In this document: one piece after another, positions 1-64,000 of the stretch
Numbering within the stretch: the first letter of the stretch is position 1
Layout: every line of letters begins with the position of its first letter
Origin: Parabacteroides gordonii MS-1 = DSM 23371
GTDB taxonomy: Bacteria > Bacteroidota > Bacteroidia > Bacteroidales > Tannerellaceae
DNA length: 64,000 nucleotides
Assembly (NCBI RefSeq): GCF_000969825.1
Contig: NZ_KQ033919.1
Location: 300,030 to 364,029, forward strand
Direction: 5' to 3'
Made by a program: the position numbers and the translations under genes
The notes under the pieces: generated by a model
Databases searched by the model: none
Told to the model about the DNA's origin: nothing
Seen by the model: only the letters and a program-made list of their open reading frames with translations

Positions 1-30
1 TTGACGAAGCGGATTTGTTGAGCTGTCATG
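1..30 (-). CDS. possible start of a gene running off the left edge
   Basis: On the minus strand an ATG at 30 opens a frame (M-T-A-Q-Q-I-R-F-V) that stays open to the window edge, 25 bp after the stop of the HU-like gene and in the same direction. In related Bacteroidales a small cell-wall amidase or lysozyme-type gene often follows this HU gene (recollection, not shown here). Nine codons are too few to identify it, so no function is assigned. Confidence 0.3.
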
Positions 31-55
31 ATAATTAGTAATTGATAATTAATAA

Positions 56-508
56 TTACTCGATGACGGGGCGATCGTCTTCGCCGCCACCGGGCGTTTC
101 TTCTTTGCCGGTAGAGCCGGAGCTGATGCGCTCGAAGCTCACCTTGTCCAGTATCTCCTTCAGTGCGACGCTGGGGCGGAACACGATGCGGGGCTTACGG
201 ATCAGGGTGGCCTTGAACTCCTCTGTAGTCGGCGTTCCCCCGCTGCCTGCATTGATCTGGAAATTTCCCAACTCGCCCGCCTGCACTACCTCGCCGCGCA
301 AAAGGGCTTCCTTCAGCACAAACAGCAGGCCATCCATCACCACATGCACGTCGCCCGGCGAAGCCGTTGAATAAGCGGCGATAGAGGTGCACATCTGTTT
401 GTAGCTCATCACTCCGTTACTGTTTACCGAAGCGAAATACTTTTGCGCACCTTCGGATGCATCTTTCGACAGGTCTTTGCGCAAGACCAATTTGTACCTT
501 ACTGACAT
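56..508 (-). CDS. HU-like DNA-binding protein with acidic C-terminal tail
   Basis: This 150-residue protein opens like the Bacteroidales HU-family proteins (M-S-V-R-Y-K-L-V-L-R-K-D-L) and has the HU arm-type segment around residues 85-125 (G-x-L-G-x-F ... R-x-P-R-I-V-F-R-P). It is longer than classical 90-residue HU and ends in a Gly/Glu/Asp tail, GGGEDDRPVIE. It should bind DNA as a nucleoid-associated or architectural protein. It is divergent from the DUF4248/DUF3987 pair, an arrangement common in this phylum. The same last 11 residues end the unrelated DUF4469 protein at 27877-28632. The family call is firm; the specific role is unknown. Confidence 0.85.
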   Translation of the reverse strand: MSVRYKLVLRKDLSKDASEGAQKYFASVNSNGVMSYKQMCTSIAAYSTASPGDVHVVMDGLLFVLKEALLRGEVVQAGELGNFQINAGSGGTPTTEEFKATLIRKPRIVFRPSVALKEILDKVSFERISSGSTGKEETPGGGEDDRPVIE

Positions 509-552
509 AACATTAAAAGATTAAGGGTTAGTGATCTGTGATTAGTATGATA

Positions 553-560
553 CAAAGATA
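553..560 (-). promoter_or_regulatory. -7 element of the HU-like gene
   Basis: The minus strand reads TATCTTTG, matching the Bacteroides -7 consensus TAnnTTTG, about 45 bp before the HU start codon. No good TTTG element was found at the matching -33 spacing. Confidence 0.5.
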
Positions 561-645
561 CAACCCCCTTCGCCCTTCATCCGGCCCAATGTTGCCGAAG
601 GCAGCCCAAGTGCGGCATTTGAGGGTATTTTAGGATGTGAATTTC

Positions 646-680
646 TTTGAAACCCTTTGTTTTCAACGTCTATATATTTG
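646..680 (+). promoter_or_regulatory. promoter for the DUF4248/DUF3987 pair
   Basis: TTTG at 646-649 and TATATTTG at 673-680 are separated by 23 bp, a near-consensus Bacteroides promoter. The -7 element ends 53 bp before the DUF4248 start. Confidence 0.6.
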
Positions 681-733
681 TTTTTCTCCCCCTTTTTCCT
701 TACCTTGTAAGAGTTAACGAATAGCTGAAAAGT

Positions 734-958
734 ATGGAAGAAACGAGAAATTACACCCGCGTATGGGCCTTTTACGAGCTGGCCCTGTGCTACTTCCCCG
801 AGTCGACGCCGAAGGTGGCTTCCGAGAAGCTCAGGCGGTGGATCAATGAGTCGGGCAACCTGAAAGACAAATTGCTCGCACTCGACTGGAAACCCGGCAA
901 GAAACTCCTTACCCCTCGCCAGTCCACCTGCATTTTTGACCATCTGGGTGAGCCATGA
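734..958 (+). CDS. DUF4248 family small protein
   Basis: This 74-residue protein matches what I recall of DUF4248, a small Bacteroidales family found just upstream of VirE-N/DUF3987 proteins. Its middle (residues 17-43) has a Y-F-P ... A-x-x-K-L-R-R-W-I pattern that looks like a helix-turn-helix-type fold. It lies 36 bp before the DUF3987 gene in the same direction and is probably co-transcribed. Its biochemical role is unknown; DNA binding is only a guess from the fold-like pattern and neighbours. Confidence 0.75.
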   Translation: MEETRNYTRVWAFYELALCYFPESTPKVASEKLRRWINESGNLKDKLLALDWKPGKKLLTPRQSTCIFDHLGEP

Positions 959-994
959 CCCGCCCGCGATTGATTACTTAATACACCATGAATT

Positions 995-3331
995 ATGGAT
1001 AATGAAAACGACCAATTATTTTCCTGCTACCGGAAGCTCTACAATCTCCGGGAAGACGGAAAAATGACACTAGTACAGCTGCGCGACGTGATTGCCGGCC
1101 CGAAACTGAAGTTGAAAACCCTCGAAATCCGCCGGCTCGATGCCGCAGGGGAAGTGGATAAGACAAGGAAAAAGAAGCTGTCGCTCCCGACCTTTGCCGT
1201 CTCCTTCCTCTTTCCCGACGAGCGCTACAACGACCAGGCCGCCGAACCCACCGGCTATGTGCTGGTGGATATCGACCAACTGTCGGGGCCCGTGGCCGGC
1301 TACTTCGAGCAATGCAAGTCGCTGCCCTTCCTCGCCCTGGCCTACGTCAGCGCCCGCGGAAAGGGCGTGCACCTGATCTGCCGGGCCGAGACCGACGCCG
1401 CCACACACGCCGACGTCTGCCGCGCCCTCTACGACCTGCTCGAAGCCACCCTGGGTGAACCCGTCGACCGCAACTGCACCGACCTGACCCGCACCAGCCT
1501 GCTCTGCTGGGATGACGGTTGCTACTACAACCCCCGTCCCGAAGTGTTCCGCCTCGCGCAGCCACCGGCAGCCGGTAAACAGTCCCCGGCCGCCACCGGC
1601 TACCTGCCGCCTTCCGAAGCCGACCGCCTTGCGCTCTACCTCGACCGGGTGGATGCACGCGTCAGCTGGCAGAAAGGACAGCGGCATATGCAACTCGTCA
1701 GCCTGGCCTACTCGCTCAACCGCGCCGGGTTCGACCGACTCGCGGTGGCGCAGGCCTGCATCAGCCGCTATGCGCAACGCGATTTCGACGACCGCGAGAT
1801 CGGCCGTGTGATCGACTCGGTCTACACGAAGTCGCAGGCCGAACACGGCGTGAACCGCCGCGATTACACCCCGCCCGCGCGACCCCTTAGTGACACTAAT
1901 GTCAATCGTGCCACTAGAGAGTCTCCTTCCGTCCGTAAAACCGACCCCGCAGAGGAACGTTTTGATACTGAGGAAGATAAAGGCCTTACCCCCTTCTTCG
2001 ACTATACCCTGTTCAGCCAGGCGCCCCGTCTCTTGCAGGACATGCTGCGTCCCGACCTGACCGGACGCCAGCGCGACATCGCACTGGCCGGGGCGCTGGT
2101 GGCTTTATCTACAGTAACCCCGCGCGTCACCGGCCAGTATCACGGCCGTCCCAATGCCCCGACGCTCTATCTCTACGTTGTGGCCTCGCCCGGTTTCGGT
2201 AAGGGTATTCTCCAGGAAGTGCGCAAAGCCCTGCTTGTCTGGCAGCAGTACATACGCGACAACTCGCGCATGCGCGTACAAAAATATGAAGAGGAGCTCG
2301 AAGCCTATAACCATCATAACACCGCGGCACGCAAGGCCGGCAAGATCCCCATCCTGCCCCGTCCCCTGGAAGTGAAACAGATGGAGCTCGACATCCCCGG
2401 CACCATCACCCAGGCCAAGCTCACCGAGCTGCTCAAAACCAACGAGCATTATCCCGGCCTGATGTGTGAAACCGAGATCGGTATCCTGGTAGATGCCACC
2501 GGACAGGAGTACGGCAAATACATCTACCTGCTCAACCAGATTGCACAACACGAAACGATCGGGCGCGGCTCCCTGCAAAACAGTGTCCTCTCCTGCGACT
2601 TCCCCCGGATGTCGCTCCTTACCAGCGGCACCTTCGGACAGTTCACCGACCTGATACGCGGTACCGACGACGGACTCTTTTCCCGCTTCCTGGCCTACAC
2701 CATCGACGAGGCTCCCGAGTGGAAAGACCTGACCGATATCGACGACGACCCCCATACGGGTAGTTACTACCCCGCCCTGGGCGAACGCATCAAACTGACA
2801 GGTATCTTCCTCGACGAACATGAGACCTTTGTCTGCTACACCGATGCGCAGCGCAAACGGCTGAACCGCCGCTTCAGCGCCATGTCGAAAAAAGTGCGCT
2901 GGTTCAAGGGCGACGACGAGCTCAGTGTGATTCACCGTCTGGGGAATATGCATTTCCGCATCTGTATGCTGCTTACCGCCCTGCGCAAGGCCGAGGCAGG
3001 GAGCGAGGTGGAGAAGGTGCGTGTGCTGGATGTCGATTTCGATTTGGCGATGATGTTTGTCCTCACTTTCCAGAAACATATACAGGCATTGGCTTCGTTG
3101 TTGCCATCCGGAAAGATACGGGACGAGTTTGTCGATTCCGATGTTTACGAACGGTTCTACCGGTGTCTGCCCGACGGCTTCCCGACGTCGGAAGCCGTTG
3201 CCCAGGGCGACTCGTCGGGCGTGAAGGAGCGGACGGTGAAACGCTTGCTAAAACGTTGGAGCAAAGATGGTTTGCTGGTACGTCTCTCACGTGGCAATTA
3301 CCGCAAAGGCGACTGCCGGCTCGACGATTGA
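995..3331 (+). CDS. VirE-N/BT4734-like and DUF3987 domain protein (primase/helicase-like)
   Basis: This 778-residue protein has the BT4734/VirE N-terminal domain at about residues 40-180 (T-G-Y-V-L-V-D-I-D), a primase-C-terminal-like stretch at about 200-290, a hydrophilic linker at about 290-330, and a DUF3987 ATPase-like domain from about 340 to 700. The latter carries a phosphate-binding loop, ASPGFGKG, near residue 397. The last 60 residues look like a winged helix. The family resembles replication primase-helicases of mobile elements, but its role in Bacteroidales chromosomes is not established. The gene is visibly richer in GC than most of the window, a sign of different origin. The linker codons contain a 32-nt motif repeated in inverted orientation just after the stop. 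Confidence 0.85.
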   Translation: MDNENDQLFSCYRKLYNLREDGKMTLVQLRDVIAGPKLKLKTLEIRRLDAAGEVDKTRKKKLSLPTFAVSFLFPDERYNDQAAEPTGYVLVDIDQLSGPVAGYFEQCKSLPFLALAYVSARGKGVHLICRAETDAATHADVCRALYDLLEATLGEPVDRNCTDLTRTSLLCWDDGCYYNPRPEVFRLAQPPAAGKQSPAATGYLPPSEADRLALYLDRVDARVSWQKGQRHMQLVSLAYSLNRAGFDRLAVAQACISRYAQRDFDDREIGRVIDSVYTKSQAEHGVNRRDYTPPARPLSDTNVNRATRESPSVRKTDPAEERFDTEEDKGLTPFFDYTLFSQAPRLLQDMLRPDLTGRQRDIALAGALVALSTVTPRVTGQYHGRPNAPTLYLYVVASPGFGKGILQEVRKALLVWQQYIRDNSRMRVQKYEEELEAYNHHNTAARKAGKIPILPRPLEVKQMELDIPGTITQAKLTELLKTNEHYPGLMCETEIGILVDATGQEYGKYIYLLNQIAQHETIGRGSLQNSVLSCDFPRMSLLTSGTFGQFTDLIRGTDDGLFSRFLAYTIDEAPEWKDLTDIDDDPHTGSYYPALGERIKLTGIFLDEHETFVCYTDAQRKRLNRRFSAMSKKVRWFKGDDELSVIHRLGNMHFRICMLLTALRKAEAGSEVEKVRVLDVDFDLAMMFVLTFQKHIQALASLLPSGKIRDEFVDSDVYERFYRCLPDGFPTSEAVAQGDSSGVKERTVKRLLKRWSKDGLLVRLSRGNYRKGDCRLDD
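1887..1918 (+). repeat. inverted motif copy A, inside the DUF3987 gene
   Basis: This stretch begins TTAGTGACACTAATG, itself a near-palindrome TTAGTG-n-CACTAA. It matches the reverse complement of 3344-3375 at 28 of 32 positions by eye. It lies in the linker between the VirE-N-like and DUF3987 domains. Confidence 0.7.
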
Positions 3332-3343
3332 CCTACGTTAGTG

Positions 3344-3375
3344 TCTATTGGCACAAGTGGCATTAGTGTCACTAA
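3344..3375 (-). repeat. inverted motif copy B, just after the DUF3987 gene
   Basis: On the minus strand this copy reads TTAGTGACACTAATG followed by a second GTGCCA core, matching copy A at 28 of 32 positions. It starts 13 bp after the stop codon. The two copies therefore bracket exactly the DUF3987-domain coding part. Confidence 0.7.
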
Positions 3376-3379
3376 TGAC

Positions 3380-3487
3380 CCGAAAAAGCGCAAGTTTTTC
3401 TGTCAGAAAGTGCACGGTTTCATCCGAAAAAGCGCAAGTTTTTCTGTCAGAAAGTGCACGGTTTCATCCGAAAAAGCGCACGGTTTT
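3380..3487 (+). repeat. 44-bp tandem repeat, about 2.3 copies
   Basis: Units start at 3380, 3424 and 3468 with CCGAAAAAGCGCA. The first two are identical over 44 bp and the third is cut short. Each unit can form a small hairpin from GAAAAA and TTTTTC around GCGCAAG. A short open frame crosses the repeats but has no sign of being a gene. Confidence 0.8.
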
Positions 3488-3552
3488 AGGAAATGACTTG
3501 CGGGAAGTGTTATTTTTGAAGTTATATAGCTTTATCGCGTAGCAAAATGAAA

Positions 3553-3584
3553 TGACTAGATTAAACGATCGTTTTTTCTCGCCA
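3553..3584. repeat. palindromic site, left (degenerate) copy
   Basis: This 32-bp copy matches the perfect palindrome at 3708-3739 at 27 of 32 positions and shares the core AAACGATCGTTT. Flanking bases are also similar (AGCTTTATC followed by GTA), so a block of about 60 bp is shared. The core resembles the ARACGTWCGT motif I recall for Mpi-type inversion sites of Bacteroides fragilis, at 9 of 10 positions. Confidence 0.65.
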
Positions 3585-3595
3585 TGAATTTGCAA

Positions 3596-3627
3596 CAAAA
3601 GTAATCAAACCTTTTTTTCTCTCCAAA
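3596..3627 (-). promoter_or_regulatory. consensus promoter pointing away from the surface-protein gene
   Basis: On the minus strand TTTG (3627-3624) and TACTTTTG (3603-3596) are separated by 20 bp, a full Bacteroides promoter match. It faces the 3' end of a plus-strand gene, so nothing obvious lies downstream. It sits between the two palindromic sites, and inversion would aim it at the gene starting at 3881. Confidence 0.6.
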
Positions 3628-3707
3628 TCTTATCAACAGAAAGATTTTCAATACATTGAATATCCATTTTTCTGAAAATACAGCTTTATCATGTAACCTC
3701 TTGAAAG

Positions 3708-3739
3708 TGACTAGAAAAAACGATCGTTTTTTCTAGTCA
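3708..3739. repeat. perfect 32-bp palindromic site, right copy
   Basis: This is a perfect palindrome running from TGACTAGA through AACGATCGTT to TCTAGTCA. It lies 141 bp before the surface-protein start. It could be a recombinase site, an operator, or a strong hairpin in the leader. The nearly identical site 155 bp upstream favours the first. Confidence 0.75.
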
Positions 3740-3880
3740 TACTTATTTTGTTAAAAATAAAAATGTACTGATATACAGTGGTATACGTTGGTTAATTGCC
3801 AATGAGGTTCACTTACTTCCTCCTGAAATGGATAGGGAGTGTGTAATATTCGAATATCTAACAATAAATTATTAATAATT

Positions 3881-6800
3881 ATGATGAAACATCTATTATC
3901 ATTACTCATTCTTTGCACCATCCTTTTACCGGCCGGAGCAGCAGAGACAACGTACACGCGAACGTACGATATTAATGCCGGGTCTGTGACTATCGATGCT
4001 GCCGGTACTTACCTGATAACAGGTACAGGGGCAAAAACAACAAACACGATCAAGGTCAACGCATCAGGCCAAACAGTGAACATCACGATCCAAAGCATAC
4101 ATATTGAAGCTGACTTTTCTGTCGGTTCTCTTTTTGAGATTATAGGAGGAACGGTAAACTTAACGTTGTCCGGAACTAATATTTTAAGAGTGACGGGGGA
4201 TGGAGAGTACGGGAAAGAAAAAGCAGCCTTGCATATTTCCGAAAACCAGTCGCTCACTATAACGAAAGAAAGTGACGGGGCAAGCCTGACGGTGGATATG
4301 GGAAATGTCTGGGCGAGTGCCATAGGTGTAAACTATGAAGAGTTTACTTCTCTAAACTTTTATGGAGATCTAACTATAAATGGTGGGGCAATAACTGCTA
4401 TAATTCCGGCATATGTTCCGGCAATAAGCGGTTCTAATATTACTATTAACGGAGGATATATTGTGGGGGATGTAAAAGAAAGTAACTTTGACGGGTGCGC
4501 TCTCCAGAGTTCTAATAAAATAAAAATAACGGGCGGAACTGTTATTGGTAAATATGGAGATTACCCGGGTTTTATCGACGGGGGCGTTCCAACTATTATC
4601 ATCGGTGGAAGCGTATGGGCAAGCATGGAAGGTCAGTTTTCAAATTTTCAAGACGAATCAAACAACAAAGTGGTTATGAAAGAGGTTACTGTCTCTTCTG
4701 CCGGAGTCAAAGTGACAGGGCTGGATGGTGCTTCCGGTTACGCGACTGATGATATGTATGCTGATGAAAACGGCAAAGTGTACGTATGGCTGCCCGAAGG
4801 TAGCGAGACCCCTACTATTACTACTAGCGTCGCCCCGTCTTCATTCAATCTGACCGTTACGAAGAACGGTACAGTCTGGAACGATTATGCGCACGAATAT
4901 GCAATAATAAATAAAGAAACGTCGGCTGCTCTTTCGCGGATCATTGGCGGGAAAGTCTATTGCTATGACCTGGAAGATAAAACGTATACCTTCTTCGATG
5001 GTGTTCTGATTTCGCGAACGGATATAACTGTTAGCGGCGGCGCGGCAACCGTCGGTTATTTATCTGCCACGTTCGATACGCAGGGAGGATCGGCTGCTCC
5101 GGAGGAACAACTGTTCTTTCCGGGTGCGAAGGTGAACCGCCCTGTCGACCCGACAAGAGAGTTCTATGTTTTCAAAGACTGGACGACGGAAGCCGGAAAG
5201 GCGGAAAAAGTATGGAATTTCAATACGGTTCCAACAGGGGGGACTTCCCTTTATGCTCTTTGGGTAGCCAACAAGATCGCACTGAAAGGTGATGTGAGCC
5301 GGGAAATAAAAGGTACTTATGGTGCGGCTATTTCCGAATATAAACTTTCTACCCTGATAGACGACTCCGATAACTCGGGAGCGAAAACATATTCCGTAAA
5401 AGAGGGTAGTGTATTGCCTGCCGGTCTGACGCTTTCCGTCGATAAGATAACAGGTACTCCCACAACCGCCTGTACCGATAAAAAGGTGACTGTCACTATC
5501 ACAGCCGTCAACGGCGAAACAGCCGATGTGGAACTGACATTCAATATAGCCCGGGTAACACCGACTCTCACGTTGAATGGTAAAACGGCTTATTATACCG
5601 GCGAATATATCCGTATCGAAGCTATTCCCGGCAACGTATTGAGTGCGGATCAAGAGGCTTTCCTGAAGGCTGTGCAATATACGTATGTATTACAGCCGGG
5701 TAATGCTCCTGCCCCAAAAGCGGAAACAGCCAATAAGGGTGTGATCGAGGTTGGCGAATATAAGGTCACTGCCGTTTACCCGGAAAGCGACAACTACAGC
5801 TCTGCTTCTTCCTTCGAAGCTACTCTGACAATCAATGCATATACTCCCGATGCCGGAATAAAAACGACCGTGGAGGCGACGGAAGGGGATAACAGCTGGT
5901 ATACCGGCGAAATTAAGTTCAATGCTCCGGCCGGCCATCAGGTTTGCCTGTTGGAAGCCGAATCGTTGGTTTCCGATCCGGTGGTGTCGGCTGCCGGCCT
6001 GTTGCGTTCCGGCAAAGCGGCTCTTGCATGGGACGACCATTTCACCTGGACAAACGATGGTGAGTTCTCTATCAGTTATCTGCTGAAAAGTACGGCAGCC
6101 GATGCTACTCAAGGAGCTGTTTGTACCGATCGCCAGGCTATCACCGTGAAGCTCGATAAATCGGCTCCTGTGATTAGTGCGCCGCAGGGGTCGGGAAAAA
6201 CAATTTCGGTTACTGTCACTGATAATATCAGTGGTATTGCTTCTGTCGAATGCAAACTGGACAACCTGGTTCAAGTAATATCAGGGTTGAATGCCGGTGA
6301 TAAGTCGTATGTCTTGAACCTCCAGTCGGAATATGGTAATCATACGCTTTATCTCAAGGTGACTGATCGGGCCGGTCTTGTTGCGGAGCAGACTGTGACA
6401 GTGAAGCTGGAAGAGTCTCAACCGGAAACGCCGTCTATTCCGGATACTCCTTCGACGACTTACACGGTTATATTGCCGCAGGTGGAAGGAGCAGTGACTG
6501 ATCCGGTAGCCGGTAGTTACGAGATCGAATCGTGGAGTGATTTCCATTTCACCTTGACACTCGATGAGGAGTATAGCCAGTCAGTCCCGGTTGTCGCTAC
6601 CGACCGTGGCGAGACGATTGAGCCGCGTAGTAGTGACGGTACATACATTATCAAGCAGGTACGCCAGCCGATTGCGATCACTATCACTGGTATTGTGAAG
6701 AATCCCGACCCGGTAGCCAATGGACAGGTGGCTGCGGATGCGACGCAGGTCTGGACTTCGGGCGCTGTTCTCCATATCCATCTGCCGTCGCCCGAAGCGG

Positions 6801-6937
6801 TAGCGATCTATACTTTTACAGGCCGCCTGTACAAAGCATACAGCACCCTTTCCGACGACACCGCGCTCTGGTTGCCGCAAGGTAATTACATTGTCGTGAC
6901 TGGCGGGGAACGGTTTAAGGTGCAGGTAGGAAGGTAA
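3881..6937 (+). CDS. large secreted surface protein with InlB-like repeat and T9SS-type tail
   Basis: From the ATG at 3881 this is 1018 residues. An upstream ATG at 3839 would add 14 residues before the signal peptide (M-M-K-H-L-L-S-L-L-I-L), so 3881 is preferred. The N-terminal third resembles the carbohydrate-binding or beta-helix-like region of Bacteroidales surface proteins (repeated I-T-I-N-G-G strands). A Listeria/InlB-type repeat follows at about 394-465 (A-T-F-D-T-Q-G-G ... L-Y-A-L-W), then Ig-like modules. The last 60 residues (V-A-I-Y-x-F-x-G-R-L ... G-N-Y-I-V ... V-Q-V) look like a type IX secretion sorting domain and match the end of the 1942-residue protein at 56396. It is probably an exported adhesin or glycan-binding protein. 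No consensus promoter points at it in this orientation. Confidence 0.75.
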   Translation: MMKHLLSLLILCTILLPAGAAETTYTRTYDINAGSVTIDAAGTYLITGTGAKTTNTIKVNASGQTVNITIQSIHIEADFSVGSLFEIIGGTVNLTLSGTNILRVTGDGEYGKEKAALHISENQSLTITKESDGASLTVDMGNVWASAIGVNYEEFTSLNFYGDLTINGGAITAIIPAYVPAISGSNITINGGYIVGDVKESNFDGCALQSSNKIKITGGTVIGKYGDYPGFIDGGVPTIIIGGSVWASMEGQFSNFQDESNNKVVMKEVTVSSAGVKVTGLDGASGYATDDMYADENGKVYVWLPEGSETPTITTSVAPSSFNLTVTKNGTVWNDYAHEYAIINKETSAALSRIIGGKVYCYDLEDKTYTFFDGVLISRTDITVSGGAATVGYLSATFDTQGGSAAPEEQLFFPGAKVNRPVDPTREFYVFKDWTTEAGKAEKVWNFNTVPTGGTSLYALWVANKIALKGDVSREIKGTYGAAISEYKLSTLIDDSDNSGAKTYSVKEGSVLPAGLTLSVDKITGTPTTACTDKKVTVTITAVNGETADVELTFNIARVTPTLTLNGKTAYYTGEYIRIEAIPGNVLSADQEAFLKAVQYTYVLQPGNAPAPKAETANKGVIEVGEYKVTAVYPESDNYSSASSFEATLTINAYTPDAGIKTTVEATEGDNSWYTGEIKFNAPAGHQVCLLEAESLVSDPVVSAAGLLRSGKAALAWDDHFTWTNDGEFSISYLLKSTAADATQGAVCTDRQAITVKLDKSAPVISAPQGSGKTISVTVTDNISGIASVECKLDNLVQVISGLNAGDKSYVLNLQSEYGNHTLYLKVTDRAGLVAEQTVTVKLEESQPETPSIPDTPSTTYTVILPQVEGAVTDPVAGSYEIESWSDFHFTLTLDEEYSQSVPVVATDRGETIEPRSSDGTYIIKQVRQPIAITITGIVKNPDPVANGQVAADATQVWTSGAVLHIHLPSPEAVAIYTFTGRLYKAYSTLSDDTALWLPQGNYIVVTGGERFKVQVGR

Positions 6938-6958
6938 TGTGAGACATAGGCAGTAACA

Positions 6959-6994
6959 AGAAGGGGACGTATCAGCAATGATACGTCCCCTTCT
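6959..6994. terminator. bidirectional terminator hairpin
   Basis: A perfect 16-bp stem, AGAAGGGGACGTATCA and its complement around a GCAA loop, lies between the convergent surface-protein and transporter genes. It can serve both strands. Confidence 0.8.
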
Positions 6995-7004
6995 GCTTTG
7001 AAAT

Positions 7005-8675
7005 TTACATGAACAACATCAATATCAGCTGCGTCGATATCACCCGGATAAACATGGACAACGGGTAGACAGTGGCATACGAAACGGAGGGCTCGTCGCC
7101 TTCTACCGTTGTGTTGGCGTAGGTGAGGGCCATCGGGTTGGCCATACTGCCGCAGAGCATTCCCACGTTGTGCCCATAGTCGAGCTTGAAGAACCGGGCA
7201 GCTATGAACCCGACGATCAGTACCGGAACGATGGTCAGCAGGAAGCCCAGGCCGATCCATAGCAGACCTTCGGCACGGAAGACCGTTTCGAAGAAGTGGG
7301 CACCCGAGTCGATACCCAGTCCCGCTAGGTAAATGACGATACCCAGCTGGCGCAACATCAGGTTGGCGCTCATGGTGGTATAGGTGGTCAGGTGGAAACG
7401 GGGGCCGAAAGCACCCATCAGGATACCAACGATGATCGGGCCGCCGGCGATACCCAGTTTCACGGGAGTACTCATACCCGGCAGCATGATAGGCAGCGAA
7501 CCCAGCAATACCCCCAGGGAGATACCGATGAATACGGCCAGCAGGTTCGGGTTGTCGAGACGCTTGATCTCGTCGCCCAGTATTTTTCCGACATTGTTCA
7601 CGGCATTCTTTTCGCCGACGATAGTCAGGCGGTCGCCGATCTGCAGGCGCAGGTTAGGGTCGGCAATCAGGTCGATACCCGCACGGTTTACGCGGGTGAT
7701 ATTGATGCCGTAGAGGTTACGCAGGCGCAACGAGCCCAGCTTGACGCCGTTCACCCGGTTGCGGGTCACGACGATGCGGCGGGAGACGAGTTGCGAGTCG
7801 ATCGCGTTCCAGTCGATATCTTCCTTGTTCCAATCCACATTCTCCTGTTCCCCGAAAAGCGTCTTGATGGCTTCTACATCCGATTTGATGGAGATAATGA
7901 GCAAGTGGTCGTCCTGTTTCAGCAATGTATCCGAAGTAGGGATGCTCACCTTGCCGTTGTGCCATACGCGGGAGATAACGAAGTGTTTCTCCGTCAGCTT
8001 CATGATGTCTTTGATGCTCTTATTGTAGATGGCAGGGTTGCTGATATGGAACTCGGCCACGTTGGTCGTGGTGTCTTTTTGTTCTTTGCTATGGTTCTCG
8101 TTCTTGTCGGCAAAGAGCTTCTTCATGATGATAATGGCGAGTATCACCCCAACCACTCCCAGGGGATAGGCAACGGCACAGGCCAATGCCATGTCGGTCA
8201 CGGTCTTTGTGCTGGTAGGGTCTACCTGCAAGAGGGCTTGCTGGGCGGCACCGAGGGCAGGGGTATTAGTTACCGCACCGCACAGGAGCCCGACCATATT
8301 AGGAAGTGAGACGCCCGTCGTCCAGTGTAATACAAGGGTGAGAATCAATCCCAGCAGAATGACCCCGAGCCCCATCATATTCATCGCCACCCCCCCTTTC
8401 TTCAGGGAGGAGAAGAACCCGGGGCCTACCTGTAACCCTAGCGAATAGACGAACAGAATCAAACCAAAGCTCTGGGCGAAGTAAAGCATATCTTTATTTA
8501 CGACAATGCCGAAGTGCCCGGCCAGAATACCGGCAAAGAAGACAAAGGTGATACCCAGCGATATACCGAATATCTTCTGCCTTCCCAAGAATAGTCCCAC
8601 GGCCGAAACCAATGAGATGATTATTACTGCCTGCAACATTGTCGGCTCTAAAAAAGCTTCCTGTAACCAATCCAT
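7005..8675 (-). CDS. AspT/YidE-type putative antiporter with two RCK_C domains
   Basis: This 556-residue inner-membrane protein has two hydrophobic halves (about residues 10-180 and 375-555) around a soluble middle. The middle holds two TrkA-C (RCK_C)-like domains (about 205-365; S-D-T-L-L-K-Q-D-D-H-L-L-I-I and G-D-R-L-T-I-V-G). The first half has the family pattern G-A-V-T-N-T-P-A-L and the second G-S-M-A-N-P-M-A-L-T. This is the aspartate:alanine exchanger family layout, but most members have no proven substrate, so none is assigned. The gene is divergent from sbcD. Confidence 0.85.
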   Translation of the reverse strand: MDWLQEAFLEPTMLQAVIIISLVSAVGLFLGRQKIFGISLGITFVFFAGILAGHFGIVVNKDMLYFAQSFGLILFVYSLGLQVGPGFFSSLKKGGVAMNMMGLGVILLGLILTLVLHWTTGVSLPNMVGLLCGAVTNTPALGAAQQALLQVDPTSTKTVTDMALACAVAYPLGVVGVILAIIIMKKLFADKNENHSKEQKDTTTNVAEFHISNPAIYNKSIKDIMKLTEKHFVISRVWHNGKVSIPTSDTLLKQDDHLLIISIKSDVEAIKTLFGEQENVDWNKEDIDWNAIDSQLVSRRIVVTRNRVNGVKLGSLRLRNLYGINITRVNRAGIDLIADPNLRLQIGDRLTIVGEKNAVNNVGKILGDEIKRLDNPNLLAVFIGISLGVLLGSLPIMLPGMSTPVKLGIAGGPIIVGILMGAFGPRFHLTTYTTMSANLMLRQLGIVIYLAGLGIDSGAHFFETVFRAEGLLWIGLGFLLTIVPVLIVGFIAARFFKLDYGHNVGMLCGSMANPMALTYANTTVEGDEPSVSYATVYPLSMFIRVISTQLILMLFM

Positions 8676-8697
8676 ACAAGTGTGTTTAATAATGGTG

Positions 8698-8705
8698 CAA
8701 AGATA
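8698..8705 (-). promoter_or_regulatory. -7 element of the transporter gene
   Basis: The minus strand reads TATCTTTG 22 bp before the start codon, a consensus Bacteroides -7 element. No clear -33 element was seen. Confidence 0.5.
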
Positions 8706-8715
8706 GGAGTTTAAT

Positions 8716-8750
8716 TTTGATGTCTGTTATTTCTATTCTAGTTATCTTTG
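8716..8750 (+). promoter_or_regulatory. promoter of sbcDC
   Basis: TTTG at 8716-8719 and TATCTTTG at 8743-8750 are 23 bp apart, with the sbcD ATG 25 bp further on. Confidence 0.6.
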
Positions 8751-8775
8751 ACTACTCAAAAGAGAACGTTGATTT

Positions 8776-10026
8776 ATGTCATTAAAAGTTATACATACCG
8801 CCGACTGGCATCTCGGCCAAACCTTCTTCGGCTACGACCGGGAGGAGGAGCACGATGCTTTCCTGTCCTGGCTGACCGATACCCTGACCGAACAGCAGAC
8901 GGATGTCCTGCTCATAGCGGGGGATGTGTTCGATGTAGCCAACCCGTCCGCTTCGGCGCAACGGCGTTTCTTTCATTTCCTGAAGGAGGCGAACCGGCGC
9001 AACCCGCATTTGCAGATCGTTGTCGTTGCCGGCAACCATGACTCGGCCGCCCGGCTGGAATCCCCGATCCCTTTGCTGGAAGAACTGAATACCTCTATCG
9101 TCGGCCTGATCCGGCGGACGGAGACAGGGGAGATCGATTTCGACTCGCTTCTTATCCCTTTATATAATAAGGAAAGGGAGCGGGAGGCCTGGTGCCTGGC
9201 AGTCCCGTATCTCCGCCAGGGGGATTATCCGGCTTCGGAAGAGGGGCACGATACTTATATCGCCGGTATAAACCGTATGTACCGGCAGTTGTACGACTAT
9301 GCCGATGCCAGGCGCAAGCCCGGTGAAGCCCTCCTGGCGATGGGGCACCTGCATGCCACCGGTGCCGAACTGTCGGACGACGACCGCAGCGAACGGATCA
9401 TTATGGGCGGGCTCGAGTCTGTCTCTTCTGATACATTCGACGAGGGGCTGGCCTACACCGCGCTGGGGCATATCCATAAGGCGCAGCGCATCGGAGGGAG
9501 GGAGAACCTGCGTTATTCCGGCAGTCCGCTGCCGATGTCTTTCTCGGAGAAAAACTACCGTCATCAGGTTGTAGCCGTTACGCTGGAGAACGGGTGCCTG
9601 TCGGAGATCATCCCAGTGCCTGTCCCTTTACTGACGGACTTGCACCGGATACCGCAACAGCCTGCACCGTCGGAGGAGGTGATCGCACAGTTGGCGGAAC
9701 TGCCTCTTGCCGGGACGGAAGGCTACGAAGACCCGAACCGCTGGCCTTACGTGGAAGTGCGTGTCCTGATGACCGAGCCTGATCCGGGCTTTCGCCATCG
9801 GGTGGAGGAGGTGCTGGCCGATAAGGCTGTCCGCCTGACTTCAATCGTCCCGTCTTATCCGAAACGGGAGGACGACGATACGCTACGTCCGCTTACCTAC
9901 GGCGACCTGCAACGTATCGATCCGCTGGATATGCTGAAGCATGCCTTTACCAATAAGTATGGCGGCGAGTTGCCGGAAGATATTGAATCATTGTTTAAAG
10001 AAGTAATGAGGGAGGTTTCCTTATGA
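8776..10026 (+). CDS. sbcD: exonuclease SbcCD subunit D
   Basis: This 416-residue protein is the metallophosphoesterase nuclease subunit of the SbcCD (Mre11-Rad50-type) complex, which cleaves hairpins and blocked DNA ends. Motifs visible in order are D-W-H-L-G at residues 10-14, A-G-D-V-F-D near 55, G-N-H-D near 90, and G-H-L-H / G-H-I-H further on; these ligate the two metal ions. Length is normal for the family. Its end overlaps the sbcC start by 4 bp (ATGA), indicating translational coupling. Confidence 0.95.
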   Translation: MSLKVIHTADWHLGQTFFGYDREEEHDAFLSWLTDTLTEQQTDVLLIAGDVFDVANPSASAQRRFFHFLKEANRRNPHLQIVVVAGNHDSAARLESPIPLLEELNTSIVGLIRRTETGEIDFDSLLIPLYNKEREREAWCLAVPYLRQGDYPASEEGHDTYIAGINRMYRQLYDYADARRKPGEALLAMGHLHATGAELSDDDRSERIIMGGLESVSSDTFDEGLAYTALGHIHKAQRIGGRENLRYSGSPLPMSFSEKNYRHQVVAVTLENGCLSEIIPVPVPLLTDLHRIPQQPAPSEEVIAQLAELPLAGTEGYEDPNRWPYVEVRVLMTEPDPGFRHRVEEVLADKAVRLTSIVPSYPKREDDDTLRPLTYGDLQRIDPLDMLKHAFTNKYGGELPEDIESLFKEVMREVSL

Positions 10027-12995
10027 AGATATTAGCTATACGGGGGCGTAACCTGGCGTCGCTGGAAGGAGAGTTTGAAGCTGATTTTACGTCCGAGCCG
10101 TTATTGTCTGCGGGGATCTTTGCGATCTCGGGCCCTACCGGTGCCGGTAAATCAACGATACTGGATGCGATGTGCCTGGCTTTATTTGCCCGTACGCCGC
10201 GTACAGACCAGGCAAAAGAGAACAATGTGAAACTGCGGGATGTGAATGAGGAGGTGCTTCCCCAGAGCGACCCCCGCTTTTTGCTGCGCAGGGGGACGGC
10301 TTCGGGGTATGCCGAGGTGGATTTCCTGGCGTTGAACGGATACCGTTACCGCTCGCGTTGGTCAGTGGGACGTGCCCGCGACAAGGAGAACGGACGTTTA
10401 CAGAGTCCCCGCGTTACATTACATAATATAGATAAAGAGGAAGAGGAGCAGGGAACGCGTTCCGAACTGCAAGCCCGTGTCGTCGAACTGATCGGCCTGA
10501 CCTTCGAGCAGTTTACGCGTTCGGTCTTATTGGCGCAGAATGATTTTTCCACCTTTCTGAAAGCAGAACAGGGAGAGAAAGCTTCCCTGTTGGAGAAGCT
10601 GACGGGGACAGAGCTCTATTCTGCTATCTCGCGAACGATCTTTGAAAAGAATGCCGTAGCCAAAGAGGCCTACGATAAGATACAGGCCCGTATTCAGGGA
10701 ATCGAACTGCTGACGGAGGAGGTGGAACAGGAGTTGCAGGCCCGCCTGAAGGAGTCCGAAACTTCTCTGCTGGCGTTGGAAAAGGCGAAAGCCGAACAAC
10801 AGACATTGCAGGAAGCTGTTAAATCGACCGAGCAGCAGATCGCTACCCGGCAGACCCAGCAGAAAGACGCTGCCGCTAAACTGGAAAAGGCGACCGAACT
10901 GCTGAATGCCGCCCGGAAGGATTACGAGCAGGGATTGGTCGAGGAGCAACGTTCCGAATCGGAGTTCAAGGCTTTGCAACAGGAGTTACAGCAGGCTCGC
11001 GGACTGGATGTCCGTCTGGACGCTGCCGCCCGTTCCGTGGCCGATACCGAAACACGTCTGCGGGAGGCATTGGCACGGAAAAAGGAGGGCGAAGATAAGT
11101 TGAAAGCCGCCCAAACCCGTCAGCAACAAAGTACGGCGGAGATCGCGCGGTTAAGCGAATGGCGCGAACGTTATCGTAGTAAGGAGAGCATCGCCGAGCA
11201 GTTAACGGCTTTGCTGTTGCATCTCGATGCTGCTTCCGCTGCCCGTCAGGCTATCGAAAAGGCCGGTAAAACGATTGCGACGACAAAACAAACGGCCGAG
11301 CGTCTGGTAGCCCAGTTGGCTACTATCCGGCAGGCGGCGGAGACGAAGCGTGCACAGCTTCAAAAAACAGAGGAGATAATCGTCCGCTCGGAAAAGGAAT
11401 TGAAGGCGCTGGATATTGCAGCGCTCGATAAGCAGATAGAGTCTGTCCGCCTGGAACGTGAAAACCTGTTGATCGAACAGGCACGGCAGGCGGCCAGCGG
11501 TGATGTGCTCGAACTGCGGAAGAAGTTGCAGGAAGGTTCTCCTTGTCCGGTATGCGGTAGTATGCACCATCCGGTGGTTACGCATCCGGCAGTGACTGAA
11601 GTACCGAAAGTCATCGCAGCACTGACCTTGCAACTCGAACAACTGAATGCCCGTAAAACAGCCTATGTCGGCAGTGAAAAGCAACTGAACCAATTGCGTC
11701 AGCAACTCCTGCAACTACATAAGGAACTGACCGAAGCCGATCATACCCGTACCGATTTGCAGGGACGTCAGAAGCTGGCGGAAACCCAGATCGCCCGGGA
11801 GGAGGCGATCCGTGCCGAAAGTCAGGAAACCCTTGCCAAATCATTGTCGGCCGCCAACCGTCTTTTCGGTAACGACGACTGGCAAAGAGGCTGGCAGCAA
11901 GACCCGGACTCTTTCCGTGATACGTTGACGACCTTCGCCCGTCAGTGGCACGACAATACGGAAAAACTTCAGCAGCTGCAACGGGAGCAGAGCGCTCAAA
12001 AGGCGGAATACGAATCATACGCCTCTTTCTTGCCTTCGCTTATCAAACAGGTGGAGGAGGTGACGTTGCTTCATGAGCAGAACCGTACGGCTCTGCTGGC
12101 TTTGCAGTCGGAACGTGCCCGGCTACTCGGTGGCAAGCCGGCCGATCAGGTGGAATCGGCGTATACCCGTCGGAAAGAGGAGCTGAAAGAACGGATGAAG
12201 CGTTTACAGACCGTCCAGACCGAACAGTCCGGTATTGCCGACCAGTTGCGGGGCATTGCCGGACAGATAGCGCAGGATCTGCAAAAGGCTTCCGACGATC
12301 TCGTCGTCCGACAAAAAGCATTGGCCGATTGGAACGAGACTTGGAATGCCGCTCACAACAATGAGCCGCTGGAACTCCTTCTTCCCCGCATTACTCAGGA
12401 AAAGAACGAATATGCTTTCCGCCTGCGTACCCAGGCCGAGAATAAACAGAAGATTGCAAGCCAGCAGGAGGAACTGAATGCCTGCCGCTTGGAAAGTGAA
12501 CGCTGGGCGAAGCTGAATGAGCTGGCGGGCTCGGCCGATGGTGCCAAGTTCCGCCGGATTGCCCAAGGATATACGCTGGACGTATTACTCAGCTATGCAA
12601 ATGTGCAGTTGCGTGACCTGAGCCGCCGTTACCGGTTGGAGCGGGTGCCTGAAACACTGGCTTTGCAGGTGATCGACCGGGATATGTGTGACGAGATCCG
12701 TACGGTGCATAGCTTGTCGGGCGGTGAGTCTTTCCTTGTATCGTTGGCGTTGGCACTCGGTTTGTCGTCCCTTTCTTCCAACCGGATGAAAGTGGAGAGT
12801 CTTTTCATCGACGAGGGATTCGGTTCGTTGGATGCCGATACCTTGCGTATAGCTATGGATGCGCTGGAAAGCCTGCGCACACAAGGACGTAAGATCGGAG
12901 TGATCTCGCATGTACAGGAAATGACGGAACGTATTCCGGTGCAGATACGGGTGAGCCGTGCGGGGAATGGAAGAAGTTTTCTGGAGGTTGTGTAA
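10023..12995 (+). CDS. sbcC: exonuclease SbcCD subunit C
   Basis: This 990-residue SMC-like ATPase partners SbcD. The Walker A motif (G-P-T-G-A-G-K-S) lies at about residues 37-44. Long coiled coils on both sides of a zinc-hook C-P-V-C near residue 508 would join two molecules. The ABC signature L-S-G-G-E-S lies near 898 and Walker B (L-F-I-D-E-G-F-G-S-L-D) near 926. All key parts are present and the gene looks intact. It is followed by a strong hairpin, so sbcDC forms a two-gene operon. Confidence 0.95.
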   Translation: MKILAIRGRNLASLEGEFEADFTSEPLLSAGIFAISGPTGAGKSTILDAMCLALFARTPRTDQAKENNVKLRDVNEEVLPQSDPRFLLRRGTASGYAEVDFLALNGYRYRSRWSVGRARDKENGRLQSPRVTLHNIDKEEEEQGTRSELQARVVELIGLTFEQFTRSVLLAQNDFSTFLKAEQGEKASLLEKLTGTELYSAISRTIFEKNAVAKEAYDKIQARIQGIELLTEEVEQELQARLKESETSLLALEKAKAEQQTLQEAVKSTEQQIATRQTQQKDAAAKLEKATELLNAARKDYEQGLVEEQRSESEFKALQQELQQARGLDVRLDAAARSVADTETRLREALARKKEGEDKLKAAQTRQQQSTAEIARLSEWRERYRSKESIAEQLTALLLHLDAASAARQAIEKAGKTIATTKQTAERLVAQLATIRQAAETKRAQLQKTEEIIVRSEKELKALDIAALDKQIESVRLERENLLIEQARQAASGDVLELRKKLQEGSPCPVCGSMHHPVVTHPAVTEVPKVIAALTLQLEQLNARKTAYVGSEKQLNQLRQQLLQLHKELTEADHTRTDLQGRQKLAETQIAREEAIRAESQETLAKSLSAANRLFGNDDWQRGWQQDPDSFRDTLTTFARQWHDNTEKLQQLQREQSAQKAEYESYASFLPSLIKQVEEVTLLHEQNRTALLALQSERARLLGGKPADQVESAYTRRKEELKERMKRLQTVQTEQSGIADQLRGIAGQIAQDLQKASDDLVVRQKALADWNETWNAAHNNEPLELLLPRITQEKNEYAFRLRTQAENKQKIASQQEELNACRLESERWAKLNELAGSADGAKFRRIAQGYTLDVLLSYANVQLRDLSRRYRLERVPETLALQVIDRDMCDEIRTVHSLSGGESFLVSLALALGLSSLSSNRMKVESLFIDEGFGSLDADTLRIAMDALESLRTQGRKIGVISHVQEMTERIPVQIRVSRAGNGRSFLEVV

Positions 12996-12999
12996 AAAG

Positions 13000-13055
13000 A
13001 GGAAGGTGTGTCAGAAGTCTGAATTAAGGAACGCAGACTTCTGATACACCCTCCT
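13000..13055. terminator. hairpin between sbcC and the convergent lipoprotein gene
   Basis: An imperfect stem of about 22 bp pairs AGGAAGGTGTGTCAGAAGTC with GACTTCTGATACACCCTCCT, with a loop of about 12 nt. It lies between two convergent genes. Confidence 0.7.
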
Positions 13056-13086
13056 AAAGTATAATCGGGTAGATTTAGATATTCGA

Positions 13087-14310
13087 TTATTTGAAGTCTA
13101 AACCTAAACCGAACTCAGTTGTTACCGGCCAATTCTGAGGGAAATTAAGTAGAATCATAAATGCAGCACTTGCTTCTTGCGGAATAACTTTTGCGGCAAC
13201 CAGTAGATTCCATAATTTGATAATATCTGCATTCATTCCTTGTGTTTCTGCCAAAGTCTTATCAACCATAAGAGGTGTCAATGCTTCTTTATCGAGATAC
13301 ATATGAGTTCTTCCGTTTTCTGTTACGACATTCATTGGTATGCCGTTTTTAGTCCAGTTTAATAACATTTCAAATGTATCATCGCTAATAGAGCTAAGAT
13401 CAAGACCCGGAACTAAATTACTTAACATGGCTTTGATGGTAGCAGGATCTCCTTGTAATATGCTGTTAATAATTTCAGACATACCACTTGCATCAGAACC
13501 CAATACTTGGGAAATTATAGCTGTAATGTTAAGCTTGACATATAATTTGTTATCCTTAACGAACCAGTGAGCTAGATTTTTCGGTGCATCTAACCAACCA
13601 TCAGAAGGTATCATAGCTTTTACTTCTTCTGCTGTTGGAGGGGGAGTTCCCATCATTAATCCCATAATAACGCTTTGATCGAAAACGATAGGGCCTTTAT
13701 GATAGCTGGCTGTAATATTACCATCGGTTTCGAGTGTTACTGTTTTTAGTACTTGGGGCATAAGCAGGCTACCGATAGTTCTAAGCATTGGGGCTACAGC
13801 TCCTCCATTTCCTTCTGATACCCAGTTACAGTATAAACCTCCTGTTAATACTATTTCTTGTCCTTCTACTGTTCCAGTTGTATAATCTGCCAGACTGTAA
13901 GTTTTAGCCCAACCATTCGGGTCATTCATAACGACCGTTAGTTTCAGCGTCATAACTTCGTCTTTTACAGAGCCGGTATATTCTACGTTAGCATTGGTCG
14001 TAGTTGCTGTTCCGGAGAATTCGCTTTTTACCACTTTGATATCAGAGATTGTCGTTGCGTTTTCACCCGGGATAACGTTTGTTAGTGCAAGAGTCCCATT
14101 AGTGCCGCTTGATGCGGAGAATGTTACTTTCTTCCCTGTCAGAGGAGTCTCACCGTATGAGAGTACCAGCTTTTCCCCTTCATAAGTACCTGCCACCTGT
14201 TCCCAGCTGTTGTCTATTTCTTCTTCTTTTTTTTCGTCATCATCGCCACAGGCTGTAAATAGACAGATAGAACAGATCAGTGTAAGTAGATACAGTAATT
14301 TTTTGCTCAT
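13087..14310 (-). CDS. surface lipoprotein, DUF4925-like
   Basis: This 407-residue protein has a lipoprotein signal peptide with the Cys at residue 21 (L-F-T-A-C-G-D-D-D), so it is probably an outer-membrane lipoprotein. After an acidic linker the sequence is beta-rich, with repeated short domains starting T-Y-E-G-E-K-L and L-T-G-G-L-Y. I recall similar lipoproteins as DUF4925, but am not certain of the family number. It lies downstream of the di-heme/FGE-like gene in the same direction, so it may belong to locus 1 and help bind its ligand. The 164 bp before it are AT-rich with no clear consensus promoter. Confidence 0.7.
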   Translation of the reverse strand: MSKKLLYLLTLICSICLFTACGDDDEKKEEEIDNSWEQVAGTYEGEKLVLSYGETPLTGKKVTFSASSGTNGTLALTNVIPGENATTISDIKVVKSEFSGTATTTNANVEYTGSVKDEVMTLKLTVVMNDPNGWAKTYSLADYTTGTVEGQEIVLTGGLYCNWVSEGNGGAVAPMLRTIGSLLMPQVLKTVTLETDGNITASYHKGPIVFDQSVIMGLMMGTPPPTAEEVKAMIPSDGWLDAPKNLAHWFVKDNKLYVKLNITAIISQVLGSDASGMSEIINSILQGDPATIKAMLSNLVPGLDLSSISDDTFEMLLNWTKNGIPMNVVTENGRTHMYLDKEALTPLMVDKTLAETQGMNADIIKLWNLLVAAKVIPQEASAAFMILLNFPQNWPVTTEFGLGLDFK

Positions 14311-14474
14311 AATAAAGTCATTTAATTAATAATAAGTTTATTCCTTTTAAAACCAGGACAAATTAACTGTTTTACTCCTTACCAGGCAATATCTATTTTA
14401 AAGAATGAGTGTTCTATATTTAAGAATGTTGCTTTTTCTGTTGTTCTAACTATCTATTTGTTGTTCTGTTTTTA

Positions 14475-17400
14475 TTATTCTTCCATAATGATGCGGAAGC
14501 CGACATTGAACGGACGTTGCCACGGATAATACGCTTTGCGGATGGCCGAGGTGGAATACTTCGGACGTTCGCGCCAGGAGCCTCCGCGTACTACCTTTTG
14601 TTCGGAAACTGCCTGATCCACCTTTTCTTTCAGGGGATAGGGCACGAAACCGGAGCGAGTCCATTCTGCCACATTGCCGTTCATATCATATAATCCCCAC
14701 GGATTGGGTTGCATGGAGGCTACGTTTGCCGATATTAAATGATGATCGTTCACCCCTGATTCTTTCGGCAGGAAGTCCCAGAACTTGCGCATCGGATCGT
14801 CGGGACGCATTGGCCTGGGGTTCACTCCGGTAACGGCCAGGTCGACAGTGGTACTGTCAGCCAGGTTTTCGTACGCTCCGAAATCTACCTGGCGGTCACC
14901 AAACCAGAAGTCGTTTGCCGAGCCGGCACGGGCTGCCCATTCCCACTGCGTTTCGGAAGGAAGGCTGACGGTGCATCGGTTCAGTTCCCCGAGCTTCTTA
15001 CAAAATGCGTTCGCATCGTCCCAGCTGACACGGACAACCGGTTGTTTCGGCAAGTTGGCGGCATAGCCGGGGGTGGTATGGTCTTTCCAGGTCTGACCGA
15101 TATAACGGCTGTCGTGTTCGGGAAACAAGGCACCGTATTGTTCGTTGGTGATCTCGGTGGTGCTCATCCAGAAACCTTTCTTAACCTGCGCTTTGAAAGC
15201 CGGGGTAGCGGAAGGTTCACCGTTGTCGCCCATTGCAAAAGTGCCGGCCGGGATCCAGACCATATCGAGGGTGATGCCGGGAGCTATAGTCAGTTGTCGG
15301 CGATCTTTGTTTGCTTCGGTTTGCTTCTGTACCGCTTCTTCCCGGTTGAAAGGGAAACCTTTTACTTTGACTGTCTTAGCTTTTTTTCCGCTGTCTTTTA
15401 TACCTTCGGAAGAGGAAGTGGCTCCTGTTGTTCCGTCTGTTTTATTGTTTTCCTTATTCTTCAGCCAGGCTGCATAGTCTTTGATCTCCTGTTGCCAGTC
15501 TACACGCACTCCACTGTATTTCTCGGATAATTCCATGCGGCGCTCTATCTGGTTTTGAGGGGCTTCCTTTTTCAGATCCAGTTGGGTGAAAGCGCCGAAG
15601 TAAGGAGCGTTCAGGTCAATCCAGGTATATAAGGTCTGCATGTCTGTTTCCGGAACCTTCACTCCGTGGTGGCCTGCTTGCAGGATGCGGATCAGCTCAC
15701 TGTTATTTGCGTAATATTCGTAAGGCTGAAGTACATAAATATCCGCTTCCGGGCCCTGACGGTACACGTAAGGATGCAGGTTCAGGTAGCTCTGGTCGTA
15801 ATGCCGTTCCAGTTTGGTCAGGACTCCCCGTTTGTAAGTGACCATCTGGTCTTTGCGGAAGTCCGGCTGCGCGATCGTTCCGTTATGGCAGGATACGCAG
15901 TTGCGGTCGAGTACCGGCTGTACTTCCAGGCGGAAGGTGAACGGGCGGATACCACCTTCGGGCACTTCCAGTTTGCGGGGCGTGATGGTGGAGGCTATGG
16001 TTCGTTTCGGCATGGCGATGGTATTCTGATCCTCATGGCAACCGGTACAAGATACGATCTCGCCGGGCATGCCGGTCAGCCAGCTTCGCATCCATTGGAT
16101 GGCGGCACCGTTCTTATCCAACGGCTGGATAGAGATAGGGGTGTTGGCCGGTACTTTGAACATGGCCGATCCGTCTTCTTCTACGGGGACGGTTCCGAGA
16201 ATGCGCTTGATGTCCCACCCGCTCTGGATGCCCTGGGCATCGTGGTCAGAAGGAGCGAGGATATAGGCATATTCGTAAGCGAAGATACGGAGGGCTTTGA
16301 TCGTTCCGCGGGGAACTCCTTGTGTGCCTTCGCCTTCATAGATATCTTGTATGAATACGGTCGCTTCCTTTTCTCCCGGTTTGATCTTGGAAGGGATGAC
16401 AGGAGGCGTTTCCGTTTTCTTCAATGGGATAGGGGCGGTGAGGCCTTCGCCCTCCTGTTCGGTGATCAGGGTAAGGTTGTCGAATATATCGACCAGGTAA
16501 ATACCCCAGAGTGCATCCGGCCCCGGCTTGCAGGCAACCAGGAAGTATTTTTCATTCAGCGGATAAGGCTTCATGAATTGCGGCCATACCCCTTCCACCA
16601 TCTCGTCTTTGATGATCGGAACGATGGGACGCCAGCTGAACGGCAGTTCCTGTATCATCCCTTTTTCCTCTTTGCGGCTCTTGGCCGGGTCGAAGATGAC
16701 CAACCGGCCGGAACGGGCTGTTCCGTGGTGGCCGGAGATAATGCCGACAAAGCGGCTGTTGTGTTTGGATAACGGTTTCATATCGAACGTACTGTTCGGG
16801 AAGTAGGAACCGCTACCGTAAAGGGCTTTATTCTCTGTCCCATCCGGATTCATGTGCATCACGATACGGGAGAAGTAATGTGTCAGGTCGGTATATTCCC
16901 AGCGGGTGTACATCAGTCGGCCGTTGGGGATAACGATCGGAGCCCAGTTACCGTCCTGGTCGAATGTCAGGCGGCGGATGTTCTTGGTTTCCGGATCGTA
17001 GGAGACGAGGTTAGCAACGACATCATCGCCGTGTACGCAAGGTACACCGTTATAGCCGATGTTGCAGGTAGCCACGACTTTGCCGTCGGGCAGGTAGTTG
17101 GCGTCGCAGAATTCCAGATCCGGTTCGTCGACAACTACTTTTTGGTGAAGACCGGTTCCGTCGGTGTTTATTTCGTAGATCTGCCAGTGGCGGTTTTCAT
17201 CGAGGGAGGAGAAAAGCAGGCGGTCGGCATCCCAGTGCAGTTGGATATCCGAGAGGGGGACATCTGCTGTCGGTTTATAGATGGTGCGGCTTTCGATAAC
17301 TCCCCGCAGATTGGATAGCCGGCTGATCTCTGCGTTGTATCCGCTGCGCCGGCTGGAGAATAAGGAATTGTAGTTGGCATTGGAGGTGCCGAGTGCCGGC

Positions 17401-17804
17401 CCCATCGCTGTACGCGCCTGATTACCCAGACGATAACGTGCCACCAGGATATTATCTATATCCAGTAGCGGGTTAGCCAGCAGGATCTCCCTTTTGAGGT
17501 CAAGTAATTTTTGTGCTTCGTCGATAGTCCGGCGGGTTGTATCTGTCGATAAATGCTGGCGAACCTGAGGTAATAATGTTTCCAACTCTTCCAGTTTTTG
17601 ATAGAGTTCCGGTGTTTTGTCGCCCAGCGATGACTTCGTATCGTTCAGGTAGGCACGAATAGCCTCTGGGTTTACCCAATCGACCTGTTCCTGCAATCTG
17701 TTTATTTGTAATAGCCGGAGGGAGTCAGCTTCGCCGGCAGCCATATTTAAAACAGGAAAAGCAAATAAGAGAGAAAATAAATATGCTTTATATTTCATGT
17801 TCAT
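14475..17804 (-). CDS. HzsA-like propeller, two c-type heme motifs and FGE-like domain fusion
   Basis: This exported protein of 1109 residues has a signal peptide (residues 1-24). A coiled stretch is followed by a TolB/hydrazine-synthase-alpha-like propeller region (about 170-500; repeated D-G-x-G and W-x-P-x-x-x-P). Two heme c motifs follow, C-T-G-C-H near 585 and C-V-S-C-H near 636, and then a C-terminal formylglycine-generating-enzyme (SUMF1) type fold (about 846-1107; W-I-P-A-G-T-F-A-M-G, G-N-V-A-E-W, R-G-G-S-W). The active-site cysteines of true sulfatase-activating FGEs, normally just after R-G-G-S, are absent. It is therefore unlikely to make formylglycine, and no sulfatase is nearby. 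It probably acts in the periplasm or at the surface as a redox or binding protein. It lies downstream of susCD1 behind a terminator-like hairpin. Confidence 0.75.
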   Translation of the reverse strand: MNMKYKAYLFSLLFAFPVLNMAAGEADSLRLLQINRLQEQVDWVNPEAIRAYLNDTKSSLGDKTPELYQKLEELETLLPQVRQHLSTDTTRRTIDEAQKLLDLKREILLANPLLDIDNILVARYRLGNQARTAMGPALGTSNANYNSLFSSRRSGYNAEISRLSNLRGVIESRTIYKPTADVPLSDIQLHWDADRLLFSSLDENRHWQIYEINTDGTGLHQKVVVDEPDLEFCDANYLPDGKVVATCNIGYNGVPCVHGDDVVANLVSYDPETKNIRRLTFDQDGNWAPIVIPNGRLMYTRWEYTDLTHYFSRIVMHMNPDGTENKALYGSGSYFPNSTFDMKPLSKHNSRFVGIISGHHGTARSGRLVIFDPAKSRKEEKGMIQELPFSWRPIVPIIKDEMVEGVWPQFMKPYPLNEKYFLVACKPGPDALWGIYLVDIFDNLTLITEQEGEGLTAPIPLKKTETPPVIPSKIKPGEKEATVFIQDIYEGEGTQGVPRGTIKALRIFAYEYAYILAPSDHDAQGIQSGWDIKRILGTVPVEEDGSAMFKVPANTPISIQPLDKNGAAIQWMRSWLTGMPGEIVSCTGCHEDQNTIAMPKRTIASTITPRKLEVPEGGIRPFTFRLEVQPVLDRNCVSCHNGTIAQPDFRKDQMVTYKRGVLTKLERHYDQSYLNLHPYVYRQGPEADIYVLQPYEYYANNSELIRILQAGHHGVKVPETDMQTLYTWIDLNAPYFGAFTQLDLKKEAPQNQIERRMELSEKYSGVRVDWQQEIKDYAAWLKNKENNKTDGTTGATSSSEGIKDSGKKAKTVKVKGFPFNREEAVQKQTEANKDRRQLTIAPGITLDMVWIPAGTFAMGDNGEPSATPAFKAQVKKGFWMSTTEITNEQYGALFPEHDSRYIGQTWKDHTTPGYAANLPKQPVVRVSWDDANAFCKKLGELNRCTVSLPSETQWEWAARAGSANDFWFGDRQVDFGAYENLADSTTVDLAVTGVNPRPMRPDDPMRKFWDFLPKESGVNDHHLISANVASMQPNPWGLYDMNGNVAEWTRSGFVPYPLKEKVDQAVSEQKVVRGGSWRERPKYSTSAIRKAYYPWQRPFNVGFRIIMEE

Positions 17805-17835
17805 GATACCGTTTTAAAGTTATTCTTATTACCAA

Positions 17836-17843
17836 CAAATGTA
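17836..17843 (-). promoter_or_regulatory. -7 element of the di-heme/FGE-like gene
   Basis: The minus strand reads TACATTTG, a TAnnTTTG match 31 bp before the start codon. With the hairpin at 17907-17947 this suggests separate transcription from susD1. Confidence 0.45.
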
Positions 17844-17906
17844 GGAATTCAGCGGGACGGGGAGTAATAATATCGTATCAAATGCGATCATTATTATCTC
17901 TTACGA

Positions 17907-17947
17907 AGAAAAAAGGGACCATCCCGGTCCGGAGGATGATCCCTTTT
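17907..17947 (-). terminator. terminator after susD1
   Basis: Read on the minus strand, AAAAGGGATCATCC pairs with GGATGGTCCCTTTT and is followed by a T-run. It begins 23 bp after the SusD stop. Confidence 0.75.
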
Positions 17948-17970
17948 CGTATAAAGCTGGTATTCGATAA

Positions 17971-19878
17971 TTATTTATCTTCCCAACCTTTGTTTTGTAC
18001 CAGATTCGGGTTCATTACCAGTTCTTCTTTCGGGATAGGCCAGTAGTAGCGGTAGTCATCCCAGGGTAATGTTCCTTTCACTGTATTGGTGTACGGGCTC
18101 TTCGGATAGCAGATAATGAAGCCCTGTTCGTCGACGAATACTGTTTTGTCCAATTCCACTTTGACTGCGATCTCCGGCTTTTCAGTATGTGAACCGTCAT
18201 ACAGATCTTGTACAGCCAGGAAGTTCATTCCACGCAAAGGAACGGTGAACAGTTTACCGGCTTTCCAACGCATCAGGTCTATATAACGATGATTCTCGAT
18301 AGCCATTTCAACGCGGCGTTCGCGGCGGATTTCACGCAACAACGGAGGAACCTGGTATTCCAGTTTGTCTGCATAAATCTTATCCAGACGGGGGTCGGCA
18401 GGTTCGCTACCCACCGTCAGGCGGGCAGACGGGTATTTGCTGAAATCGAAACCGGCACGTTCGCGCAATGCGTTGATCGTTTTGTCTACATCCGATTGAG
18501 ACAGAGTCCCGTTCAGTTCGTATTTGGCTTCAGCATATATCAGCAGTAATTCACCGTAGCGGAATTCGATAGCAGCCTGAATACCTTTTGTGGTACGGTC
18601 TTCTTCTATTTTGTCGCCCATCCAGTGTTTGATCACACGGTAACCGGTTACGGTCGAACCGCTGCCGGTATAGTTCAACCCCGGATAAGTGATACCATTC
18701 GTTTCAATATCGAGAACACCTCCCTGGTAGATCGTTACATGTTCGCCCGGGCGGCAGACAGTTTGTGTCAGACGCGGGTCGCGGTTTTCCAGTTCGGTCC
18801 ATTTGCCGTAACCCAGGAAGTTCGGGTTATTCGTGTAGTTGCCTTCACTGCCTCCGGTATAGATCGGACGTCCGTCGATACAAAGATATTCGTCGATCAT
18901 TCCGCGTGTGGCACCCATCGACTGGCGGTTGGAGTTATTCTGGTTGAAATAACGTTGTGCCGCGTGTCCGACTTTATTTTCCAGATAGGTACGTCCTAAA
19001 ATAACTTCAGGATTGGTCGACAGGTCGATCGCGGTGAACATCTTCCAGTACGCATTTTCTCCGGAGTTGTAAAGAGAGTATTTGCCAATTAAAGCTTCAC
19101 TGGCCTTAACCGCTTCTTCCAGGAATTTATTGGCTGTACTTTGAAGGTTTAGCTCAGTATGGTATTTACGGAATGTACCTTCAAACAGACAGATACGGGC
19201 TTTCAGGAAGTTTGCCTGATCCTTGTTCAGACGGTCTTTTTCCTGGTTGGCTTTTTCCGGTAACCATTCCACTGCTTTGTTGATACACATCAGAACGGAG
19301 TCCATCACCTCTGCGCGTGGAGTACGGGCGGCATACAGCTCTTCCGAGTCCACATTCAGGTCGCGGGTCAACCAAGGCACATCACCGAAGTAAAGCACTT
19401 TCAGATAATAATCCCAGGCTTTGAAGAAATAAGCTTCACCGGCATAGGCGTTTTTCTTTTCCGGGGTAAGTTCAGCTTTGTCGTAATGAGTAAGGAAGAA
19501 GTTTACTTTGCGCAGGTTCCACCAATACCAGCCGGTTTGCTCTGTAGCACCGGTCGGCACAATAAATTCGCCGGCCAGACCGGTGACTTCATTACCTGTT
19601 TTGATACAGTTGTCCGAATAATAGTCACCGTACATCAGCGGACTGCCGACAACGTTCAATACCGGAGTCTTGCCGTCTGACCAACCGCTTCCGTGACCGA
19701 TAATATAAAGAGGATAAAGGCTGTTCAGCATAAGCTTCAGGTCGGTTTCTGTTTTCCAGAAACTTTCGTCCGTAATCTGGTCCTGCGGGTAACGTTCCAT
19801 AAAGTCGTCGTTACAGCTCGGTAATAATACCGAAGCCATTCCGAGTGCCAATATATATTTCTTAAAATTGAATTTCAT
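17971..19878 (-). CDS. SusD/RagB-family glycan-binding lipoprotein (locus 1)
   Basis: This 635-residue SusD-like outer-membrane lipoprotein has the lipid-attachment Cys near residue 22 (L-L-P-S-C-N-D-D-F). The start D-D-F-M-E-R-Y-P-Q-D and the C-terminal R-R-E-R-R-V-E-M-A-x-E-N-H-R-Y-x-D-L-x-R-W motif are diagnostic. It forms a lid over the SusC transporter encoded 41 bp upstream and captures the substrate, which cannot be read from the sequence. Expression is expected to depend on the split hybrid regulator at 23201-27247. Confidence 0.95.
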   Translation of the reverse strand: MKFNFKKYILALGMASVLLPSCNDDFMERYPQDQITDESFWKTETDLKLMLNSLYPLYIIGHGSGWSDGKTPVLNVVGSPLMYGDYYSDNCIKTGNEVTGLAGEFIVPTGATEQTGWYWWNLRKVNFFLTHYDKAELTPEKKNAYAGEAYFFKAWDYYLKVLYFGDVPWLTRDLNVDSEELYAARTPRAEVMDSVLMCINKAVEWLPEKANQEKDRLNKDQANFLKARICLFEGTFRKYHTELNLQSTANKFLEEAVKASEALIGKYSLYNSGENAYWKMFTAIDLSTNPEVILGRTYLENKVGHAAQRYFNQNNSNRQSMGATRGMIDEYLCIDGRPIYTGGSEGNYTNNPNFLGYGKWTELENRDPRLTQTVCRPGEHVTIYQGGVLDIETNGITYPGLNYTGSGSTVTGYRVIKHWMGDKIEEDRTTKGIQAAIEFRYGELLLIYAEAKYELNGTLSQSDVDKTINALRERAGFDFSKYPSARLTVGSEPADPRLDKIYADKLEYQVPPLLREIRRERRVEMAIENHRYIDLMRWKAGKLFTVPLRGMNFLAVQDLYDGSHTEKPEIAVKVELDKTVFVDEQGFIICYPKSPYTNTVKGTLPWDDYRYYWPIPKEELVMNPNLVQNKGWEDK

Positions 19879-19919
19879 AACTGATTATCTTTAATTGTTG
19901 ATTATGATAAATGTATTAT

Positions 19920-22900
19920 TTAGAAACCTACTTGCAGACCGAATGCAACGGAACGCATCATCGGATAGTCGGATGAGATCTGATCCGGGTCGTACAGATT
20001 CGGAACTTTAGTTATTTCAAACAGATTGTAGCCAGACAGGCTAAAGCGTACAGTCGACAATTTTATTTTGTTTGTCCATTCTCTAGGCAACGTATAACCT
20101 ACTGCCAGCGTTTTCAGACGAAGATAGGCGGCATTGAAAATATAACCGGTCTGTGCAACCTGATTCTGTCCGCGTCCTGCATACATCGGATATTTGGCAT
20201 TAGTTCGTTCCGGTGTCCATGAGTTGTTGTACATCTCCCAGTTACCTGCCGTACCGGAGCCACCCCAGAATACGTTATCGTCAATCCAAACGTCTCTTTT
20301 ACCGATTCCCTGGAAGAAGATATTCAGGTCGATGTTTTTCCAGGAAATATTACCGGTGATACCATACTGGAAACGCGGGGTTGTGTTACCGATGATCTTC
20401 CTGTCTCCTGGATCATCTACTGTATTTTCTCCCTTTGATATTTCATTATCACCGTTCAGGTCAGCATATCTGACATCTCCCGGATACCAGGTTGAGGCAG
20501 TAGTCGTTACTTTGTTCTGTGACGGGCCAATTAAGGTGTACTTACCACTCTCGTCGACAGTGAAATCGCTTTCTTGTAGAATTCCTACGGTTTCATATCC
20601 CCAGATTTCACCCATTTTCATGCCGTCATACAATGTATCCAGCAACTTGTTGGGATTCCCTGTGAACTTGACAACTTCAGATTGATAATCGGAAAGAACC
20701 AGTCCGACATCGTAACGGATGCCATTGCTCAGTTGGTCTCTCCATTTCAGACTCAATTCCCAACCGTTAGTTTTTAACTCCCCGGAGTTGCGTTTTGGAA
20801 CAGATGCACCCAGTACGGCTGGAAGTTTGGTTCCGCTCATCAAAATATCGGTAGTCCGGCGAGTGTACCAGTCGAAGGAAGCATCCAAACGTCCGTGCAA
20901 TGCGGTTACATCCAGACCGAAGTCTAATGTCTTGGCTGTTTCCCAGGTAAGGTCGTTCGGAACGATCGCTGTCGGGTTCATACCTTTGATTTGTTCGCCG
21001 TTCATCGACCAAGAGATCAGACTGGCTGCTCCGTAGCTGGCAATGTAGGCGTAGTTGGCCACATTCTGGTTACCTAAAGAACCCCATGAACCGCGCAGTT
21101 TCAGGTTATCCAGCCAACTGCGTGTACCCGTCATGAATTTCTCTTCCGAGATTCTCCAACCGGCGGAGAAAGAAGGGAAGAACTGGAAACGTGTATCCTT
21201 CGAAAAGCGGGAAGTACCGTCGTAACGACCGCTGAACTCAAACAGATAACGTCCGTCGTAATCGTAGTTGGCACGAACGAAAGCTCCGCGGATAGCCCAA
21301 TGCTCAAAGTTATCGCCTGTGTATTGTGCACCGTTGGTCATACCCAGTGTCGGTAGGTCGTTGGTGATGACATCCTCCGCCTTTCCCCATGTTTTACGAA
21401 ACTGATACCATTCCTGATTGAAACCTGCTACGGCGGAAACATTATGTTTGCCGAATGCTTTATTGAAATTGGCGTAAGCGTTTATCGTATAATAATCGGA
21501 ATGTGTCGTTTCTTCTCTTACACTGGAAGGAGATGTATGCGTATTCACCGTACCCTGCCAAGAGTCTACCACATAGTTGCGTACCGGGATAAATTGTTTC
21601 TGGAAATAATCAGTCGGACGGTAAGACAACTCGGCTTTCACATTAAACTCCGGAGTGATCGTGATGGTTGGAGTAATATTGAATACGGCATTCGTATTTC
21701 GGGTTTCTTGCGTTGCCCCATAGGCCAGCCATCCCAGGATATTATCTGTATATGTATTAGGAATCGGATCGTTCGGGCCGGTCATAATCGGCATGTTCAG
21801 GTTACGTCCCGGTTCGTTTTTCATAGCTTTCCATACCGATCCTTTCTGAACGTTCATGAAAGGCTCATTATATTTACTCGTGTTGTATGAGATCTTGGAA
21901 GCAACATCCAGCCAGTCATTAATTTTTGAATTCAGGCTCATATTGATGTTGTAACGGTTCTGTATATCCGTATTGATCTTATACATACCTTCCTGACGCT
22001 GGTACCCCAAAGAGATGTAATAACGCGTTTTGGCAGAACCACCGCTGATAGAGAGGTTGTGGCGCTGAAGCGGTGTCCAGTCTTTCACTCCCACATCGTA
22101 AGGGTTCATGTTCGCTACCCATGTCATGGCAGAGGTACTACCTTCGTTGTAAATCCATGCATTTTCCGGTCTTGGATCTTCCATGTATTTTTTCTTGGCA
22201 GCCAACAAACTTTCCATCCAGGGAGTCACTGTACCACCGGTCATTAAAGCCTGCTTGTTGGAAGCCAGCTGATGGGTGTAAGAGTCCAGGATATCCGGTA
22301 TGCGGGAAGGAGTGTTCCACTGCAGGTTCAGATTGTACGTAACGGTTGCCTTGGAGTCATTCTTACCGGATTTAGTCGTGATCAACATCACCCCGTAAGT
22401 AGCACGTGCACCGTAGATTGCGGAAGCGGAAGCATCTTTCAATACAGAGATATTTTCGATGTCGCTCGGGTTCATCATGTTCAGATAATCCGCATCGACC
22501 TGGATACCGTCTACCATGATCAGCGGACTTCCGGTTTTTACTTCCCATTCGTCCGTCTTGTCCTTTTTCAGACCGATGGATGTACCACCACGCACATTGA
22601 AAGTAGGTGCTGCATTCGGTGATGAGTTGGTAGCTGCTACATTCAAGTTAGGTACAACTCCCTGCAAAGCCTGGCCTACGTTGGCAACCGGCTTGTTTTC
22701 AAGTACCTCCGAACCGATGGAAGCGACGGCACCTGTCAGGTTCACTTTCTTTTGTGTACCGAAACCGACTACGACCACTTCGTCGAGTGCCTGTAAGTCT
22801 TCTCTCATAGCTACGTTTACCACCGTTTTCCCTTTTACAGGGACGGTTTGAGTTTGATACCCCATATAAGAGAATACCAACTCGCCGTTTGCGGGCACAG

Positions 22901-23090
22901 ACTGAAGCCTGAAATTACCGTCCATGTCGGTAATACTACCGGTGGTTGTTCCTTTCACCTGGATTGTAACCCCGATCAAAGCGTCTCCTTTTTCGTCTTT
23001 AACATTACCGGACACGCTGATGTCCTGGGCAAATAATTGATGAGCAAAAAGGAAAAAGCCCATCAAAGTGGTTAAAACTTTGTTCTTCAT
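19920..23090 (-). CDS. SusC/RagA-family TonB-dependent transporter (locus 1)
   Basis: This 1056-residue outer-membrane barrel imports an oligosaccharide or similar ligand. A signal peptide is followed by a carboxypeptidase-regulatory-like domain (about 25-100; G-A-L-I-G-V-T-I-Q-V-K-G-T), a TonB-box region (L-D-E-V-V-V-V-G-F-G-T-Q), the plug (about 120-240) with L-K-D-A-S-A-S-A-I-Y-G-A-R, and the barrel ending in aromatic F. It is complete. It starts a susCD transcript and lies 110 bp after the end of the hybrid regulator gene. Confidence 0.95.
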   Translation of the reverse strand: MKNKVLTTLMGFFLFAHQLFAQDISVSGNVKDEKGDALIGVTIQVKGTTTGSITDMDGNFRLQSVPANGELVFSYMGYQTQTVPVKGKTVVNVAMREDLQALDEVVVVGFGTQKKVNLTGAVASIGSEVLENKPVANVGQALQGVVPNLNVAATNSSPNAAPTFNVRGGTSIGLKKDKTDEWEVKTGSPLIMVDGIQVDADYLNMMNPSDIENISVLKDASASAIYGARATYGVMLITTKSGKNDSKATVTYNLNLQWNTPSRIPDILDSYTHQLASNKQALMTGGTVTPWMESLLAAKKKYMEDPRPENAWIYNEGSTSAMTWVANMNPYDVGVKDWTPLQRHNLSISGGSAKTRYYISLGYQRQEGMYKINTDIQNRYNINMSLNSKINDWLDVASKISYNTSKYNEPFMNVQKGSVWKAMKNEPGRNLNMPIMTGPNDPIPNTYTDNILGWLAYGATQETRNTNAVFNITPTITITPEFNVKAELSYRPTDYFQKQFIPVRNYVVDSWQGTVNTHTSPSSVREETTHSDYYTINAYANFNKAFGKHNVSAVAGFNQEWYQFRKTWGKAEDVITNDLPTLGMTNGAQYTGDNFEHWAIRGAFVRANYDYDGRYLFEFSGRYDGTSRFSKDTRFQFFPSFSAGWRISEEKFMTGTRSWLDNLKLRGSWGSLGNQNVANYAYIASYGAASLISWSMNGEQIKGMNPTAIVPNDLTWETAKTLDFGLDVTALHGRLDASFDWYTRRTTDILMSGTKLPAVLGASVPKRNSGELKTNGWELSLKWRDQLSNGIRYDVGLVLSDYQSEVVKFTGNPNKLLDTLYDGMKMGEIWGYETVGILQESDFTVDESGKYTLIGPSQNKVTTTASTWYPGDVRYADLNGDNEISKGENTVDDPGDRKIIGNTTPRFQYGITGNISWKNIDLNIFFQGIGKRDVWIDDNVFWGGSGTAGNWEMYNNSWTPERTNAKYPMYAGRGQNQVAQTGYIFNAAYLRLKTLAVGYTLPREWTNKIKLSTVRFSLSGYNLFEITKVPNLYDPDQISSDYPMMRSVAFGLQVGF

Positions 23091-23200
23091 ATAGAATAAT
23101 ATTAATAAATGGTTAACTCTTATTAATTAACTCGAGACAAAATTGTCGGTATTATCCAATACGAAAGGTTAATTTTATATCAATGATGGTTAGTTTTGTG

Positions 23201-24364
23201 TCAGCTATCGGTATTTCCGTTAGAATTAACTTTTCGGTATTCTTTTGGTGAAAGACCGTATACCTGCTTAAAGCAAGAAGCGAAATAACCACTACTGCTG
23301 AATGCTACTTTCTCCAGGATCTCGCTTACGCTTAAATCTGTTTCACGCAACATTTGGGCCGCAGCTTCCAGGCGCAGATTTTTGATCATTTCGGCGGGAG
23401 AGAGGGCGGTCAGTGTTTTCGCTTTCCTGTAGAAGTTAGCCCGACTCATGCCTATTTCTTTACAGATCATGTCTACATCCAGGTCGGGATTGGAGAAATT
23501 AGCCTTTACAATAGCCGTGTATTGTTTCAGGAACTCTTCGTCGAGCGGGGATGTCTTTACACCTAACTCGTTGAGATCGATCTTTTTCTCATATTTCTTA
23601 CGAATCTGCTTGCGGGAAGCCAGTAGGTTGCGTACCCGGGCTTGCAGTTGCACGATGTCGAACGGTTTGATGATATAGTCGTCCGCCCCGACGTTATACC
23701 CTTCGGTTATCTGCGACGGCATTGTCTTGGCTGTCAGGAGGATTACCGGTATATGAGACAATTTCTGGCTTTGTTTGACCTGTCGGCACAGTTCGAGCCC
23801 GTCCATTTCCGGCATCATGATATCGCTAATGATCAGGTCGGGCACTTTTATAGCGATTTGTTTGAGCGCTTCTTGCCCGTTCTCTGCTTTTTGTACCTTA
23901 TATTCGTTTTCAAACTGTTTTTCCAGATACTCCAATACATCTTTATTATCTTCCACTATAAGTAATGTCTGCGAAATGACCGGAATTTCTTTCTTATCCG
24001 AAGGAAGGAACTCCTGTGTATTTACCAGTAAAGACGGTTCCGTATGTTTCACCGGATTGCTGACCGGTTTTTGGGGAAGCGGGAGCAAAACATGTATCCG
24101 TGTACCGGCCTGCGGCATGTTTTCAGCCCAGATTATTCCACCATGTTGTTCCACGATAAAACGGGCCAGACTCAATCCGATACCTGAACCTGCAATCTGG
24201 TGGTGTAAGTCCTGCGAAGATCGGTAGAATGGTTCGAAGATTTTTTCGATATCTTCCGAAGCTATACCCTCCCCATTATCAGATACTTGTATGTGTAAAT
24301 AGTAGTCTTCCGAGAGGTCTCTGTTTTGCCAGAGTTTCACACGAACTACGCACTCCTTTAACAC
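23201..24364 (-). CDS. C-terminal part of the split hybrid regulator (ATPase end, receiver, AraC domain)
   Basis: This open part of 387 codons starts in the HATPase domain after the N-box. G1 (D-N-G-E-G-I) and G2 (G-S-G-I-G-L-S-L) are followed by the receiver with phospho-acceptor Asp in L-I-I-S-D-I-M-M-P-E-M-D-G and then an AraC-type DNA-binding domain (last 100 residues, P-A-E-M-I-K-N-L-R-L). The GTG at 24364 is the first possible start but lies in the reversed segment, so this is the tail of the full gene rather than a gene of its own. If expressed alone it would be a cytoplasmic response regulator without kinase input. Confidence 0.8.
   Translation of the reverse strand: MLKECVVRVKLWQNRDLSEDYYLHIQVSDNGEGIASEDIEKIFEPFYRSSQDLHHQIAGSGIGLSLARFIVEQHGGIIWAENMPQAGTRIHVLLPLPQKPVSNPVKHTEPSLLVNTQEFLPSDKKEIPVISQTLLIVEDNKDVLEYLEKQFENEYKVQKAENGQEALKQIAIKVPDLIISDIMMPEMDGLELCRQVKQSQKLSHIPVILLTAKTMPSQITEGYNVGADDYIIKPFDIVQLQARVRNLLASRKQIRKKYEKKIDLNELGVKTSPLDEEFLKQYTAIVKANFSNPDLDVDMICKEIGMSRANFYRKAKTLTALSPAEMIKNLRLEAAAQMLRETDLSVSEILEKVAFSSSGYFASCFKQVYGLSPKEYRKVNSNGNTDS
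24337..24348 (+). repeat. 12-bp inverted repeat, left arm (TCACACGAACTA)
   Basis: The arm is the exact reverse complement of 24767-24778. Read on the plus strand it encodes S-H-E-L joined to the reversed kinase core. Confidence 0.9.
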
Positions 24365-24766
24365 TTATCACCAATCCTCTTGAAGATATGTTGCGCCATA
24401 GTTCCTTCTCTATGGAGGTAAAAAACACGTTGCAACTGATGCGTAAAAACACGCAACGATTGCTTCTACTCGTTAATAATCTTATGGATGTGCAAAAATA
24501 CGACTCGCAAAAAATGGTTCTTCAAAAGGAGAAATTCGATCTGACTGTATTCATTAACGAATTATATGAGTTATTCGCTCCGGTAGCTAGGAACAGGAAC
24601 ATCTCATTTACCCTGAAAAATGATTTTTCGACAGACTTCTGCGTCTATTACGACAGGCAAGAGATTGAGAAAGTGATGTTTAACCTGCTATCGAATGCCT
24701 TTAAGTTCACATCCGAAGGGGGTACAATCGAAATGAAACTATCCGCTCTTTCCAACGAAAATGACA
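24349..24766 (+). mobile_element. 418-bp invertible coding segment carrying HisKA and N-box
   Basis: On the plus strand this segment encodes R-T-P-L-T-L-I-T-N-P-L-E through the N-box N-L-L-S-N-A-F-K-F to N-E-N-D-I-V, the missing centre of the surrounding minus-strand regulator. It has no start codon or promoter of its own that makes sense as a gene. It is bounded exactly by the 12-bp inverted repeats, as expected for a site-specific inversion inside a coding region (an intragenic inverton). Confidence 0.85.
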
Positions 24767-27247
24767 TAGTTCGTGTGAGAAGTTGGTGAAAAGGCGCATT
24801 CTTTCCTCGTGTAATTCTTTCATTTTTTCCTGTTCCAACTGTTTGAAACGAATGCTGCTTTCCAGCTCGTGACGTACTTTCTGATGATAAATAAACCGCC
24901 AGATGATGGTGCCAATAATGATGATATACAAGGTGTAAGCCCACCAGGTTTTGAATGGGGGAGGGCTTACGATGATGCTCATGGAGGCCTCTTGCGGATT
25001 CCACAGATTTTCGCTGTTGGCAACCTTTACTTTGAAATTGTAAGTACCCGGGGCCAAATTACTATAATAAGCGACCTTTCTTCCCCTCACATGGTTCCAC
25101 TCTTTTTCTACTCCTTCCATCCGGTAGGCGTATTGGTTCTGCTTCGGAGAAATAAAGTCCGGAGCAGTATATCCGATGGCAATGTTGGTTTCATTGGCCT
25201 TTAACCGGAGTGGTTGCGTGTTCTTAAATTCTACCGGATTATTATTGATAGATAAGGTGGTCAGATAGACAGGCGGAATATATGTGTTTTTGTTCATTTG
25301 GGAAGGGTTGAAGCATAGTATTCCCTTGTTTCCGGGAAAATAGAGAATACCTTGTTTATCGGTCGTTCCTGCGTGAATTGTAGGTTCCAGCACCAGCTGG
25401 CTGTCGTTCCGGACAGGCGAAAAGCGGTCTTCGGCCGGATCGAAACAGTACAGGTCATTGCCGGATAGAACCCATAAAAGCTGGTTACGGTCGTACACCA
25501 TCGTATAGATATAACCATCCGTGATCCCCTCTTTTCCGGTATACTGTTTGACCAGGTTCAACTCCTTATCGAAGCGGAATATGCTGTTCCCGTAGAATGA
25601 AACCCATATATTTTGCATTGAGTCGGTCTGTATGCCGCTCACTATTCCGGGTTTTATATTATCCGGCAAGTTGAGTTCCGGTGAAGAGACCGTCTTAAGT
25701 GTCTCCTTTTTCATATCATATTTGTAGATGCCCTGTCCGAGTGTCCCCATGACAAACACATCCGGCTCTACTTCCTTTATGGTGGTAACGAAATAAAACT
25801 TTTTGGTTGTCCCGTCCACTGGGAACTGGTTGATCTGTTTGCCATTCTCTATCATGACCAACCCTGTGCTGGAGTTTGTCGGTATCCATAACCTGCCCTT
25901 GCTGTCGTTTAGCAACGTATAGATATCGCCCCGCTGGAAATCGTAAAGCAGGCGGTAATCTTTCCATTTGCGGGAGAACAGGTAGACAGCCCCCTGGTTG
26001 GTGGCACAAATGATGCTGTCTCCTTTTATCAGCAACGATTTGAATATGTTTGAGCTGTAATTGCTTTTGTAAGGCGACTTCTTGGGATAGAATTGCTGGC
26101 TTTGCGTTTGCGGGTTGTAGCAGAACAGTCCGGCTCCTTCCGTTGCGAACCAGATGTTACCTTCGTCATCCTCTTCCCCTTTTCCCAGCAGTCCGGTAAA
26201 TTCGTTGGGGGTGATCTGGTAAAATTGCTTGCGGGCCGGACTGTAGTAATTCAGTCCTTTCCATGTTCCGGCCCATAAGGCTCCGGTGTTATCTTTCAGC
26301 AGGCTGTGCACGGAGTAATAGCTCAATGCCCCCGATTCGTCGGGGTTGAATTTGTAGGGAGTTACTTCCAGCGTTTGCCCGTCTACCTTATTCAGTCCGG
26401 AGAAGGTACCGAGCAGTAAGGTTCCCGGTATCGGTTCGGCGATGGCCCGGACTACGTTGCTGCTTAGCTTTGAGTTGGCGGTATTCAGGTGGACGAACTT
26501 ATTATTCTTTTTGTCCAGGTAGCAGATGCCGGAAGTTTCCGAAAGGATCCACAACCGTTTACTGCTGTCCGTAAACATTCTGCGGATGGCCCCTTTGATC
26601 AGCGAAGACGGATCATCCGGATCGTGTTGGAAATAGTGGACGACTTCCCTCTCTTTGTTCAGTACAGCCATCCCGGCCAATGTGCTGGCGACATACAGAT
26701 TGCCTTCGTCATCTTCCTGAATGCTTTTAATATTGGATGCGATGGGAGTCGACGATAACCAGTCTTTGTAAACGAGCGAGTCGCCCTGTTCGTCATACTG
26801 ATACAGGAATTTCTCGCCGCCCATCAGGAAATCACCGTTGCGGCTTAACATGCAGCAGTGCATGAACCGTGTCTCTTTTACCCGATAGCGTTTGATGTTG
26901 CCCGTCTGTCGTGTGATCTTATGGATACCGTGATCCGTTATTACCCAAATGTTTTTGTTCCTGTCTTCTCCGATATCCAGAATATTGTTATCCGTCAGCG
27001 AACAGGAGTCGGTCGGGTTATTCTTGTAAACGGTAAATTCATATCCGTCGTACCGGTGTAGTCCGCCCCGGGTACCCAGCCATAGGAAGCCGTCGGTATC
27101 CTGGTAGATATGCGAGACAGAACCCTGTGACAACCCGTCTTCCACCCCTATCTGTGTAAAAAAGTATGGAGAGGTTTCCATACCAGCCAAATGTTGGAAT
27201 ACAAGGAAAAAGACAGGCAAAAATAATTTAGTGGTTATTCTTGTCAT
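24707..27247 (-). CDS. N-terminal part of the split hybrid regulator (sensor and membrane helix)
   Basis: In the present orientation this frame makes 846 residues: signal peptide, two-component-regulator propeller blades (I-G-V-E-D-G-L-S-Q-G-S-V-S near residue 33; G-L-W-A-G-T type repeats), Y_Y_Y domain (about 670-750; S-N-L-A-P-G-T-Y-N-F-K-V-K-V-A-N), a membrane helix (W-A-Y-T-L-Y-I-I-I-I-G-T) and the first residues of the kinase to SHEL. Translation then enters reversed DNA and stops after about 20 foreign residues. The product could bind ligand but lacks the kinase core and regulator. A weak -7 match (TATCTTTA, 27314-27307) lies about 60 bp before the start. Confidence 0.85.
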   Translation of the reverse strand: MTRITTKLFLPVFFLVFQHLAGMETSPYFFTQIGVEDGLSQGSVSHIYQDTDGFLWLGTRGGLHRYDGYEFTVYKNNPTDSCSLTDNNILDIGEDRNKNIWVITDHGIHKITRQTGNIKRYRVKETRFMHCCMLSRNGDFLMGGEKFLYQYDEQGDSLVYKDWLSSTPIASNIKSIQEDDEGNLYVASTLAGMAVLNKEREVVHYFQHDPDDPSSLIKGAIRRMFTDSSKRLWILSETSGICYLDKKNNKFVHLNTANSKLSSNVVRAIAEPIPGTLLLGTFSGLNKVDGQTLEVTPYKFNPDESGALSYYSVHSLLKDNTGALWAGTWKGLNYYSPARKQFYQITPNEFTGLLGKGEEDDEGNIWFATEGAGLFCYNPQTQSQQFYPKKSPYKSNYSSNIFKSLLIKGDSIICATNQGAVYLFSRKWKDYRLLYDFQRGDIYTLLNDSKGRLWIPTNSSTGLVMIENGKQINQFPVDGTTKKFYFVTTIKEVEPDVFVMGTLGQGIYKYDMKKETLKTVSSPELNLPDNIKPGIVSGIQTDSMQNIWVSFYGNSIFRFDKELNLVKQYTGKEGITDGYIYTMVYDRNQLLWVLSGNDLYCFDPAEDRFSPVRNDSQLVLEPTIHAGTTDKQGILYFPGNKGILCFNPSQMNKNTYIPPVYLTTLSINNNPVEFKNTQPLRLKANETNIAIGYTAPDFISPKQNQYAYRMEGVEKEWNHVRGRKVAYYSNLAPGTYNFKVKVANSENLWNPQEASMSIIVSPPPFKTWWAYTLYIIIIGTIIWRFIYHQKVRHELESSIRFKQLEQEKMKELHEERMRLFTNFSHELCHFRWKERIVSFRLYPLRM
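24767..24778 (-). repeat. 12-bp inverted repeat, right arm
   Basis: On the minus strand it reads TCACACGAACTA and encodes the S-H-E-L of the upstream regulator half. Plus-strand reading gives TAGTTCGTGTGA, within the codons for V-R-V at the segment's other end. Confidence 0.9.
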
Positions 27248-27248
27248 A

Positions 27249-27722
27249 CTAATAGTTTGTTCGGTTTTTACTCTTGCTTAAGCAATAATTCAATAGTGAT
27301 TTTCCGTAAAGATATAAGTTTTCTCTTAATAACCTATACTTTGTTAAAGTAAATAAAACGGAGACAGACCGGCCGGCCTTGAAACAAAAGTAGGAGAGAA
27401 ACGAAACGGTTGCGCTGTTACTGATTGCAAAAGCACAATCATTGCTTCTGGTTTTCTGAATATTTATCTTGTTTAGGGTAATCATATGCGTACCTCTGGA
27501 AACAGTGATCGTATTTCCAGTTGTCTGTCCATTATCCGTCTGTGTAATGATAAAACTCCCACCACTACCAGACAGACTACCCGACCCACCGCCTGTTTGT
27601 GTATAACTGCTATTTGTAATGGTGATGTTTCCTGTGGAAATGTTAAGGGGTATATTTTCTGCATGAAGCGAAAAGGAGAATAAAAGTGAGAGTAGAACGA
27701 GTAGAGTCGAAATTTTATACAT
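27249..27722 (-). pseudogene. 3'-truncated surface-protein gene fragment
   Basis: The open frame of 157 codons has a clear signal peptide (residues 1-21). Its beta-rich region (about 25-105; N-I-T-I-T-N-S-S, G-N-T-I-T-V-S-R-G, C-A-F-A-I-S-N-S-A-T-V-S) resembles the N-terminal part of the surface protein at 3881. From about residue 106 the sequence turns into unrelated Phe/Leu/Tyr-rich residues and stops 1 bp before the hybrid regulator start. It looks like the 5' remnant of a much longer glycan-binding or adhesin gene cut near 27400. Whether the shortened product is made is unknown. Confidence 0.6.
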
Positions 27723-27760
27723 AAAGAGAGTGAATTTGCAGTTAGTTTTTAATGCTTACC

Positions 27761-27824
27761 CTATTCCGCTCGTAATTGAGTGTCGATTGCGACCGTAATT
27801 GGGTGTCGATTGCGACCGGAATAG
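27761..27824. repeat. two 23-bp tandem repeats inside an 8-bp inverted repeat
   Basis: CGTAATTGRGTGTCGATTGCGAC occurs at 27771-27793 and 27794-27816 with one difference. CTATTCCG at 27761-27768 and CGGAATAG at 27817-27824 are inverted copies around the pair. A third GATTGCGATTGC follows at 27831. This fills the gap between the truncated gene and the DUF4469 gene. Confidence 0.7.
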
Positions 27825-27876
27825 TCCCCCGATTGCGATTGCAGCCGGGGGTGTTCCGGAAATGAGAGGAGTTTTG

Positions 27877-28632
27877 TTATTCTATAACGGGGCGGTCATC
27901 TTCGCCGCCGCCACTGGATTTGCCACCCATCCAAAGGGTGATGCTGCTACTGCGCGGTGCTTTCAAAACGGCTCCGGTGGAGTATTGTGTAGTCACCGTT
28001 AGCGTGTATTCGCCATCGGCAAGGCCGGAAGGGATCAAAAGCATCAGTTCCGACGGCTTGTTGGAAGCAATCATGTCGGCATCGAGCTTTGTAACAACAC
28101 CTTCGCTGTTGGTCAGCGTTACGCCTACTGTCTCATTGTCGCCTATCACTTTCAGTGCGGCACCGCGAACCACAAGGTTGCGTCCGGAAGTAGCCGTACC
28201 GTCTTTAAGCCCGGTCTTGCGGTCTTCCGTTTCGAGGATGTACATTACGTTCGATTTCGTTCCCAGAATGCTGACCGATGTTTTAGCGATTTCTTCGCGT
28301 AAAGCCTTGTCTTGTGTGACAGCTACATAAATAGAGTTTTTTTCCTTGTTCCAAACGCCGCCTTCCACAATGCCGAGGAACTTCGCCACGGCGCGGAAGA
28401 TTCCGGTGTTCACGCTATATCCGCTCAGGATAAGGCGGGCAACGACCCGATTGTAGAGCGAAACGGAATGCCGGAGCGTTTCGATACGCAGTCCGGTATC
28501 TTCCTTCAACATTTCGCTGATGATGTCGTCGAAGTCTGCACTACCTGCCGATTCTAGCTGTAAGATCTTGTCATTCAGATCATCGGTGGTCACCGTGTTG
28601 TCGACGAGCCACCCTTTTAATACGTTTTGCAT
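27877..28632 (-). CDS. HU-like N-terminal domain and DUF4469 Ig-like domain protein
   Basis: From the ATG at 28632 this is 251 residues (M-Q-N-V-L-K-G-W-L-V-D-N-T-V), the usual family start. A frame start at 28680 would place a 15-bp inverted-repeat arm inside the coding region and is rejected. Residues 1-130 look like the HU-related DNA-binding domain of this Bacteroidales family. About 135-235 is a DUF4469-type Ig-like fold (V-V-R-G-A-A-L-K-V-I-G ... D-G-E-Y-T-L-T-V-T-T-Q-Y-S). The last 11 residues, GGGEDDRPVIE, equal those of the HU-like protein at 56-508. Its function is not known. Its upstream region carries a candidate invertible promoter in the OFF orientation. Confidence 0.8.
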   Translation of the reverse strand: MQNVLKGWLVDNTVTTDDLNDKILQLESAGSADFDDIISEMLKEDTGLRIETLRHSVSLYNRVVARLILSGYSVNTGIFRAVAKFLGIVEGGVWNKEKNSIYVAVTQDKALREEIAKTSVSILGTKSNVMYILETEDRKTGLKDGTATSGRNLVVRGAALKVIGDNETVGVTLTNSEGVVTKLDADMIASNKPSELMLLIPSGLADGEYTLTVTTQYSTGAVLKAPRSSSITLWMGGKSSGGGEDDRPVIE

Positions 28633-28648
28633 AAGCTTGAATGGATTA

Positions 28649-28817
28649 AGTCCTAATAGAACTAGGTTAGTCTTATGCATTGATAGCTAGGCAAAAAGAT
28701 CTACCGGATTCTTTAAAGGCTTCTTTAATTTTTTTTGTAAAATCCTTCTTTAACTCTTGTAAATCCGATTGTTATCGTTACCTTTGGCACCATTATTAAC
28801 AGAGTTCTATTAGGACT
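28649..28817. mobile_element. candidate invertible promoter segment
   Basis: AGTCCTAATAGAACT at 28649-28663 is repeated exactly in inverted orientation at 28803-28817. The 139 bp between hold a consensus promoter that points right, away from the DUF4469 gene. The left arm ends 16 bp before that gene's ATG. Flipped, the -7 element would fall at about 28687-28680 on the minus strand, giving a leader of about 40 nt. Confidence 0.75.
28757..28786 (+). promoter_or_regulatory. promoter inside the invertible segment, currently facing away
   Basis: TTG at 28757-28759 and TACCTTTG at 28779-28786 are 19 bp apart. No plus-strand gene follows for more than 17 kb, so in this orientation it has no coding target. 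Confidence 0.7.
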
Positions 28818-28939
28818 CTGTCCCTCACTCGTTTATCTCCATTAAATAATGTGAATATCTTTCCTTTTAGAAGGATTAGGGGGGAGCGAATATTTCGATA
28901 GTTATCCGTTTTGGATGTTTCAGTTATTGTCAAATGTGA

Positions 28940-29167
28940 AACTGTTTATAGTGACGTTGACGGGCTCGAAGAGCCAGAACTATGTTAACCCCCAGTGCAA
29001 CTGGGGGCATGTCAATCATCATCCGGTGAGCCTCGAAGAGGTTCAACCATAACGTGCTGTTCGCCCCCTTTGGGGACATACCATCCGGCGGAGATCCTAA
29101 CCCACGGTTGCACCGTGGGTTAACATAGTTCGAACTCTTCGAGCCCGCTGACGTCGCTAAATAGTTC
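28940..29167. repeat. palindromic intergenic repeat element, about 228 bp
   Basis: The ends are long imperfect inverted repeats: GACG(T)nACGGGCTCGAAGAG on the left and CTCTTCGAGCCCGCTGACGTC on the right, continuing into AACTATGTTAACCC and GGGTTAACATAGTT. Inside are hairpins such as CCCCCAGTGCAACTGGGGG and CCCACGGTTGCACCGTGGG. It has the look of the REP-like or non-autonomous IS200/RAYT-type repeats scattered in Bacteroidales genomes. No coding frame in it is credible. With the promoter segment it explains most of the 590 bp gap between 28680 and 29271. Confidence 0.7.
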
Positions 29168-29270
29168 ATCTTTTCCTATAACAGACTCATTATTTCCTAG
29201 TTCCGAGCCTCATCTTCTTCCAGTTCTCATTTCAATGGATGTACAAACTTTTATAGCTAGTTATTTTCTT

Positions 29271-29717
29271 CTATTTATTAGCCAACGTATAGATAAGCGA
29301 TAGCCGATCGTCTTTCAATGCAATATGTACTACATGATCGTCGAACGTATATACCGTATTTAGTGTTTCCCCGTCTACATCGATCTCATTGCCGGAGGCG
29401 TCGGCTTCCTGTTGCGAAGCCTGTTCCAGCAGGGTGGAAGCCCAGTAGCGGTGGGCGGGTAGCAGGCGTTCGTAGGAGGTGCATACATTTTCTTTCAGGT
29501 CGAAGCGGTAGGTGACGTCGAACAGGCGGCCCAGCTCGTCTTCTTCCTGACAGGTCATGGTGAAGAGAGAGGGCGTTTGTCGACTGTCCTGAATACGTTC
29601 CTTATGTTCTTCCATATATTGGAGGATGTCCTTGTCTGTTTTGTTCAGCCATGTCTGGCCGAAGCCCCCCTGGCTGCAAAGGAGCAGCAGGAGGGGTATC
29701 AGTAATCTATTCCACAT
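29271..29717 (-). CDS. small secreted protein of unknown function
   Basis: This 148-residue protein has a signal peptide (residues 1-20, L-L-L-L-L-C-S-Q-G-G-F-G-Q). The mature part has mixed helix and strand, with D-E-L-G-R-L-F-D-V-T-Y-R-F-D and D-D-H-V-V-H-I-A-L-K. I do not recognise a family. Its first 11 bp overlap the end of the GH3 gene, so it is the last gene of the locus 2 operon. A role in the periplasm alongside the hydrolases is an inference from position only. Confidence 0.7.
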   Translation of the reverse strand: MWNRLLIPLLLLLCSQGGFGQTWLNKTDKDILQYMEEHKERIQDSRQTPSLFTMTCQEEDELGRLFDVTYRFDLKENVCTSYERLLPAHRYWASTLLEQASQQEADASGNEIDVDGETLNTVYTFDDHVVHIALKDDRLSLIYTLANK

Positions 29718-32130
29718 AAAATTCAGCGTTTAACGGGGTTGATTTGGATGAGTTGCCGGCATACAACAGGAACTTGCCCGGTTCTACCACAAACTCATTA
29801 TTATCGTTATACATGCCGTAAGCACGGCGGTTGACCCGGAAGGTGACGGTCTTTTCTTCGCCAGGTTCGAGGGTGACGCGCTCGAAACCGCATAATTCCT
29901 TTTCGTAACGGGAGATGGAAGAAGTCTCGTCGACCAGGTAAAGCTGTACGACTTCATCGCCTTTCACTGTCCCGGTGTTTTTCACCCGGCAGGTGACGGC
30001 CAGCGTGTCGCCATCGGCAATACGGGTTTGCGCCGGTTGGAGGTCGCTCAGTTCGAAGGTGGTGTAGCTCAGTCCGTAGCCGAAAGGATAAAGTTCGCCG
30101 TCTACACGGGCAAAGCCTTTACCGTTGGCATTGGGTTTGAACGGGAAAGCCCAGGGGATCTGGCCGACCGACTTCGGGAAGGTGGTCGACAGCTTGCCGC
30201 CGGGGTTATAGTCGCCGAACAACACTTCGGCTACCGCCTGTCCGGAGAATTCGCCCGGATACCAGGCTTCGACGATGGCAGGCACGTTCGCATTCTCCCA
30301 GTTGAGAGTGGCGGGACGGCCGTTGAACAGTACCAGTACGACCGGTGTTCCGGTGGCTTGCACGGCGCGTACCAGTTCTTTCTGGCGGCCTGACAGGTCG
30401 AGGTTGACACGGCTACGTGACTCGCCGATCGTACGGAAGTCGTCGCCCACGTAGATGATGGCGACTTCCGCTTTCCGGGCTATTTCGACGGCTTTGTCGA
30501 TCTCTTCCTGTTCCTTGTCGCTCATCTCGAAGAACATCACGTCGCTTTGGGGGAAATTCTTGTCGCGGACGTTACAGCCTTTGGCATACATCAGGTTGAC
30601 GTTTTCGCCGAGCAGGTTCTTCAAGCCTTGCAGACCGGTGATTACATTCGGGTTGTGCGAGCCGTAACGGGAGGTGAGCGATTTGTACTCGTCGGCCTGC
30701 GGGCCGATCACAGCAATGTTTTTGATCTCTTTCGAGAGCGGGAGCGTATTGTTTTCATTCTTCAGAAGGACGATCGATTCGCGGGCGGCGCGGAGCGATA
30801 CTTCCCGGTTCCTGTCGCTGCTGACTACCCGGTCGGCCAGCTTGGTGTCTTTTACGTACGGTTGGTCGAAGAGTCCCAGCCAGAATTTGACGTAAAGCAC
30901 TTCGCGGACACGCTGGTCGAGGGTGCTTTCCGTTACCAGCCCTTTCTTCAAGGCGTTTCTCAGCGTTTTGATAAAGACTTCCGACTCCTCAAAGAAGGTG
31001 CGGATATTCAGTCCGGCGTTGAGTTCGCTGGCGACAGCTTCTTCGGGGGTCGATACGATATGGTAGAAGTCGACGTTCTTACTGATCGACCAGCTGTCGG
31101 AAACGATATATCCTTTGAAGCCCCATTGGTTGCGCATCAGTTCCGTCATCAGGTAATGGCTGGCGCTGACGGGCGTACCGTTGTAGTCGTTGTGTGCACA
31201 CATGGTTCCGAGTGCGCCTGCTTCCTGAAAGGCGATGCGGAAGGGTTCGAGGTGCAACTCGTGTACTTCCTGCGGGGTGGCGTGCGGATCGGTTCGCGAC
31301 TCGCAATCGCGTCCGCCGGCCGGAACGCCGTAGATGGCAAAGTGTTTCGGGGTGGAGACAACACGGTTGCTCTGGATGCCAAGTACTTGCTGGCGTCCCA
31401 GTTCGCCGACCAGGTACGGGTCTTCGCCATAGCTTTCTACCGTGCGACCCCAGCGCGGATCGCGTGCCACGTCGAGGATCGGGGAGTAGACGTTGGTGTA
31501 TCCCAGTGCCCGGGCTTCTTCTCCGGTGATGCGTCCGATCTCCCGGATCAGGTCTTTATCCCAGGTACAGCCCTGGCCGATCTGGGCGGGGAAGAAGGTC
31601 GATTTCTCGTGCTTCAGTCCGCGGATACCTTCGTTGGTCAGATCGGCGGGGATTCCCAGGCGGGTTTCTTCCACGAAGAAGGCTTGTACCTTGTTCATGG
31701 CTTCGGCGTGACGGGAATAGGGGAAGTCGAGCGAGGTGCGTTTCCATTCCCCGTTCAGGTGTTCGTCTATATTTCCGATACCGTCTTTCCAGATACGGGT
31801 TTTCCATTCGGCGGTGGGCAGGGTGTCTTTCAGGACGGCGCCGTATCCGTAGATGGTGCCGAGCTGGCAGGTCTTTTCTTCCACGGTCATCTGCCGGAGT
31901 AGGTCGTCTATCCGTTTATCGATGGGTTGGGAAGGATCTTCGTAGATGTCTTTCTTTCCATTCTTATTGAAGTCGATCCAACCTTTCTGATAAATCTTCT
32001 TCTGGCCTTTTTGAGCATGGGGCTGTGAAGCCTGTAAACTGCTGTTGTCTGCGTTCAGCAGAGGAAGAACCCCGAACGACAGGCACAGGATCAGCCGCTT
32101 GGCCGGTGTTTTATTTATATTCATGATCAT
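29707..32130 (-). CDS. glycoside hydrolase family 3 enzyme
   Basis: This exported beta-glycosidase of 807 residues has the GH3 layout: TIM-barrel N-domain (about 75-400; K-H-F-A-I-Y-G and G-R-x-x-E-S-Y-G-E-D-P-Y-L), alpha/beta sandwich (about 440-640; N-I-A-V-I-G-P-Q-A-D) and C-terminal fibronectin-III-like domain (about 715-790). The likely nucleophile is the Asp of G-Y-I-V-S-D-S-W. Family members are mostly beta-glucosidases or xylosidases; the exact sugar cannot be read here. An ATG at 32124 is an equally good start. It lies 26 bp after the GH-D-like gene and overlaps the next gene by 11 bp. Confidence 0.92.
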   Translation of the reverse strand: MIMNINKTPAKRLILCLSFGVLPLLNADNSSLQASQPHAQKGQKKIYQKGWIDFNKNGKKDIYEDPSQPIDKRIDDLLRQMTVEEKTCQLGTIYGYGAVLKDTLPTAEWKTRIWKDGIGNIDEHLNGEWKRTSLDFPYSRHAEAMNKVQAFFVEETRLGIPADLTNEGIRGLKHEKSTFFPAQIGQGCTWDKDLIREIGRITGEEARALGYTNVYSPILDVARDPRWGRTVESYGEDPYLVGELGRQQVLGIQSNRVVSTPKHFAIYGVPAGGRDCESRTDPHATPQEVHELHLEPFRIAFQEAGALGTMCAHNDYNGTPVSASHYLMTELMRNQWGFKGYIVSDSWSISKNVDFYHIVSTPEEAVASELNAGLNIRTFFEESEVFIKTLRNALKKGLVTESTLDQRVREVLYVKFWLGLFDQPYVKDTKLADRVVSSDRNREVSLRAARESIVLLKNENNTLPLSKEIKNIAVIGPQADEYKSLTSRYGSHNPNVITGLQGLKNLLGENVNLMYAKGCNVRDKNFPQSDVMFFEMSDKEQEEIDKAVEIARKAEVAIIYVGDDFRTIGESRSRVNLDLSGRQKELVRAVQATGTPVVLVLFNGRPATLNWENANVPAIVEAWYPGEFSGQAVAEVLFGDYNPGGKLSTTFPKSVGQIPWAFPFKPNANGKGFARVDGELYPFGYGLSYTTFELSDLQPAQTRIADGDTLAVTCRVKNTGTVKGDEVVQLYLVDETSSISRYEKELCGFERVTLEPGEEKTVTFRVNRRAYGMYNDNNEFVVEPGKFLLYAGNSSKSTPLNAEFYVE

Positions 32131-32156
32131 TATATTATATGGTTATACAAATCTGT

Positions 32157-34430
32157 TTATTCGATGACGTACCAGTTATATCCTTTCGCTGGAATATCGA
32201 TAGGGATAGTGACGGAGTAGTCGCGCTCCAACACGTATACCTTACTGTTCTGATCCTGCTCCTTGACGGTGACTTTGTCGGTCAGTCCGGTATAATAAAG
32301 AGGTATCCTGATCTCTTTCCGGATCGGGACGTCGAGCGGGTTGTAGACGGAGATAAATCCTTTTTGCTTCAAAGCCGGGTTGACGTGCATGATACCGTCC
32401 CAGTCCTGTCCGTCGGGACGGCGAAGGTGGATAATGTCGGAGTCGAGTATCCGGCGGTATTTTTTATAGAAGGAGACCCATTTGCCGACCAGCTCTTTAG
32501 TCGCGTCGGTATCGTACAGACGGGGGCCGCGGTAGCAGGCTTGCACTCCGGCACCGAACAGGTTGCGCAGGCGGGTTTCGTAATGATCCAAGTGCTCGTT
32601 CAATGGTTCGATCGTGGCCGCTTCACCTCCTCCGTGATACTGGGTGAGGGGGACGAACATGAAACCCATGCTGGGTGTTTTCTGCCAGGTTCCGTCGTAG
32701 ATGTTCTGGCGTTCGATGATCTCCTGGTAGGCGCGGGGCAGCGACCAGTTGGTTTCGACATATCCCATCGGTGTTTTATTGGAGCCGCTCAGGAAATACC
32801 AGTCGGGCACATTCAGGTAGACTCCGTTGGCACGGCACCAGCGATAAAACCGGTTAATCTTTTTCCATTGCTGCCATTGCGAGTCGAGATACCCTTTATG
32901 GCCGCTGTGTGACGTGGAAGCACAAGGGTCGCCGGGGTATGAACCGTCGTTTTCAAAAACATTCATCCCTGTTGTGGTGAAGAAGTTTTGCAGTTTACGG
33001 AAGTAGGTATCTCCCCAATCGGAAGCGATACAAGGAGATACGCCGAAACGGCTACCTTCTTCGCGTGTGTTGGCCGGTTTCCCGGTTCTATGACTAATGG
33101 CGGCGTCTATGTCTTTGGCTCCACGGCTTGCCAGCAGAGAGTAACCACCGATGGCAATGCCTTTCCGGGCAGCGTAATCGCTCAGTTCTTTCATCCGTTG
33201 CAGGTAGGAGACGGAATCGTTCTCTATCTTGAAGCCGCTGCCGAATGTCATGATCACCATCTCGAAGCCGACGGCGGCGCATTGGTCGATGGCTTGTTTC
33301 ACGGCTTCATTATCTGATTCGCGAACATGCATGAAGATCGGGTTCTCCTGTGTCCAGGGAGCCATCATACGCCAGAACTTGCATTCTGCCAGGCCGCGTC
33401 GTTCCTGATCGGTGGCGTCGCGCAGCATTTCAAAGGCGGTGCACGATTCGAAGCTGTCGCCTGCCTCGATGTCGAGACCGGGGCCTAGCAGCGGAGTGAC
33501 TTCCAAACGGGCCGGTTTGTATTGACCGTAATAGCGTATGCCGGTAAATTCATATTCCGGATGGTCGAACACCCAACGGACAGCCGGGTTATCTTTCATC
33601 GCTTCCATATCGCCTCCCATCGCGTAGTCGGTGACGACGAACAGTTGGGTGAAGCGGTCGATATAGTCGCGGGGGGCATCTGTCTGCACGGGTTGCCGGC
33701 GGAAGTCTTTCGTGTAAGCGCCCGGTTCTTGTGCCATCATGCGTACTTCATGGGGTTCACCGTAATGCACTTTCGGGGCGGTTTCCACCAACGCCAGTAT
33801 TTCTGATTTGAAAGAGTCGAGTGTGACGGTTTCCGTCCCTTTGTTATCGATCTCGATCCATTTGGTCAGGATAGGGGCACCGTCGTATAGTTCGTAGATG
33901 ACGCGTACTTTCAGGTCTTTGCATTCCCGGGGGGCTGTTGCCGGAGCCTGGTAGTTGAAGGTGATCCGTTTGCCGGGGGCAGGCCAGGGGTACAGGTTGG
34001 ATATCCACCGGCTATTCGGTTTCCAGGGGAAACGTTCCTTGCTTTCGCTGATCTGGTAGTCGACCAGGGTAAAAGCGGAGTCGCAGGCCTGCATGTTGTT
34101 GATGAATTCATCTGTCAGGAAGTTGTTGACGGGCTGCCCGGTCAATCCTCCGACAGGATATTCTTTTCCGTTAATGACGAGCAAGGCTTCGGGGCGGACT
34201 GCCCGCAGTTCGTTTTGCCCGGTCATCAGGTTGTCGAGGGCGATAGTGGCTGCGTTGGGGGCAAGCAGGAAGATACGGCGCAGGAGGCCGTTGGTTAGTT
34301 CGAGACGTTTCCCTTCGTGTGTTGTCTGTACTTTCGATTTATAGGAAGAGCCATCGATCAGCCAGTCCTGGGCGGATGAGCTGAGGGTAGAGGAGATGTA
34401 TAGGCTTATTATTAGGAGTAGGTATCTCAT
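32157..34430 (-). CDS. putative alpha-galactosidase-like (clan GH-D type) glycoside hydrolase
   Basis: From the ATG at 34430 this is 757 residues starting with a signal peptide (M-R-Y-L-L-L-I-I-S-L-Y). A frame start at 34505 adds 25 residues that spoil it. A beta-sandwich N-part (to about 300) is followed by a TIM-barrel-like catalytic part with G-F-E-M-V-I-M-T-F-G-S-G-F, F-E-N-D-G-S-Y-P-G-D-P-C-A and L-N-V-P-D-W-Y-F-L, and a C-terminal beta domain ending in a typical G-Y-N-W-Y-V-I-E. The Asp in F-E-N-D-G and the one in V-P-D-W are candidate catalytic residues. I place it near GH36/GH27-like enzymes but cannot fix the family. It lies in the locus 2 operon between susD2 and GH3. Confidence 0.65.
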   Translation of the reverse strand: MRYLLLIISLYISSTLSSSAQDWLIDGSSYKSKVQTTHEGKRLELTNGLLRRIFLLAPNAATIALDNLMTGQNELRAVRPEALLVINGKEYPVGGLTGQPVNNFLTDEFINNMQACDSAFTLVDYQISESKERFPWKPNSRWISNLYPWPAPGKRITFNYQAPATAPRECKDLKVRVIYELYDGAPILTKWIEIDNKGTETVTLDSFKSEILALVETAPKVHYGEPHEVRMMAQEPGAYTKDFRRQPVQTDAPRDYIDRFTQLFVVTDYAMGGDMEAMKDNPAVRWVFDHPEYEFTGIRYYGQYKPARLEVTPLLGPGLDIEAGDSFESCTAFEMLRDATDQERRGLAECKFWRMMAPWTQENPIFMHVRESDNEAVKQAIDQCAAVGFEMVIMTFGSGFKIENDSVSYLQRMKELSDYAARKGIAIGGYSLLASRGAKDIDAAISHRTGKPANTREEGSRFGVSPCIASDWGDTYFRKLQNFFTTTGMNVFENDGSYPGDPCASTSHSGHKGYLDSQWQQWKKINRFYRWCRANGVYLNVPDWYFLSGSNKTPMGYVETNWSLPRAYQEIIERQNIYDGTWQKTPSMGFMFVPLTQYHGGGEAATIEPLNEHLDHYETRLRNLFGAGVQACYRGPRLYDTDATKELVGKWVSFYKKYRRILDSDIIHLRRPDGQDWDGIMHVNPALKQKGFISVYNPLDVPIRKEIRIPLYYTGLTDKVTVKEQDQNSKVYVLERDYSVTIPIDIPAKGYNWYVIE

Positions 34431-34467
34431 GATATGATGTTTTCTTGGTACGTGAAAGGAGAGAAAG

Positions 34468-34500
34468 AAGGGGCAAATACGTTGCCTGTAGATGCCCCTT
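34468..34500 (-). terminator. hairpin after susD2
   Basis: AAGGGGCA and TGCCCCTT form an 8-bp stem with a 17-nt loop, followed on the minus strand by a pyrimidine-rich run. It may partly terminate or process the susCD2 message before the hydrolase genes. Confidence 0.5.
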
Positions 34501-34514
34501 ACCATGTAGTATAA

Positions 34515-36122
34515 TTAATAACCCGGATTCTGTGGGAAATCAGCACCTGTGTTAGAGTCGATGATAGATTGCGGGATAGGCCACAAAATATGATCGTTGT
34601 CTATTTTGCTGCTGCGAGAGTTGTACTTTTTGGTACGTTCTACTAACTTGCCTGTACGAACCAATGTAAAGCGACGCAATTCTTCGCCAACCAATTCACG
34701 GATACGTTCATCCAGCAGGAAGTCTATCGTTGCCTGTGATGCTGTAATTTCCGGTGCACCGGCACGTTTACGTACAACGTTGATTGCTTCGGCTGCGCCT
34801 TGTGCATTACCTTGTTGTAAACGAGCTTCTGCCAACAACAGATAAGTTTCTGCCAGACGGAACTTCATACGGTCTTTGTTATTACCTGTGTAAGCAGGAT
34901 CGTCGTCTGTTTTACCATAGTTGAACTTGGTGATAGTTGGGAAAACAGAGCATTTGGCCCATGTGTCTTCTGTTACCTCACATTTTTTACCAAACAGTTC
35001 CGGTGTTGCAGGATTGTTGTAATACCAGTCTCTCTTGATACTATATTTAGAGTTACGCATATCCGTAGGAGCGTAGAAGTCTTCACTGTCGATCCACCAT
35101 TTGAACGGAACGATTTGAGCCAGACCACGGCCACCCAGAGAGTCGCACAATACAAAACCTGTTTCATTCCAGTATTTGGGAACCCATGCACGTTTAGTCC
35201 AGTCTTCGCTGTCGCCACCGCCACCAGGAGTGTTATATTCTAGCTGCATTACCCAAATAGTTTCCATATTACCTGCTGTACGGTTCTGGTTGTATTCCAG
35301 GAACATATCAGAGAACACGTCGCCGGGAGCTGATTTGTTTACACCGAAACGTTCTGTCATCAGGTGGAAATAACCGCAATCGATCACTTGCTTGGCAGCA
35401 GCTTCAGCCTTATCATATTGTCCGGCCATTAAGTAAACTTCGGATAATAGTTGGATTGCTGCCCACTTGGTCAACTTACCCACCTCGTTTACATTATCCG
35501 GGTTTTCCGGTAGATTATCAGCAGCAAATGTCAGGTCTTCGATCATGTGATTCAGCACTTCCGCTTTCGGTGTACGAGTGAAGTCTATGCGGAAGTCGCT
35601 TTCGATTTTATCTACGTAAGGTACATCTCCATAGAGATAAACCAGGTAGCGGTAAGCATAGGCACGGAAGAAACGTGCTTCGGCTTGGAAACCGATTTTA
35701 TCTGTCGGTGCATCCCAGTTTTCGTTCTTATCGGCATAGGTCAATAGTTCATTAACAGATGAGATCAGTCCGTAAGACCATTTCCAATAGTTCTCTACGA
35801 ATGTCAGTGAAGGAGTGATAGCCAGTGTTTCGAAAGGTACCAGCGAGCCGTCGCCATGCCCCGTATATACAATGTCTGTTGCCACCTGGAACGATTCGTA
35901 AGGACAAGCCTGTCCTAATGTTGTCGGTGATGTTCCCCAGGTATTGAATTCAGAACGTGCCCAGGCATACAATCCGTTTACACCAACCTGGAAACCGTAT
36001 GTGCTGGTATAGGTATTATCAGGAGCCAATTCCTTTTTCAGATCTTCATCAAGGAAATCGGAGCAGCCTGTCGTTGTGATCAGTAAAAATGCTGCGGCTG
36101 CAGCGGCTAATATATTTTTCAT
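34515..36122 (-). CDS. SusD/RagB-family glycan-binding lipoprotein (locus 2)
   Basis: This 535-residue outer-membrane lipoprotein has the lipid Cys at residue 20 (T-T-T-G-C-S-D-F-L). It shows the SusD pattern F-L-D-E-D-L at the start, A-R-F-F-R-A-Y-A-Y-R-Y-L-V-Y-L-Y-G-D-V-P in the TPR part, and L-L-D-E-R-I-R-E-L-V-G-E-E-L-R-R-F near the end. It pairs with SusC2, encoded 21 bp upstream, to capture and import a glycan. Confidence 0.95.
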   Translation of the reverse strand: MKNILAAAAAAFLLITTTGCSDFLDEDLKKELAPDNTYTSTYGFQVGVNGLYAWARSEFNTWGTSPTTLGQACPYESFQVATDIVYTGHGDGSLVPFETLAITPSLTFVENYWKWSYGLISSVNELLTYADKNENWDAPTDKIGFQAEARFFRAYAYRYLVYLYGDVPYVDKIESDFRIDFTRTPKAEVLNHMIEDLTFAADNLPENPDNVNEVGKLTKWAAIQLLSEVYLMAGQYDKAEAAAKQVIDCGYFHLMTERFGVNKSAPGDVFSDMFLEYNQNRTAGNMETIWVMQLEYNTPGGGGDSEDWTKRAWVPKYWNETGFVLCDSLGGRGLAQIVPFKWWIDSEDFYAPTDMRNSKYSIKRDWYYNNPATPELFGKKCEVTEDTWAKCSVFPTITKFNYGKTDDDPAYTGNNKDRMKFRLAETYLLLAEARLQQGNAQGAAEAINVVRKRAGAPEITASQATIDFLLDERIRELVGEELRRFTLVRTGKLVERTKKYNSRSSKIDNDHILWPIPQSIIDSNTGADFPQNPGY

Positions 36123-36143
36123 ATTCTGTATTTGTTTATGAGA

Positions 36144-39100
36144 TTAGAAAATAAGATTTAAGCCCAGCATAAAGGAACGTGCTGTCGGGTAACAGGAAAC
36201 AATATTGGCATTGTAGTCTGTTCCGTCGAAGTTCAACGCATTCTTTACATTGCTGAATGTATACAGGTTGTTAACGCTCAGGTTAACGTTCAGAGCAGAG
36301 ATTCCAACCGGAGTGAGGATTGCCTTCGGAATATTATAGCCTAATGTGATATTCTTGATACGTACATAATTCATCTTTTTATAGAATGAATGTTTGTCGT
36401 AAGGAACATAACCCGGAGAGGTCATAGCATTTGTCGGATTTTCCGGAGTCCAGTAATCCATACCGCTGATGTAGTTGTATTTGGAGCTCCAACGGTCGAA
36501 GTTGTAATCGATCATTTCTTTCCATGCACCGAATACTCCGTTCAACAGGAATGAGAATGTGAAATCCTTATATGTGAATGTATTGCCTAATGACATGGTA
36601 AAGCTCGGTAATTTGGAACCGATGATCTTTTTATCTTTGGCTGTGATTGTACCGTCACCGTCTACATCTTCCAGTTTGGCATGTCCGGGTTTTGCGCCCT
36701 TCTGTATTTCTTTTCCGTCTGCGTTCAGGAAATTATCGTCTTCCTGCCAGGTTCCTACTACATTATAGTCATAGTAAACCTTTACCGGTTCGCCGATAAA
36801 CCATTTGTTTGTGATATCGTCTTTGCCGTCTCCGCGAAGTTCGATGATCTTGTCACGGTTCAGGGAGAAGTTATAGCTGGTGCTCCAACGAAAGTCCTTG
36901 TTTTCCATGTTTACAGAATTCAAGGCCAGTTCAATACCTGTGTTGCGTGTTTCACCTACGTTATCCATGATAGAGTTGTAACCGTTCATGATAGGAACCG
37001 TACGGCTCATCAACAGATCCGAAGTATTTGAGACATAGAAATCGACGCTACCTGACAGGCGGCTGTTGAAGAAGCTGAAATCGACACCGGCATTGACTGT
37101 GCGGGTAGTTTCCCATTTCAGGTTAGGGTTACCGATCGAGTTGTATGACAAGATCACGCCGTTCACGGTTGTTCCTTTATCTCCCCAGATGTAGTTTGTC
37201 AGTTTCAAGCGGTCAAGTGTCTGGTAAGCCTTGATAGCCTGGTTACCGTTAGAACCCCATGACAAACGGATCTTTAACATATCCATCCAGTTGTTTGTGC
37301 TTTCCATGAACTCTTCGGAAGAAATGTTCCATGCAGCGGCAAGAGACGGGAAGAATGCATATTTGTTGTTTGTACCGAATGCGGAGTAACCGTCCGAACG
37401 ACCTGTTGCAGTGAACAAATATCTGTTTGCATAATTGTAGTTCAAACGTAACATATAAGATAACATAGCTGTTTCAGTCAGTTCGGAAGTAACGGTTTTG
37501 TTTTCTTCCGCACCTGCCATGTTGTGATATTCAGAATCGTCATTTACGAAGCTGGTCCCCTTTTGTTCGGATATTTCCTGCGATGTCTGCTGCATACTGA
37601 ACAAACCGGTTGCATCGAATTTGTGCTTGCCCAACTGAAGTTCATACTTTAATACATTTTCCCATGTATAATCCCAGTCGTGTTGGTTCTTGATAGCGGC
37701 AGAACCGTTCTTCGCTTTACCTGTCACGGTGTTACGTCCGTAGTAAGAACCTTCGAATTTGCTGCGGTAGTTATAACCGAAGTTAGTACGGAAGCTCAAT
37801 CCTTTTATCGGAAGCTTTGCATCTGCATAAGTAGAAATAAAGATGTTACGATCTGTTTTATCGCTTGTTGCTTCCAAGTCAGCCAGCGGGTTGGCATGCA
37901 AAGTCTGATCCATCGGATAGAAGTTCAATGAACCGTCGCTGTTGTACGGCTGACCGTAAGGAGATTGACAAAGAGCATCGGAGATACCGGCCTGTATGCC
38001 ACCGTATTCTTTCTGAACGGCTTGTGTTGCCATACCGATCGTCAACCAGTTACCTAATTGCTGTGTAATATTCAAGGCGATGTTTGTACGTTTCATACCG
38101 GTGTCTTTCACTACACCTTCCTGGTTCAAACGAGAGATAGAAGCCATGTAAGTAGTCTTTTCCGTACCGCCGGATACACTGAGCTGGTGGCTGTTGGTCA
38201 AAGCTGTTCTGAAGATCTGATCCTGCCAGTCTGTTTCGATACCGTTTCTCCAGTTTTCAATTTCACTTACGTTCAGAATGTCTTCCGGGTTTTTGATCAC
38301 ACCGTTATAGTTCATATAAGCCCATTGATCCTGTAGGAACTTTACGTATTCCGGACCCTTCATTACATCGACACGGCGTTCCGGCTGAGAGAAACCTACC
38401 TGTCCTTTATAGCTGACTGTTGCTGTTCCCTTTTTCCCCTTTTTAGTCTGGATCAGGATAACACCGTTTGCACCACGTGAACCGTAGATAGCAGCAGAAG
38501 ATGCATCCTTCAATACAGACAGGTTTTCGATATTATCCGGATCGATGTCACCTAGTGAACCACTGTAAGGAATACCGTCCAGAACGATCAGCGGAGAGTT
38601 GTCGGCCGTCAGTGAGTTTTCACCACGAACGCGCAATACCTGGTCTTCCGAAGGGCTGGCTTTTTCCATTGTGATGTTCAAGCCCGGAACCTGGCCGGCC
38701 AGTTTATCCATCAGGTTGTTGGTCGAAACCATCTGAAGTTTTTCATTACCGACGGCAACGATACCGCCTGTCATGTCCGACTTTTTCTGTGAACCGTAAC
38801 CGATAACGATTACTTCGTCCAGCTTTTCAGAGTCTTCGGATAAAACAATTTTAATCGGTGCGTTTCCGCTTACCTGCATTTCCTGTGATTGGTAACCAAT
38901 GTAAGATACAACTAATGTAGAACCTTTGGGAGCCTCGAATGAGAAATTACCGTCTACATCTGTAATGGTTCCGATGGTAGTACCTTTTACCAGAATGTTT
39001 GCTCCGATGATCGGGTAATTGTCGGATCCGGAAATAACTGTTCCGGAGATTTTGATGTCTTGCGCATATACCTGTACAGATATAAACGCCATAAAGAAGA

Positions 39101-39188
39101 ATAATAAAGAAAGAATCCTGTTCTTTCGTTCTGCTGCCTTTTTACAGGGAGGCAGGTTCCCGTCCAGTAGTCTGCTCATGCTTTTCAT
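36144..39188 (-). CDS. SusC/RagA-family TonB-dependent transporter (locus 2)
   Basis: This outer-membrane transporter of 1014 residues has an N-terminal extension before the signal hydrophobic stretch (about 28-43), a carboxypeptidase-regulatory-like domain (about 45-120), a TonB-box region L-D-E-V-I-V-I-G-Y-G-S-Q, a plug with L-K-D-A-S-S-A-A-I-Y-G-S-R-G-A-N-G-V, and a complete barrel. It works with SusD2. The 159 bp before it are AT-rich and are the expected target of the hybrid regulator of locus 2. Confidence 0.95.
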   Translation of the reverse strand: MKSMSRLLDGNLPPCKKAAERKNRILSLLFFFMAFISVQVYAQDIKISGTVISGSDNYPIIGANILVKGTTIGTITDVDGNFSFEAPKGSTLVVSYIGYQSQEMQVSGNAPIKIVLSEDSEKLDEVIVIGYGSQKKSDMTGGIVAVGNEKLQMVSTNNLMDKLAGQVPGLNITMEKASPSEDQVLRVRGENSLTADNSPLIVLDGIPYSGSLGDIDPDNIENLSVLKDASSAAIYGSRGANGVILIQTKKGKKGTATVSYKGQVGFSQPERRVDVMKGPEYVKFLQDQWAYMNYNGVIKNPEDILNVSEIENWRNGIETDWQDQIFRTALTNSHQLSVSGGTEKTTYMASISRLNQEGVVKDTGMKRTNIALNITQQLGNWLTIGMATQAVQKEYGGIQAGISDALCQSPYGQPYNSDGSLNFYPMDQTLHANPLADLEATSDKTDRNIFISTYADAKLPIKGLSFRTNFGYNYRSKFEGSYYGRNTVTGKAKNGSAAIKNQHDWDYTWENVLKYELQLGKHKFDATGLFSMQQTSQEISEQKGTSFVNDDSEYHNMAGAEENKTVTSELTETAMLSYMLRLNYNYANRYLFTATGRSDGYSAFGTNNKYAFFPSLAAAWNISSEEFMESTNNWMDMLKIRLSWGSNGNQAIKAYQTLDRLKLTNYIWGDKGTTVNGVILSYNSIGNPNLKWETTRTVNAGVDFSFFNSRLSGSVDFYVSNTSDLLMSRTVPIMNGYNSIMDNVGETRNTGIELALNSVNMENKDFRWSTSYNFSLNRDKIIELRGDGKDDITNKWFIGEPVKVYYDYNVVGTWQEDDNFLNADGKEIQKGAKPGHAKLEDVDGDGTITAKDKKIIGSKLPSFTMSLGNTFTYKDFTFSFLLNGVFGAWKEMIDYNFDRWSSKYNYISGMDYWTPENPTNAMTSPGYVPYDKHSFYKKMNYVRIKNITLGYNIPKAILTPVGISALNVNLSVNNLYTFSNVKNALNFDGTDYNANIVSCYPTARSFMLGLNLIF

Positions 39189-39347
39189 AATTTATTTGCG
39201 CATTAAACAATTTAAGTAATTAACCAGATGGCTATTTTGATTTTTTGTGTCAAAAGAATGAAATACGCGTTATGTGTGCGGACAAAATCGTCTCAAAAGG
39301 ATGTATTATCGTCCCAATACGCTAAAAAACATGTAATTTCTATAAAA

Positions 39348-40496
39348 TTATTCCGACAGCTTGTAGATTTCCACTGCTGCCATCAGGAGTGCCCCGGTGC
39401 CGTAAAGTTCCGTCATATCCCGGGTTACTTTTTTAGGATCGGCTCCGACCGGTTGTACCCAACCCAGCTTTCCGGCCGGTTCGACGGCAGAGACAAGCGC
39501 CTTCCATCCTTTTTCGATTACGGGGAGATATTTGTCTGCCGGGAGATAACCCTGGTTGACACCGTAGGCTAGTCCGTAGACGATAAATCCGGTGGCACTG
39601 GTTTCAGGAGAGGGGTAGCTGTCGGGGTCTAAAAGGCTGGCATGCCAGAAGCCGTCTTTGTTTTGAAGTCCGGCCAGGCGTTCGCTCAGTTCGCAGAACA
39701 GTTGTTGGTAGAAAGGGCGGTATTCGGTGTCGTTCTCCGGCAGTGTTTTCAGTATTTCTGCCAGTCCGCCGATCACCCAGCCGTTGCCTCGTCCCCAGAA
39801 CACTTTCTTACCGTTCGCTTCCTTCTGGTTGAAATAGCGGCTGTCACGGAAGAAGAGGTGTTCTTCTTTATCATATAAGTGGTTATAGGTGGCTTTGAAT
39901 TCGGCATCAGAGAAAATCATATACTTTTTATTTCCGGTGAGCGTGTACAGGCGGGTGTACACTCCCGGAGCCATAAAGAGCGCATCGCACCACGACCATC
40001 GTTCGTAGGAGAGCGGTTTGCTGTAATCTATATCCAGGCCGCCTTTGGAAGGGTTGTTGATCACCCAGTCGATACGTGCCAGGGTGGGAAGCAACATTTT
40101 CTCTTCCTTATATTTATTGTACATATCGATATAGGTCTGCGAGACACACACGTCGTCGGCATGGTACATACGGTCGGCTACTTGCCAGTACTGGCGGTTG
40201 AACACTTTCTTCAGCCAGTTGAAGTATCCTTCCTCTCCGCTGAGTTCGGCCCAGTCGTACATCCCCAGGTAAAGCGCTCCGGCTATCCAGCCTTTGGGTT
40301 CCTTGACTGCATATGGGTTGTTGGGAAATTCCTTGACCTGCCAGTCTGCGACCTTACGGGCTACGGAAAGTACTTCTGCCCGGTCGAGGCCGGATGGTTT
40401 TTCGGCCGGTACAGGTGCGGCCCATGAAGAGATTGTTACGAAACCAAGCATCATTGCTGCGGCAATGTGTTTAAGCGACATTAATTTAAAATCCAT
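39348..40496 (-). CDS. GH105/GH88-type unsaturated uronyl hydrolase
   Basis: This 382-residue exported protein (signal peptide 1-26) has the (alpha/alpha)6-barrel signature of YteR-type enzymes: W-G-R-G-N-G-W-V-I-G-G, D-D-V-C-V-S-Q-T-Y and R-D-S-R-Y. These enzymes remove unsaturated galacturonic acid left by rhamnogalacturonan lyases. It points to a pectin (rhamnogalacturonan-type) substrate for locus 2, although no lyase lies in the window. It sits between the regulator gene and susC2 in the same direction. Confidence 0.88.
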   Translation of the reverse strand: MDFKLMSLKHIAAAMMLGFVTISSWAAPVPAEKPSGLDRAEVLSVARKVADWQVKEFPNNPYAVKEPKGWIAGALYLGMYDWAELSGEEGYFNWLKKVFNRQYWQVADRMYHADDVCVSQTYIDMYNKYKEEKMLLPTLARIDWVINNPSKGGLDIDYSKPLSYERWSWCDALFMAPGVYTRLYTLTGNKKYMIFSDAEFKATYNHLYDKEEHLFFRDSRYFNQKEANGKKVFWGRGNGWVIGGLAEILKTLPENDTEYRPFYQQLFCELSERLAGLQNKDGFWHASLLDPDSYPSPETSATGFIVYGLAYGVNQGYLPADKYLPVIEKGWKALVSAVEPAGKLGWVQPVGADPKKVTRDMTELYGTGALLMAAVEIYKLSE

Positions 40497-40595
40497 AAAT
40501 CTGTTCTTTTATATTAGATTAATAAGCATAATCAAATGAATAAAAGAACAGACTCATGGAAAAACACGATCATCCCAAATGCGAGTACAAACGTC

Positions 40596-43500
40596 TCATT
40601 TCTCCTGATACTCTGTGGGCGACATGCCGTAAACCGCTTTAAAGCTGCGCGCGAAGTAAGACCTGCTGCTGAAACCGATGTGTTGGGCGATCTCGGAGAC
40701 GTTCATATTCGACTCTTTCAGCAGTTTAGCTCCTGCTTCCAGACGGATATTCTTGATCAGTTCGATGGGGGAGAGCCCGGTAACCGCTTTCACTTTCCGG
40801 TAGAAATTCGCACGGCTCATGCCCAACGCCTGGTAGATGACCGAGACATCCAGCTCCTGGTTCGAGATATTTGCCTTCACGATATCTATATATTGCGTCA
40901 GGAAGTCGTTGTCTTCTTCCGGCTCCTCTACACCCAGGTTACGCAGGGTCAGTGATTCGCCGTAAATGATTTTCATCTTCTCCCGCAGCGAGAGTAGGTT
41001 TCTGATGCGTGCTTTCAGCAGAGATACCTGAAATGGTTTCACGATGTAATCGTCCGCTCCGGCTTCCAGCCCCTCTTCAATCTGCGACACCATCGACTTG
41101 GCTGTTAGCAAGATAACCGGTATATGGCAGAAATCCTGGCTTTCCTTGATCCGTTTGCATAGCTCGAGCCCGTTCATTTCCGGCATCATCACGTCGCTGA
41201 TCACGATATTCGGGAAGGTTCCTTCCAGCTGTTCCAGCGCATCTTTGCCGTTGATGGCTTTCATGACGATGTAGTCGGGTTGTAGTTGCTGTTCCAGGTA
41301 TTGCAGCACTTCCTGGTTATCGTCTACAAGCAGGACGGTTTGTTTGTTGCGGGCTTCCGTTTCTTCCACCAGGAGGGCAACCTTTTTGCTGATCTCGGAC
41401 AAATGCGGGTTCACGGCTTCCTCTTCCTTCTTTATATCCTGTTTTTCTGTGTCCGGGAGAAGGATCAGGAAGTCGGTGCCTTTTTCTTCGGAGCTATCCG
41501 TCCAGATGCATCCCTGGTGTTGCAGGACGATAGAGCGGGTCAGGCTGAGGCCGATCCCCGTACCTGCCACTTGTTTGTGTATATCTTCCTCGGCCCGGTA
41601 GAAGGGTTCGAATATCTTTTCGGCTTCCTCTTTGTTCAGCCCTTTACCCGTGTCGACGATCTCTATCAACAGATACGACGACTCGATCAGGGTCGAGGCT
41701 TGCTGTTCGGGGAACATCGGCAACATTTCGCACTGACTCTGGGAGATCCGTTTGATACGGATCGTGACACTGCCATTCGCCGGAGTGAATTTGAAGGCAT
41801 TGGATAGCAGATTGAAAAAGACTTTCTCTATCTCCGCCTCATCATAGCACGTGAAGTAAAGCTCGGGCAATTCATTCTCCAAAGTGAACCGGATATCCCG
41901 GTTATGGGCCACGCTTTCGAACGAGTGGTACATTTCACGGATGAATGAGGAGAAGTTGAACCGTGTCTTTTGCAAGATCGATTTCCCGGCCTCATACCGC
42001 TGGATATCCATCAGGTTGTTGACCAGCAGTAACATCCGTCCGGTATTCTTTTTGATCATCTGCAAGGCCTCTTTCACTTCCGGTGAGAAGGTGACACGCT
42101 GGAGGAGATCGTTTAGCGGATTGATGATTAATGTAAGCGGTGTCCGCAGCTCATGGGAGAAGTTCGTGAACATGCGCATCCGTTCTTCATGCAATTCATT
42201 CATCTTATCCTGTTCCAGCTGTTTGTATTTCTCTTCCCGTTCCCGTTCATGCTTGCGGTGCTGTTGCTGCACGATGCGCATGATGACCAACGAAATGATA
42301 ACCAGGTAGGTGAGGTATGCCCACCAAGTCTGGTAGAACGGAGGGTTGACGGTGATATGCAAGGTCGCTTCCTGCGGGTTCCAGACTCCGTCGTTATTGG
42401 AGGCCTTTACCCGGAAAATATATTTGCCGGGGCGGAGGTTACTGTAGTAGGCTTCCCGGCGGTTTCCGATCTGGTGCCAGCTCTGGTCGGCTCCTTCCAG
42501 CATGTATGCGTAGGAGTTCTCCTCGGAATGCACGTAATTGATGGCGGTATACCGTATCGTTATGCTGCCCTGGTCGGCGTCCAACGTGATTTTATCTTCG
42601 TATTCCGAAGGGTATAATATTGTATTCTGTTCATTCTTGTCGGACGAGTTCCCCGGGTTGTTTACTACTAAAGAAGTAATATAAATAGGAGGGGAATTGG
42701 GGTTCGTAGTCATCTTCTGCGGGTTTATCGACAAGATGCCCCGGTTGCCGGGAAAATAGAGCGTACCGTCCGACGAGATACAGTCGCCGGCATAAAGCGT
42801 GAACTCCTGGGTGGGGGAATCGACCGGTTTGACTTGATTAAACTTGTCGTAGAAGCGGTTTAACTTATATAACTCGTTTCCGGTGACAACCCATATATCC
42901 CCTTTCCGGTCGATTGAAATGGATGTGATATAACTGGCGGATAAGCCGTCTTCTTTCTGGTAATTCTTCACCAGCTCGAGGTTCTTGTCCAGCCGGAACA
43001 AGCCGCCTTTTGTGGTAGCGATCCAAAGCTCGTCCTCGTAATCCTTGAGGATATAAGCGATTGTTCCCAGCCGTTGGTTCTTATCTTTACTGCGAAGCCG
43101 TACGCTGATGTTCTGCATCGCCAGCTTATTCATGTCGTATAGATAGAGACTGTCGTTGTAACCGCCGAGCAGGAAGACGTTCGGTTCTATCTCGTTGATG
43201 GCGTTGATACCTTTCAACTGCTGCTGCTCGCCGTTGATGTCGAACATGTTTATATAATCCTTCCCATCTACCAGAACCGTTTGATACGGAGTAAAAGTCG
43301 GTATCCACAGGCGTTGCCTGCTATCCAGGTATAAGGTCATGATGTCATTATGCTTGAAATCATACAACAGCCTGAACTGCTTGCTTTTGATAGAGAACAG
43401 GTAGACGGAACCGAAATGAGTGGAACAAAAGATGGAGTCCCCTTTAATCAGGATCGATTTGATAATATTGATCTCATAGTTCCCTTCATGCAACGGCTTG

Positions 43501-44684
43501 ATCGGGTATAGTTGTTGTTTACCGTTTAGCGGGTCGTAAAACAGGAGACCGCCCCCTTCGGTGGCAAACCACATCTTCCCGTTCTCATCTTCACCGCCTT
43601 TGCCGATAATTCCGGTGAAGGCTTCCGGAGTGATGAAAGACACCGGCTTATAGAAAGGGCTGTGGTAATTGACTCCGGCGGAATAAGTGCCGACCCATAA
43701 GGTCTGATCCCGGTCGATCAACATGCTGTGGATCGAATAATGGCTCAGGCTTCCTTCTTCGTCCATATTCATCTCGATGGGAGAGATATGCATGTCGGTT
43801 GTGTTGAGGATGTTCAGGCCTCTGAATGTCCCGATCAGGATGGAGTCTTTATTGAGGGGGAGCATTGTGCGCACCGAGTTGTTGTTTAACCCGGAGTTGC
43901 TGGTGTTGAGGCGTTTGAAAGACTGCTTTTCTTTATTATAGACACAAACACCGCTTTCATCGGTACCGATGAAAGTATTATTGGCAGACGCCAATAATAC
44001 AGTAATTGTACTAGTCGGAAGTGTTTCCCGGTTGCTGCTACTGTCAGCCGGGAAATGATGTTTCAGTTTCCAGTCGGACGAGAATATATAAAGCCCGCTT
44101 TCTTCCGTTCCGATGTAGATGTCTTCCTGCTCATCCTGCACGATTGCGTAGATGGGCGATTCCACCTCGGTGAGATAAGGCATGTATTCCACTGTCTTAT
44201 CCGGAGAACATTTCAGCATGCTTCGTGTCGTGAATGCGTATAAGTGGCCGTCCGAATGCTTGAAGAAGCGGTGTACCGCATTCGTACTTATGTCGGGGTT
44301 GATGATCTGCGGATAGAACCGGGTGATCTTTTTGGTCTTGTAATCGATGCAGTTCATACCGTTGGACGTCCCCACCCAGATATTCTTTTGGCTATCCTCG
44401 TTGATGGAACGGATGTAATTGTCGCTGATCGACGCCTGGTTGTTCACCTCGTTCTGATAGATCTTAAACTCATAACCGTCATACCGGTTAGCCCCGTTTC
44501 GCGTCCCGAACCAGATATATCCTTCCGAGTCCTGGAAGATATTGAGAACGGAAACTTGAGAAAGACCGTCTTCCACTCCGAGATGCGAGAAAAAGAAAGG
44601 CCTTTCATTCCTGCCGGATACAGAAACGAAGAATAAGGATAGTGTAAGGAATAAAACCAGCCTGCCAATGAATCTCATACTCAT
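40596..44684 (-). CDS. hybrid two-component sensor-regulator of locus 2, intact
   Basis: This is an intact hybrid regulator of 1362 residues. A signal peptide and propeller repeats (G-V-E-D-G-L-S-Q-V-S-V-L-N near the start) are followed by the Y_Y_Y domain, a membrane helix near 790, HisKA with F-S-H-E-L-R-T-P near 844, N-box N-L-L-S-N-A-F-K-F near 961, G2 box G-T-G-I-G-L-S-L, a receiver with Asp in V-I-S-D-V-M-M-P-E-M-N-G near 1163, and an AraC domain in the last 100 residues. The start at 44684 overlaps the HU-like gene stop by 4 bp (ATGA); a second ATG at 44678 has better AGGAGG spacing. It should sense the locus 2 glycan in the periplasm and switch on susCD2. It is a paralogue of the split regulator and shows what that gene should look like. 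Confidence 0.93.
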   Translation of the reverse strand: MSMRFIGRLVLFLTLSLFFVSVSGRNERPFFFSHLGVEDGLSQVSVLNIFQDSEGYIWFGTRNGANRYDGYEFKIYQNEVNNQASISDNYIRSINEDSQKNIWVGTSNGMNCIDYKTKKITRFYPQIINPDISTNAVHRFFKHSDGHLYAFTTRSMLKCSPDKTVEYMPYLTEVESPIYAIVQDEQEDIYIGTEESGLYIFSSDWKLKHHFPADSSSNRETLPTSTITVLLASANNTFIGTDESGVCVYNKEKQSFKRLNTSNSGLNNNSVRTMLPLNKDSILIGTFRGLNILNTTDMHISPIEMNMDEEGSLSHYSIHSMLIDRDQTLWVGTYSAGVNYHSPFYKPVSFITPEAFTGIIGKGGEDENGKMWFATEGGGLLFYDPLNGKQQLYPIKPLHEGNYEINIIKSILIKGDSIFCSTHFGSVYLFSIKSKQFRLLYDFKHNDIMTLYLDSRQRLWIPTFTPYQTVLVDGKDYINMFDINGEQQQLKGINAINEIEPNVFLLGGYNDSLYLYDMNKLAMQNISVRLRSKDKNQRLGTIAYILKDYEDELWIATTKGGLFRLDKNLELVKNYQKEDGLSASYITSISIDRKGDIWVVTGNELYKLNRFYDKFNQVKPVDSPTQEFTLYAGDCISSDGTLYFPGNRGILSINPQKMTTNPNSPPIYITSLVVNNPGNSSDKNEQNTILYPSEYEDKITLDADQGSITIRYTAINYVHSEENSYAYMLEGADQSWHQIGNRREAYYSNLRPGKYIFRVKASNNDGVWNPQEATLHITVNPPFYQTWWAYLTYLVIISLVIMRIVQQQHRKHEREREEKYKQLEQDKMNELHEERMRMFTNFSHELRTPLTLIINPLNDLLQRVTFSPEVKEALQMIKKNTGRMLLLVNNLMDIQRYEAGKSILQKTRFNFSSFIREMYHSFESVAHNRDIRFTLENELPELYFTCYDEAEIEKVFFNLLSNAFKFTPANGSVTIRIKRISQSQCEMLPMFPEQQASTLIESSYLLIEIVDTGKGLNKEEAEKIFEPFYRAEEDIHKQVAGTGIGLSLTRSIVLQHQGCIWTDSSEEKGTDFLILLPDTEKQDIKKEEEAVNPHLSEISKKVALLVEETEARNKQTVLLVDDNQEVLQYLEQQLQPDYIVMKAINGKDALEQLEGTFPNIVISDVMMPEMNGLELCKRIKESQDFCHIPVILLTAKSMVSQIEEGLEAGADDYIVKPFQVSLLKARIRNLLSLREKMKIIYGESLTLRNLGVEEPEEDNDFLTQYIDIVKANISNQELDVSVIYQALGMSRANFYRKVKAVTGLSPIELIKNIRLEAGAKLLKESNMNVSEIAQHIGFSSRSYFARSFKAVYGMSPTEYQEK

Positions 44685-45271
44685 TCCTCCTTCTCTTGCA
44701 GGCCGTATTGCGCATTGGAACGGTAGCCCAAACGAATGATTTTCCCTTCGGTTAGTAAAGTCCGGAGATCTTTCAACGCGATGTATTTCGAGCAACCGTT
44801 GATGGAGCGGCACGTAAAGCTGGAGATCGTCTTATTCTGTTTCAGGTAATTCAATATATTGGCTTTCCGCTTCTCTTCCGTGTATCCTTTCAGGCGGCTG
44901 GGCTCGTTTGCCCGTTCCAGCTTCATCTGTCGCAACTCATTTTTCAACTCCTTGGAGCAGCGAAAGACTACTTTGCTGAATTTCACCAGATGAGGGGTGA
45001 TTTGCTTCTCACTGGATAAGGGCGGGCACTTCAATGAGGCGTTGAACGTTCCCAGTCCTTCCAGTTCGACGATAGCCCCGTATTTGAGATGGGAGGCGAT
45101 GCGGTTCTTCAACGCTTCCAGCATTCCCTTCACATCCGAAGAAGAGAAAGCGCTGATTTCGGAGATCTCGTCGCAAAGCTCGTTGATGCGTATAGTATAT
45201 TGGTTTACCTGGCGGGCATGGAGGTTGTCCCCCTTCCCCGGATTCTTAAATAGGTTATAAGTGGCTGACAT
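44681..45271 (-). CDS. HU-like DNA-binding protein with winged-helix-like C-terminus
   Basis: The first 120 of 196 residues follow the Bacteroidales HU-like pattern (Y-N-L-F-K-N-P ... G-A-I-V-E-L-E-G-L-G-T-F-N-A-S-L ... V-V-F-R-C-S-K-E-L). The last 70 (R-K-A-N-I-L-N-Y-L-K-Q-N-K-T-I-S-S-F-T ... L-R-T-L-L-T-E-G-K-I-I-R-L-G-Y) look like a small winged helix. It overlaps the hybrid regulator start by 4 bp, so the two are translated together. This coupling suggests the HU-like protein helps control locus 2, perhaps by binding the 22-bp-period repeats just upstream; that is an inference. Confidence 0.8.
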   Translation of the reverse strand: MSATYNLFKNPGKGDNLHARQVNQYTIRINELCDEISEISAFSSSDVKGMLEALKNRIASHLKYGAIVELEGLGTFNASLKCPPLSSEKQITPHLVKFSKVVFRCSKELKNELRQMKLERANEPSRLKGYTEEKRKANILNYLKQNKTISSFTCRSINGCSKYIALKDLRTLLTEGKIIRLGYRSNAQYGLQEKEE

Positions 45272-45317
45272 AGGCTGTATTGTTTAAGTGGGATATCCCG
45301 GTTATATTCTTCATCAT

Positions 45318-45540
45318 CCCGAGCTGATCTTCAACAGTAGCCGAACTAATCTTCAACGATAGACGAGGTAATCTTGCCTACCTCGGCACAAAATGTTTGT
45401 CCGACCCCTGTGGGACAGCTGTCTGACGGAGGTCGAACAGCTGTCTGACAAGGGTCGAACAGCTGTTCGACACCCGTCGGACAATCTTACTCTCGGCACC
45501 AAAGATACTTACTCTCGGCACATATTGTATCTCTGTCGGG
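45318..45540. repeat. intergenic array with 22-23 bp periodicity
   Basis: The array has three parts. GATCTTCAACAGTAGCCGAA and AATCTTCAACGATAGACGAG recur about 23 bp apart (45325-45370). CAGCTG occurs at 45416, 45438 and 45460, exactly 22 bp apart, within GTCGAACAGCTGTYYGAC, and the last unit (45454-45471) is a perfect 18-bp palindrome. CTTACTCTCGGCAC occurs at 45486 and 45508, again 22 bp apart. GTCCGAC at 45399 and GTCGGAC at 45476 bracket the middle part. It fills most of the 462 bp between the divergent HU-like and GH2 genes and could be an operator array. Confidence 0.7.
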
Positions 45541-45704
45541 CACCTTTTTTATTTTTTCTTTCCTCCCGCCGGTTGTATCCTGGATAGGTGCCGACTGGCC
45601 TTTAGCGGCTTGTTTCGCCTCTTATAGTTGTTTTTTACCGGTGAATAGAGACAATCCTGATCGGTATTGAGATGATTTTATTAATAGGGTAAGCAAGACT
45701 GGCG

Positions 45705-45712
45705 TATATTTG
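45705..45712 (+). promoter_or_regulatory. -7 element of the GH2 gene
   Basis: TATATTTG matches TAnnTTTG and lies 21 bp before the GH2 start codon. No convincing -33 TTTG was seen, which would fit an activator-dependent promoter. Confidence 0.55.
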
Positions 45713-45733
45713 CAGCATAATAATTAACATATC

Positions 45734-47851
45734 ATGAATAAACGAGTATTGAGTTTAACCTTATTATTTGCCTGCCTGAGTCTGGTTACCATGCGGGCGG
45801 AAGGCCGGAGCGTAGAGTCCTTCAACTCCGGTTGGTCATTTAAAAAGGCCCCGGCGGAAAAAGAACTGGCCGTTAATGCCCGTAAGTGGGACAGCGGTTG
45901 GTCGGAAGTTGAAATCCCTCATACCTGGAATGCAAAAGATATGCAGGTGCAGGCTGACAACTTTTACGAAGGGGCAGCCTATTATAAGAAACAATATTTC
46001 TTTCCGACCGAACTGAAGGGCAAACGTGTCTTCCTGCGTTTCGAAGGAGTCGGCTCCTGCGCAGAAGTGTTTGTGAACGGGATGCTGGCGACCTCTCATA
46101 AAGGTGGCTACTCCGCCTTTGCCTGCGAGATCAGCCCGTTGCTGAAAGCGGGGGAGGAGAACGAGATCATCGTGAAGGCGGATAATAAATCGCGTCCGGA
46201 TGTTATCCCTATCAATCATAACTTGTTTGGTGTATATGGTGGTATCTATCGTCCGGTATGGCTGATCGTTACCGAGCCTTATAATATATCTGTAACCGAT
46301 TGTGCTTCTCCGGGTGTTTATGTGACCCAGAAGAATGTATCTAAGAAACAGGCCGATGTCAACGTGAAGGTGAAGCTGGATAACGGAACGTTGCAGCCTG
46401 CGTCTGTCACTTTGCAGAATACTATTTATAATCAGGAAGGGAAGCAGATCGCGACGCAAAGCCGGTCTTTCGAACTGAGCGCGCAGGGTGAGCAGGCTTA
46501 TGAGTCTTCCTTCACGATCAAAAATCCTACCTTGTGGCAGGGACGCGAGAATCCTTATCTGTATAAAGTGGTCAGCCGCCTGATTAAAGACGGGAAAGTG
46601 ATCGACGAAATGGTGCAGCCGCTGGGATTGCGCAAGTACGAGATCGTTGCCGGGAAAGGCTTCTATCTGAACGGGGAGAAGTACCCGATGTATGGCGTTA
46701 CCCGCCATCAGGATTGGTGGGGGCTGGGCAGTGCCTTGAAGAATGAGAACCATGATTTCGATTTGGCGACCATTATGGATGTCGGTGCAACCACCGTCCG
46801 TTTTGCCCATTACCAGCAGTCCGACTATCTGTACTCCCGTTGCGATAGCCTGGGATTGATCATCTGGGCGGAAATACCTTTTGTAAACCGTGTCAGCGGG
46901 GAGGAAGCGGAGAATTGCCGTAACCAGTTGCGCGAAATGATCCGCCAGAGCTTTAATCATCCTTCCATCTATGTATGGGGATTGCATAACGAAGTATATC
47001 AGCCGCACCAGTATACCAGAGAGCTGACACAGTCTTTGCACGACCTGGCCAAGACGGAAGATCCGGATCGCTATACCGTTTCGGTCAACGGCTACGGGCA
47101 TATGGAGCATCCGGTGAATCTGGTTGCCGATATTCAGGGAATGAACCGTTACTTCGGCTGGTACGAAAAGAAGATACAGGACATTAAACCCTGGGTGGAG
47201 AATCTGGAGAAAGAATATCCTCACCAGAAACTGATGCTTACCGAATACGGTGCAGATGCCAACCTGAACCATCAGACGGAGTATCTGGGTGAAGCGCTGA
47301 ACTGGACGAAGGAGTTCTATCCCGAGGCATTCCAGACCAAGACGCACGAATACCAGTGGAGCGTGATTGCGGCACATCCGTATATTATCGCCTCTTACCT
47401 TTGGAATACGTTCGATTTCTGTGCTCCGTTGTGGGTACGTGGAGGTGTCCCGGCCCGTAACATGAAAGGGCTGGTTACTTTCGACCGTAAGGTGAAGAAG
47501 GATTCTTATTTCTGGTATAAAGCCAACTGGAGCAAAGATCCGGTTCTTTTCCTGACGCAACGCCGTAACTGGGATCGTGAGAAGAAAGAGACATCCGTAA
47601 CTGTCTATTCAAATATCGGAACGCCGAAGGTGTATCTGAACGGTAAGGAGCTGTCCGGCATCCGCGAAGGATATACTCCCGTACATTATATAATAGATCA
47701 TGTTACCCTGGAGAATGGAAAGAATATTGTAAAGACTGTCGTTGTGAAAGACGGTAAGACTTACGAAGACGAGATAGAGTGGATGTATAGCGGTGAGAAG
47801 AAACGCGACTCAGACCAGTCGGTCAACAAGGAGGAACATGCGGGATTCTGA
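45734..47851 (+). CDS. glycoside hydrolase family 2 enzyme (beta-galactosidase-like)
   Basis: This 705-residue exported enzyme (signal peptide 1-22) has the GH2 layout: jelly-roll domain (about 28-185; P-H-T-W-N-A, N-L-F-G-V-Y-G-G-I-Y-R-P-V), Ig-like domain (about 190-310) and TIM barrel (about 315-600). The acid/base Glu is at about 420 (G-L-H-N-E-V) and the nucleophile Glu at about 504 (L-T-E-Y-G-A-D). Family members hydrolyse beta-galactosides, beta-mannosides or beta-glucuronides; beta-galactosidase fits best by pattern but is unproven. It is divergent from the HU-like/regulator operon and probably belongs to locus 2. Confidence 0.92.
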   Translation: MNKRVLSLTLLFACLSLVTMRAEGRSVESFNSGWSFKKAPAEKELAVNARKWDSGWSEVEIPHTWNAKDMQVQADNFYEGAAYYKKQYFFPTELKGKRVFLRFEGVGSCAEVFVNGMLATSHKGGYSAFACEISPLLKAGEENEIIVKADNKSRPDVIPINHNLFGVYGGIYRPVWLIVTEPYNISVTDCASPGVYVTQKNVSKKQADVNVKVKLDNGTLQPASVTLQNTIYNQEGKQIATQSRSFELSAQGEQAYESSFTIKNPTLWQGRENPYLYKVVSRLIKDGKVIDEMVQPLGLRKYEIVAGKGFYLNGEKYPMYGVTRHQDWWGLGSALKNENHDFDLATIMDVGATTVRFAHYQQSDYLYSRCDSLGLIIWAEIPFVNRVSGEEAENCRNQLREMIRQSFNHPSIYVWGLHNEVYQPHQYTRELTQSLHDLAKTEDPDRYTVSVNGYGHMEHPVNLVADIQGMNRYFGWYEKKIQDIKPWVENLEKEYPHQKLMLTEYGADANLNHQTEYLGEALNWTKEFYPEAFQTKTHEYQWSVIAAHPYIIASYLWNTFDFCAPLWVRGGVPARNMKGLVTFDRKVKKDSYFWYKANWSKDPVLFLTQRRNWDREKKETSVTVYSNIGTPKVYLNGKELSGIREGYTPVHYIIDHVTLENGKNIVKTVVVKDGKTYEDEIEWMYSGEKKRDSDQSVNKEEHAGF

Positions 47852-47876
47852 TTTCTCCCGGAACTAAAGGATGAAT

Positions 47877-47925
47877 AAAAAGCAGGTGTTGTAAGACTCG
47901 TTCTTGCAACACCTGTTCTGTTTTT
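47877..47925. terminator. bidirectional terminator hairpin
   Basis: CAGGTGTTGTAAGA (47883-47896) pairs with TCTTGCAACACCTG (47902-47915), with A-rich and T-rich flanks. It lies between the convergent GH2 and nitroreductase genes. Confidence 0.8.
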
Positions 47926-48511
47926 ACCAGCCGTTGTAATGTATCTGTTTCTTGTTGTATTTATCTTTCGGCTTCTCGATGCCCGTAGGATAGCCGAGCG
48001 GGATCACCGTGAGCGGAAGGATATGCTCTGGTAGTTGTAAAGCATCCTGGATTATCTTCATTCGTTCGGGGTATGGATAAGCTGCCGTCCATACGGCACC
48101 CAGTCCCATCGACTCGGCGGCCAGCAATATGTTTTGTGCTGCGGCGGAGCAGTCCAGTTGCCAGGCGTTCTCCGACTTAACGGTATCTCCGCAAACGATA
48201 ATAGCTTGCTTGGTTTCTTTCAGCATGCGTGCCAGTGGCAATCCATCTCCCATTTTATCCAGCAAATCCCGATCCGTGACAATAACGAACTCCCAGGGAC
48301 GGCGGTCTCTGGAGGAGGGGGCAGCCATGCCGGCGCGAACCAGCGTTTCCAGTTTCTCTTTCTCTACCGGACGTTCCGTGTATTTACGTACACTTTTCCG
48401 GTTGAAGATTGTTTCCAATGTCTGGTTAGAGCCATCGCTTTCTTTGGTTTCCGTACCGTTGCAGGCAACCAGGGCTGATAATAATACAATAAAAGAATAT
48501 TTCCATTTCAT
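47924..48511 (-). CDS. nitroreductase-family lipoprotein
   Basis: From the ATG at 48511 this is 195 residues with a lipoprotein signal (L-S-A-L-V-A-C-N-G); an ATG at 48526 would add five residues before it and is less likely. The rest is a nitroreductase fold: R-K-S-V-R-K-Y and R-A-G-M-A-A-P-S-S-R-D-R-R-P-W-E-F bind FMN, and G-L-G-A-V-W-T-A is the second conserved patch. It should be an FMN- and NAD(P)H-dependent oxidoreductase. The lipid anchor implies placement outside the cytoplasm, odd for such an enzyme but seen in Bacteroidetes. Its substrate is unknown. Confidence 0.85.
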   Translation of the reverse strand: MKWKYSFIVLLSALVACNGTETKESDGSNQTLETIFNRKSVRKYTERPVEKEKLETLVRAGMAAPSSRDRRPWEFVIVTDRDLLDKMGDGLPLARMLKETKQAIIVCGDTVKSENAWQLDCSAAAQNILLAAESMGLGAVWTAAYPYPERMKIIQDALQLPEHILPLTVIPLGYPTGIEKPKDKYNKKQIHYNGW

Positions 48512-48565
48512 ACTGCAAACATACAAATTGATCCGGACAAATATGATATCGAGTAATATTATTTC

Positions 48566-48573
48566 TATCTTTG
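48566..48573 (+). promoter_or_regulatory. -7 element of the toxin-antitoxin pair
   Basis: TATCTTTG matches TAnnTTTG and lies 26 bp before the first ATG. Confidence 0.55.
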
Positions 48574-48599
48574 TGAGGTCACGTTAATACTTAAGCATT

Positions 48600-48896
48600 A
48601 TGTCAATCAATTCAATAAACAGACGCCGGGAAGACCTTATTAAACAGATCAGCCAAATAGAGGATGAGGAACTGCTGATTACACTCGAAGATCAGATATT
48701 TACTTATCGACAGGGAGCGCAGGAAGCATTGTCTTCTCCTGAAAGTTTAAAGATCCATTCAGTAGAGCATTTTCGTAGTCTGATCGATCAGGTTCTGGAG
48801 GATGATAGGAACGGGAGGATGCAGGATGCAGATGAGGTTTTTGCCGAGTTGGAAAGAGAGTGGGCTCTTGAAGAAGAAAATGAGTTAAACAGATGA
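48600..48896 (+). CDS. probable antitoxin of a RelE/ParE-type pair
   Basis: This 98-residue acidic, helical protein (residues 60-96 rich in Glu and Asp) has no domain I can name. Its stop overlaps the toxin start by 4 bp (ATGA). Small size, charge and coupling to a RelE/ParE-like gene make it the likely antitoxin, which would bind and neutralise the toxin and perhaps repress the promoter at 48566. Confidence 0.65.
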   Translation: MSINSINRRREDLIKQISQIEDEELLITLEDQIFTYRQGAQEALSSPESLKIHSVEHFRSLIDQVLEDDRNGRMQDADEVFAELEREWALEEENELNR

Positions 48897-49255
48897 AAAA
48901 GTTGAAGCGGATTATGTCTCCTTTGGCTAAAATGCAATTGAGAGAATTGAGGGCATTTAATAAGGTCTTGTATGGAAAGCTTAGAGCTGATCAAATTTAC
49001 TCTTCAATCAAGGAATGCATTCAGGTTCTATCTGATTTTCCGGGTTTAGGATATGTAGAGCCTTCATTGCTCGATTATCCCCAGTGTTTTCGGACATTTG
49101 TTCAACATCCGAATCTGAAGATCGTTTACTGGGTGGAGGACAATGCTGTAAAAATAGCTATGCTCTTTGATACCCCTCAGGATCCGCAGAAAGTACGTTA
49201 TACCATCGAACACAGCTCCGACTGGGTATGTGAAGACATGGAGCCTTACGGCTAA
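48893..49255 (+). CDS. RelE/ParE-family toxin
   Basis: This 120-residue protein has the family pattern: an N-terminal helical pair (P-L-A-K-M-Q-L-R-E-L-R-A-F), a middle F-P-G-L-G-Y-V-E-P, then strands Y-P-Q-C-F-R-T-F-V-Q-H-P-N-L-K-I-V-Y-W-V-E and V-K-I-A-M-L-F-D-T-P-Q-D-P. It would act as an mRNA interferase (RelE) or gyrase poison (ParE); these cannot be separated here. Its 3' end overlaps the convergent Fpg-like gene by 4 bp. Confidence 0.82.
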   Translation: MKKLKRIMSPLAKMQLRELRAFNKVLYGKLRADQIYSSIKECIQVLSDFPGLGYVEPSLLDYPQCFRTFVQHPNLKIVYWVEDNAVKIAMLFDTPQDPQKVRYTIEHSSDWVCEDMEPYG

Positions 49256-50091
49256 ATCTGTTTCTGACATTCAAAACAGTAATATATACTGCCTCCCATA
49301 TAGTTTTCCTTCCGGATCGCTTCTCCGCAGACCGGGCAAGGTTTGCCGCCTGTGTCTTTCGATAGGACAGGGATGTAGCGCCCTTTATTCCCGAACAGGT
49401 CTGTCTCGGTGTTACGGCCACCGGCCCGGTATATTTCCTGCAAGGTACTCTTTACGCAATCAAACAACATTTCTTTTTGTTTCTCTGTCAAGGCATTGAT
49501 ACGTGTTTTGGGATGAATGCGAGCATGGAACAGGATGTCTTGCAAGACTCCGTTCCCTAATCCCGGGATTGTTTGCTCGGTGGCGAGGAACGCTTTGGCC
49601 GTTTTCTTCTGCTTCTCCTCACTGTTGATAAGGCTGAAAAAATAAGCCTTATCGAATGCTTCGGACAGAACCTGCGGTTTCGTACGGGCTCCTTCCCTGT
49701 AGGAACTGAAGTTGCATTCGAAGTTGTTCTCCGGAAAACACATGACTGCTCCGTACATGCGCACCGATCCCATGATGCAGCTTTCATCTTCAAAGGCGAT
49801 AAGCAGCTGATGCTTCTCCGGTATCTTTTCCCCCGGAGCGTAATAGCGGATATTCATCCCGTCTCCGAAAAGAAGCCTTACGTCTTCTATATCGATCTCT
49901 ATCAATCCCCCGTAGGCATGTGCTTCTCCGATAGTCTTATTCAGGAGCTTATCCGGATAGCCGGCCGGATCACCATAATACCAGGTAAACTTGTGCGGAG
50001 TATATCCCGCACTGACGAAAGTGATCTTTTTCCCTTTGATCGTCTGATTCATTTGTTCCGAGATATACAGGGCTTCCGGTGCTTCTATCAT
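49252..50091 (-). CDS. Fpg/Nei-family DNA glycosylase-like protein, atypical N-terminus
   Basis: This 279-residue protein follows the Fpg/Nei layout: N-terminal domain, helix-two-turn-helix region (P-G-L-G-N-G-V-L-Q-D-I-L-F-H-A-R-I-H-P) and a C-terminal zinc finger (C-P-V-C ... C-F-E-C-Q, about 249-277). These enzymes excise oxidised bases. The catalytic N-terminal proline of Fpg and Nei (M-P-E) is replaced by Ile (M-I-E-A-P-E), so classical proline Schiff-base chemistry is not available. This resembles a poorly characterised subfamily I recall starting M-L/I-E-x-P-E. Activity is uncertain. Confidence 0.8.
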   Translation of the reverse strand: MIEAPEALYISEQMNQTIKGKKITFVSAGYTPHKFTWYYGDPAGYPDKLLNKTIGEAHAYGGLIEIDIEDVRLLFGDGMNIRYYAPGEKIPEKHQLLIAFEDESCIMGSVRMYGAVMCFPENNFECNFSSYREGARTKPQVLSEAFDKAYFFSLINSEEKQKKTAKAFLATEQTIPGLGNGVLQDILFHARIHPKTRINALTEKQKEMLFDCVKSTLQEIYRAGGRNTETDLFGNKGRYIPVLSKDTGGKPCPVCGEAIRKENYMGGSIYYCFECQKQI

Positions 50092-50209
50092 AATATAATG
50101 TATTTAGTTACTGGATAAAACGACTTGTTTGAAGCACAAATGTGGGAATAAAAAATGAAACGGGAAAAAGTATTATACCGAATAGGCCGGCATTTCGTAA
50201 ATAGTTTTA

Positions 50210-50217
50210 TATCTTTG
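50210..50217 (+). promoter_or_regulatory. -7 element of the membrane-protein gene
   Basis: TATCTTTG matches the Bacteroides -7 consensus 79 bp before the start codon. Confidence 0.5.
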
Positions 50218-50296
50218 GCTACGTTCAGTTAATGATATTCAATAACGGTAACAACAAGTGTTATTATTGGAACTCTACTTTAAACGATAGTCTTAT

Positions 50297-51067
50297 ATGG
50301 AAGAAAACAACAAACTCTATTCGCAGAATGCGATAGCTGTAGCGACCTTTTTCGGTGGCCCTTTTGCCGCCGGTATTCTGATACGGAAGAACTGTATAAC
50401 CCTGGGGCATGAGCGGCAGGGATTTAACGCACTGGTAATCGGTATTATTACTACATTTCTCCTTTTCGGATGTATTTTCGTGATACCGGAGTCCGATTTG
50501 GACAAAGTACCGAATGCCTTGTTCCCGACTATCTATACCGCTATCATTTATTATATCGTAGAGAAGTTGCAGGGAAAGGAACTGAAGGCTCATAAAGCGG
50601 GGAACGGAGCTTTCTATTCAAACTGGCGCGCTACCGGGATAGGGGCCGTTTGCTGTTTGATCTCTGTTGCCGTACTGATAGGTGGCCTTTGGCTCGGTGA
50701 AAAAGACTGGGATATGGATCAATATAATGCGAAGATGGAACAGTTCGACCGGAACGATGCTTTAGGTCTCCATGTCTATGATATACTGGATGATAAGCCG
50801 AAGAAGCAAGTAATAGAGTATATTGAAACGGTCAGCATACCTAAGTTACAGGAAAATATGGATTTATTGAAAACAGTGGTTGCGATAGAAGATATCCCTT
50901 CCGAATATGTAAAGTACTCCAACTTATTGCTGGACTATTGCCGGGTTCGTCTTGATATGTATAAGGTGACAGCAAAGATCGTAGAAGAGGAAACGGATGC
51001 GTACGACCAGGAGATAGAGCGGTTGGGGCAGCAGCTGGATGAAATCATAAAACAGATAAATGAATAA
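50297..51067 (+). CDS. membrane protein of unknown function
   Basis: This 256-residue protein has hydrophobic segments at about 15-30, 45-65, 75-90 and 115-132, then a charged helical C-terminal part (about 145-256) likely in the cytoplasm or periplasm. I do not recognise a family. It stands alone between its own promoter and a strong terminator. Confidence 0.75.
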   Translation: MEENNKLYSQNAIAVATFFGGPFAAGILIRKNCITLGHERQGFNALVIGIITTFLLFGCIFVIPESDLDKVPNALFPTIYTAIIYYIVEKLQGKELKAHKAGNGAFYSNWRATGIGAVCCLISVAVLIGGLWLGEKDWDMDQYNAKMEQFDRNDALGLHVYDILDDKPKKQVIEYIETVSIPKLQENMDLLKTVVAIEDIPSEYVKYSNLLLDYCRVRLDMYKVTAKIVEEETDAYDQEIERLGQQLDEIIKQINE

Positions 51068-51102
51068 AAAAGGTTGGCAGATCCTTTCTGCCAACCTTTT
51101 TA
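51066..51102. terminator. bidirectional terminator hairpin
   Basis: AAAAAGGTTGGCAG pairs with CTGCCAACCTTTTT around a 7-nt loop, with A and T runs at the base. It lies between the convergent membrane-protein and fabD genes. Confidence 0.88.
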
Positions 51103-51123
51103 TATATAAGTTGAATTGTAAGC

Positions 51124-52005
51124 TTATTGCATACCTTCCGTTGTCATTTCCTTATTGATCTTCTTAACCAGTCCCTGAAGTACGGCACCCGGGCCTAATT
51201 CGATGAAATGATCGGCACCGTCGGCAATCATGTTCTGAACGCTCTGAGTCCAGCGAACCGGAGCTGTCAGCTGGGCGATCAGGTTTGCCTTGATTGTATC
51301 GGGATCGGTTTCGCCTTTTGTACTTACATTCTGGTAAACAGGGCAAGCAGGTTTGTGGATCGGAGTTGCTTCGATGGCAGCAGCCAGTTCGGCACGGGCC
51401 GGTTCCATCAACGGAGAGTGGAATGCACCACCAACCTTCAGCTTCAGTGCACGTTTAGCACCGGCAGCCAGCAACTTTTCGCAAGCCGCATCGATTCCGG
51501 GGATCGAACCGGAGATAACCAGCTGCCCCGGGCAGTTATAGTTTGCACAAACAACAACTTCGTCAGTAATGCTTGCACAAATTTCTTCAACTGTTGCATC
51601 CGGCAAAGCCAGAACGGCAGCCATTGTAGAAGGAGTCGCTTCGCAGGCTTTCTGCATAGCCATAGCACGTTTGGAAACCAGTACCAGACCATCTTCAAAA
51701 GACAGTGCTCCTGCTGCAACGAGTGCAGAGAACTCACCCAGGGAATGACCTGCTGTCATATCCGGTTTGAACTGGTCGCCTAGAGTTTTAGCGAGAATAA
51801 CCGAGTGTAAGAATATAGCAGGCTGCGTAACTTTCGTCTGTCTCAGATCTTCGTCTGTTCCTGCGAACATCAGGTCTGTGATGCGGAAACCAAGAATATC
51901 ATTTGCTTTCTCAAACAACTCTTTTGCAAGGGGATTGTTATCGTAAAGGTCTTTTCCCATTCCGACAAACTGTGCACCCTGACCGGGAAATACATAAGCT
52001 TTCAT
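51124..52005 (-). CDS. fabD: malonyl-CoA:ACP transacylase
   Basis: This 293-residue enzyme loads malonyl units onto acyl carrier protein for fatty acid synthesis in the cytoplasm. It starts F-P-G-Q-G-A-Q-F-V-G-M-G, has the nucleophile motif G-H-S-L-G-E near residue 90, and a catalytic His in G-A-F-H-S-P-L-M near 200. Length and motifs are normal. It is not clustered with other fatty acid genes. Confidence 0.96.
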   Translation of the reverse strand: MKAYVFPGQGAQFVGMGKDLYDNNPLAKELFEKANDILGFRITDLMFAGTDEDLRQTKVTQPAIFLHSVILAKTLGDQFKPDMTAGHSLGEFSALVAAGALSFEDGLVLVSKRAMAMQKACEATPSTMAAVLALPDATVEEICASITDEVVVCANYNCPGQLVISGSIPGIDAACEKLLAAGAKRALKLKVGGAFHSPLMEPARAELAAAIEATPIHKPACPVYQNVSTKGETDPDTIKANLIAQLTAPVRWTQSVQNMIADGADHFIELGPGAVLQGLVKKINKEMTTEGMQ

Positions 52006-52045
52006 CTTTCTAATCTTTTTCTAATTTCAGTTTTTTAAGACGGTG

Positions 52046-52053
52046 CAAAGGTA
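52046..52053 (-). promoter_or_regulatory. -7 element of fabD
   Basis: The minus strand reads TACCTTTG, a TAnnTTTG match about 40 bp before the start codon. Confidence 0.55.
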
Positions 52054-52093
52054 ATAAAATTAGAATAATGGAGTGACTATTCGTTACAAATAG

Positions 52094-52101
52094 TATCTTT
52101 G
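52094..52101 (+). promoter_or_regulatory. -7 element of tatAC
   Basis: TATCTTTG lies 44 bp before the tatA start codon and faces away from the fabD promoter. Confidence 0.55.
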
Positions 52102-52145
52102 CCCCTATTAAAAGGCGAATATTAACGACTAATTATTATAATATC

Positions 52146-52340
52146 ATGAACGAATTACTATTCTTAGGAAACTTAGGTACTGGCGAAATTGTTATCATCG
52201 CCATTGTTGTGTTGTTACTTTTCGGTGGAAAGAAAATCCCTGAACTGATGAAAGGTATCGGTAAAGGTGTGAAGAACTTTAAAGACGGTGTAAAAGGATT
52301 AGAAGACGATATTAAGCTCGACGACAACGATAAGAAGTAA
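52146..52340 (+). CDS. tatA: Sec-independent translocase subunit TatA
   Basis: This 64-residue protein has one membrane helix (about 13-27) followed by the [16 protein letters not shown] amphipathic helix and an acidic tail. It forms the pore-like part of the twin-arginine system that exports folded proteins. It lies 3 bp before tatC. No tatB is seen, as expected for a minimal TatAC system. Confidence 0.95.
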
Positions 52341-52343
52341 AAA

Positions 52344-53201
52344 ATGGAAGAATTGGAACAAGATGAAATGTCCTTTTGGGATCACCTGGAAGAACTTCGT
52401 TGGACTTTATTCCGTTCTATTTTAGCACTCTTTGTCTTTGCTATCGGTAGTTTTGCCTTTATGCGTGATATTTTCGATCACGTTATCATGGCTCCCTGCT
52501 ACGCTGATTTTGTTCTTTATAAATGGTTGTGTGAGTTAAATATATGGCTTATCAGTATAAGCTCCTGGTTCGATGTTCTGCCTGACTTTTGTAATGACGG
52601 CTTCCACGTAGATATAGTCAACATCAAGTTGGCTTCCCAGTTCTTTACTCACATGTCGACCTCATTCTGGCTGGCCCTCGTGCTTACTTTTCCCTACTTG
52701 ATGTATGAGATCTGGAAGTTTGTAAGTCCGGCTTTATACGAGAATGAAAAGAAGAACATCCGGTGGGTATTCTTTTTCGGAACGATTATGTTTTTCCTGG
52801 GTTGCGCCGTAGGTTATTTTATGGTATTCCCGATGACACTTCGTTTCCTGGCAACGTATCAATTGAGTGCTAACATTACCGAACAGGTCTCTCTGGATTC
52901 GTATATGGATAACTTCCTTATGCTGATCTTTGTGATGGGAATTGTCTTCGAGATGCCGTTGGTATCCTGGCTGCTTTCAAAGCTGGGGCTGTTGCACAGA
53001 GGGTTTTTCCACAAATACAGACGACACGCTATCGTCGGATTATTGGTTGCTGCGGCATTCATTACCCCAAGTAGCGATCCGTTTACATTGAGCGTTGTAT
53101 TCTTCCCGTTATACGGATTGTACGAATTAAGTGCATTCTTTGTCAGAAAAGCTCCGGTAGAAGAGCCTGACGACGATGATGAAGAAGAAAATGAAGCTTA
53201 A
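52344..53201 (+). CDS. tatC: Sec-independent translocase subunit TatC
   Basis: This 285-residue inner-membrane protein is the twin-arginine signal receptor. The cytoplasmic start (M-S-F-W-D-H-L-E-E-L-R-W-T-L-F-R-S) and the late pair F-V-M-G-I-V-F-E-M-P and A-A-F-I-T-P-S-S-D-P-F are the family hallmarks. A long first periplasmic loop (about 55-100) with two Cys is typical of Bacteroidetes TatC. It ends in an acidic tail. Co-transcribed with tatA. Confidence 0.95.
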   Translation: MEELEQDEMSFWDHLEELRWTLFRSILALFVFAIGSFAFMRDIFDHVIMAPCYADFVLYKWLCELNIWLISISSWFDVLPDFCNDGFHVDIVNIKLASQFFTHMSTSFWLALVLTFPYLMYEIWKFVSPALYENEKKNIRWVFFFGTIMFFLGCAVGYFMVFPMTLRFLATYQLSANITEQVSLDSYMDNFLMLIFVMGIVFEMPLVSWLLSKLGLLHRGFFHKYRRHAIVGLLVAAAFITPSSDPFTLSVVFFPLYGLYELSAFFVRKAPVEEPDDDDEEENEA

Positions 53202-53230
53202 TAGGCCGTAGACATTAGAAATGAATTTAT

Positions 53231-53274
53231 TCAGGCATGGATTTCGCAGATAAAACTGTGGGGTTCATGCCTGA
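53231..53274 (+). terminator. hairpin after tatC
   Basis: TCAGGCATG and CATGCCTGA form a 9-bp stem with a 26-nt loop, followed by TTTATTATAT. It is weak but well placed. Confidence 0.5.
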
Positions 53275-53293
53275 TTTATTATATAGCCTAAAA

Positions 53294-53325
53294 TTTGCTT
53301 CTTATCTTAAATCATCCTATTTTTG
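53294..53325 (+). promoter_or_regulatory. promoter of mntA-hepT
   Basis: TTTG at 53294-53297 and TATTTTTG at 53318-53325 are 20 bp apart, 21 bp before the start codon. Confidence 0.65.
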
Positions 53326-53346
53326 TGAAAGTTAAATTCATTTCCC

Positions 53347-53640
53347 ATGCTGAAGAAAGAAGATTATATACGTCAGTTGACAGCCTGTAAGCAACAGCTT
53401 ATGCAGAAGTTCGGGTTACGTTCTATCCGTCTTTTCGGCTCTGTTGCACGGGGAGATAACCATGAGGGTAGTGATCTGGATGTTTGTGTGGAAACAGAAA
53501 CTCCCAACCCTTTTCTACTGATGGATTTGAAAGAAGAACTGGAAAATATGTTTAAGCACTCTGTCGATATCGTTCGTTATCGTGAACGTATGAATCCTTA
53601 TTTACGTCAACAGATAGAAAAAGAAGGTATCTATGTATAA
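53347..53640 (+). CDS. mntA: MntA-type minimal nucleotidyltransferase (antitoxin)
   Basis: This 97-residue protein has the nucleotidyltransferase signature G-S-V-A-R-G-D ... S-D-L-D-V (residues 30-46). In HEPN-MNT pairs the enzyme inactivates its HepT partner, by adding AMP groups in studied cases. The end overlaps the hepT start by 8 bp, so the two are coupled. The symbol follows the studied pair and is by analogy. Confidence 0.85.
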   Translation: MLKKEDYIRQLTACKQQLMQKFGLRSIRLFGSVARGDNHEGSDLDVCVETETPNPFLLMDLKEELENMFKHSVDIVRYRERMNPYLRQQIEKEGIYV

Positions 53641-54001
53641 CAAAGAGTTAGCCACATCCATACTGATTCAAATAGAAGAAGCTTTATTGCGATTGAAGCA
53701 CCGAACGGTTGATATCCATTGTGCAAATGACTTTTTATTATCTCCTGAACGGGTTGAAAAGCTGGATGCTGTTTGTATGCTCTTTATTGCGATCGGTGAA
53801 AGTCTGAAAAGCCTGGATAAAGTGACGAATAAGGAGTTGTTGCCGCTTTATCCGGATATACCTTGGAAAAAGGTGATGGGTTTTCGGGATGTAATAGCAC
53901 ACCATTATTTCGATATAGATGCGGAAGAAGTGTGGTGGGTATTGGAAAATGAGCTGGATCCATTGATCGTAGTAATCAAAAAAATGAAAGAGGATATTTA
54001 A
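53633..54001 (+). CDS. hepT: HepT-type HEPN-domain toxin
   Basis: This 122-residue helical protein has the HEPN ribonuclease motif R-x4-H in F-R-D-V-I-A-H-H-Y-F-D (residues about 84-90). Such proteins cleave RNA when not neutralised by MntA. It overlaps mntA by 8 bp and the pair stands alone with its own promoter. Both catalytic residues are present. Confidence 0.85.
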   Translation: MYNKELATSILIQIEEALLRLKHRTVDIHCANDFLLSPERVEKLDAVCMLFIAIGESLKSLDKVTNKELLPLYPDIPWKKVMGFRDVIAHHYFDIDAEEVWWVLENELDPLIVVIKKMKEDI

Positions 54002-54023
54002 ATTATATAGATTTGATACTGGA

Positions 54024-54058
54024 TTTGTATGTTCTCTTTCGGATCATTCTTATCTTTG
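54024..54058 (+). promoter_or_regulatory. promoter of the GH92 gene
   Basis: TTTG at 54024-54027 and TATCTTTG at 54051-54058 are 23 bp apart, 27 bp before the start codon. Confidence 0.65.
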
Positions 54059-54085
54059 TAAACGTCTGAACAAAATTATAAGCAA

Positions 54086-56302
54086 ATGAGGCACATATCA
54101 TTATTGGCGGTCTCCCTGCTGGCTCTGGTAGCCTGCACGCCTGAGGAACCAAAGGAGGCAGATTATACACAGTATGTTAACCCTATGATCGGTACCGATT
54201 TCACCGGAAATACCTATCCGGGAGCACAGGCTCCTTATGGTATGGTGCAGCTTAGTCCTGACAACGGATTGCCGGGATGGGATCGTATCTCCGGGTATTT
54301 CTATCCCGATACGACGATTGCCGGTTTCAGCCATACCCATCTTTCCGGTACAGGGGCAGGAGATCTGTATGATATCTCCTTTATGCCTGTCACCCGTCCT
54401 TATAAAGAAGCTCCGGCTCCTCTGGGCATTTATTCTACCTTCTCGCATAATGAAGAAGCTGCTTCGGCCGGTTATTACCGCGTCTTGCTGCAGGACTATA
54501 ATATTAATGTAGAGCTGACGGCTACAGAACGTTGCGGTATCCAGCGTTATACCTTCCCGAAAGCTGAAGCTTCGGTATTCCTGAACCTGAAGAAAGCGAT
54601 GAATTGGGACTTTACCCTCGACTCCTATATTGAGGTGATCGACTCGGTGACTATCCGCGGATACCGTTTCTCGCAGGGATGGTCGCCTAACCAGCATGTT
54701 TATTTCCAGACACGTTTCTCCAAACCGTTTGTCGCCTATCATATGGATACGACTGCTATCGTGACAAAAGATAAGGGACAGATCGGAACCGCTTACATCG
54801 CCCGTTTCGATTTTAATACGGAGAAAGACGAAGATATCCTGGTCAATACGGCTATCTCGGGTGTCAGCATGGAAGGCGCAGCGAAGAATCTCCAGGCGGA
54901 AGTTCCTTTGAATGATTTCGACAAGTATCATAAAGAAGCAGTTGCCCGTTGGAACAAAGAACTGTCCAAGATCGAGGTGAACGGAAATAATACGGATGAC
55001 CTCGTGAAGTTCTATACCGCTATTTATCACACGATGATCGCCCCGACCATCTTCAGCGATGTGGACGGCTCTTATTACGGCCCCGACAATCAGATCCATA
55101 AGGCGGACGGATGGAATAACTATTCCACTTTCTCTTTGTGGGATACCTTCCGTGCAGCTCATCCGTTGTATACTTATACGGATCCGAAGCGTGTAAACGA
55201 CATGATCCAGGGCTTCCTGAAATTCTACGAACAGAATGGCGCGCTTCCTTTGTGGAACCTTTACGGCCATGAAACCAATATGATGATCGGTTACCATGCT
55301 GTTCCGGTCATTGTGGATGCCTATCTGAAAGGTATCGCGACATTCAATCCGGAACTTGCTTTGCAGGCATGTGTCACCACAGCCAACCGCGATGACTACC
55401 GGGGAATCGGAGAGTATAAGAAGTTAGGATATGTACCGGCTAACAGCGATCTGGCTAAATGGGAAAACTGGTCGTTGTCTAAAACAATGGAATATGCTTA
55501 CGACGACTATTGTATTGCGCGTATGGCAGAGAAGATGGGCAAGAAAGAGATTGCGGATGAATTCTACAAACGCTCACAGAACTTCCGGAATGTGTACAAC
55601 CCCGAAACAACCTTCATGCAGCCGCGTAATGAAAAAGGACAGTTCGTTTCTCCGTTCAATGCAAAAGATTATACCGAAGATATCTGTGAAAGTAATGCCT
55701 GGCAGTATTTCTGGTATGTACCGCAGGATCTGGACGGCCTGATCGGACTGTTAGGCAGCAAGGAACGTTTCACGGAGAAACTGGACAGCATGTTCACTTA
55801 TGCTCCGGATGCGAAAGAGGATCTGCCGATTTTCAGTACAGGTATGATCGGACAGTATGCGCATGGCAACGAGCCCAGCCATCACGTGATCTATCTGTAT
55901 AATAAGGTAGACCAACCCTGGAAGACGCAGAAATATGTTGCACAGGTATTACATGACCTGTATCTGAATGCTCCCGACGGCATCTGCGGTAACGAAGACT
56001 GCGGACAGATGTCTGCCTGGTTCGTGTTCAGTGCGATGGGTTTCTATCCGGTCGATCCGGTAAGCGGGCAGTACGAAATCGGTACGCCTCTGTTCCCTGA
56101 AGTGAAAATGCATCTGGCAGATGGTAAGGTATTCACTATCCTGGCTCCGGGTGTTAATGCAGAAAACATTTATATCCAGTCGGTTAAATTGAACGGCCAA
56201 CCGTATGATAAGAGTTATATTACCCACGAACAGATTATGAGCGGTGCAACGCTTGAGTTTGAAATGGGTAGCCAGCCGGGGCCGGTTTGGTATAAGAAAT
56301 AA
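54086..56302 (+). CDS. glycoside hydrolase family 92 alpha-mannosidase lipoprotein
   Basis: This 738-residue protein starts with a lipoprotein signal (L-L-A-L-V-A-C-T-P) and is probably at the cell surface or in the periplasm. GH92 landmarks are V-N-P-M-I-G-T at about 32, G-A-Q-A-P-Y-G-M-V-Q-L-S-P-D, W-D-T-F-R-A-A-H-P-L, G-N-E-P-S-H-H and G-N-E-D-C-G-Q-M-S-A-W-F-V-F-S-A-M-G-F-Y-P. GH92 enzymes are calcium-dependent exo-alpha-mannosidases acting on host or yeast glycans; linkage cannot be read here. It is not in a SusCD locus and has its own promoter and terminator. Confidence 0.94.
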   Translation: MRHISLLAVSLLALVACTPEEPKEADYTQYVNPMIGTDFTGNTYPGAQAPYGMVQLSPDNGLPGWDRISGYFYPDTTIAGFSHTHLSGTGAGDLYDISFMPVTRPYKEAPAPLGIYSTFSHNEEAASAGYYRVLLQDYNINVELTATERCGIQRYTFPKAEASVFLNLKKAMNWDFTLDSYIEVIDSVTIRGYRFSQGWSPNQHVYFQTRFSKPFVAYHMDTTAIVTKDKGQIGTAYIARFDFNTEKDEDILVNTAISGVSMEGAAKNLQAEVPLNDFDKYHKEAVARWNKELSKIEVNGNNTDDLVKFYTAIYHTMIAPTIFSDVDGSYYGPDNQIHKADGWNNYSTFSLWDTFRAAHPLYTYTDPKRVNDMIQGFLKFYEQNGALPLWNLYGHETNMMIGYHAVPVIVDAYLKGIATFNPELALQACVTTANRDDYRGIGEYKKLGYVPANSDLAKWENWSLSKTMEYAYDDYCIARMAEKMGKKEIADEFYKRSQNFRNVYNPETTFMQPRNEKGQFVSPFNAKDYTEDICESNAWQYFWYVPQDLDGLIGLLGSKERFTEKLDSMFTYAPDAKEDLPIFSTGMIGQYAHGNEPSHHVIYLYNKVDQPWKTQKYVAQVLHDLYLNAPDGICGNEDCGQMSAWFVFSAMGFYPVDPVSGQYEIGTPLFPEVKMHLADGKVFTILAPGVNAENIYIQSVKLNGQPYDKSYITHEQIMSGATLEFEMGSQPGPVWYKK

Positions 56303-56360
56303 CGTAAGCTTTTGCAGTCGGCAAGCGACGGTTGACTGTTGAGTTTCGCAATCAAAGGTA

Positions 56361-56393
56361 GAAAATGCCGGATCCGAAAGGTCCGGCATTTTC
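56361..56393. terminator. bidirectional terminator hairpin
   Basis: GAAAATGCCGGA pairs with TCCGGCATTTTC around a 9-nt loop between the convergent GH92 and 1942-residue protein genes. Confidence 0.85.
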
Positions 56394-56395
56394 AT

Positions 56396-59300
56396 TTATC
56401 GTATCTGTACTTTTGAGGTTTGCTGTTGATGTTCGCTGGTTGCACGGACAATGTAGTTGCCTTTGTCGAGGTGCGTCGTGAAGAGACAGCCCGACGGGGT
56501 ATCTGAGTAACGAAGCAGCCGGCCGGCAAAATCATAGATGGCAACGGTTTGCAGGTTCTCCGTGGCGGTGACGATCAGTTGCCCGCGGGCAATCGTATAG
56601 ATACGGATCGTTTCTGTTTCGATCTTCTCGTTGCCGGTGGGGGTACCTGCACGCAGGAAGTAGCGGCCGTATGTGTTGGCGGCTATTGTGATACTGCTGT
56701 TGTCGTGCAGGGGTGTCTCGGTTTTCTTTCCGGCATCGTAAATTGTGGTACCGGTGAAACGGTCGAGACCTTCAAACGAGAGGGTGACTGTTTCGTTGCT
56801 ATTCCCCTTGGCTCCGTTGCTGTACGTGCCGACCGGGATGTTCCACAGGTTGGAGGTACGGTTGATGCTGGCGGCCATTGTTCCGGCTACGGTGTAGATA
56901 GCAGGGAGGTTGCCCAGGTTGGAGTCGAGGAAGAGTTCGGCATCCTCGTTCGCTTTGTACTCTTCGGAGGCTGCCCGGTCGTAGGCGATGACGGCGCGGC
57001 TTTGGCGTCCGTCGGCGGTGGTGACAACAAGCGTGAGGAGTGGGAGCGAGGAGGATGATTTTAAGGCGGCGGAACTTGCGGAGGTGCCGGTGGAGGCTAA
57101 TGCCTGCATGTTGGCACTGAAGGTTACCGTATTGTTATCTGTATACGTTGATGTCCCTGCTTTTTTTACGAAGAACGATTGGAGCGGGGCGATCGGTGCT
57201 GCTTCCTTTGTGTTCGTCGTTATCCAGTTGCTGTCGTCAGTACCACCAACGGCGGCAGTTTGGTTACCGCCTGTTACCAGCCAGTATTTTGGTTGCAGGT
57301 TGCGGTTTGCATCAAAGAACTTAGAAGCATCCAGATATGCCATGAAGGGGTTGCCGATCAGGTGATAGTCGGCATCCTTACTGGCTGTGTTTTCCCCAAG
57401 TGTGATGTTGATTGTTGGGGTATCGGGTGTTGATCCTGTAGGCTTTAGTTCGTTGGATACCAGCTTGCCGGCTTTCTTTTGCTCTTCATCTGTGCGTACA
57501 TTAACCTGATTGCCGGTAATGGTAGTACCGGACTCGTAATAACTATACTGTGTATCTGCTTTCGGGAAGCGGAATAAAGCTATTGCCGGATCGGTTGCCG
57601 GGGTTGTTGTTGTCGACAGGTTGAGAACTTTGACGGAGAAGCCCAATCCTGGCGTGTAGGGTACAGCCACATCATTATATACTCCGCTCCAATTACCAGC
57701 TACGGCGACTGTTTTGTCACTGCTTCCTATTGTTATCATATTGGCTTGTTGTTTCCAGCCACGTTGATAAACGGATGGTTGGAAGCGGTTGTATTCGGCC
57801 GTGTTAAATGTAATATCCTTGAAGTACTCCGTTGCCTGGGTTCCTGTGTTCATGGTGTACCAGTCGCCGGCCACTACGGATTGTAGTGGAGAGGCCAGGG
57901 TGTACCAACGTCTACCTGCCAGTTTGTAATCGATCCAGGCTTTATTGTAGGTCAGGAGTTCAGTGTGCGGCATGGCGGTCGACGGTTCAAAATGGATCTG
58001 GTCGACGGTGTTGGTATAATAAGTTTCGCAGTTGTATGCGACACCATTATCATTTGTAGCTGCATCCTTTACCATCAGGTCGTATTCGATATGCGTTGTT
58101 GCCGGATTCGTTATGGTGGCGGGCTTATCTGTTGTTAGATCGAGGATTGGATGGGCTGCGCCGCTTTCGACTGCATTCGTGTTTGCAGTGGCTTTGTATA
58201 ATTGTACCTGCTTTCCTTCGGGAATGGTAACCTTTGTGAAGTTCATTGGGACAAAGCCGTAATAAGTTTCGTTGGGATTATTATAGCCGTTGTCGTAATT
58301 GGTACCCTTATGCAATTCGTCGGCAGTGGAGCGGAGCCAGTTGTTGTCGTTGTTCCAGTTGCCGGAGCCGTCGGCGGCGCCTGACCACTTCTGGTATTCG
58401 GGGACGACTTTTATATCGAAGGTGAGATTACCCTCACAGGTGTTACCGGGCTTGTTCTCGTTGAAATATACCAATAGCGTGTAGCGGTAACCTTCGCGGA
58501 AGTTGATTACCGGTAGATTTTCCTTTGTCATGAAACCGTCGATAGCGAAATAAAGGCGCATATATTGATCAGCTGTTTTAGATATGTCACCATCGGGATT
58601 GGGCATAGCTTTTATTTCGTTGATAGTGGCCACCGGCCATGTGGTGTTGTCAAATACGCCTTTATCGTCTATGTCAGCCATTTGCTTTAATACTACCGGA
58701 TCGTTCGAGTCGATCAGATAGAGGTAGGGATATGTGGCACTTTTTGAAAAAGAAGAGGACGACTTGGTATCCGGATTGGATGTATTATCCGATTCGTCAC
58801 TATCCTTCGTTTCGGCAATTCCTCTTAAAGGTATCTCTAACATAGAGGAGGCGGTATTGCAGGCTGTTAGTTGATCCTTACCTATCCGGATAGCGGAATG
58901 ATATGATTTATCCGGAGAAGATGCGTTCTCGTCGGGGTAGATCACATCTTCAAAACCAACCTGCGCAACCGGAGTATTCCCGGTAATATTCAGGGGTACT
59001 TCCGTTGGGTCTGTACAGATAATAATATCCACTTCATCTTCGGTTTTTAATTCAATAGGGATAGGGGAGACTACCAGGTTAAAGATATCTCCGCTTTGCC
59101 CTGTGATCGGGGCATTCAATAGAAGTTGTCTTATTATTAGTCTCCCTTCTTTCACGAGGGAGGTCAATAATTCTTTTTCCTTTTCCTCTTTTTCAGTTCT
59201 CGTTACCCACTCTTTTAGGTCTGTGGCATCAGGGTATTTGTTGCGGAAGTCTATTAACGACTCATGGATGCTAATATCCCCCTGATTATTATTAAATTCT

Positions 59301-62224
59301 TCTAACGAACCTGTAAACCAGTCGAAATAGACATCATCTTTGATGAGAGTTAAACCCTTACCCGGGATATCGGCATAGAGCTGAACAGTAAAGTTGACGA
59401 TCTGACCGGCACAGAAGTCCCGGGACGATCCGTCATAAAGTACCCCATTCACCTTTATCCTGTTTTGCGATTTGAGGCGAAAGCTCGTTTTCGTTACGCA
59501 CGAATTGGGAGACTTCGGTTCCATATAGAAATATTTAAATCTATCTACATCCGGTGTATATGAGCCGTCGTGCTCTATATCCTCTGGATCATGGTTTTGT
59601 TCCAAGATTAGAAAATACGTACGGAAAGGTTTCAATTTACAGTAGAGGTCTGCAGTAAGGTTTCTTATTGAAGATTCTGTAACCCGGTATAGAGCCCCTG
59701 CTTCTGTTGCGTCGGTAAGATCTTGGATATTTGTTTCTTCCGGTTGATATTCGTTGTTGGAGTCATAATGAGGATCAAAAAGTAATTTGCCAAACTTGGC
59801 AAAGTTAGTCATGGAGGCAGGATCGTCTGTCTTATTGGGATAGGCTATTGGCTCGATCGACTCTTCAAATGCGTTTTTTATAGCAGTTTCCTTATCAGGA
59901 TTTCCAATCGAGTCGTACTTGGCAATAAACATGGCGGAGTCTACAAAGCAATAACTTATATGTGCTCTTGCAGTAGCATCCTGTTTTTTTGTTGTTTCTA
60001 TTACTCCGGTTCGTGATAGCAGACGCTCCCAGTCGAAAGTCATTTTTAATAGTGCTGATGAATTGTATGAGTCGCAAGTATATGATTTCTGTTCTATTTT
60101 AGCATTGGAAGGTGATATATAGACCCGGATATCATCAATGTACATATCACCACCTGATGTCGAGGCACTTTTGTTGTCTACCTGTAATACATAAGAGTCG
60201 AAGTCTGTTTTTGTTTCACTCCGGTTGACGAACGAGAAATAGACCTGAAGCCATTCGTTATTTGTCCCAATGCCTGGAATATTTGTAAGCTTACTTGTTT
60301 GACCATTCATACAGGTTGCCGGTATCTGGCTGGTCTGGTGGCGGTAGATAGGGGTGTAGGTGCTTTTTCCATTATTATCTGTAACGCCCATAATGGTGAA
60401 TAACATGCCTGCGTTATCGCCTTTACTATTAGTTTTATTATAATATGCTTTCGCCACTTTAACCCAGGCACTCACAAATAATTCGGAACCCGGACAAAGC
60501 TTTTTGTCGAATTTTAGGCGGGCTATGAGCCCCGGTTGGTCAGATGCATCGATATACATATGGTAAGTACTTGGCTTCCCTTCTCTATTTTTCGATACTA
60601 ATGGATATGAAGGTGGGTAAGGCAATTGTAATCCTAATCCCCAATTGTCTGCTTTTACTTCGGTATAAGTGTTCAGTATAGCATAATAACCCCATTGGGG
60701 TACTTGTCTGTTTTCTTTACCTTTGAAATCCTTATTATTATTATTTGCAGGTGCGGTAGCGCTCCCATCGTAAAATCCGTAACTGCTTTCTGACCAGCCG
60801 ATCGGATAGGGGTAGACTTGCTTTAACCCGTATTCTTTTGCGATGTCAGGGTCAAAATCAAAATCCATTCCCGTTACGAAGGTATAATTCTTTTCCAGGT
60901 AATCCGGAGTACGGTAAGAGTAGGTGGCCCACCATGTATTGCCGGCTTTTCCATTCGTGATTTGATTGAGCTGACTTTGTGTTAATAAAACGGAGTTGTC
61001 CCTGAAAGTCAGTTTGAATCGGGCGATACGATAAGTTGTACCGTTAATATCTCGGGTTACCAGGATGGTTGCGGTAGAGGTTCCGTCGGGACCTTTATTG
61101 ACATTTTCTGTACCGTAAGTTGGATCTGTATAAGGATATTCGAAATGAATGATACGGTCGTTTCCGGTTAGGGTGAGAGAAGAAGTTGCTGCTTTACCCC
61201 GTAGTTTTATCCCAGCTGTGTTTGTACCCTCTACCAGTGTAACTGTAAGTTCATGATTGTCCAGGTCTTTTGCGACCGGAACGGCATAAGCATTCGGGCT
61301 GGAAGCTGTGCTTATCATTTCCTTGGTTTTATCAGGAATACGGATGGAAGGCGCATTTATCTCGTATTCTTCCAGATACTTTTGTTGGGCAGGATCTGTC
61401 ACTTTCTGTTGTTCCTCAAAGAACTTACGACGCCAGTCCTCTTTATTTTCTATGGATCGTATACAGTAGATGAAACGGTGCGATAAGGTGGGTTCGTAAA
61501 AAGTATTCTTAAAGTCACTCTTGGCAGACTCTCCTCTTACAAAACTTTCTGTATAGTCCGTATAGCCTGATACATCACAGGCTATCAGGTATTCGTTATT
61601 GTCTGGATTAACCTCGGTCTTGTTTGTGAAACTGTTGTATTCTTCTGTTGTAGGATAATAAAAAGTCATTTTAAGCCGTGAGTTTGTAGAGAGAGGTTGG
61701 CCTACGTAACCGTTGGCAAGACGATAAGGAAGGTCTTCCAGACTTGTATTAGGAAGCAATAAATCTGTTATCGTTTTTCCATCTTTCTCAAGGGGAGTAT
61801 TAACCTGAAAGATTTTTCCGGTTCTGAAATTATACCATCGCTGATAACTTTTTACGCTGCTTGTTATATCTGCACCAACCTCTAAAAAATCAGGTAGCGA
61901 AATGTCGAAAGAACTTCCTTCATGTACATAGATAGTATCTACAAGTACATGCGAGGCTTGTATCTGGGTTGTAATACCTCCCCAATTGACATTGAAAGTC
62001 TTAGTGCCCATATCGAATTTGTCGTCTCTTTTAGGTTTAAGGTCTTGGTTTTTTTCATCGCGTAAGTCATGCCATTTGGTTTGTTTTTTACTTTGGATAG
62101 ACTTAGATTCATAATCATTCTTATAAAGATCATCTGTTGTTGTTTGTCCCCAGGTATTGGTGGCAAATACGAATGCTGTCAATAGCATCATAAACAGGAC
62201 ATATATATTCTTTTTACTTCTCAT
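56396..62224 (-). CDS. giant secreted protein with T9SS-type tail, possible fimbrial tip adhesin
   Basis: This 1942-residue protein has a signal peptide (residues 1-26) and no fold I can name over most of its length. Residues about 520-705 look like a carbohydrate-binding jelly roll (S-E-L-F-V-S-A-W-V-K-V ... G-G-D-M-Y-I-D-D-I-R-V-Y). The last 60 residues (L-Q-T-V-A-I-Y-D-F-A-G-R-L-L ... K-G-N-Y-I-V-R-A ... S-K-V-Q-I-R) resemble a type IX secretion sorting domain. It is the last gene of a row with two Mfa/FimB-like fimbrial genes. In Porphyromonas gingivalis the mfa locus ends with mfa5, a very large tip protein with such a tail. By analogy this may be the tip adhesin; direct similarity to Mfa5 was not tested. 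Confidence 0.75.
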   Translation of the reverse strand: MRSKKNIYVLFMMLLTAFVFATNTWGQTTTDDLYKNDYESKSIQSKKQTKWHDLRDEKNQDLKPKRDDKFDMGTKTFNVNWGGITTQIQASHVLVDTIYVHEGSSFDISLPDFLEVGADITSSVKSYQRWYNFRTGKIFQVNTPLEKDGKTITDLLLPNTSLEDLPYRLANGYVGQPLSTNSRLKMTFYYPTTEEYNSFTNKTEVNPDNNEYLIACDVSGYTDYTESFVRGESAKSDFKNTFYEPTLSHRFIYCIRSIENKEDWRRKFFEEQQKVTDPAQQKYLEEYEINAPSIRIPDKTKEMISTASSPNAYAVPVAKDLDNHELTVTLVEGTNTAGIKLRGKAATSSLTLTGNDRIIHFEYPYTDPTYGTENVNKGPDGTSTATILVTRDINGTTYRIARFKLTFRDNSVLLTQSQLNQITNGKAGNTWWATYSYRTPDYLEKNYTFVTGMDFDFDPDIAKEYGLKQVYPYPIGWSESSYGFYDGSATAPANNNNKDFKGKENRQVPQWGYYAILNTYTEVKADNWGLGLQLPYPPSYPLVSKNREGKPSTYHMYIDASDQPGLIARLKFDKKLCPGSELFVSAWVKVAKAYYNKTNSKGDNAGMLFTIMGVTDNNGKSTYTPIYRHQTSQIPATCMNGQTSKLTNIPGIGTNNEWLQVYFSFVNRSETKTDFDSYVLQVDNKSASTSGGDMYIDDIRVYISPSNAKIEQKSYTCDSYNSSALLKMTFDWERLLSRTGVIETTKKQDATARAHISYCFVDSAMFIAKYDSIGNPDKETAIKNAFEESIEPIAYPNKTDDPASMTNFAKFGKLLFDPHYDSNNEYQPEETNIQDLTDATEAGALYRVTESSIRNLTADLYCKLKPFRTYFLILEQNHDPEDIEHDGSYTPDVDRFKYFYMEPKSPNSCVTKTSFRLKSQNRIKVNGVLYDGSSRDFCAGQIVNFTVQLYADIPGKGLTLIKDDVYFDWFTGSLEEFNNNQGDISIHESLIDFRNKYPDATDLKEWVTRTEKEEKEKELLTSLVKEGRLIIRQLLLNAPITGQSGDIFNLVVSPIPIELKTEDEVDIIICTDPTEVPLNITGNTPVAQVGFEDVIYPDENASSPDKSYHSAIRIGKDQLTACNTASSMLEIPLRGIAETKDSDESDNTSNPDTKSSSSFSKSATYPYLYLIDSNDPVVLKQMADIDDKGVFDNTTWPVATINEIKAMPNPDGDISKTADQYMRLYFAIDGFMTKENLPVINFREGYRYTLLVYFNENKPGNTCEGNLTFDIKVVPEYQKWSGAADGSGNWNNDNNWLRSTADELHKGTNYDNGYNNPNETYYGFVPMNFTKVTIPEGKQVQLYKATANTNAVESGAAHPILDLTTDKPATITNPATTHIEYDLMVKDAATNDNGVAYNCETYYTNTVDQIHFEPSTAMPHTELLTYNKAWIDYKLAGRRWYTLASPLQSVVAGDWYTMNTGTQATEYFKDITFNTAEYNRFQPSVYQRGWKQQANMITIGSSDKTVAVAGNWSGVYNDVAVPYTPGLGFSVKVLNLSTTTTPATDPAIALFRFPKADTQYSYYESGTTITGNQVNVRTDEEQKKAGKLVSNELKPTGSTPDTPTINITLGENTASKDADYHLIGNPFMAYLDASKFFDANRNLQPKYWLVTGGNQTAAVGGTDDSNWITTNTKEAAPIAPLQSFFVKKAGTSTYTDNNTVTFSANMQALASTGTSASSAALKSSSSLPLLTLVVTTADGRQSRAVIAYDRAASEEYKANEDAELFLDSNLGNLPAIYTVAGTMAASINRTSNLWNIPVGTYSNGAKGNSNETVTLSFEGLDRFTGTTIYDAGKKTETPLHDNSSITIAANTYGRYFLRAGTPTGNEKIETETIRIYTIARGQLIVTATENLQTVAIYDFAGRLLRYSDTPSGCLFTTHLDKGNYIVRATSEHQQQTSKVQIR

Positions 62225-62239
62225 ATCTGGTTTACCGTT

Positions 62240-63568
62240 TTATAATTCTATACTGATGGGTTGCGTTTCCCGAAGGGGAGATGCAGGGGAGGCTTTTGTC
62301 AGGTCGTCGTCGGCGAGAGGCCTGATCAGGAGGGTCAAATCGAACGAATAGGTTTCCTTCTTGCCGTTTTTGAGGAAGGTGGCTGTGACTATAATTTCGT
62401 GTTCCGCAGGGATGGCCGGGATGGCTTCGCTCGAAAGTACCAAGGTCGCATTTTGACCGGATGTATTGTAATTGAAATGATCGATCGCTGGCGAACAAGT
62501 CCATGTAACATCGCTGCTCTTCAACGTCCCGTTCTCTTTCAATCCGATACTGATCTGAACATCGCTGCTCCCTTCCGGAAGTTCTATTGTGTAGCCGTTT
62601 CCAATGTTCTTGCTTACTGTTACCGTGCCGATTGCCGCCAACCGATAGCTACCCTGGATATCCAGCGAGTAGTCGGTCAGATAGATGGTTAGCGGGTAGA
62701 AATGGTTACGAGGTATGGTGGTGTTGAGTATTGCCGTGCGTGGGGACGCTTCCCGGTCGATTGCTATCGATACGGTGAAGCTTCCTTTTGTCTCGTGCAA
62801 ATAGAAAGGGGCGATTGACGGTGAGGCTGTCCGCTCGTTTTCCTGTACCCATTTCCAGTCAGACCAGCTTAGGGTCGGACTCTCGGGTAGTTCGACTATC
62901 CCGTAGTTTGGGCGGAACAGCTTTGTACGGTCCGGCTGGAATTGTGCAAGCGTCAGGGATGTGACTTTATTACTTTGACTTTCTCTTTGGTCTTTCAAGG
63001 TAATCTCCATTTTGGCTACCATGCGGATTAGTTCGACCTTGTAGGTTGTGCGCGACTCGCTGACCTCCCAGGTTGTACGGGCGGACATCGGAATACCGTT
63101 TCCGGCGTTTATCGGGATGATGTCGATGGGCTGATTGCCGCTGACGGCTTCCGGCACAGTAGCCCAGTCGTCCGACAGGGAAAGAGTGCTGAATGCATCA
63201 CCTTCGCAATTGGCAAAGGCATAGACTGTCTTTGTGCCGGGTTGCAGTTTGACTGTAGATGCGGTAGTCCCCTCATTGTGAGCAGTGTTGAAGGTGAAAT
63301 CTGTTTCATCTACATGAGCTTCCACTTTGCCTGTGGCATTGACTATATAGATGTTGAGTGTTTTTATTTCGTCGCCGCCGTTGCCGGTCGCAGCGATAGG
63401 GGCTGCTGCCTCTTCCGGGGTGAGTGAAATAATGACAGGGACTGGCTTGCCCTCTCCGGTATCGGGATCTGCAGGGGACTCATTGGTGCATCCACTCAGG
63501 CCGATGGACGGCAGGAAACCAGCCATCCCCATCATTAACAGATAATATGATATATGCTTACTGCTCAT
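62240..63568 (-). CDS. fimbrillin-like / Mfa-type lipoprotein
   Basis: This 442-residue lipoprotein (lipid Cys in G-L-S-G-C-T-N-E-S, near residue 26) has the Bacteroidales fimbrillin-like N-part: L-N-I-Y-I-V-N-A-T-G-K-V-E, V-Y-A-F-A-N-C-E-G and V-E-L-I-R-M-V-A-K-M-E-I-T. These proteins are shaft or accessory subunits polymerised at the outer membrane. It starts directly after the stop of the FimB/Mfa2-like gene and lies 15 bp before the giant gene, so the three form an operon. Its exact place in the fibre is unknown. Confidence 0.78.
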   Translation of the reverse strand: MSSKHISYYLLMMGMAGFLPSIGLSGCTNESPADPDTGEGKPVPVIISLTPEEAAAPIAATGNGGDEIKTLNIYIVNATGKVEAHVDETDFTFNTAHNEGTTASTVKLQPGTKTVYAFANCEGDAFSTLSLSDDWATVPEAVSGNQPIDIIPINAGNGIPMSARTTWEVSESRTTYKVELIRMVAKMEITLKDQRESQSNKVTSLTLAQFQPDRTKLFRPNYGIVELPESPTLSWSDWKWVQENERTASPSIAPFYLHETKGSFTVSIAIDREASPRTAILNTTIPRNHFYPLTIYLTDYSLDIQGSYRLAAIGTVTVSKNIGNGYTIELPEGSSDVQISIGLKENGTLKSSDVTWTCSPAIDHFNYNTSGQNATLVLSSEAIPAIPAEHEIIVTATFLKNGKKETYSFDLTLLIRPLADDDLTKASPASPLRETQPISIEL

Positions 63569-64000
63569 TTAGCCCTCCTTTCCCAGATTGATGTCGTCGA
63601 GACGGACAGTCCAGTCGTTGACGATGATTTCCAGATAATGCGCTTTGCCGCCTGTCATGTCGAGGTAGACGAGTATGGTATATTCGTCTTGCCGGTCGAG
63701 ATATTCCTGTGCTCTGATGTTGTGGCTCTCCATGCGGGTGAGCAACAGGAAATCGGTCAGGTCGACGTTAAGGAAAGGGGCAGTGTCGCCTTGCTGGGTG
63801 ATCCGTAGCGAGGTGGGCGTGCCGTCTATCAGGCGGAGTGTGTTCAATTCGTAGATGGCGGCGGAGTAAGCCACTTTCCCGTCGGGGGCGTTCACCTGTC
63901 CGGTACCGGTATAGTAGGGTAGCCAGGTGAAAGTGTCGGATGTCTGCGGATTGTTCGAGGCATCGAGGTCGCTGACTGTCGTTTTTGCTTCTACCGCGAA
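63569..64000 (-). CDS. FimB/Mfa2-family fimbrial anchor protein, partial
   Basis: The frame is open to the window edge and gives the last 143 residues; the true start lies beyond. A GTG at 63895 is internal, since coding continues upstream without a stop (F-A-V-E-A-K-T-T-V ... T-F-T-W-L-P-Y-Y-T-G-T-G). The pattern L-T-R-M-E-S-H-N-I-R-A-Q-E-Y-L-D-R-Q-D-E-Y-T-I-L-V-Y-L-D and the final I-I-V-N-D-W-T-V-R-L are typical of FimB/Mfa2 proteins, which anchor and limit the length of fimbriae. Its stop abuts the next start. Confidence 0.8.
   Translation of the reverse strand, partial: FAVEAKTTVSDLDASNNPQTSDTFTWLPYYTGTGQVNAPDGKVAYSAAIYELNTLRLIDGTPTSLRITQQGDTAPFLNVDLTDFLLLTRMESHNIRAQEYLDRQDEYTILVYLDMTGGKAHYLEIIVNDWTVRLDDINLGKEG

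Follow-up and report, generated by a model that had tools for sequence, protein, structure and literature searches.

Phase variation and inversion in Bacteroidales

Phase variation in gut Bacteroidales has mostly been described as the flipping of promoters or the shuffling of surface genes. Inversion can also take place inside a single coding sequence, and intragenic invertons of this kind were described in 2024 (Chanin et al., 2024, as cited in PMC12632263, PMC12548429 and PMC11868660). Work on cohorts with inflammatory bowel disease reports that many kinds of Bacteroidales genes, including regulatory ones, contain intragenic regions that change orientation (PMC10939037). A single enzyme may serve many invertible regions, as exemplified by Tsr0667 of Bacteroides fragilis, a tyrosine invertase that acts on numerous distant regions, SusC/SusD loci included (PMC4747536, PMC11852207). 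Two-component systems can themselves be phase variable, and in Bordetella pertussis a gene of such a system varies by frameshift (Stibitz, 1989, cited in PMC11868660).

The locus considered here lies in a 64-kb stretch of Parabacteroides gordonii DNA, analysed as a whole and referred to as the window. It is very probably an intragenic DNA-inversion switch in a hybrid two-component regulator, in which a likely Tsr-type tyrosine recombinase acting at 12-bp repeats would alternate a complete sensor-kinase-regulator with a kinase-less fragment. Like the intragenic invertons it is an inversion within one coding sequence in Bacteroidales, but it persists in more than one species and disrupts a regulator's catalytic core, and its arms resemble a defined class of site, whereas intragenic invertons are often not tied to known recombinases (PMC12548429). 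As in some of the intragenic regions of the inflammatory bowel disease cohorts, the segment lies inside a regulatory gene, although the accessible text of that report does not name the present gene (PMC10939037). The accessible parts of the Tsr0667 reports deal with SusC/SusD shufflons and other invertible regions and do not mention inversion internal to a regulator (PMC4747536, PMC11852207). The B. pertussis case shares a two-component system that is itself phase variable, by frameshift there and by DNA inversion here. In the accessible portions of the literature on inversion within two-component or kinase genes, no inversion inside a hybrid two-component regulator was found. An earlier note on this DNA had called such a switch rare among described systems, which is fair, but it is not unprecedented: intragenic invertons are already known, and the novelty lies in one that is conserved and interrupts the catalytic part of a regulator.

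A reversed segment within a regulator gene

In the orientation present in the window (the backward state), the regulator gene is interrupted, with the following features.

23201..27247, minus strand: gene of a hybrid two-component regulator, split in the backward state seen here; reversing 24349-24766 yields 1348 codons and a stop
24707..27247, minus strand: backward-state N-terminal product, 846 aa, with propeller sensor, Y_Y_Y, a membrane helix (by eye) and 19 out-of-frame residues after S-H-E-L
23201..24364, minus strand: backward-state C-terminal ORF, 387 aa, GTG start, with partial HATPase_c, receiver and AraC-type domain
24349..24766, no strand assigned: invertible segment of 418 nt; when forward it codes for residues ~828-966, covering the remainder of HisKA and the first part of HATPase_c
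24337..24348, plus strand: inverted-repeat arm TCACACGAACTA, the V-R-V arm, with the V-R-V-K codons on its outer side
24767..24778, minus strand: inverted-repeat arm TAGTTCGTGTGA, the H-box arm; the minus strand reads TCACACGAACTA and encodes S-H-E-L of the kinase H-box

The two arms are exact reverse complements over 12 bp at a spacing of 418 nt, and in silico reversal of the segment between them gives a single ORF with no bases lost; the flipped segment lies wholly within this ORF, with inverted repeats at both ends. The repeat search, the reversal and the translation of the flipped gene bear out the earlier claims of a 418-bp reversed segment between exact 12-bp inverted repeats, of one 1348-codon frame restored without loss, and of arms that encode S-H-E-L and V-R-V. 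The flipped ORF and its domain content likewise agree with the proposed alternation of complete and kinase-less products. Indeed, a natural full-length twin (P0001) carries propeller sensor, Y_Y_Y, HisKA, HATPase_c, receiver and AraC-type domain in one protein, the arrangement that defines a hybrid two-component regulator.

The arm 12-mer occurs only twice in the 6.79-Mb genome, both times at the switch. An exact 12-bp inverted repeat is expected by chance about 1.5 times per 7 kb, and two further exact pairs (I11 and I13) lie within the same 7 kb. In a control for chance, 3 of 27 distinct H-box contexts in the loci examined had a 12-nt inverted repeat 300-560 nt downstream, these being the window locus, its P. 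faecis counterpart and one Clostridium locus (L073), where the repeat is AT-rich and in a different register. A 12-nt repeat is thus weak evidence by itself. Two things go beyond chance: the repeats coincide exactly with both breakpoints of the frame-restoring segment, and each orientation is represented by natural copies.

Both orientations in nature

The forward form is represented by P0001 (a cluster of 6 contigs), which is identical to the flipped window protein at 1335 of 1348 residues (13 differences). P. faecis has a forward form (L055/P0004) and a backward form (P0003); reversing the L055 segment in silico predicts a truncated protein of 840 aa, which matches the database entry P0003 at 835/840 positions, the out-of-frame tail SHFRWKVLIISSQ included. 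A third lineage pairs forward P0006 with a backward C-terminal protein, P0122 (99.2% over 379 aa), that starts MLKECVVRVKL, and the junction of the window's C-terminal ORF, LKECVVRVKL, is the same as in P0121-P0123. Further backward forms, for which no close forward twin was found, are P0011 (named Parabacteroides segnis), P0013 and P0123. Three lineages thus show both orientations, and a further two or three show the backward state. The occurrence of both states in three related lineages makes it likely that the segment flips in either direction, and it would presumably do so repeatedly within one cell lineage or culture.

The earlier note had named two outcomes that would tell against a switch, the occurrence of this orientation only and an error of assembly; the assembled sequences of both orientations in three lineages answer both. 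Reversal of the segment by software or by chimeric DNA in a library might be entertained for a locus known from assembly alone, but it is scarcely credible when clusters of other species also carry the backward form (P0003, with 101 member sequences on 8 contigs; P0011, with 141 on 5 contigs) and the junction is exactly as predicted from the forward form. Highly improbable, too, is a one-off inversion at short repeats that became fixed as a strain pseudogene and no longer switches. The states of the locus are known from assembled sequences alone, and inverted repeats as short as 12 bp do arise by chance, but the same arms and the same inversion are found in other species together with intact, near-identical copies. 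The positions of truncation also argue against it: of the 21 nearest matches (P0001-P0021), 18 run to full length and 3 are truncated, each of these stopping 10-13 residues past S-H-E-L, whereas the ends of 19 truncated proteins examined in a paralogue group vary widely, from upstream of the H-box to 292 residues beyond it.

An intact gene with the same repeats, which the earlier note had proposed to seek in relatives, is present in P. faecis, where both arms are conserved at 12/12 positions at a DNA identity of 73%. All 7 comparable arm codons are the same in the two genes, whereas the same-codon rate over the gene as a whole is 49%. The exact arm pair occurs in 1 of 123 family genomes, the sensor part has no match above 43% identity in the 37 other genus genomes searched, and a relative at 71% (P0012) is without the V-R-V motif. 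Judged from these sequences, the switch is kept across species.

The inversion sites and the invertase

The arms resemble the inversion-site class AGTTC-N5-GAACT, one of them on one side only. This pattern has 54 sites genome-wide, compared with 2 for the reversed pattern, and forms inverted pairs in 20/20 loci of the same genome, these loci having been chosen for their inverted site pairs. A half-site model was built from the 40 sites of those 20 pairs, with the switch itself excluded. The V-R-V arm, with an extended site AGTTTCACACGAACT at 24333-24347, scores 17.6 bits (24338), the second-best site in the window, against 16.2-27.3 bits (median 22.5) for the 40 known sites, and has AGTTT where the class has AGTTC. 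The best site in the window, at 28808, belongs to a neighbouring pair that is not part of the switch.

28649..28817, no strand assigned: inverted pair of promoter type next to the switch, its sites belonging to this class

The H-box arm ranks only 14th in the window as a whole; its inner half-site scores 14.1 bits and its outer half -10.3 bits, the latter in both the window and P. faecis. Within the genus, just 16 of 38 genomes have more AGTTC-N5-GAACT sites than control sites. The motif of the B. fragilis Tsr0667 regions is reportedly AGTYYYN4GDACT, in the work of Nakayama-Imaohji and colleagues from 2009. It matches one window arm exactly, a likeness to the Tsr0667 regions; this looser motif shows only mild enrichment, with counts of 83 and 76 compared with 60 and 51.

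It is on the whole unlikely that a real switch is flipped by some other recombinase, or by general short-repeat recombination, instead of the AGTTC-N5-GAACT enzyme. The poor outer half of the H-box arm and the AGTTT of its partner would fit such an origin, as would the frequent lack of a known recombinase for intragenic inversions in B. thetaiotaomicron (PMC12548429). Against this, the V-R-V arm attains its rank in 64 kb under a model that excluded the switch, its P. faecis counterpart is by far the best site of its locus (first in 12.4 kb, 22.3 bits versus 5.1), and for the H-box arm the inner half-site ranks in the top 2.3e-5 of half-site positions.

The flipping enzyme is likely, by its site class, a Tsr-type tyrosine invertase, and would act in trans. 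The genome holds 66 tyrosine-recombinase matches; 14 related paralogues were found, and none was assigned to the switch. Twenty loci were taken, 17 covering 19 of the 66 matches and 3 chosen for their sites; no site of at least 13 bits was present in the 17 loci holding those 19 genes, and it is the lack of a site beside the 19 genes examined that suggests action in trans. NCBIfam models applied to 10 of 19 ORFs gave one protein above cut-offs, L159, as XerD. Co-occurrence was followed with a single query in 30 loci, out of 81 matches listed for 10 relatives, one of which had none. The L160 protein (72% in G012 and G037) and the L162/L164/L165/L168 group (65-82% in these two and in G021) stand highest in the site-rich relatives G012 and G037 (45 and 46 sites, each against 2 for the control). 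As a lead only, this points to the L160 protein or the L162/L164/L165/L168 group as candidates, but G021, with 21 sites against 2, has only 49% to L160.

Consequences for the regulator and its neighbours

Next to the regulator lie two genes that are its probable targets.

19920..23090, minus strand: SusC-like TonB-dependent receptor, probable regulator target; the P. faecis counterpart is 86% identical and syntenic
17971..19878, minus strand: SusD-like protein, probable target; gene start syntenic in P. faecis, with 24 residues at the locus edge

None of the window genes upstream of the regulator has a match in the P. faecis locus. From the synteny of its SusC/SusD side, control of these genes by the adjacent regulator is probable. 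In the forward state, the propeller domain is predicted to sense a signal that would lead to autophosphorylation and, through the AraC-type domain, to activation of the operon. In the backward state, the sensor protein stops 10-19 residues after S-H-E-L. Signalling would then presumably be lost, since one break comes directly behind the phospho-acceptor His of S-H-E-L and the ATP-binding domain is cut as well; expression of the adjacent SusC/SusD genes would be lost with it.

The backward state might instead not be off, if the C-terminal ORF were translated from its GTG into a regulator that works without the signal, with the sensor as a protein of its own. In keeping with this, 384-aa C-terminal proteins starting MLKECVVRVKL have been called in other assemblies (P0121-P0123), and one TAnnTTTG promoter-like box, present also in P. 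faecis, reads towards the C-terminal ORF. But as a promoter inside the backward segment this single box was rejected, being expected in 25% of shuffles and overlying conserved codons, and in P. faecis the first in-frame codon of the ORF is GAG and not GTG. On sequence grounds a split but active regulator is improbable, and loss of signalling is the preferred reading. A broader proposal can be put forward tentatively, and is rather doubtful: that a conserved catalytic motif, the H-box of the kinase in one clade of regulators, also serves as the attachment site for the genome's global invertase, so that one enzyme would flip many surface-gene promoters and rewire the regulator above them, the backward state not being merely off but releasing a separate response-regulator/AraC protein.

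If the switch operates as proposed, DNA inversion would disable and repair the very protein that senses for, and regulates, a probable nutrient-uptake locus, and part of the population could ignore the nutrient signal. Similar switches may hide among annotated pseudogenes, since gene callers turn the backward state into fragments. With kept arms, a clear site class and paired orientations, both the dependence of this switch on a recombinase and its effect on fitness are directly testable.

The reversed segment and the restored frame

As the earlier note had claimed, the minus-strand regulator (23201-27247) contains exact 12-bp inverted repeats flanking 418 nt, and flipping the segment between them restores one frame: when 24349-24766 is reversed in silico, a single 1348-codon ORF with an unchanged stop results. 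The sequence as it stands holds the following features.

24337-24348 and 24767-24778, inverted-repeat arms, exact 12 bp, spacing 418 nt; the first is the V-R-V arm and the second, encoding S-H-E-L, the H-box arm
24707-27247, minus strand, ORF of 846 aa
23201-24364, minus strand, ORF of 387 aa

The arm 12-mer has no further copies in the 6.79-Mb genome. About 1.5 exact 12-bp inverted repeats are expected by chance per 7 kb, two more besides the arms occur in the same 7 kb, and in a control on 27 H-box contexts a 12-nt inverted repeat was present at three, one apparently accidental. The repeat by itself therefore carries little weight; what counts is that the frame is restored and what the relatives show.

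Both orientations among relatives

With the 846-aa fragment as query, 7999 candidates were scored and 154 proteins were retained at E <= 1e-150, from the best 120 of which 41 sequences were compared. The closest protein cluster, P0001 (1348 aa; 85 member sequences, 6 contigs, the longest 4,460,853 bp), and the flipped window protein disagree at 13 positions, of which two fall within the segment. The earlier note had proposed searching relatives for an intact gene with the same repeats, and Parabacteroides faecis JCM 18682 (locus L055), the source of the nearest orthologue with a species name, has both: the gene is uninterrupted, 1034 of 1317 aligned residues are identical to the window protein, and each arm is conserved at 12/12 positions in genes that are 73% identical in DNA. 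Reversing the L055 segment in silico predicts a product of 840 aa; P0003 is 840 aa long and matches that prediction at 835 positions, out-of-frame tail included, and its full-length twin P0004 is 1341/1345 identical to L055. A third lineage comprises full-length P0006 and a C-terminal product, P0122 (99.2% over 379 aa), which begins MLKECVVRVKL, like the window's downstream ORF; for P0121 the figure is 97.6%.

P0011, for which one source gives the name Parabacteroides segnis, is also backward, as is P0013; both end 10 residues past S-H-E-L. P0123, which carries the downstream junction of the backward state, could belong with either lineage; none of the three has a close full-length twin among the compared proteins. 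P0124, P0125 and P0127 begin at the GTG of V-R-V-K, which is compatible with the backward state, although contigs cut at that point could give the same picture. P0126, with a start still further inside the protein, was left out of the backward count. The 13 nearest matches (67-99% identity) include 10 full-length and 3 truncated proteins; V-R-V-K/R is kept at the second arm in all the full-length ones except P0012 (9/10), and is absent from the next eight matches, P0014-P0021. Judged from these sequences, both orientations of the segment exist in nature.

Between P. faecis and the window, the comparable arm codons are unchanged in 7/7 cases, against a same-codon rate of 49% across the whole gene, and the longest identical run in the gene (35 nt) covers the H-box arm; taken alone, this conservation would be modest evidence.

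The probable recombination sites

The extended V-R-V arm (24333-24347, AGTTTCACACGAACT) fits AGTYYYN4GDACT, which is reportedly the consensus of Bacteroides fragilis regions inverted by Tsr0667. This invertase is described as controlling SusC/SusD shufflons (PMC4747536, PMC11852207) and nine further regions (PMC4747536). In the window's own genome the motif is mildly enriched, with 83 + 76 sites on the two strands against 60 + 51 in the control, and AGTTCN5GAACT occurs 54 times where its reversed pattern occurs twice. Inverted pairs of 163-1197 bp were found in 20/20 loci, which had been picked for a listed pair, and 15 of these pairs are clear of any ORF of 100 aa or longer. AGTTCN5GAACT exceeds control in 16 of 38 genus genomes, most strongly in the own genome and in two other Parabacteroides genomes, G012 and G037.

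A half-site model was built from the 40 sites of these 20 pairs (16.2 to 27.3 bits), the switch itself being excluded. The V-R-V arm (site at 24338) scores 17.6 bits, second in 64 kb behind a neighbouring inverton site at 28808, and in P. faecis it reaches 22.3 bits, the runner-up in that locus scoring 5.1. The outer half of the H-box arm is poor in both (-10.3 bits); its inner half differs (14.1 bits in the window, 8.5 in P. faecis) because flipping exchanges the inner halves. Conserved F-S-H-E codons probably keep the H-box arm from becoming a full site, the lack of which may slow flipping.

An independent hint comes from locus L153 of the same genome (G000:C1:3371500-3378500), where a canonical AGTTC-N5-GAACT pair (arms 3121-3135 and 3681-3695) lies within two divergent FecR (anti-sigma-like) genes. 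On reversal, the second gene gains the start codon and N-terminal part that the first had, so that two alternative FecR bodies would share a single N-terminus, which suggests that such sites can work within coding sequence.

Other pairs of the class have varied settings. A promoter-type pair at 28649-28817, about 4 kb from the switch and with an unlike spacer, sits where an HU-DNA_bdg/DUF4469 gene (27877-28680) begins. Several of the 20 pairs (L136-L155) immediately precede a gene for a protein of about 1000 aa; 3/3 such genes tested encode SusC-like receptors. At L148 (G000:C1:1993000-2001000) an AraC-type regulator gene (3789-4643) lies within a 1197-bp inverted pair (3461-4657), and the beginning of a DUF4493 gene overlaps one of the two arms.

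A profile search of the own genome gave 66 Phage_integrase and 4 Resolvase matches. Nineteen integrase ORFs were traced, 14 of which fall in one related group, and their loci contain no site of at least 13 bits. The L160 protein and the L162/L164/L165/L168 group have their closest matches (72% and up to 82%, respectively) in the site-rich G012 and G037; the comparison took in 30 of the 81 matches listed and used one query, so this is no more than a lead to the putative enzyme.

Place among known systems

Intragenic invertons have already been described (Chanin et al. 2024, as cited in PMC12632263, PMC12548429, PMC11868660), and PMC10939037 states that segments inside many kinds of genes, among them regulatory genes, switch orientation; its accessible text does not name the window's regulator gene. 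Literature searches in an open-access collection, most subscription papers lying outside that scope, gave no description of inversion inside a hybrid two-component regulator.

Predicted consequences for the regulator and its neighbours

The contrast that the earlier note drew between a complete sensor and a kinase-less fragment holds at the level of profile domains. Full-length P0001 has Reg_prop, Y_Y_Y, HisKA (816-880), HATPase_c (929-1058), Response_reg and HTH_18, whereas the 846-aa fragment shows only Reg_prop and Y_Y_Y above cut-offs. What is left in the 387-aa fragment is part of HATPase_c together with the receiver and the AraC-type domain. Since the segment covers residues about 828-966 of the protein, the backward state parts the phospho-acceptor His from the remainder of the kinase.

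Two related sets of proteins may be mentioned here. The window has a second hybrid two-component regulator (40596-44813, 1405 aa), uninterrupted and 41% identical in its sensor part. A paralogous hybrid two-component regulator represented by P0063-P0119, several named Parabacteroides goldsteinii, has scattered truncations (831-1136 aa among the matches listed). Two of the truncated forms are 1034 aa long and occur on 53 and 56 contigs. Some of the truncations resemble frameshifts and some resemble cut contigs.

Downstream of the regulator lie a SusC gene and then SusD. In P. faecis the SusC gene is syntenic (86% identity to the window's), as is the start of SusD (96% over 24 residues at the locus edge); window genes upstream of the regulator have no match in L055. 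Regulators of this family habitually control adjoining SusC/SusD genes, and we infer that this one probably controls the adjacent pair.
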